This document shows, in pieces, positions 1-18,888 of a DNA stretch of 18,888 bases; the stretch's first letter is position 1; each line of letters starts with the position of its first letter. Source of the stretch: an uncultured Flavobacterium sp. (GTDB lineage Bacteria; Bacteroidota; Bacteroidia; Flavobacteriales; Flavobacteriaceae). The translations under genes and the position numbers were made by a program. The stretch is from positions 1-18,888 of the forward strand of contig NZ_CAMLRU010000029.1 of the NCBI RefSeq assembly GCF_946482535.1. Reading direction: 5' to 3'. The notes under the pieces are model-generated. The model made no database searches, was not told the DNA's origin, and worked only from the letters and a program-made list of their open reading frames with translations.

Positions 1-1667
1 CTTTTGGTGCGAGTTTGAATTTGCTGACGGATAGTTTTGCCCAACAAAGCAATGGCGAAGTGTCAAACTCTTTCGGGAGTTTTAATACCCGAAAACACAC
101 GGTGAAATTCAGTTCGGGTTTGCTGAACAATCGATTCGAATTCGCCGGAAGATTATCAAATATCGATTCGCAGGGTTATATTGACCGAGCGGCATCGGAT
201 TTAAAATCTTATTTTCTGCAAGGAACTTATGTGGGGAAAACCACTCTAATCAAAGCTTTGGTTTTTGGCGGAACCGAGAAAACCTATCAATCTTGGAACG
301 GAACAGACGGTTTCACCATGAATGAAGACCGAACATTCAATTCGGCCGGAATGTATACCGATGAATTCGGCAATACACGTTATTATGCCAATGAAACCGA
401 CAATTACCAACAAGACCATTACCAATTGCATTGGAGCGAAAGAGTGTCAGAAAACTGGAGTACCAACGTTGCTTTGCATTACACCAAAGGAAAAGGCTAT
501 TACGAAAATTACAAAGAGGATGCCGATTTCGGAGATTATGGTTTAACACCAATTGTTATTGAAAACACGACCATCAATACCACCGATTTGGTGCGTCAAA
601 AATGGTTGGACAACGATTTTTACGGAACTACTTTTTCGGCAAATTATAAAAAAGGAAAACTCGATTTAATCCTTGGCGGCGGTTGGAACAAATATGAAGG
701 CGACCATTTCGGGCAAGTGATTTGGGCTCGATTTGCCTCAACAAGCGAATTAAGCGATCGTTATTATTATGATTATGCCGTAAAAACCGACGGTAATATT
801 TTTGCCAAAGCCAATTACCAAATTACCGATAAACTGAGCTTGTATGGCGATTTACAATATCGAATCGTAAACTATGAAGCCAATGGCGTCCAAGCAGATT
901 TGGTTGATGATACTTTTAATTTTTTGAATCCTAAAGCCGGACTAAACTATAATTTGAATGATAAAAACACACTGTATTTCTCTTATGCCAAAGCGAATCG
1001 TGAACCCAATCGCACCGATTATGAAGGCGGCAATGCTAAACCGGAGAAGTTAGATGACTTTGAGTTAGGTTGGCGATATGTTTCAGAAAAGACCCAAATC
1101 AATACCAACGTTTATTATATGGCCTACAAAGACCAACTTATTTTAACCGGAAACTTGGATGATGTGGGTAATCCTATTCGTTCCAATAGTGAAAAAAGTT
1201 ACCGTTTAGGGCTTGAAGTTGATATTACTTTAGCTTTGACCAAAAAACTTATCATTCGCCCGAATTTTACTTTGAGCCAAAATAAAAATCTCGATTTGAA
1301 TGTTTCGGGAGCCTATGTCGGAACCAAAGACATTGCTTATTCACCTTCCATTATTGCCGGAAATATCTTGGTTTATAAACCATCGGAAAAACTGCAAATC
1401 TCTTGGTTGTCTAAATTTGTTGGAGAACAATACATGAACAACATCGAATTACCGTCAGCCAAATTGCCGGATTATTTTGTAAACGACTTGAATATCGCCT
1501 ATGAAATCAAATCCAAATCGGTTTTCAAATCGGTCGTTTTAACCGGTTTGGTCAATAATGTGCTCAATAAAAAATACGTGTCCAATGGTTATATGTGGGA
1601 TGTTTATCCCTATTACTATCCGCAGGCCGGAATCAATCTTTTAGCCGGATTGACTTTAAAGTTTTAA
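1..1667 (+). CDS. TonB-dependent outer-membrane receptor, 3' part (5' end outside window)
   Basis: The frame is open from the window edge, so this is the C-terminal part (about 554 codons) of a larger protein. The TTG at 15 is internal and not a start. The visible N-terminus, FGASLNLLTD, resembles the end of the plug domain where the barrel begins. The remainder alternates aromatic and polar residues in a repeated beta-strand pattern (for example YGDLQYRIVNYEA, LSLYGDL, TNVYYMAYKDQLILTGNL). It ends in LLAGLTLKF with a terminal Phe, as in BAM-inserted barrels. Family knowledge: such receptors import iron chelates, cobalamin, glycans or other large ligands across the outer membrane using TonB energy. 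The TonB box, plug and any carboxypeptidase-like N-terminal domain are not visible, so no substrate can be given. No SusD-like partner follows, which argues against a classical polysaccharide locus here. Confidence 0.92.
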   Translation, partial: FGASLNLLTDSFAQQSNGEVSNSFGSFNTRKHTVKFSSGLLNNRFEFAGRLSNIDSQGYIDRAASDLKSYFLQGTYVGKTTLIKALVFGGTEKTYQSWNGTDGFTMNEDRTFNSAGMYTDEFGNTRYYANETDNYQQDHYQLHWSERVSENWSTNVALHYTKGKGYYENYKEDADFGDYGLTPIVIENTTINTTDLVRQKWLDNDFYGTTFSANYKKGKLDLILGGGWNKYEGDHFGQVIWARFASTSELSDRYYYDYAVKTDGNIFAKANYQITDKLSLYGDLQYRIVNYEANGVQADLVDDTFNFLNPKAGLNYNLNDKNTLYFSYAKANREPNRTDYEGGNAKPEKLDDFELGWRYVSEKTQINTNVYYMAYKDQLILTGNLDDVGNPIRSNSEKSYRLGLEVDITLALTKKLIIRPNFTLSQNKNLDLNVSGAYVGTKDIAYSPSIIAGNILVYKPSEKLQISWLSKFVGEQYMNNIELPSAKLPDYFVNDLNIAYEIKSKSVFKSVVLTGLVNNVLNKKYVSNGYMWDVYPYYYPQAGINLLAGLTLKF

Positions 1668-1674
1668 AAAGAAA

Positions 1675-1703
1675 AGCCGAACAATTTTGTTCGGCTTTTT
1701 TTT
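1675..1703. terminator. Bidirectional intrinsic terminator between convergent genes
   Basis: A perfect 9-bp stem (AGCCGAACA, 1675-1683, with TGTTCGGCT, 1688-1696) encloses a 4-nt loop and is followed by a run of T to 1703. An A-rich stretch on the left gives a T-rich tail in the minus direction. It lies between the receptor stop and the lipoprotein stop, so it can serve both transcripts. Confidence 0.9.
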
Positions 1704-2121
1704 AGTTGGTTATAATTAAAGTGTTGCCGCTAATGTCAACACGATATTGTTTCATAGGATATTGTTGTCCCGGACTTTGACCCGAAAATAAGTTGTAAAC
1801 CGTATCATCGCAATCGCAGGTGGCTTCTATACCGCTTATGGTCATAGGTTCTTGGCAAGTATCAAAAGGTTGGTTAGGGCAAGCCAAATCAAAGGCTACA
1901 AATCCGGAGCCGTTGTTGAAAACCACTATGCCTCGTGCGCCTTGAGAATAATCAACGATGTGATTGCTTGGAAACTGTAAATTACTGTAACCCGGCAAAC
2001 TCATATTAATTTGCAAATAAACAGTATAGTTGGGAATGTTGGGATTACGATTATTAATAGTTCCGCTGTCACAACCTAAGACAAAAGGCAACATTAATAT
2101 TAAGAGGATGATCTTTTTCAT
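1702..2121 (-). CDS. Small lipoprotein, Rieske-like but lacking the histidine ligands
   Basis: 139 residues. Residues 1-17 form a lipoprotein signal with lipobox VLGC, so Cys17 would be lipidated after signal peptidase II cleavage and the protein anchored in the envelope. The mature part is mostly beta. It has a C81-P-N83 motif, a second cysteine at 89, and C102-D-C104-D105, followed by YNLFSGQSPGQQYP and a final strand YRVDISGNTLIITN. Order and spacing recall the Rieske fold (CxH ... CxxH, then a Ser/Gly/Pro-rich loop), but both histidine positions are Asn83 and Asp105, so a normal 2Fe-2S centre is not expected. The four cysteines could form disulphides. It is monocistronic, divergent from greA by 161 bp; a TAAATTTG -7-like motif lies on the minus strand at 2150-2157, without a well-spaced -33. 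The lipoprotein call is firm; the Rieske relationship is inference. Confidence 0.85.
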   Translation of the reverse strand: MKKIILLILMLPFVLGCDSGTINNRNPNIPNYTVYLQINMSLPGYSNLQFPSNHIVDYSQGARGIVVFNNGSGFVAFDLACPNQPFDTCQEPMTISGIEATCDCDDTVYNLFSGQSPGQQYPMKQYRVDISGNTLIITN

Positions 2122-2198
2122 ATAAATTTATTGATTTACTATAGCGAAACAAATTTAAATTAATTAACTTTGACATACGTTATACAACGTGAACAAAT

Positions 2199-2227
2199 TT
2201 GAAATAAGTTTAAAAATAATATCTTTG
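2199..2227 (+). promoter_or_regulatory. Bacteroidetes-type promoter of greA
   Basis: TTG at 2199-2201 (part of TTTG, 2198-2201) and TATCTTTG at 2220-2227 are separated by 18 bp, matching the flavobacterial -33/-7 consensus TTG-N(17-23)-TAnnTTTG. The expected transcription start is near 2232-2235, giving a leader of about 50 nt before the greA ATG. Confidence 0.7.
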
Positions 2228-2234
2228 CAAAAAG

Positions 2235-2259
2235 AAATCCCGTTGCGATGGGATTTTTT
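2235..2259 (+). promoter_or_regulatory. Terminator-like hairpin at the very 5' end of the greA leader
   Basis: A 7-bp stem AAATCCC (2235-2241) with GGGATTT (2250-2256) has an 8-nt loop and is followed by T to 2259. Because the predicted start is only a few bases upstream, nearly the first RNA made is this hairpin. It may be a promoter-proximal pause or attenuator. It may also simply terminate rare read-through from upstream. The shape is visible; the role is inference. Confidence 0.5.
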
Positions 2260-2282
2260 CTATTTATATAAATGATGAAATT

Positions 2283-2759
2283 ATGAGTACAGTATCTTAT
2301 TACACCGCAGAAGGACTAAAGAAATTGAAGGACGAATTAGAACAACTTAAAAGTATAGAAAGACCAAAAGCTTCTCAAGCCATTGCTGAAGCCAGAGATA
2401 AAGGAGATTTGTCGGAGAATGCAGAATATGATGCAGCCAAAGAAGCACAAGGTATGTTGGAAATGAGAATTGCCAAATTGGAAGAAGTATATTCCAATGC
2501 CAGACTGATTGATGAATCACAGTTGGATGTTTCTAAGGCCTTAGTTTTATCTAATGTAAAAATTAAAAATCAAGCCAACGGTATGGAGATGAAATACACT
2601 TTAGTTGCCGAAAGCGAGGCCGATTTAAAGTCCGGAAAGATCTCGGTAAGTTCTCCAATTGGAAAAGGATTGTTGGGTAAAAGAGTCGGTGAGATAGCCG
2701 AAATCAGTGTGCCTAACGGAAAACTGAATTTTGAAATTTTAGAAATATCAAGAGACTAA
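2283..2759 (+). CDS. greA: Transcription elongation factor GreA
   Basis: 158 residues, the normal length. GreA enters the secondary channel of RNA polymerase and stimulates cleavage of the 3' end of backtracked RNA. The N-terminal coiled coil (about 8-75) carries the conserved tip ARDKGDLSENAEYDAAKEAQ; the catalytic acidic pair is D42 and E45 (E. coli D41/E44). The C-terminal FKBP-like domain includes the signature SPIGKGLLGKRVGE (123-136). The ATG at 2283 gives the expected N-terminus, YYTAEGLKKLKDEL. The stop is immediately followed by the ATG of the HIT gene with no gap, so the two are almost certainly cotranscribed and translationally coupled. Upstream are a clear promoter and a terminator-like hairpin, which may allow feedback on its own expression (inference). 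Confidence 0.98.
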   Translation: MSTVSYYTAEGLKKLKDELEQLKSIERPKASQAIAEARDKGDLSENAEYDAAKEAQGMLEMRIAKLEEVYSNARLIDESQLDVSKALVLSNVKIKNQANGMEMKYTLVAESEADLKSGKISVSSPIGKGLLGKRVGEIAEISVPNGKLNFEILEISRD

Positions 2760-3149
2760 ATGAGTTCCATATTCACTAAAATAGTCAACGGAGAAATTCC
2801 GGCCTACAAAATAGCCGAAGATGAACAATATTTGGCGTTTTTGGATGTCAATCCCAATGCCAAAGGACATACACTATGCATTCCCAAACAGGAGATCAAT
2901 AAGATTTTCGACATGGAAGAAGAGCATTATTTAGGCTTAATGCAATTCGCCCGAAAAGTGGCCAAAGCGGTTGAGAAAACCGTTCCGTGTAAACGTGTCG
3001 GAGTGGCTGTAGTAGGTTTAGAAGTGCCGCATGTTCACGTGCATTTGATTCCGTTACACGACATGGACGACATGCGTTTCCAACGAAAAGTAGCTTTGAC
3101 TAAAGAAGAATTCGAAGATTTGGCCAAAGCCATTCAAAGTAATTTATAA
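2760..3149 (+). CDS. HIT-family (HINT-like) nucleotide phosphoramidase
   Basis: 129 residues, single HIT domain. The N-terminus SIFTKIVNGEIPAYKIAED and the histidine triad PHVHVHLIPL (H91-V-H93-V-H95) are diagnostic. The middle histidine, H93, would be the nucleophile that forms a nucleotidyl intermediate. An upstream conserved segment, NAKGHTLCIPKQE, lies at 33-45. Family members hydrolyse AMP-lysine or other nucleoside phosphoramidates; the physiological substrate in bacteria is generally unclear. It starts directly at the greA stop codon, so it belongs to the greA transcript. A strong terminator follows the gene. Confidence 0.95.
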   Translation: MSSIFTKIVNGEIPAYKIAEDEQYLAFLDVNPNAKGHTLCIPKQEINKIFDMEEEHYLGLMQFARKVAKAVEKTVPCKRVGVAVVGLEVPHVHVHLIPLHDMDDMRFQRKVALTKEEFEDLAKAIQSNL

Positions 3150-3154
3150 AACTA

Positions 3155-3180
3155 AAATCCCGAGCCATCGGGATTTTTTT
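3155..3180. terminator. Intrinsic terminator of greA-HIT, possibly bidirectional
   Basis: A perfect 9-bp stem AAATCCCGA (3155-3163) with TCGGGATTT (3168-3176) has loop GCCA and is followed by T to 3180. It sits between the HIT stop (3149) and the stop of the convergent kinase gene (3179). Its stem core AAATCCC/GGGATTT equals that of the hairpin in the greA leader. Confidence 0.9.
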
Positions 3181-4327
3181 AGGCCTTTTTGAAGGTAACT
3201 TGCATCGTAGTGCCTTTATCGATTTCGGAATGGGCAACTTTTATTTTTCCTTTGTGGTATTCTTCTACGATTCTTTTGGTTAGTGATAAGCCCAAACCCC
3301 AACCTCGTTTTTTGGTGGTAAATCCGGGTTCAAAAACCCTTTTGAATTGGTTCTTCGGAATTCCTTTTCCGGTGTCGGAAACCAGGATTTTCACATAAGT
3401 GTTGTCGTTTTCAATGACTACCGATAGTTTGCCTCTGCCTTTCATCGCATCGATGGCATTTTTGACTAAATTTTCTACGGTCCAACTATGCAATGCCGGA
3501 TTGAGTGACACCATGATGGGTTTTTTGGGCGCTTTGAAAGAGAATTCCACTTGCTTGGAGAATCTCGACCTTAAGTAATCGAAAGACTGTTCGGTTTCTT
3601 CTATGATATTTCGTTTTTCTAAAATTGGCTCCGAACCGATTTTGGAAAATCTATCGGTGATGGTTTGCAGTCGGGTGATGTCTTTTTCAATTTCGGAGAT
3701 GGTTGTAGGATCTACATTATCGGCTTTCATGATTTCGAGCCAACCGATTAAAGAAGACAAAGGCGTTCCGATTTGGTGCGCCGTTTCTTTCGCCATTCCG
3801 GCCCAAAGCTTGTTTTGGGTGGCCATTTTGGTGCTTCGGTAAAAGTTGTAGACCAAGCCGCCAAACAAGAAAATAATCAGCAATAAAGCTACCGGATAGT
3901 ATTTTAGTTTATTCAACAAAGACGAATCGCCATAATAAAGATTGTGTGTTCTGCCTTCGGAAATTTGCATTACGATTGGCTCATTCTGATTTTTTAATTT
4001 TTGTAAAAAACCTTTAAGTTTAGCTTTGTCCTTTACAATGTCTTCGTCAATATTGATGGTGTTTATAATCGAATCCTTTTGGGTCACTATAATCGGGATG
4101 GTGGCCGTTTGAATGATTTGAAAGGGCAGTTCGATATCGGTATCAGAGTTGGGATCGATTTTGTCTAAAGTTTTTTGAGCTGTAGCCCAAATTTGCATTT
4201 TGACCCGTTCTTCCTCTTTGAAAATTTGGAAAAAAGAATAAGTGTTCCAAAGGATCAAAGCTACAATGACGAAGGAAGCCATAATGATAATCCAGCGGGT
4301 AATATCTCTTTTTTCGGAAAACTGCAT
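3179..4327 (-). CDS. Membrane sensor histidine kinase (orphan)
   Basis: 382 residues from the ATG at 4327. An upstream in-frame TTG at 4363 would add 12 residues, but a -7-like element lies between them, so I prefer the ATG. Two transmembrane segments (about 12-33 and 144-163) flank a periplasmic sensor region of about 110 residues. Then come a HisKA-type region with H-box AHQIGTPLSSL (His184), N-box ENLVKNAIDAM (Asn290), D-box DTGKGIP (318-324) and glycine loop GWGLGLSL (342-349). No HAMP domain is obvious; the second helix leads within about 20 residues to the H-box. The expected action is autophosphorylation of His184 and transfer to a response regulator Asp. No receiver-domain gene is next to it, so the partner and signal are unknown. 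It converges on the HIT gene and diverges from the flavin reductase gene. Confidence 0.95.
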   Translation of the reverse strand: MQFSEKRDITRWIIIMASFVIVALILWNTYSFFQIFKEEERVKMQIWATAQKTLDKIDPNSDTDIELPFQIIQTATIPIIVTQKDSIINTINIDEDIVKDKAKLKGFLQKLKNQNEPIVMQISEGRTHNLYYGDSSLLNKLKYYPVALLLIIFLFGGLVYNFYRSTKMATQNKLWAGMAKETAHQIGTPLSSLIGWLEIMKADNVDPTTISEIEKDITRLQTITDRFSKIGSEPILEKRNIIEETEQSFDYLRSRFSKQVEFSFKAPKKPIMVSLNPALHSWTVENLVKNAIDAMKGRGKLSVVIENDNTYVKILVSDTGKGIPKNQFKRVFEPGFTTKKRGWGLGLSLTKRIVEEYHKGKIKVAHSEIDKGTTMQVTFKKA

Positions 4328-4341
4328 GCTTAAATTTTTTA

Positions 4342-4371
4342 TAAATATAGACAAAACCGCCAAAAGTGCAA
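4342..4371 (-). promoter_or_regulatory. Possible promoter of the histidine kinase gene
   Basis: Reading the minus strand, TTG (4371-4369) and TATATTTA (4349-4342) are 19 bp apart; the second differs from TAnnTTTG at one position. The leader before the ATG at 4327 would be very short. If correct it excludes the upstream TTG start at 4363. Confidence 0.3.
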
Positions 4372-4383
4372 GACGATTTTGGT

Positions 4384-4434
4384 TTAGCCCCGATGGGCGT
4401 GGTACCGTGTATAACAGACAGCGGGAAAATGGCC
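4384..4434. other. C/G-rich structured element in a divergent spacer
   Basis: In an AT-rich 175-bp spacer this stretch is locally rich in C and G. It contains a small hairpin GCCC-CGAT-GGGC (4387-4398), the palindrome GGTACC (4401-4406), and CGGG (4422-4425), which could pair with CCCG at 4389-4392. The opening TAGCCCCGAT and the closing AGCGGG resemble an intergenic motif I associate from memory with Flavobacterium genomes. That resemblance is unverified. It encodes no convincing protein. Confidence 0.3.
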
Positions 4435-4479
4435 GCCAAGAATGCCCGAACCTTTCGCTCCTGAAATCAATAAAAATTG

Positions 4480-4487
4480 TATTTTTG
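4480..4487 (+). promoter_or_regulatory. -7 element ahead of the flavin reductase gene
   Basis: TATTTTTG matches TAnnTTTG and lies 16 bp before the ATG at 4503, which would give a very short leader. No good TTG occurs at the right distance upstream, so this is a half-supported promoter. Confidence 0.4.
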
Positions 4488-4502
4488 GGAAAAACAAAAT
4501 AT

Positions 4503-5378
4503 ATGCTCAGTTTCGAACCTCATACGCTGTCACCGGCCCAATTACAAGGGTATTTGCAAAGTGCGGTTGCGCCGCGTCCGATTGCTTTTGCCAGTACGAT
4601 GGATGCTAATGGTAAGCCTAATTTATCGCCCTTCAGTTTTTTTAATGTGTTTAGTTCAAATCCGCCGATATTGGTTTTTTCACCGGCGAGACGGGTTAGA
4701 AATAACACCACCAAACATACCCTAGAAAACTGTGAAGCCACCAAACAAGTGGTGATTAATGTGGTGAATTATGATATTGTTCAGCAAATGTCGCTTTCGA
4801 GTACGGAATATCCTGACGGGGTGAATGAGTTTATCAAATCGGGTTTGACGATGTTACCTTCGGATATGGTGAAGCCCTATCGCGTGGCCGAAAGTCCGGT
4901 GCAAATGGAGTGCAAGGTCAACGAAATTATCGCGTTGGGCAACCAAGGTGGCGCAGGAAATTTGATTATTTGTGAAGTGGTAAAAATTCACATCAACGAA
5001 AGCGTTTTGGACGACAAAGGTGCGATTGATCAGAGCAAGATTGATTTGGTTTCAAGGCTTGGAGGTAATTGGTATTCGCGTTCCAATCAAGGGTTGTTCG
5101 AAGTAGAGAAACCTTTGGTAACATTGGGAATTGGTGTAGATGCGATTCCGGATTTTATTAAAAAGAGTCCGGTTTTTGATGGCAACGATTTGGGCAAATT
5201 AGGAAATGTAGAAGCCTTGCCAACCGAAGAAGAAATTACTATATTTGTACAACAGAATTTTGCCGTGAAAGGCGTTTTAAGCTCCGATGATGAGCAAAAA
5301 ATCCACCAAAAAGCAAAAGAATATTTGAATAATAACGAGGTGCTTTCCGCTTGGAAAGTGCTTTTAGCAAAACAATAA
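4503..5378 (+). CDS. Flavin reductase-like FMN-binding split-barrel protein
   Basis: 291 residues from the ATG at 4503. The open frame extends further upstream, but that part has no family similarity and runs through the promoter region. The N-terminal half is the flavin reductase-like split barrel (COG1853 type): SAVAPRPIAFASTMDANGKP (about 19-38), NLSPFSFFNVFSSNPPILVF (39-58) and TKHTLENCEATKQVVINVVN. Such domains bind FMN and either reduce flavin with NAD(P)H or act as flavoredoxins. The last 90 or so residues (LVTLGIGVDAIPDF onward) are an extension beyond the core domain that I do not recognise. The stop lies 2 nt before the ATG of the DUF3127 gene, implying one transcript. The actual electron donor and acceptor are unknown. 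Confidence 0.88.
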   Translation: MLSFEPHTLSPAQLQGYLQSAVAPRPIAFASTMDANGKPNLSPFSFFNVFSSNPPILVFSPARRVRNNTTKHTLENCEATKQVVINVVNYDIVQQMSLSSTEYPDGVNEFIKSGLTMLPSDMVKPYRVAESPVQMECKVNEIIALGNQGGAGNLIICEVVKIHINESVLDDKGAIDQSKIDLVSRLGGNWYSRSNQGLFEVEKPLVTLGIGVDAIPDFIKKSPVFDGNDLGKLGNVEALPTEEEITIFVQQNFAVKGVLSSDDEQKIHQKAKEYLNNNEVLSAWKVLLAKQ

Positions 5379-5380
5379 TT

Positions 5381-5758
5381 ATGGAAGTTACCGGAAAAAT
5401 TAAAGTGATTAATCCTGAGCAACAAGTGAGTGCCAGTTTTAGAAAAAGAGAATTAGTTGTGGCTACAGAAGAGCAATATCCACAATTTATCAGCATCAAT
5501 TTTGTGCAAGATAAGTGTGATTTATTGAACAACTATAATGTGGGTGAAGCGGTAAAAGTTTCCATCAACTTAAGAGGAAGAGAATGGGTAAATCCGCAAG
5601 GAGAAACCAAATATTTCAACGATATTCAAGGTTGGAGAATTGAGAAAATGCAAGTGGAAGCACCGGCTGCTCCTGGTATGGCACCAATGCCGCCGGCTGA
5701 AGCGTTTGCTCCGGCCACCAACTTTAATGAAGAAGAACACGACGATTTACCTTTTTAA
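5381..5758 (+). CDS. DUF3127 protein, SSB-like OB fold with an SSB-type acidic tip
   Basis: 125 residues from the ATG at 5381. Residues 1-92 match my knowledge of DUF3127: MEVTGKIKVINPEQQVS, SFRKRELVVATEEQYPQFI, and LRGREWVNPQGETKYFNDIQGWRI. The strand-rich pattern fits an OB-like fold related to single-stranded DNA-binding proteins. A flexible Ala/Pro-rich linker (94-112) then leads to the acidic end NEEEHDDLPF. That ending closely resembles the DDDIPF tip with which SSB recruits repair and replication proteins. Cytoplasmic; ssDNA binding is inferred, not proven. It is the second gene after the flavin reductase-like gene, 2 nt downstream; no functional link between the two is evident. A long hairpin covers the final codons. 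Confidence 0.88.
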   Translation: MEVTGKIKVINPEQQVSASFRKRELVVATEEQYPQFISINFVQDKCDLLNNYNVGEAVKVSINLRGREWVNPQGETKYFNDIQGWRIEKMQVEAPAAPGMAPMPPAEAFAPATNFNEEEHDDLPF

Positions 5759-5779
5759 TCTTTGATTAAAAGGTAAATC
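5744..5779 (+). terminator. Long stem-loop overlapping the end of the DUF3127 gene
   Basis: Bases 5744-5760 pair with 5764-5779 as 16 base pairs with one bulged T and a 3-nt loop. The stop codon TAA (5756-5758) is inside the stem. There is no long T run after it, so it may act as a weak terminator or as a 3'-end stabilising structure. Confidence 0.55.
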
Positions 5780-5796
5780 AAATACCAAATCATTAA

Positions 5797-5923
5797 ATAT
5801 CAAATTCCAAAAAAGTTTCAATTTTTCAAATCTCAATTTTCAAAGACTCAAAATGGGTTTAGGATGTTTGGAGTTTGAATTTTGAGGTTTCTTTGGAATT
5901 TTTTTTTCTTTGGAATTTGGGAT
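5797..5923. repeat. Imperfect inverted repeat built on CAAATTCCAA / TTGGAATTTG
   Basis: The 10-mer CAAATTCCAA (5801-5810) is exactly complementary to TTGGAATTTG (5910-5919), and two mismatches are found when the arms are extended to 14 bp (5797-5810 with 5910-5923). A further TTTGGAATTT copy at 5892-5901 and several TCAAATTT/TTTGAATTT-like stretches lie between. The same 10-mer occurs in the rpsB-tsf spacer. It fills most of the gap between the DUF3127 gene and aat. Confidence 0.65.
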
Positions 5924-5972
5924 TTAAAATTTGAACACGAGCGTCAGCGAACTGGCGAAGCAATTTCAACGT

Positions 5973-6614
5973 ATGTATTTTTTAACCAAAGATTTATATT
6001 TTCCACCGGTTGACGAAGCTTCTTATGAAGGCATTTTGGCTGTTGGCGGCGATTTGTCGACAGAGCGATTGTTGTTGGCCTATCGCAACGGGATATTTCC
6101 TTGGTTTAATGAAGACGAACCCATTCTTTGGTGGTCACCGCCGGAGCGAATGGTGGTGGTGCCGCAGTTGTACAAAGTCCCGAAGAGTATCCGTAATTTG
6201 TTGAATCGGCAGCTGTTTAAAGTCACTTTTAACCAAAATTTTGAAGAAGTCATTCGGCATTGCCAACAAATAGAACGCAAAGGACAAGAAGGTACTTGGA
6301 TTACTGAAGGCATCATTGAATCGTATACTAAATTGCACCAAATGGGTTTTGCTAAATCAATTGAAGTGTGGCAAAATGACGAACTGGTCGGCGGTTTGTA
6401 TGGCGTCGATTTAGGCCATGTTTTTTGTGGCGAAAGCATGTTTTCGAAAGTGTCGAATGCGAGTAAGGTTGCCTTTGTGACTTTGGTTCAATATTTAAAA
6501 GAGCACAATTATAAATTACTCGATTGCCAAATTCACAATGAGTATTTGGAACAATTAGGCGCTTTTGAAATTTCGCGCGATACTTTTATCAAAGTATTAA
6601 AATCTGCCAACTGA
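5973..6614 (+). CDS. aat: Leucyl/phenylalanyl-tRNA--protein transferase
   Basis: 213 residues from the ATG at 5973. A TTG at 5931 would add 14 residues that do not belong to the family (normal proteins begin close to the FPPVDEA segment), so the ATG is preferred. The enzyme transfers Leu or Phe from tRNA to proteins with an N-terminal Lys or Arg, marking them for ClpS/ClpAP degradation (N-degron pathway); cytoplasmic. Family signatures are GILAVGGDLS (20-29), GIFPWF (40-45), WWSPPERMV (53-61), GTWIT (107-111), ELVGGLYGV (137-145), CGESMFS (152-158) with Glu154, NASK (162-165), and DCQ (185-187). The family has Arg after a single Pro-x in WWSP-xPR; here it is PPER, a minor variant. The gene converges on tag with only 17 bp between stops. 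Confidence 0.96.
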   Translation: MYFLTKDLYFPPVDEASYEGILAVGGDLSTERLLLAYRNGIFPWFNEDEPILWWSPPERMVVVPQLYKVPKSIRNLLNRQLFKVTFNQNFEEVIRHCQQIERKGQEGTWITEGIIESYTKLHQMGFAKSIEVWQNDELVGGLYGVDLGHVFCGESMFSKVSNASKVAFVTLVQYLKEHNYKLLDCQIHNEYLEQLGAFEISRDTFIKVLKSAN

Positions 6615-6628
6615 CCACTGCCAACTGA
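6604..6628. repeat. Short direct repeat CTGCCAACTGA over the aat stop codon
   Basis: CTGCCAACTGA occurs at 6604-6614 and again at 6618-6628, with CCA between. The first copy supplies the last aat codons (SAN-stop). The second fills the gap before the tag stop. Confidence 0.6.
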
Positions 6629-6631
6629 TTA

Positions 6632-7192
6632 CTATTTCCTCTTCCAGCAATCTTCTAAGTGATCATTCACCATTCCGGTGGCTTGCATGTGTGCGTAAAC
6701 TACAGTAGAACCGACAAACTTAAACCCGCGCTTTTTTAAATCTTTGCTGATTTCGTCTGAAAGCGGCGTTGTGGCTTGGATATCGCTTAATTTTTTGATG
6801 TTGTTTTCGATGGGTTTTCCACCGGTGAAATTCCAAATGTATTTGGAGAAAGAACCGAATTCTTCCTGAACTTTCATAAAAGCAATGGCATTGGCAATCG
6901 TTCCTTTGATTTTTAGGCCGTTGCGAATGATGCCGGCGTCTTGCATAAGTTCGGCTACTTTGTCTTCGTTGTATTGGGCTACTTTTTTGTAATCGAATTG
7001 GTCAAAGGCATTGCGAAAGTTGTCTCTTTTTTTCAAAATGGTGTACCAACTTAGCCCGGCTTGAAAAGTTTCCAAAACCAAAAACTCGAATAATTTGTCG
7101 TCATCATAAACCGGATTTCCCCATTCGTTGTCGTGGTAATCGCGGTACAAATCGTCTTTTTCGCACCAAGCGCAGCGTATTTTATTGTCCAT
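6632..7192 (-). CDS. tag: DNA-3-methyladenine glycosylase I
   Basis: 186 residues, the expected length. It excises 3-methyladenine from alkylated DNA in the first step of base excision repair. The zinc ligands that pin the N- and C-termini are present: C7 (RCAWC), H20 (DYHDNEWG), H178 and C182 (NDHLEDCW). The base-recognition segment LVLETFQAGLSWYTILKKRDNFR (about 38-60) includes Glu41, equivalent to the E. coli residue that contacts 3-methyladenine, and Trp49. The stop is TAG. The ATG at 7192 lies inside the 3' end of the upstream yhhQ gene (11-bp overlap), so the two are cotranscribed; the pairing looks positional rather than functional. Confidence 0.97.
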   Translation of the reverse strand: MDNKIRCAWCEKDDLYRDYHDNEWGNPVYDDDKLFEFLVLETFQAGLSWYTILKKRDNFRNAFDQFDYKKVAQYNEDKVAELMQDAGIIRNGLKIKGTIANAIAFMKVQEEFGSFSKYIWNFTGGKPIENNIKKLSDIQATTPLSDEISKDLKKRGFKFVGSTVVYAHMQATGMVNDHLEDCWKRK

Positions 7193-7832
7193 CTTTGGTA
7201 ATGTATTTTTGAATTACGTAATGTCCTAAATAAATGAATGGCGTCATGCCGACAGCTATAATTAATTTAACTGTATAACCCGTCAATCCTGAAATGATAT
7301 AGGTTTTGGTGTCCATAATTCCGGGCAACCAAAAAGCGATGCCTAACACTATAAAACTGTCGAAAAACTGAGAGATTACGGTTGAACCGGTACTTCTGAG
7401 CCAAATCATTTTATTTCCCGTTCTTCTTTTGACAAAATGAAAAATGGTGACATCAATTAATTGCGAAGCCAGAAAGGCGATGATACTGCCCACAATAATC
7501 AATTGGCTTTGCCCAAACACGGCATTGAATTGTTCCGAAGAAACCGAGCTTATTCCGGTAGACGGAATTTGCATGGCAAAATATAGGATAAAAAAGGTGT
7601 AAGCGATTAATCCGGCGGTGATGAAGGAAAGTTTTCTTACGCCTTTCTCGCCAAAATATTCATTGATTAAATCGGTGGTAACAAAAACGATAGGCCAGGG
7701 TAAAATGCCTATGCTCATTACGGCTGAGCCTACGTCGATAAGTTTTCCGCCAATTAATTCTGCAACGATGGCATTGGTGATGAAGATGCCAGCGAGTACG
7801 ACATAAACGGTGTCTTTTTTGGATTGGAACAT
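7182..7832 (-). CDS. yhhQ: Queuosine precursor transporter, YhhQ/DUF165 family
   Basis: 216 residues with about six hydrophobic helices. Family signatures are WPIVFVTTDLINEYFGEKGVRK (about 46-67), SQLIDVTIFHFVKRRTG (about 123-139) and WLRSTGSTVISQFFDSFIVLGIAF (about 144-167). Members of this family take up queuosine precursors (preQ0/preQ1 or the queuine base) across the inner membrane for tRNA modification. Substrate choice among these cannot be read from the sequence. It is the first gene of a two-gene unit, its 3' end overlapping tag by 11 bp. No preQ1 riboswitch is visible in the short leader. Confidence 0.92.
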   Translation of the reverse strand: MFQSKKDTVYVVLAGIFITNAIVAELIGGKLIDVGSAVMSIGILPWPIVFVTTDLINEYFGEKGVRKLSFITAGLIAYTFFILYFAMQIPSTGISSVSSEQFNAVFGQSQLIIVGSIIAFLASQLIDVTIFHFVKRRTGNKMIWLRSTGSTVISQFFDSFIVLGIAFWLPGIMDTKTYIISGLTGYTVKLIIAVGMTPFIYLGHYVIQKYITKDGQ

Positions 7833-7859
7833 GGGTTTTGATTTACATACCTAATAAAT

Positions 7860-7867
7860 CAAATGTA
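7860..7867 (-). promoter_or_regulatory. -7 element ahead of yhhQ-tag
   Basis: The minus strand reads TACATTTG here, a match to TAnnTTTG, 27 bp upstream of the yhhQ ATG. No correctly spaced TTG -33 is seen, so the call rests on the -7 match and position only. Confidence 0.4.
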
Positions 7868-7880
7868 CAGTTTTTTGGGA

Positions 7881-7918
7881 AAAGAAAAAACCTCGATTCA
7901 AAGAAGAACCGAGGTTTT
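7881..7918 (-). terminator. Intrinsic terminator after tsf
   Basis: The stem pairs 7887-7899 with 7906-7918 (AAAACCTCG-TTC type, one A-C mismatch at 7896/7909) around a 6-nt loop. On the minus strand it is followed by a T-rich tract (complement of 7881-7890). It lies about 35 bp beyond the tsf stop and ends the ribosomal block. Confidence 0.85.
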
Positions 7919-7951
7919 AATATGGTGAATTAATAATTTTAATTCATAGGA

Positions 7952-8920
7952 TTATCCCAAAGAAACTCTTTTGAAACCAGTGATTTCAACGTTGAAACCT
8001 TTAACATAATCACCTACTTTTTTACTGTCATCTTTGATGAAGTTTTGATCCAATAAAGCTTTCTCTTGGTCTAAAGTAGTGTTGTCAGAAATAAAACGAG
8101 CTACTTTACCCGGAAGAATTTTATCCCAAATTTGTTCCGGTTTGCCTTCTGCTTTTAATTCCGCTTTAGCATCTTCTTCCGCTTGTTTTAAAACTTCAGG
8201 AGTTAATTGAGAGAAAGAGATATATTTAGGAACATTTTTCAAAGTTTTTCCTAAACGTTTCGCTTCTTCATTTTCTTTTTCGATTACAGCAATACGAGCA
8301 GCCAATTCAGAAGCAACGAATGCAGGATCAAAATCTTTGTAAGATAAAGTATCAGCTCCCATTGATGCTACTTGCATAGAGATGTCTTTAGTTAAAACAT
8401 CAGCATTGGCAACTGGTGCAGAAATAGCTGTTAAGGCAGCAATTTTATTTACGTGAACATAAGATCCAACGAAAGCGCCTTCTAAGATTTCAAAACCACC
8501 GATTTCGATTTTTTCACCGATAACACCGGTTTGCTCGATTAATTTTTCAGCTACAGTAATTCCGTTGAAATCTGAAGCTAAGAATTCTTCTTTAGAAGAG
8601 AAGTTGATTGCTTTTTCAACTAAAGCTTTAGCCAAGGCTACGAAAGCTTCATTTTTACCTACGAAATCTGTTTCGCAGTTTAAAGTGATGATCGCTCCTT
8701 TAGTATTGTCAGCATTGATAAAAGAAACAGCCGCGCCTTCAGAAGACTCACGGTCAGAACGGTTAGCAGCTACTTTTTGTCCTTTTTCTCTAAGGATTTG
8801 TATAGCTTTATCGAAATCTCCTTCCGCTTCAACTAAAGCTTTTTTACAGTCCATCATTCCGGCACCTGTAGTTTGTCTTAATTTGTTTACGTCTGCAGCA
8901 GTAATTGTGATTGTTGACAT
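7952..8920 (-). CDS. tsf: Translation elongation factor Ts
   Basis: 322 residues, longer than the roughly 283 of E. coli but in my knowledge usual for Bacteroidetes. EF-Ts is the guanine nucleotide exchange factor that regenerates EF-Tu-GTP. The N-terminal UBA-like domain has LRQTTGAGMMDCKKALVEA (14-32) and the core begins with ETDFVGKNE (83-91), both family signatures. Internal symmetry of the core subdomains is kept, and the C-terminal segment (about 225-322) carries the extra length, including KAELKAEGKPEQIWDKILPGK. It is the last gene of the block, after rpsB, with a 138-bp spacer that carries a long inverted repeat. Confidence 0.98.
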   Translation of the reverse strand: MSTITITAADVNKLRQTTGAGMMDCKKALVEAEGDFDKAIQILREKGQKVAANRSDRESSEGAAVSFINADNTKGAIITLNCETDFVGKNEAFVALAKALVEKAINFSSKEEFLASDFNGITVAEKLIEQTGVIGEKIEIGGFEILEGAFVGSYVHVNKIAALTAISAPVANADVLTKDISMQVASMGADTLSYKDFDPAFVASELAARIAVIEKENEEAKRLGKTLKNVPKYISFSQLTPEVLKQAEEDAKAELKAEGKPEQIWDKILPGKVARFISDNTTLDQEKALLDQNFIKDDSKKVGDYVKGFNVEITGFKRVSLG

Positions 8921-8960
8921 AATATTTTTTTCTTTTAAATTATTTTTTTTGTAAAAAAAG

Positions 8961-9050
8961 AAATTCCAATTCTAAAATCCCAAATTCCAATTTTATTAAA
9001 TCATCAAGATTGATAATTTTTTGGAACTTGGAATTTTATTCTTGGAATTT
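8961..9050. repeat. Long imperfect inverted repeat in the rpsB-tsf spacer
   Basis: The left arm contains AAATTCCAAT (8961-8970) and CAAATTCCAA (8981-8990). The right arm contains TTGGAACTTGGAATTTT (9021-9037) and CTTGGAATTT (9041-9050). The arms match over about 30 positions with a few mismatches, capped by ATCATCAAGATTGAT (9000-9014). The element would form a long hairpin in the rpsB-tsf mRNA. It shares an exact 10-mer with the repeat before aat. Confidence 0.7.
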
Positions 9051-9058
9051 AATCAGTT

Positions 9059-9865
9059 TTATTCTTCAGTTTGAGTTTCTGTAGCTTCTACTTCAGGAGC
9101 TGCTTCAACAGCCGGTGCTTCAGCAACAGCTACTTCTACAGTTTCTTCAGCGTCAGTTTCAGGAGCAGCGTCAGAAGTTCTGTTGGCTAATCCGTCTTTT
9201 ACAGCGTCAGTTACTAAAGATAAAATTTTATCAATTGATTTTGAAGCATCATCATTGGCCGGGATAACGTAATCTACTTCACGTGGATCAGAGTTAGTAT
9301 CAACCATTGCAAAAACTGGAATGTTTAATTTTTGTGCTTCTTTGATTGCGATGTGTTCAGCCTTGATATCTACTACGAATAAAGCAGCAGGAAGTCTTGA
9401 CATATCAGCGATAGAACCTAAGTTTTTCTCTAATTTGGCACGAAGACGATCTACTTGTAGTCTTTCTTTTTTAGACAAAGTCATGAAAGTTCCGTCTTTC
9501 TTCATTTTATCAATTGCAGCCATTTTTTTAACGGCTTTACGGATAGTAACGAAGTTAGTTAACATACCACCTGGCCATCTTTCAGTGATGTAAGGCATGT
9601 TACAAGCTTGTGCTTTTTCTGATACGATATCTTTAGCTTGTTTTTTGGTAGCTACGAAAAGTATTTTTCTACCTGAAGCAGCAATTTTTTTCAAAGCTTC
9701 GTTAGCTTCTTCGATTTTTGCTGCTGTTTTATATAGGTTAATGATGTGAATACCATTACGCTCCATATAAATGTAAGGAGCCATATTTGGATCCCACTTA
9801 CGAGTCATGTGTCCGAAGTGAACACCTGCTTCTAATAATTCTTTAACGTCAATTTTGTTTGCCAT
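9059..9865 (-). CDS. rpsB: 30S ribosomal protein S2
   Basis: 268 residues. Signatures are LLEAGVHFGHMTRKWDPNM (10-28), GIHIINLYKT (38-47), ITERWPGGMLTNF (93-105) and VDTNSDPREVDYVIPANDDA (188-207). S2 binds late to the small subunit at the head-body junction and helps recruit S1. Residues 231-268 form an acidic Ala/Glu/Val-rich tail beyond the globular core, common in this phylum. It precedes tsf, the classical rpsB-tsf order. The 174-bp spacer from rpsI has no exact TAnnTTTG motif, so it may be read from the rplM promoter or from a promoter I cannot recognise. Confidence 0.98.
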   Translation of the reverse strand: MANKIDVKELLEAGVHFGHMTRKWDPNMAPYIYMERNGIHIINLYKTAAKIEEANEALKKIAASGRKILFVATKKQAKDIVSEKAQACNMPYITERWPGGMLTNFVTIRKAVKKMAAIDKMKKDGTFMTLSKKERLQVDRLRAKLEKNLGSIADMSRLPAALFVVDIKAEHIAIKEAQKLNIPVFAMVDTNSDPREVDYVIPANDDASKSIDKILSLVTDAVKDGLANRTSDAAPETDAEETVEVAVAEAPAVEAAPEVEATETQTEE

Positions 9866-10039
9866 TGTGTAATAGTTTACGTTCCGTGATTAGCAATGTT
9901 CCTTTTGGCTTTTCGCTTTTAGGCTTCATTTAGATGCTAAACTAATTCCCTTTTTACAAGGAATATCGACAACTTTGTTTTAAATTCTAATTTAATTGTA
10001 AAAAATAATCTGAAAATATATTCTGGTAAATACCGAATA
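9866..10039 (-). other. rpsI-rpsB spacer with a small hairpin, possible S2 leader
   Basis: This 174-bp non-coding stretch holds a 7-bp hairpin with one bulged C (9945-9952 with 9958-9964, loop TTTAC), about 80 bp before the rpsB ATG. Nearer the gene is a run of AAAAG-type repeats on the minus strand (about 9902-9925). No T-run follows the hairpin, so it is not a clear terminator. An S2-binding autoregulatory leader is possible but unproven. Confidence 0.3.
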
Positions 10040-10426
10040 TTAACGTTTTGAGAATTGGAATCTCTTTCTCGCTTTTTTCTGACCGAATTTTTTACGTTCT
10101 ACCATTCTTGGATCTCTGGTTAATAATCCTTCTGGTTTTAGGATGCTTCTGTTTTCAGCTTCCACTTCACACATTGCTCTTGCAATAGCCATTCTCACAG
10201 CTTCTGCCTGACCTGTTGAACCACCACCGTATACGTTTACTTTTACGTCAAAGTTCTCAGCGTTGTTTGTCATAGACATTGGCTGTAATACTTTGTACTG
10301 TAAAGTAGCGGTTGGGAAGTAGTTGTTGAATTCTCTTTTGTTAACGGTAATTTTTCCAGTTCCTTCTGAAACATAAACACGTGCTACAGCACATTTTCTT
10401 CTACCGATTTTGTGAATAACTCCCAT
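10040..10426 (-). CDS. rpsI: 30S ribosomal protein S9
   Basis: 128 residues. The start IGRRKCAVARVYVSEGTGKI, the central signature GGGSTGQAEAVRMAIARAM and the basic C-terminus RDPRMVERKKFGQKKARKRFQFSKR are diagnostic. The terminal SKR tail reaches the P-site tRNA. The ATG shares one base with the rplM stop (TAATG), so the two are translationally coupled. Confidence 0.98.
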   Translation of the reverse strand: MGVIHKIGRRKCAVARVYVSEGTGKITVNKREFNNYFPTATLQYKVLQPMSMTNNAENFDVKVNVYGGGSTGQAEAVRMAIARAMCEVEAENRSILKPEGLLTRDPRMVERKKFGQKKARKRFQFSKR

Positions 10427-10881
10427 TACTTAAGATCGTTTAGGTTAACTGTTTTAGGTTTTTGAGCCTCATGTTTGTGCTCAGTTCCTACCACAACATT
10501 TAAATTTCTGAAAAGTTCTGCTCCTAATTTGTTTTTAGGTAACATTCCTTTCACTGCTTTTTCAACTAGCAAAGCAGGGTTTTTTGATTGCAAAACCTTT
10601 GCAGTCAAACTTCTTTGTCCTCCCGGGTAACCTGTGTGACGAATGTATGTCTTGTCGTCAAGTTTGTTACCGGTAAGGTTGATTTTGTCTGCGTTAATAA
10701 CAATTACGTTATCTCCACAGTCGACGTGAGGTGTGTAACTCGGCTTGTATTTTCCTCTCAAAAGCATCGCAACTTTTGAAGCAAAACGACCTAAGTTATG
10801 ACCTTCAGCATCTACAATGATCCACTCTTTTCCAGAAGTGGCCTTGGTTGTAGATTGTGTCTTGTAGCTTAATGCGTCCAT
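10426..10881 (-). CDS. rplM: 50S ribosomal protein L13
   Basis: 151 residues. Signatures are [25 protein letters not shown] (about 20-44), [20 protein letters not shown] (about 49-68), and [36 protein letters not shown]13 is an early-assembling large-subunit protein. It is the first gene of the rplM-rpsI-rpsB-tsf array, with a strong promoter upstream. The leader of about 35-40 nt contains a small hairpin TCCC-TTTATT-GGGA (10908-10921) that could be regulatory, but the evidence is slight. Confidence 0.98.
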
Positions 10882-10924
10882 AATTTATTTTTAATTAAAC
10901 ATTCCATTCCCAATAAAGGGAGTG

Positions 10925-10955
10925 CAAAAGTACAATTATTTATTAATAAAGCAAA
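10925..10955 (-). promoter_or_regulatory. Promoter of the rplM ribosomal operon
   Basis: On the minus strand TTTG (10955-10952) is followed after 19 bp by TACTTTTG (10932-10925), a full match to the flavobacterial -33/-7 consensus. The predicted start is near 10918-10921, about 40 nt before the rplM ATG. Confidence 0.8.
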
Positions 10956-11152
10956 TACCATTTTTCAAAATTTTTTGTAAAGCATCCTTTTTTGCTTAAA
11001 ATCCTTTAAATGAATAGCCTTAACAATAATACAACAACTGAATTTAGGAGCAAAACCTATCGGTATTTTCTTTGAATTGTGAGGAACTTTCATACTTGCA
11101 GTTGAGGAAGCACAAGAAATTTTACTATTTTTACACTTTAACCAACAAAAAA

Positions 11153-12178
11153 ATGAAATCGAAAGCCACTTTAAAACAAATTGCCAAAGAGTTGGGCGTT
11201 TCCGTTTCCACCGTATCAAAAGCTTTGAACGGAAGTCCGGAAATCAGTGAACCCACCAAGCAACGCGTACAGGAATATGCCAAATTGAAAAATTACAAAC
11301 CCAATGTAATTGGTCTGAACCTTAAAAACAGAAGAACCAAAACCATAGGCGTGATTATTCCGAACATTTTGAATTCATTTTTTGCCAAAGTGTTTAGCGG
11401 TATCGAAAAAGTAGCCGATGAAAAAGGATACAAGGTCATCACTTGTATTTCGAATGAATCCTTGGAAAAAGAAATCAATGCGCTGGAGATGTTGAGCAAC
11501 GGAACCATTGACGGTTTCATTCTTTCCATAGCCGAAGAATCTCAAAAGCTGCAAAAGTTCAGTCATTTTACTTCCATTATCAACGAAGGCACGCCTATTG
11601 TTATGTTCGACCGAATTGCCGATGAGGTGAATTGTGACAAAGTTATCGTAGACGATTTCGAATCGGCAGTAAATGCGATGGAGCATTTAATCAAAACCGG
11701 CTGTAAAAAAATCGCCTTGCTTTCCGCCATTGATAATTTGAGTGTAGGCAAGTTGAGAGCCAAAGGATTTTATAAAGCTTTGGAAAATCACGGACTAAAA
11801 GTGGACGAAAACTTAGTGATTTTGGCCAATGATAATGAAGAATTTAACTCAAAAATCGGAGGTTTTTTTATTAAAAACAAACCCGATGGCGTTTTTGCGT
11901 TAGACGAACATGCTTCTGTAACGGCAATGAAACTCGGTATTCAAAACGGCTATAAAATTCCGAAAGATCTGTCGATTATTGGTTTTGCCGATGGGGTTTG
12001 GTCACGCAGAATGACACCAAGTTTGTCAACAGTTAGCCAACATGGTCCGGAAATAGGTGAAGTAGCAGCACAGTTGCTAATCGATAAATTAGAAAGCGAA
12101 GAAGAAACGTTTACTTATACCACCACCACAATCAAAACGGAATTGAGACAAAGAGATTCTACAAAGAAATTATTCTAA
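11153..12178 (+). CDS. LacI-family transcriptional regulator
   Basis: 341 residues from the ATG at 11153. The frame is open 81 bp further upstream, but the LacI helix-turn-helix begins at once after this Met: TLKQIAKELGVSVSTVSKALNGSPEISEPTKQRV (about 5-38), followed by the hinge-like YKPNVIGLNLKNRRT. The rest is a periplasmic-binding-protein-like sensor domain: KTIGVIIPNILNSFFAKVFSGIE, IDGFILSIAEE, IVMFDRI, and LSIIGFADGVWSRRMTPSLSTVSQ. Family members repress or activate sugar-utilisation genes in response to a carbohydrate ligand. No sugar transporter or hydrolase is nearby, so target and ligand are unknown. It is divergent from rplM (271-bp spacer), and its 3' end overlaps the convergent methyltransferase gene by 20 bp. 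A TTTG-N18-TACTTG sequence about 11090-11120 is a weak promoter candidate. Confidence 0.95.
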   Translation: MKSKATLKQIAKELGVSVSTVSKALNGSPEISEPTKQRVQEYAKLKNYKPNVIGLNLKNRRTKTIGVIIPNILNSFFAKVFSGIEKVADEKGYKVITCISNESLEKEINALEMLSNGTIDGFILSIAEESQKLQKFSHFTSIINEGTPIVMFDRIADEVNCDKVIVDDFESAVNAMEHLIKTGCKKIALLSAIDNLSVGKLRAKGFYKALENHGLKVDENLVILANDNEEFNSKIGGFFIKNKPDGVFALDEHASVTAMKLGIQNGYKIPKDLSIIGFADGVWSRRMTPSLSTVSQHGPEIGEVAAQLLIDKLESEEETFTYTTTTIKTELRQRDSTKKLF

Positions 12179-12821
12179 AGATAGAATTGGTTTCGGCCAA
12201 ATCTTTCTTTTCTGAAACAAGCTCAAAAGCCATGGCATTTTTTACTGCGATGGCTTTTATTTTTTCAATGGCACAATCTTGCGAAAGAATCATAAAGCAG
12301 TTGGTTTTAGGCGATAGATAATCCGGTAACTGATGGAATAACTTTTCGAAATACTCAAAATTTTCCCCGCAAAACCAAGCTTGTTCTTTTACGTTTTTAG
12401 GAGATTTTGGATAATAGGGCGGATTGATAATGATATAATCAAAGGCACGATTTTTAATATTTCGGAACAAATCAGAATTAACGATTTCCATTTTTAAATG
12501 ATTTTTTTCTGAATTGGTAACCAAATAGTCTAAAGCGATTGGATTGATGTCGGAAGCGGTTACCAAAGCTTTTTTCTTCGCTGCTAAAAGCGAAATGATG
12601 CCACTGCCACAACCCAATTCTAAAAAGGTTTTGCTTTCCAAATCCATATCTTTTATAAAATCCAAAAGAATTTTAGTGCTGAAAGTCAGCTGAGGCGGAA
12701 AAACATCGGGGTGAATTTTTATCGAAATACCGTCATAAGTAAAATTCCTTGGTTTAGAATAGTACAAATTCAAACCAAACTTCAAAAAAGGATGCGATAT
12801 TTTTTTGAGAAACTTTCTCAT
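12159..12821 (-). CDS. SAM-dependent methyltransferase with NPPY motif
   Basis: 220 residues. The Rossmann core shows motif I FLELGCGSGIISLLAA (66-81), the acidic SAM-ribose contact SDIN (90-93) and motif IV IINPPYYP (131-138). The NPPY motif is typical of enzymes that methylate an amino nitrogen (PrmC/HemK, RsmC, TrmN6-like), so the substrate is probably an amine or amide, but PrmC and RsmC themselves have other N-terminal domains. The start follows the stop of the radical SAM gene with no gap, making it the last gene of the six-gene unit. The role could therefore be methylation of an aminosugar in the product, or unrelated housekeeping. Its 3' end overlaps the convergent LacI gene by 20 bp. 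Confidence 0.88.
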   Translation of the reverse strand: MRKFLKKISHPFLKFGLNLYYSKPRNFTYDGISIKIHPDVFPPQLTFSTKILLDFIKDMDLESKTFLELGCGSGIISLLAAKKKALVTASDINPIALDYLVTNSEKNHLKMEIVNSDLFRNIKNRAFDYIIINPPYYPKSPKNVKEQAWFCGENFEYFEKLFHQLPDYLSPKTNCFMILSQDCAIEKIKAIAVKNAMAFELVSEKKDLAETNSIFRIISL

Positions 12822-14345
12822 CTATTCTGAATAAAACCCTTCAATCTCCGGTTGACGATATTTCCAAAGTTTGTGCAAAGCCTTGATTTCATATGGATAA
12901 TGGTAAATCCCGGTTTTGTAACGCCAACCCGAAACCGATTGCAAAATAGTTTTTTTAAACCCGCGGATCCTAAAATCGGAAACCGTCGGATAATAGCCGT
13001 TCAATACTGTTTCAAAATTTTTAATGGTATCAATCATATAAGGTTTCAACCAAGGCGTCAATGGATTTTTGCGCAAATCGAAATTCTCCCAACTGGGCGA
13101 AATCCAATCTTCCAATTGTTTCGGAAACGAGAATCCGGCGTCGAGAATTTGTTGGTACAACTCAGAACCTTCCGTTGGCACCGGGCTAAACAAATAAATA
13201 ATGATTTCCGCATTCGGATTGATGGCTTTGATTTCTTTGATGAAATTGATGTCCCACAGAATTTGGTCATACACTTCTTTCTCCGTTTTGGCAGGCATTC
13301 CTAATACAAAAGACAATTCCGGAATGATATCCGCGTTTTTCATGCGCAGCACAAAATCTTTGATCATTTGTCCGGTTTGCGTTCCGCCTTTGTTCATTTG
13401 TTTCAGCACCGCGTCGTTTCCGGTTTCGGCACCGAGGAAAATCATTTTGCAACCTGCTTTTCGCATGAGTTTCAAATCGTCATCGCTATACATATTAATG
13501 GTGTCGATTCGGCCTTCGCCCCAATAACTGATGTTGTCGTTCATGATGAGTTCTGAAAACTCTAGTACTCGTTTTTTGGAAGTAAAGAAATTGTTGTCGT
13601 GAAATTCCACGGCGTCAATGTTGTACTTTTCTTTGAAATATTTGACATCTTCATAAATTCGGGCTGCCGACATACCTTTCCATTTGGCATTGTAAATGGG
13701 AACCACGGCGCAAAACGAACACGAAAACGGGCAACCCATACTCGAATGATAAGACAAAGTTTTATGGCCCATAAAGGTTTTGGCCAAATAATTTTTGACA
13801 GGATAAAACGAATTCAGATACGCATACGGAAACTTTGGTAAAGTGTCTTGGTCGAGCAAAGCTTCTACAGCGGTTTTGATGATTTCTCCTTTGTGGTCTT
13901 TGTAAATCAGGTTTTTAATGAAGAATATTTCTTCTTTTTTATTTTGTTCCAAAGCCGTAATCAACGACGGAAAAGCCACATCACCCGGACCATTGATGAT
14001 ATAATCCACCACGCCCGATTCGAGCGAAACTTTATATTGATTGGCCGCAAAATAACCGCCCCAAACCGTGATGGTTTCAGGATACAGTGCTTTAATTTTT
14101 TGGGTAAACGGAATTGCCTGACGCAATTGTGGTCCGGGCATTACGGTGGAACCAAAGTATTTGAACTCATCCGTTTTTAAATAACTCTCAATCGTTTCCC
14201 AAGGATTTTGTTCCAAATTGCCATCCACAAAAACATAGTCATATTGGCCATGAATAGAAGCGCCAACCTGCAAAATCGAATTGGGAATCCGATGCTTGCC
14301 GTTCGCACTTTTGGGATTGAATAAGATGATTTTAGGTAATGGCAT
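12822..14345 (-). CDS. B12-binding-type radical SAM protein (BchE-like class)
   Basis: 507 residues. An N-terminal Rossmann-like domain (about 4-135; PKIILFNPKS, STVMPGPQLR, TVWGGYFAA) has the layout of a cobalamin-binding domain. I find no DxHxxG lower-ligand motif; VDGNLEQ sits near the expected place, which suggests base-off cobalamin or loss of the cofactor. The radical SAM domain has the cluster motif C205-PFS-C209-SF-C212 preceded by SSMG, then VEFHDNNFF (247-255) and IFLGAETGN (302-310). The C-terminal 150 or so residues (from SPVPTEGSELYQQI) resemble the tail in this class. Such enzymes often methylate unactivated carbons or rearrange complex molecules. The ATG lies 14 bp inside the upstream fusion gene, so it belongs to the glycan operon. 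The substrate is unknown. Confidence 0.92.
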   Translation of the reverse strand: MPLPKIILFNPKSANGKHRIPNSILQVGASIHGQYDYVFVDGNLEQNPWETIESYLKTDEFKYFGSTVMPGPQLRQAIPFTQKIKALYPETITVWGGYFAANQYKVSLESGVVDYIINGPGDVAFPSLITALEQNKKEEIFFIKNLIYKDHKGEIIKTAVEALLDQDTLPKFPYAYLNSFYPVKNYLAKTFMGHKTLSYHSSMGCPFSCSFCAVVPIYNAKWKGMSAARIYEDVKYFKEKYNIDAVEFHDNNFFTSKKRVLEFSELIMNDNISYWGEGRIDTINMYSDDDLKLMRKAGCKMIFLGAETGNDAVLKQMNKGGTQTGQMIKDFVLRMKNADIIPELSFVLGMPAKTEKEVYDQILWDINFIKEIKAINPNAEIIIYLFSPVPTEGSELYQQILDAGFSFPKQLEDWISPSWENFDLRKNPLTPWLKPYMIDTIKNFETVLNGYYPTVSDFRIRGFKKTILQSVSGWRYKTGIYHYPYEIKALHKLWKYRQPEIEGFYSE

Positions 14346-16170
14346 AGCTTTTTACAAAAATATTTCCGTGTAATCTTTCGATGGGAAGTGATTGAATAAT
14401 TTTCTTTAGTTCTTCTCCCGTGCACCAATCCTGGTGTTGCAATTTTAAATGCTCATTCAAAATGTAATTGAAACGTACTTTTTCGTCATCCAGCAGGGAA
14501 ATGATTTTTATGGTTTCAGTAATGAATCCACCGGTAAATTCGAATTCCAGTATGGGAATTTTACTTTTCAAATGAGATAAAATTTCAAATTCATATCCTT
14601 CCACATCGATTTTACAATAATTGGGCAAACCATAGGTTTCAATTAAACTCTCGAGGCTTTTTACCGTTACCGTTTCTTTTGCATTCCATTGGATTTCATC
14701 ACCACTAAAGTAATTGATAAATGCTTTCGAAAGGGTTGCCACTTCACTGTGATTGGCTAAAAATAATTCTTTTTCTTCATTTTTGGCACCAACAGCAAAA
14801 GGATAATAGTCAAAGAAAGGAAATTCTTTTTTTAGTTCTTTTAAACTTTCTTGGCAAGCAGTTTGTGGTTCAAAGGCAATTACTTTGGCACCAAGTTCTA
14901 AAAATAAGCGACTTTTTTTTCCGGTATTAGCCCCAATATCAAAGCACAAATCACCCGGAGAAATGAATTGGGCATAGAAATCATCCTGAGGAAATATCTT
15001 ATGGAGACGATTTATCCAACTTGTTTTTTTAAATAAAAATAAAATCAGCAACTGTGACAAAGCACTTCCGGCCAAAGCACCGCTGATTCCAAAACCTAAT
15101 TTCAACAGCCAATAGGAAAGAACCGCATTCAATATCACCCCAATCAACAAATTGTAAAAAACCAATTTTTCTCGGTTTTTCTTGAATAAGTTTACAATAT
15201 CCAACCCGTACAAATAAGAAGGATAAACATAAACAAAGGCTATCCAATAGAAGGATAATCCAAATGAAATTCGGACAGCAAAATTTAGCAGTAAGCCTAT
15301 TGCTAAGAGTCCTGCCGGCACAATTATTAACCCTAATAGGGCTAAAGTTTTTTTTGATTTTTGAATGACCTCTGTTGTTGTTCGATAGAATAATTTGGTA
15401 AATGGAGTGTAGATAAATGCAGTAATCGACATGACAAAAACCAAAAGACTGTTGATGATTTGATATTCCGCTGTGATGGTCTTATTGCCAAAAGATTCTA
15501 GGATGTATACGTCTATTTTAGAACTCAAAAAGCCAAGGACTGATAGTAAAAAAAAGGAAAAAGCCGCTTTATAACCCTTAAAAGAAAAATAGAGATTTTG
15601 CCCAATAAAGAAATTCCTGAACAGTAAGAAATACAGAATTCCTTTTGCGAATTGGTACAAACTGTAAAAGACTATTAAGTCATAAAGAGTAATACCCGTT
15701 TTAAAAAGGTAAAAACAAATCACAAATAGTCCAAAACAAAGAGTTTCAAGGACTATTGAAATCTTGATTTTTTTTTGGTAAACCAATAAAGCTTCTACAG
15801 CATGGGTTAAGTATCGTCCCATAAGCCAAAGGAAAAGCCAAATCCCGAAATTCAAGGGAAATAACAACAAGCCAATTCCAAAACATAACACTACCAATGG
15901 AAATCGACTTACGGTATTTTCGGTAAAATATACTTTTATTTTCGCAGGATTAGTACTGAATTCTCGAAGTAAATATTCTTTATTGCCCCAATTGATCAAT
16001 TGTAAAGCAAGTAAGGTAAACAACAAGACTGAAACAAATGAACCCCAAAGTAATTTAGAAGAATAGAATATGACCAAGAACGGAATCACCATATTATACA
16101 CTGCAAGCAAAACTTGTCGCAAAGTGTTTACGGAAATTAAAGTGATTCTATGAGTGGATTTATTTTTCAA
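14332..16170 (-). CDS. Fusion of a Wzx-like flippase and an FkbM-family methyltransferase
   Basis: 612 residues in one open frame. Residues about 10-382 are membrane-embedded, with some 12 hydrophobic helices, in the pattern of polysaccharide flippases of the MOP superfamily (oligosaccharide-lipid exporters). After a short linker (383-405) comes a complete soluble FkbM methyltransferase: LCFDIGANTGKKSRLFLELGAKVIAFEP (408-435) as SAM motif and KIDVEGYEFEILSHL (520-534) as the FkbM signature. FkbM enzymes O-methylate sugar or polyketide hydroxyls. The start is a TTG whose last two bases overlap the upstream TGA stop (TTGA, 4 bp). The next Met (27) would cut the first helix, so TTG is preferred. 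The domain order suggests coupling of export with methylation of the exported glycan (inference). No frameshift or in-frame stop separates the halves. Confidence 0.9.
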   Translation of the reverse strand: MKNKSTHRITLISVNTLRQVLLAVYNMVIPFLVIFYSSKLLWGSFVSVLLFTLLALQLINWGNKEYLLREFSTNPAKIKVYFTENTVSRFPLVVLCFGIGLLLFPLNFGIWLFLWLMGRYLTHAVEALLVYQKKIKISIVLETLCFGLFVICFYLFKTGITLYDLIVFYSLYQFAKGILYFLLFRNFFIGQNLYFSFKGYKAAFSFFLLSVLGFLSSKIDVYILESFGNKTITAEYQIINSLLVFVMSITAFIYTPFTKLFYRTTTEVIQKSKKTLALLGLIIVPAGLLAIGLLLNFAVRISFGLSFYWIAFVYVYPSYLYGLDIVNLFKKNREKLVFYNLLIGVILNAVLSYWLLKLGFGISGALAGSALSQLLILFLFKKTSWINRLHKIFPQDDFYAQFISPGDLCFDIGANTGKKSRLFLELGAKVIAFEPQTACQESLKELKKEFPFFDYYPFAVGAKNEEKELFLANHSEVATLSKAFINYFSGDEIQWNAKETVTVKSLESLIETYGLPNYCKIDVEGYEFEILSHLKSKIPILEFEFTGGFITETIKIISLLDDEKVRFNYILNEHLKLQHQDWCTGEELKKIIQSLPIERLHGNIFVKSYAIT

Positions 16171-17735
16171 TGGAGTTGTTTTTTTCTGAGGGTAAAAAAA
16201 CCAATCCCTCGGTCGTAATCCGAAAGATAAAGGATGTATTGGTGGTCTATAAGCATGGGTTTCCGTTTATGGCTTTTGTCAAAAGTAAGCTGTTGGTTTT
16301 TGTAAAATATTTGATTGTTTTTTAACTCAAGCGGTTGAAAGGATTTGATATTTGGATTCCATAAGATTGCTTTTTCTTCTCCATCCCAGAAGCTGCATTT
16401 AATATAGTTTTCGTTGTTTTCATTATTTTTCACAATCTCGTAGTCATAAGCTAATATCAGTTTCTCTTTAAATAAAGCCTTTGATTCTACGACTTCCTTT
16501 TTTTGAAAAACCAACATCAAAACCATCGGAATCAATGATGCAAGAAAAACTGTTTTCCAACGAATACTTTTGTAAGTCAAAGCAATCATCCCTACGAAAA
16601 ACGCCAATGATGCAAATAATCTCAGATAAGAAAAAGGATAAGTATTGTCAATGAAAAACGAAAGCGGAACGTTGTTGATTAAAAATAAAGTTCCAAACAA
16701 CAGCGCTTTTTTTGCCAACGACAGATCAATTTTAAGCAAAGTCAAAAAAGGAAACAACAGTAAAATAAAGGAGTAAGTACTTCCGTAAGGCGAAAGGATT
16801 AGCATGGCTAAAATCCAATAAGCGAAAACAAACAATGCATTCGAAGTTTTTCTGGAAACAAAATAACCAATGGCCAAGACACCGATTTTAAAAGCCATTA
16901 GTACGGCGGAAAACAAAATAGGGTAATTGAAAAAGGCCTTCGGATTTTCTACAGTATCAAATACTAAAAGCTCTTTTAAAAACATAAAAACCGATTGGTA
17001 ATTGCTCACAAAAGCTGTCGCAATTTCACCTTTAGACGCCTTGGATAAAACTTCCTTGAGATAAAAAATCCAAAGGTCAAATCCGTTGAATAAAACAGAA
17101 ATGCCCAAAAAAGAAAGACAAAAAATCATCAAATAGGATAAAGGCTTCCATTCTTTTTTAAAGACTAAAAGCGCGACCAATAACACCGGAAATACTTTGA
17201 GTAAAATGGCCAAACTCCAAAAAAGCGACATCAATTTCCATTGCTCTTTTTCATAAGCCAACCAACCTTCAGCCAATAAAAAGAACAACAGAAAATAGAC
17301 TTGTCCGAACAACAGATTGTTTTTTATCGGTACCAAAAATAAAATCGGAATCAGCAATGCATATTTGAAGTCAATTTTATAATGGCTGAATAATCTGTGA
17401 ATACTGAAAACAAAAAGGACTATCGAAATACAATTGAAAATCAATTTGGCTGTAGCCAAAGGAAAAATAGAAAAGCCAGAAAACAAAACCGCTAAAAATG
17501 GTGTATTCGGGGCATAACTGGCAAAAATTCCGGAATGGCCCAAATCAAAAATGGCTTTGTTGAATTTATATGGAAAATAGATGTCTGAATTGAAATGTCC
17601 GTCTGCCAAGAACTTTCCGCCAAAATAATAATTGGCAAAATCGTGAACCGGAAACGCTGTAGCTTTGAATACAAAATAAACGCAAAGCAAAACCAGCGGA
17701 AGCAAAGGATAATATTTTAAAACGACACTTTTCAT
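16167..17735 (-). CDS. GT87-like integral membrane glycosyltransferase (GT-C fold)
   Basis: 522 residues. About 11 hydrophobic helices fill residues 10-410. The first periplasmic loop has HDFANYYFGGKFLADG (31-46) with Asp32, the likely catalytic acid of GT-C enzymes. A second family segment is NNLLFGQVYFLLFFLL (139-154) and a third ILLKVFPVLL (177-186). These fit DUF2029/GT87, whose known members transfer mannose from polyprenyl-phosphate-mannose. Residues 412-522 are a soluble, beta-rich extension ending in ILYLSDYDRGIGFFTLRK, not part of the GT-C core. The ATG overlaps the GT2 stop (ATGA, 4 bp), and the gene's own stop overlaps the next start. A GT2 that could make the lipid-linked donor is directly upstream. 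Donor and acceptor sugars are unknown. Confidence 0.88.
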   Translation of the reverse strand: MKSVVLKYYPLLPLVLLCVYFVFKATAFPVHDFANYYFGGKFLADGHFNSDIYFPYKFNKAIFDLGHSGIFASYAPNTPFLAVLFSGFSIFPLATAKLIFNCISIVLFVFSIHRLFSHYKIDFKYALLIPILFLVPIKNNLLFGQVYFLLFFLLAEGWLAYEKEQWKLMSLFWSLAILLKVFPVLLVALLVFKKEWKPLSYLMIFCLSFLGISVLFNGFDLWIFYLKEVLSKASKGEIATAFVSNYQSVFMFLKELLVFDTVENPKAFFNYPILFSAVLMAFKIGVLAIGYFVSRKTSNALFVFAYWILAMLILSPYGSTYSFILLLFPFLTLLKIDLSLAKKALLFGTLFLINNVPLSFFIDNTYPFSYLRLFASLAFFVGMIALTYKSIRWKTVFLASLIPMVLMLVFQKKEVVESKALFKEKLILAYDYEIVKNNENNENYIKCSFWDGEEKAILWNPNIKSFQPLELKNNQIFYKNQQLTFDKSHKRKPMLIDHQYILYLSDYDRGIGFFTLRKKQLH

Positions 17736-18478
17736 AGGTTTTTAAAAAGGGGAAAAGAAACCAATTTTGATCGCTGTAAAAAATAGGAAACGGAAACCCG
17801 CAAAACGCCAAAACCATAAACCAAACTCCTTTGAAAATTTATCGAGCTCGATTCTTCAAAATACTTTGCCGGACAAGATATTTCGCCAATTCGGGCTTTG
17901 AGAAAACAGCATTGCGCCAAAATTTCATTGTCGAAAATAAAATCATCCGAGTTGTTTTTGAAGTCAATTCTTTCCAGCAATCTCGCATCAAAACAACGGT
18001 ATCCGGTGTGGTATTCGGAGAGTTTTTGATTCATCAAAACATTTTGAACGAAAGTCAAAATCCTATTCGAAACATATTTATACAATGGCATGCCGCCTTG
18101 CAAAGCGCCTTTGCTTAAAATTCGGGAACCCAATACCACATCGTATAAATTATTGGCCACCAAAGTACACATGGCCGGAATCAATTTAGGTGTGTATTGG
18201 TAATCGGGATGCAACATCACTATGATGTCGGCGTTAAGTTCTAAGGCTTTTTGATAACACGACTTTTGATTGGCGCCATAGCCTTTGTTTTGGTCATGGA
18301 TAATGATGTGTTTAATGCCTATTTCTTTCGCAATTGTGATGGTGTCATCATGGCTGAAATCATCGGTGATAATAACGTCATCCACCACATCAAACGGAAT
18401 CTCTTCAAAGGTTTTTTGAAGTGTTTTGGCCGCATTATAAGCCGGTAGGACGACGATTATTTTTTTGTTATTAATCAT
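17732..18478 (-). CDS. GT2 glycosyltransferase, DPM1-like (polyprenyl-phosphate sugar synthase)
   Basis: 248 residues, GT-A fold. KIIVVLPAYNAAKTLQKTFEEIP (6-28) is the nucleotide-binding start, VIITDDFSHDDT (35-46) has the DD that positions UDP/GDP, and HPDYQY (90-95) holds the metal-binding Asp92 (the DxD-like site of this subfamily). NKGYGANQKSCYQKAL (64-79) is typical of dolichyl/undecaprenyl-phosphate mannose or glucose synthases. There is no C-terminal membrane segment, unlike GtrB or ArnC types, so it would act at the cytoplasmic face. The likely role is to make a polyprenyl-phosphate-linked sugar used by the GT87-like enzyme next door. The ATG overlaps the preceding gene by 8 bp and the stop overlaps the next start by 4 bp. 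Confidence 0.93.
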   Translation of the reverse strand: MINNKKIIVVLPAYNAAKTLQKTFEEIPFDVVDDVIITDDFSHDDTITIAKEIGIKHIIIHDQNKGYGANQKSCYQKALELNADIIVMLHPDYQYTPKLIPAMCTLVANNLYDVVLGSRILSKGALQGGMPLYKYVSNRILTFVQNVLMNQKLSEYHTGYRCFDARLLERIDFKNNSDDFIFDNEILAQCCFLKARIGEISCPAKYFEESSSINFQRSLVYGFGVLRVSVSYFLQRSKLVSFPLFKNL

Positions 18479-18866
18479 TCAGATGGTTGACTTCAATAGT
18501 TGATGCTTCTCTGACGTTGGTGGAAACACTTAATCCTTGAAATGGCGCTAAAGTTTCTACCTCATGGCGATAGTAAAGATTTCCCAAAAACGGAAACTCA
18601 TCATACACATGCGTCGGCAAACCCGAAAGTAAACTTTGTACTTGTGCCAATGGCATATTCCATTCTGCGCTCAATCGCTCCGCCGATGGTTCCATAAAAG
18701 AAATGTAGAGCAATTCGGTTAAAGTGTGTTGTTGGGTTTGGGCAAAATCGACTCCGTCCGTCAGGGCTAATTTTTGGGCTCGGTTGGTTTCGCGGTAGCC
18801 AATTAAAGTACTTTGAAAATCGGCATACGTCAAATAACCGGCATAATCGTTTTGCGGCGTAAACAT
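18471..18866 (-). CDS. Unrecognised protein, first visible gene of the glycan operon (start uncertain)
   Basis: 131 residues from the ATG at 18866; the frame stays open to the window edge (upstream residues HESTINQ), so the true start could lie outside. The sequence is hydrophilic, without signal peptide or membrane helix. The first part has YAGYLTYADFQSTLIGYRETNRAQKLAL; the middle HTLTELLYISFMEPSAERLSAEWNMPLAQVQSLLSGLP looks largely helical; the end is EFPFLGNLYYRHEVETLAPF then a charged tail. I do not recognise a family. The 7-base stretch before the ATG, rich in TCAAC/ATCAAC words, resembles non-coding spacer rather than protein, which favours the ATG. The 3' end overlaps the GT2 start by 8 bp, so it belongs to the same transcript. 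Confidence 0.6.
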   Translation of the reverse strand: MFTPQNDYAGYLTYADFQSTLIGYRETNRAQKLALTDGVDFAQTQQHTLTELLYISFMEPSAERLSAEWNMPLAQVQSLLSGLPTHVYDEFPFLGNLYYRHEVETLAPFQGLSVSTNVREASTIEVNHLND

Positions 18867-18888
18867 TTGGTTGATAGTTGATTCATGA

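Follow-up and report, generated by a model that had tools for sequence, protein, structure and literature searches.

Modifications of the ArnC/ArnT type combine a polyprenyl-phosphate sugar synthase with a GT-C transferase. The locus described here likewise carries a DPM1-like GT2 beside a GT-C enzyme, but differs in a GT87 enzyme instead of ArnT, a Wzx-type flippase, and a core of B12-type radical SAM enzymes. The latter (rSAM-A, rSAM-B, and rSAM-C) have a domain layout in common with the B12-binding enzymes BchE and HpnJ, but occur in another gene context and score far below the respective cut-offs. A flippase, glycosyltransferases, conserved ends, and a variable middle are also found in the locus of fragilis glycosylation (LFG) and its outer-glycan homologues in Bacteroidota; in the known protein O-glycosylation loci, metG and wzx come first and a pair of glycosyltransferases closes the locus, according to the available part of a review (PMC12871550). 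In contrast to LFG, the constant part of the present locus consists of B12-type radical SAM enzymes and methyltransferases. The O-antigen locus of Flavobacterium psychrophilum is similar in its Wzx-type flippase, glycosyltransferases, and strain-specific decoration genes, but, in the available part of its description, it also holds wzy and sugar-nucleotide genes, none of which was recognised here; the word "radical" is absent from that paper (PMC6519341). A literature search, beyond whose reach most subscription papers lay, found no published description of the present locus.

The window, i.e., the whole stretch of DNA analysed, comprises 18,888 nt of a contig of an uncultured Flavobacterium sp. 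(NZ_CAMLRU010000029.1; Table 1). Six minus-strand ORFs overlap by 8, 4, 4, and 14 nt or, in one case, are joined at 0 nt, as stated in the preliminary description, which regarded them as a candidate six-gene pathway. A unit of just these six genes is not supported. The loci of relatives contain further core genes outside the section covered by the window, and we consider it somewhat better than an even chance that the six genes form the right-hand end of a modular genomic island of larger size, devoted to a glycolipid or lipid-linked glycan. This partly exchangeable island of Flavobacterium and its relatives probably serves to make a small surface glycan, export it, and decorate it, with the aid of vitamin-B12-type radical enzymes.

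Table 1. Island genes and flanking genes in the window, with the corresponding minus-strand ORFs.
Feature	Position	Strand	ORF	Basis
CHES lipoprotein gene, 3' end	18471..18888	-	18471-18866	haem-c CXXCH lipoprotein; open frame; homologues with CXXCH here
GT2 glycosyltransferase, DPM1-like, probable polyprenyl-phosphate sugar synthase	17732..18478	-	17732-18478	PF00535 61.6 bits
GT87 family GT-C glycosyltransferase	16167..17735	-	16167-17735	PF09594 75.9 bits (cut-off 25); 11 hydrophobic segments
Wzx-type flippase part of fusion	14995..16170	-	14332-16170	TTG start; similarity to stand-alone flippase
FkbM methyltransferase part of fusion	14332..14994	-	14332-16170	PF05050 42.8 bits (cut-off 22.7); TIGR01444 74.1 bits (cut-off 37.7)
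rSAM-C, B12-type radical SAM enzyme, island core gene	12822..14345	-	12822-14345	PF04055 58.4 bits
NPPY methyltransferase, HemK-like, last island gene	12159..12821	-	12159-12821	PF05175 64.7 bits
LacI-family regulator, flank, not island	11072..12178	+		PF00356 and PF13377
rplM, flank	10426..10881	-		PF00572

The gene neighbourhood was compared in the best 80 out of 133 relatives, of which 45 contain a complete interval; the slot classes of the cargo are those of our own clustering of ORFs, and Fisher values are inflated by relatedness. In the 45 out of 80 loci in which the upstream region was reached, a second methyltransferase gene was found together with additional radical SAM genes of the B12 type, and a nucleotidyltransferase gene and polA are often present in this region. 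The nearly constant core comprises the nucleotidyltransferase c19, rSAM-A, rSAM-B, rSAM-C, a class-I methyltransferase, and the NPPY methyltransferase. Contiguous CHES-GT2-GT87-Wzx genes occur in 15 out of 80 loci. With regard to a scattering of the genes in relatives, the arrangement is modular rather than scattered, with constant ends and an exchangeable middle. A tightly spaced, glycan-type pathway in conserved context, comprising methyltransferases and a GT-C enzyme besides the flippase, is supported.

In the 45 complete intervals, exporters are represented by one recognised Wzx (34 intervals) or one ABC exporter (8 intervals), and none was recognised in the remaining three. GT87 and PMT_2 enzymes never occur together in these intervals, nor do the DPM1-like GT2 and GT4; a recognised GT-C enzyme is absent from 10 of them. 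The cargo also includes decorating enzymes, and several glycosyltransferases, sulfotransferases, acetyltransferases, and carbamoyltransferases are found in the relatives' loci. As judged from the sequences, the core is constant and the cargo changes fast: the conservation of rSAM-C is close to that of ribosomal protein L13, whereas that of Wzx is not (trees of 38 out of 80 loci; Wzx comparison in 25 of those 38). For c19, a sequence search gave a best E-value of 0.18, and its structural model gave no Foldseek match at E ≤ 0.001, the best (E = 6e-3) being to MNT-type and other nucleotidyltransferases. A small sister island carries a phosphorylase-superfamily gene.

In a panel of 199 genomes of the family, rSAM-C occurs in 11 genomes; rSAM-B is present in all of these and, as a cut match, in one more. 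The NPPY methyltransferase is present in 10 out of these 11 and in none of the others, c19 in all 11 and five others, whereas CHES is absent from 6 of the 11. In Flavobacterium, the island is situated between polA and the LacI/rplM flank; its carriers include the type strains Flavobacterium soli DSM 19725 (L021) and F. terrae DSM 18829 (L029). For the seven island loci reaching polA, this gene precedes c19 in six; in L018, other ORFs follow polA. Of 29 rplM loci, 14 without an rSAM-C match and with LacI or c61/c83 genes beside rplM were chosen by us and extended. Except for L187 and L189, these Flavobacterium genomes (12 out of 14) show the empty site, with polA adjoining the LacI flank. The phylum sample contains 15 rSAM-C genomes with less than 70% identity, and all but G635, whose locus lies at a contig edge, were extended; in these 14 reshuffled loci of other Bacteroidota, the core stays together, with glycosyltransferases in other gene orders.

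Conserved ends, variable glycosyltransferases, and a flippase follow the same logic as the general protein O-glycosylation of the Bacteroidota, and the island might be an outer-glycan locus or the core-glycan machinery of that system, since, in the available part of the review, this core machinery is given as unidentified and methyl groups as common on these glycans (PMC12871550). We regard this as unlikely, because the known loci open with metG and wzx while the island is flanked by polA and LacI/rplM, and because a general core pathway would not be expected to have the patchy occurrence that rSAM-C shows in the family panel. An O-glycosylation locus of the LFG type was rejected, due to the different flanks and a 3' end that is formed by rSAM-C and the methyltransferase in 80 out of 80 loci (best 80 of 133).

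The first gene of the right end of the island had been described as encoding an entire protein of unknown nature. It is instead the 3' end of a gene for a lipoprotein of approximately 373 aa (CHES), truncated at the window edge: the frame runs open to the end of the window, and this edge falls inside a CXXCH haem-c motif. Eight out of nine homologues read extend upstream with such a motif, e.g., KPAKCMWCHES, and full-length relatives have approximately 373 aa. Since the window opens with HES, the ATG at 18866 represents an internal methionine. Neither a Pfam match nor a Foldseek match at E ≤ 0.001 was obtained for CHES. It differs from cytochrome P460 and cytochrome c'-beta in being a lipoprotein with extra N- and C-terminal parts, encoded next to the GT87 gene, and CHES is present in all 24 GT87-bearing intervals among the 45 complete ones.

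The assignments of the adjacent genes to a GT2 and a GT87-type GT-C enzyme hold. The DPM1-like GT2 is probably a polyprenyl-phosphate sugar synthase; the best models, AglJ (63.6 of 325 bits) and PpgS (55.9 of 370 bits), remain far below cut-off, and no membrane segment was found by hydropathy. The flippase-FkbM fusion is likewise real, though uncommon. Among the best 120 proteins listed, 12 are full-length fused proteins of 575–623 aa, one of them identical to that of the window, and an artefact is ruled out by their existence; the 80 loci with called genes, from the best 80 of 133 relatives, showed no fusion. The fused protein has nine hydrophobic segments. Its flippase part has no Pfam match of its own, but relatives are named O-antigen export proteins, of which two listed carry PF01943, and residues 1–384 share 58.7% identity with a stand-alone flippase in L009. 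The FkbM part shares 81% identity with a stand-alone gene in L001.

A Wzx or ABC exporter, several glycosyltransferases, and sulfo-, acetyl-, and carbamoyltransferases in relatives would also fit a small locus of the Wzx/Wzy type, for an O-antigen, a capsule, or an exopolysaccharide that is decorated in unusual ways, and an EpsG-like protein, below the Pfam cut-off, occurs in 6 out of 45 complete intervals. This too is an improbable explanation, since conservation lies with the radical SAM core and not with an export system, and since, of the genes expected, the window proteins scanned include a Wzx-type flippase but no recognised Wzy or other polymerase, outer-membrane export, or sugar-nucleotide gene. 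On the latter grounds a capsule or O-antigen locus was rejected, and the preliminary description is supported in that no sugar-nucleotide gene was recognised among the window proteins scanned. Due to the EpsG-like proteins, the product of the modular island may be either a polymer or a glycolipid.

As to the B12-type radical SAM enzyme, rSAM-C possesses the radical SAM domain, while its B12-binding domain stays below the Pfam cut-off (26.7 of 32.1 bits), though this domain is listed for many close homologues. The CxxxCxxC motif is present in 80 out of 80 relatives (best 80 of 133). Scores of rSAM-C for BchE (109.6 of 481 bits) and HpnJ (98.5 of 577.6 bits) lie below the curated cut-offs, and in NCBIfam all three enzymes, rSAM-A, rSAM-B, and rSAM-C, match models of the BchE/HpnJ type best (110–156 bits versus the BchE cut-off of 481). 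No named NCBIfam family was matched above cut-off by the three enzymes and hence C-methylation by them is a guess. The only solved relative of rSAM-C is an oxidoreductase of apramycin biosynthesis (E = 2.4e-7). The adjacent NPPY methyltransferase is of the MTS/HemK kind and contains the motif, which is found in 79 out of 80 relatives' enzymes (best 80 of 133); it scores 75.4 of 199.1 bits for PrmC and 112 of 162 bits for PRK14968. In the same 80 loci, both genes are always present together and in 78 cases adjacent; in L079, a flippase gene is situated between them.

The usual targets of NPPY enzymes are planar nitrogens, either in proteins or in nucleobases. Together with the rplM-rpsI-rpsB-tsf genes that follow in the window and the L13-like conservation of rSAM-C, this could indicate that the substrate of rSAM-C and the NPPY methyltransferase is a ribosomal protein or RNA, with the glycan cassette as a chance neighbour, but such a role is very improbable considering the absence of both genes from nearly all family-panel genomes, the company that rSAM-C keeps in other Bacteroidota, where this core and glycosyltransferases accompany it in different gene orders, and the intervening flippase gene in L079.

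For the glycan island, the following course may be proposed. On the cytoplasmic side, the core would make or radically modify, perhaps C-methylate, a constant lipid-borne scaffold or sugar, which FkbM, tied to the flippase, would methylate ahead of export. The flippase would then turn the methylated product over, and GT87 would add a sugar on the outer face, with the polyprenyl-phosphate sugar from GT2 as donor and the haem-c lipoprotein CHES working outside together with GT87. In the preliminary description it was the flipped product that was methylated, which is unlikely: SAM is cytoplasmic and no membrane segment was found by hydropathy in rSAM-C and the NPPY methyltransferase, so that methylation probably precedes flipping. 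It is tempting to speculate, though with considerable doubt, that this is a new system of the Bacteroidota, in which a constant lipid or sugar scaffold of unusual chemistry is the joint work of a nucleotidyltransferase, methyltransferases, and B12-type radical SAM enzymes. Glycans specific to each lineage would be assembled on this scaffold, flipped, and finished outside, where the haem-c lipoprotein would assist GT87. The chemistry of such a scaffold would be new, and the nucleotidyltransferase and the phosphorylase-superfamily gene of the sister island could point to the involvement of a nucleoside-derived group.

If the island reading is right, a glycan pathway becomes the shared context of three B12-type radical SAM families that had no assignment, and a comparison of strains with the island and with the empty polA-LacI site would offer a direct route to their substrate. 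The natural variation among loci would show which pathway parts interchange. Furthermore, a GT-C glycosyltransferase would be an unexpected partner for a haem-c lipoprotein, and a flippase would have a methyltransferase physically tied to it.

At the boundary of the island, the 3' end of the LacI gene overlaps the NPPY methyltransferase gene by 20 nt. With no weight given to them in the interpretation, promoter-like sites number 33, compared to 23.7 (sd 3.8) in shuffled sequences, and terminator-like sites 6, compared to 7.4 (sd 2.9).

The unit is larger than the six genes to which the preliminary description had limited it. In the 80 loci of the B12-type radical SAM gene rSAM-C (the best 80 of 133, one genome per species), the NPPY methyltransferase gene was present in all cases and situated immediately after rSAM-C in 78. 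Where the fetched flank reaches far enough, namely in 45 of the 80 loci, further core genes occur upstream: rSAM-A and rSAM-B, also of the B12 type, and a class-I methyltransferase (cluster c8/c15), accompanied in 18 loci by the nucleotidyltransferase c19, of which 16 frames carry the motif GS(L/I)SKG...D(I/V)D. Identity between rSAM-A and rSAM-B is about 31-35% (six random pairs) and that of rSAM-C to either of them about 23-27% (six random pairs each); none of the three received an NCBIfam assignment, with scores far under every cut-off shown.

Except for L018, where polA is followed by other ORFs, polA is located immediately before c19 in the island loci reaching it (6 out of 7). The gene after the NPPY methyltransferase is LacI in 20/80 loci, rplM in 5/80, and various others in the remaining ones; rplM lies inside the fetched flank in 45/80. 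The empty site was observed by extending 14 of the 29 rplM loci found, each from a Flavobacterium genome that lacks rSAM-C: polA adjoins LacI in 12 of these genomes, spaced by 71-245 nt in nine and with a small ORF between in three, and was not found at this region in L187 and L189. The adjacency in these 12 genomes places the island between polA and LacI/rplM and shows LacI to be a chromosomal gene. Judging from the sequence, the LacI-family gene of the window likely starts at the ATG at 11150, not at the TTG at 11072. Its overlap with the methyltransferase gene recurs at identical length in 6 of 20 such pairs. The left part of the window resembles an ordinary Flavobacterium chromosome (see table).

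Positions of features in the window and in loci of distant relatives
Sequence	Feature	Position	Strand	Remark
Window	Six reading frames	12159-18866	-	
Window	LacI-family gene	11072-12178	+	20-nt overlap with 3' end of methyltransferase gene
Window	TonB-type receptor end, greA, HIT protein, histidine kinase, aat, tag	1-11000		names from our own sequence reading
Window	YhhQ-like gene, tsf, rpsB, rpsI, rplM	1-11000		own sequence reading except rplM
L182	Amidohydrolase and methyltransferase genes	7014-8922		
L183	Amidohydrolase and methyltransferase genes	10492-12379		
L186	Amidohydrolase and methyltransferase genes	11225-12400		

rSAM-C was detected in 11/199 family genomes, 25/249 genus genomes, and 17/395 phylum-sample genomes (E<=1e-60). 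Co-occurrence was observed in the 199-genome panel: rSAM-B is present in the same 11 genomes and, as a cut match, in G115; among the 11, all but G105 (10 genomes) have the NPPY methyltransferase and 5 have CHES, a haem-c lipoprotein gene, neither of which occurs in any other genome of the panel; and c19 is in all 11 plus five others. In four of these five, the fifth being G115, a smaller sister island was read, composed of c19, rSAM-A, a methyltransferase, a polytopic protein without Pfam match that we take for a putative flippase, GT2, and a PNP_UDP_1 phosphorylase-superfamily protein. It is located between polA and rplM in L206 and L209 and has other flanks in L207 and L208; the methyltransferase frame of L207 and L209 (~517 aa) looks like two fused ones.

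The six frames of the window are present as described, with overlaps of 8, 4, 4, and 14 nt and one 0-nt junction, and Pfam and NCBIfam searches of the window proteins backed the domain calls GT2, GT87, FkbM, radical SAM, and NPPY methyltransferase. Among adjacent same-strand pairs of relatives, the 4-nt overlap recurs in 10/14 GT2/GT87 and 8/16 GT87/Wzx pairs, and the 8-nt overlap in 5/23 CHES/GT2 pairs. The unknown protein, formerly regarded as a whole first gene, is an incomplete CHES frame that runs off the window end and opens with the last residues of a CXXCH haem-c motif. Eight of nine homologues read extend upstream into this motif (e.g., KPAKCMWCHES), which occurs in 37 of 38 CHES frames of relatives, the remaining frame being cut before it. 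Full-length relatives comprise ~373 aa and almost always have a cysteine at position 16, in what looks like a lipobox. The genome search counted one TAA inside the CHES match of L205 and inside each of the rSAM-C matches of L130 and L132.

The proposed flippase-FkbM fusion, whose frame starts with TTG, is real: among the best 120 proteins listed, 12 of 575-623 aa span both parts, one being identical to the window protein. In the 80 gene-called loci, both parts are separate genes; stand-alone counterparts exist in L001 for the FkbM part (81% identity) and in L009 for the flippase part (59%).

The stretch between the upstream core genes and rSAM-C holds exchangeable cargo. ORFs were sorted into clusters, which took their names from Pfam scans of representative members. 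On this classification, the gene content of the 45 complete intervals (15 with unclassified ORFs) includes one recognised Wzx in 34, one ABC exporter in 8, and neither in 3; in L079 a Wzx gene follows just beyond rSAM-C, and in L053 and L080 neither exporter type was recognised. Slots are exclusive: GT87 (24) and PMT_2-type enzymes (11; no GT-C recognised in 10) never occur together, nor do DPM1-like GT2 (21) and GT4 (17; neither in 7). CHES accompanies GT87 in 24/24 intervals, PMT_2 in 2/11, and others in 3/10, and ABC exporters are restricted to GT4 intervals (8/8); the Fisher values take no account of shared ancestry. Decorations comprise FkbM (13), SPASM radical SAM (11), other methyltransferases (15), sulfotransferase (8), arylsulfotransferase (4), and EpsG-like genes (6).

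For locus pairs with at least 85% rSAM-C identity, median identities are 87.5 for rSAM-C, 88.7 for L13, 89.9 for S2, and 81.9 for GT2, followed by rSAM-B (78.5), rSAM-A (75.1), CHES (61.6), NPPY methyltransferase (60.9), c8 methyltransferase (58.0), GT87 (50.2), and Wzx (29.0). A mainly vertical inheritance of the core with frequent loss fits these data, because rSAM-C distances parallel those of L13+S9+S2 (Spearman 0.80, Mantel p 0.001, 38 loci); NPPY methyltransferase distances do so less (0.55) and Wzx distances little (0.26, 25 loci). Against purely vertical inheritance, well-supported conflicts between rSAM-C and ribosomal trees in places, with L058 (Winogradskyella flava) falling outside its genus and Kordia grouping with Winogradskyella in the rSAM-C tree only, show that some exchange has occurred as well. 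L019, a metagenome-assembled contig titled Bifidobacterium breve, carries a Flavobacterium-type island and rplM (88% identity to the window in rSAM-C, 91% in L13) and is probably a mislabelled bin.

GT-C enzymes use polyprenyl-phosphate sugars outside, and on this basis GT2 would supply such a sugar to GT87. Methylation had been placed after flipping; since no membrane segment was found in rSAM-C or the NPPY methyltransferase, their chemistry would rather precede it. NPPY enzymes usually methylate a planar nitrogen, and thus the target here may not be a sugar hydroxyl but an amide or a base. For B12-type radical SAM enzymes, methylation of an unactivated carbon is a frequent, though not universal, reaction. 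No description of the island was found in the literature searched. The LFG locus is described in PMC12871550 and the F. psychrophilum O-polysaccharide locus in PMC6519341.

Gene order and flanks vary among 14 further, distant phylum-sample loci (rSAM-C 44-66% identical; genes assigned by best BLAST match). Within their 19.5-kb stretches, a c15-type methyltransferase occurs in 14/14, rSAM-A or rSAM-B in 13/14, and c19 in 11/14, and this persistence of the core set through reshuffling is, in our view, the best evidence pointing to a shared function. An exporter was recognised in 8/14; a polytopic 457-aa protein of L181 and L182 may be another. A recurrent neighbour of rSAM-C in some distant Bacteroidota is an amidohydrolase gene that adjoins a methyltransferase gene or lies near one.
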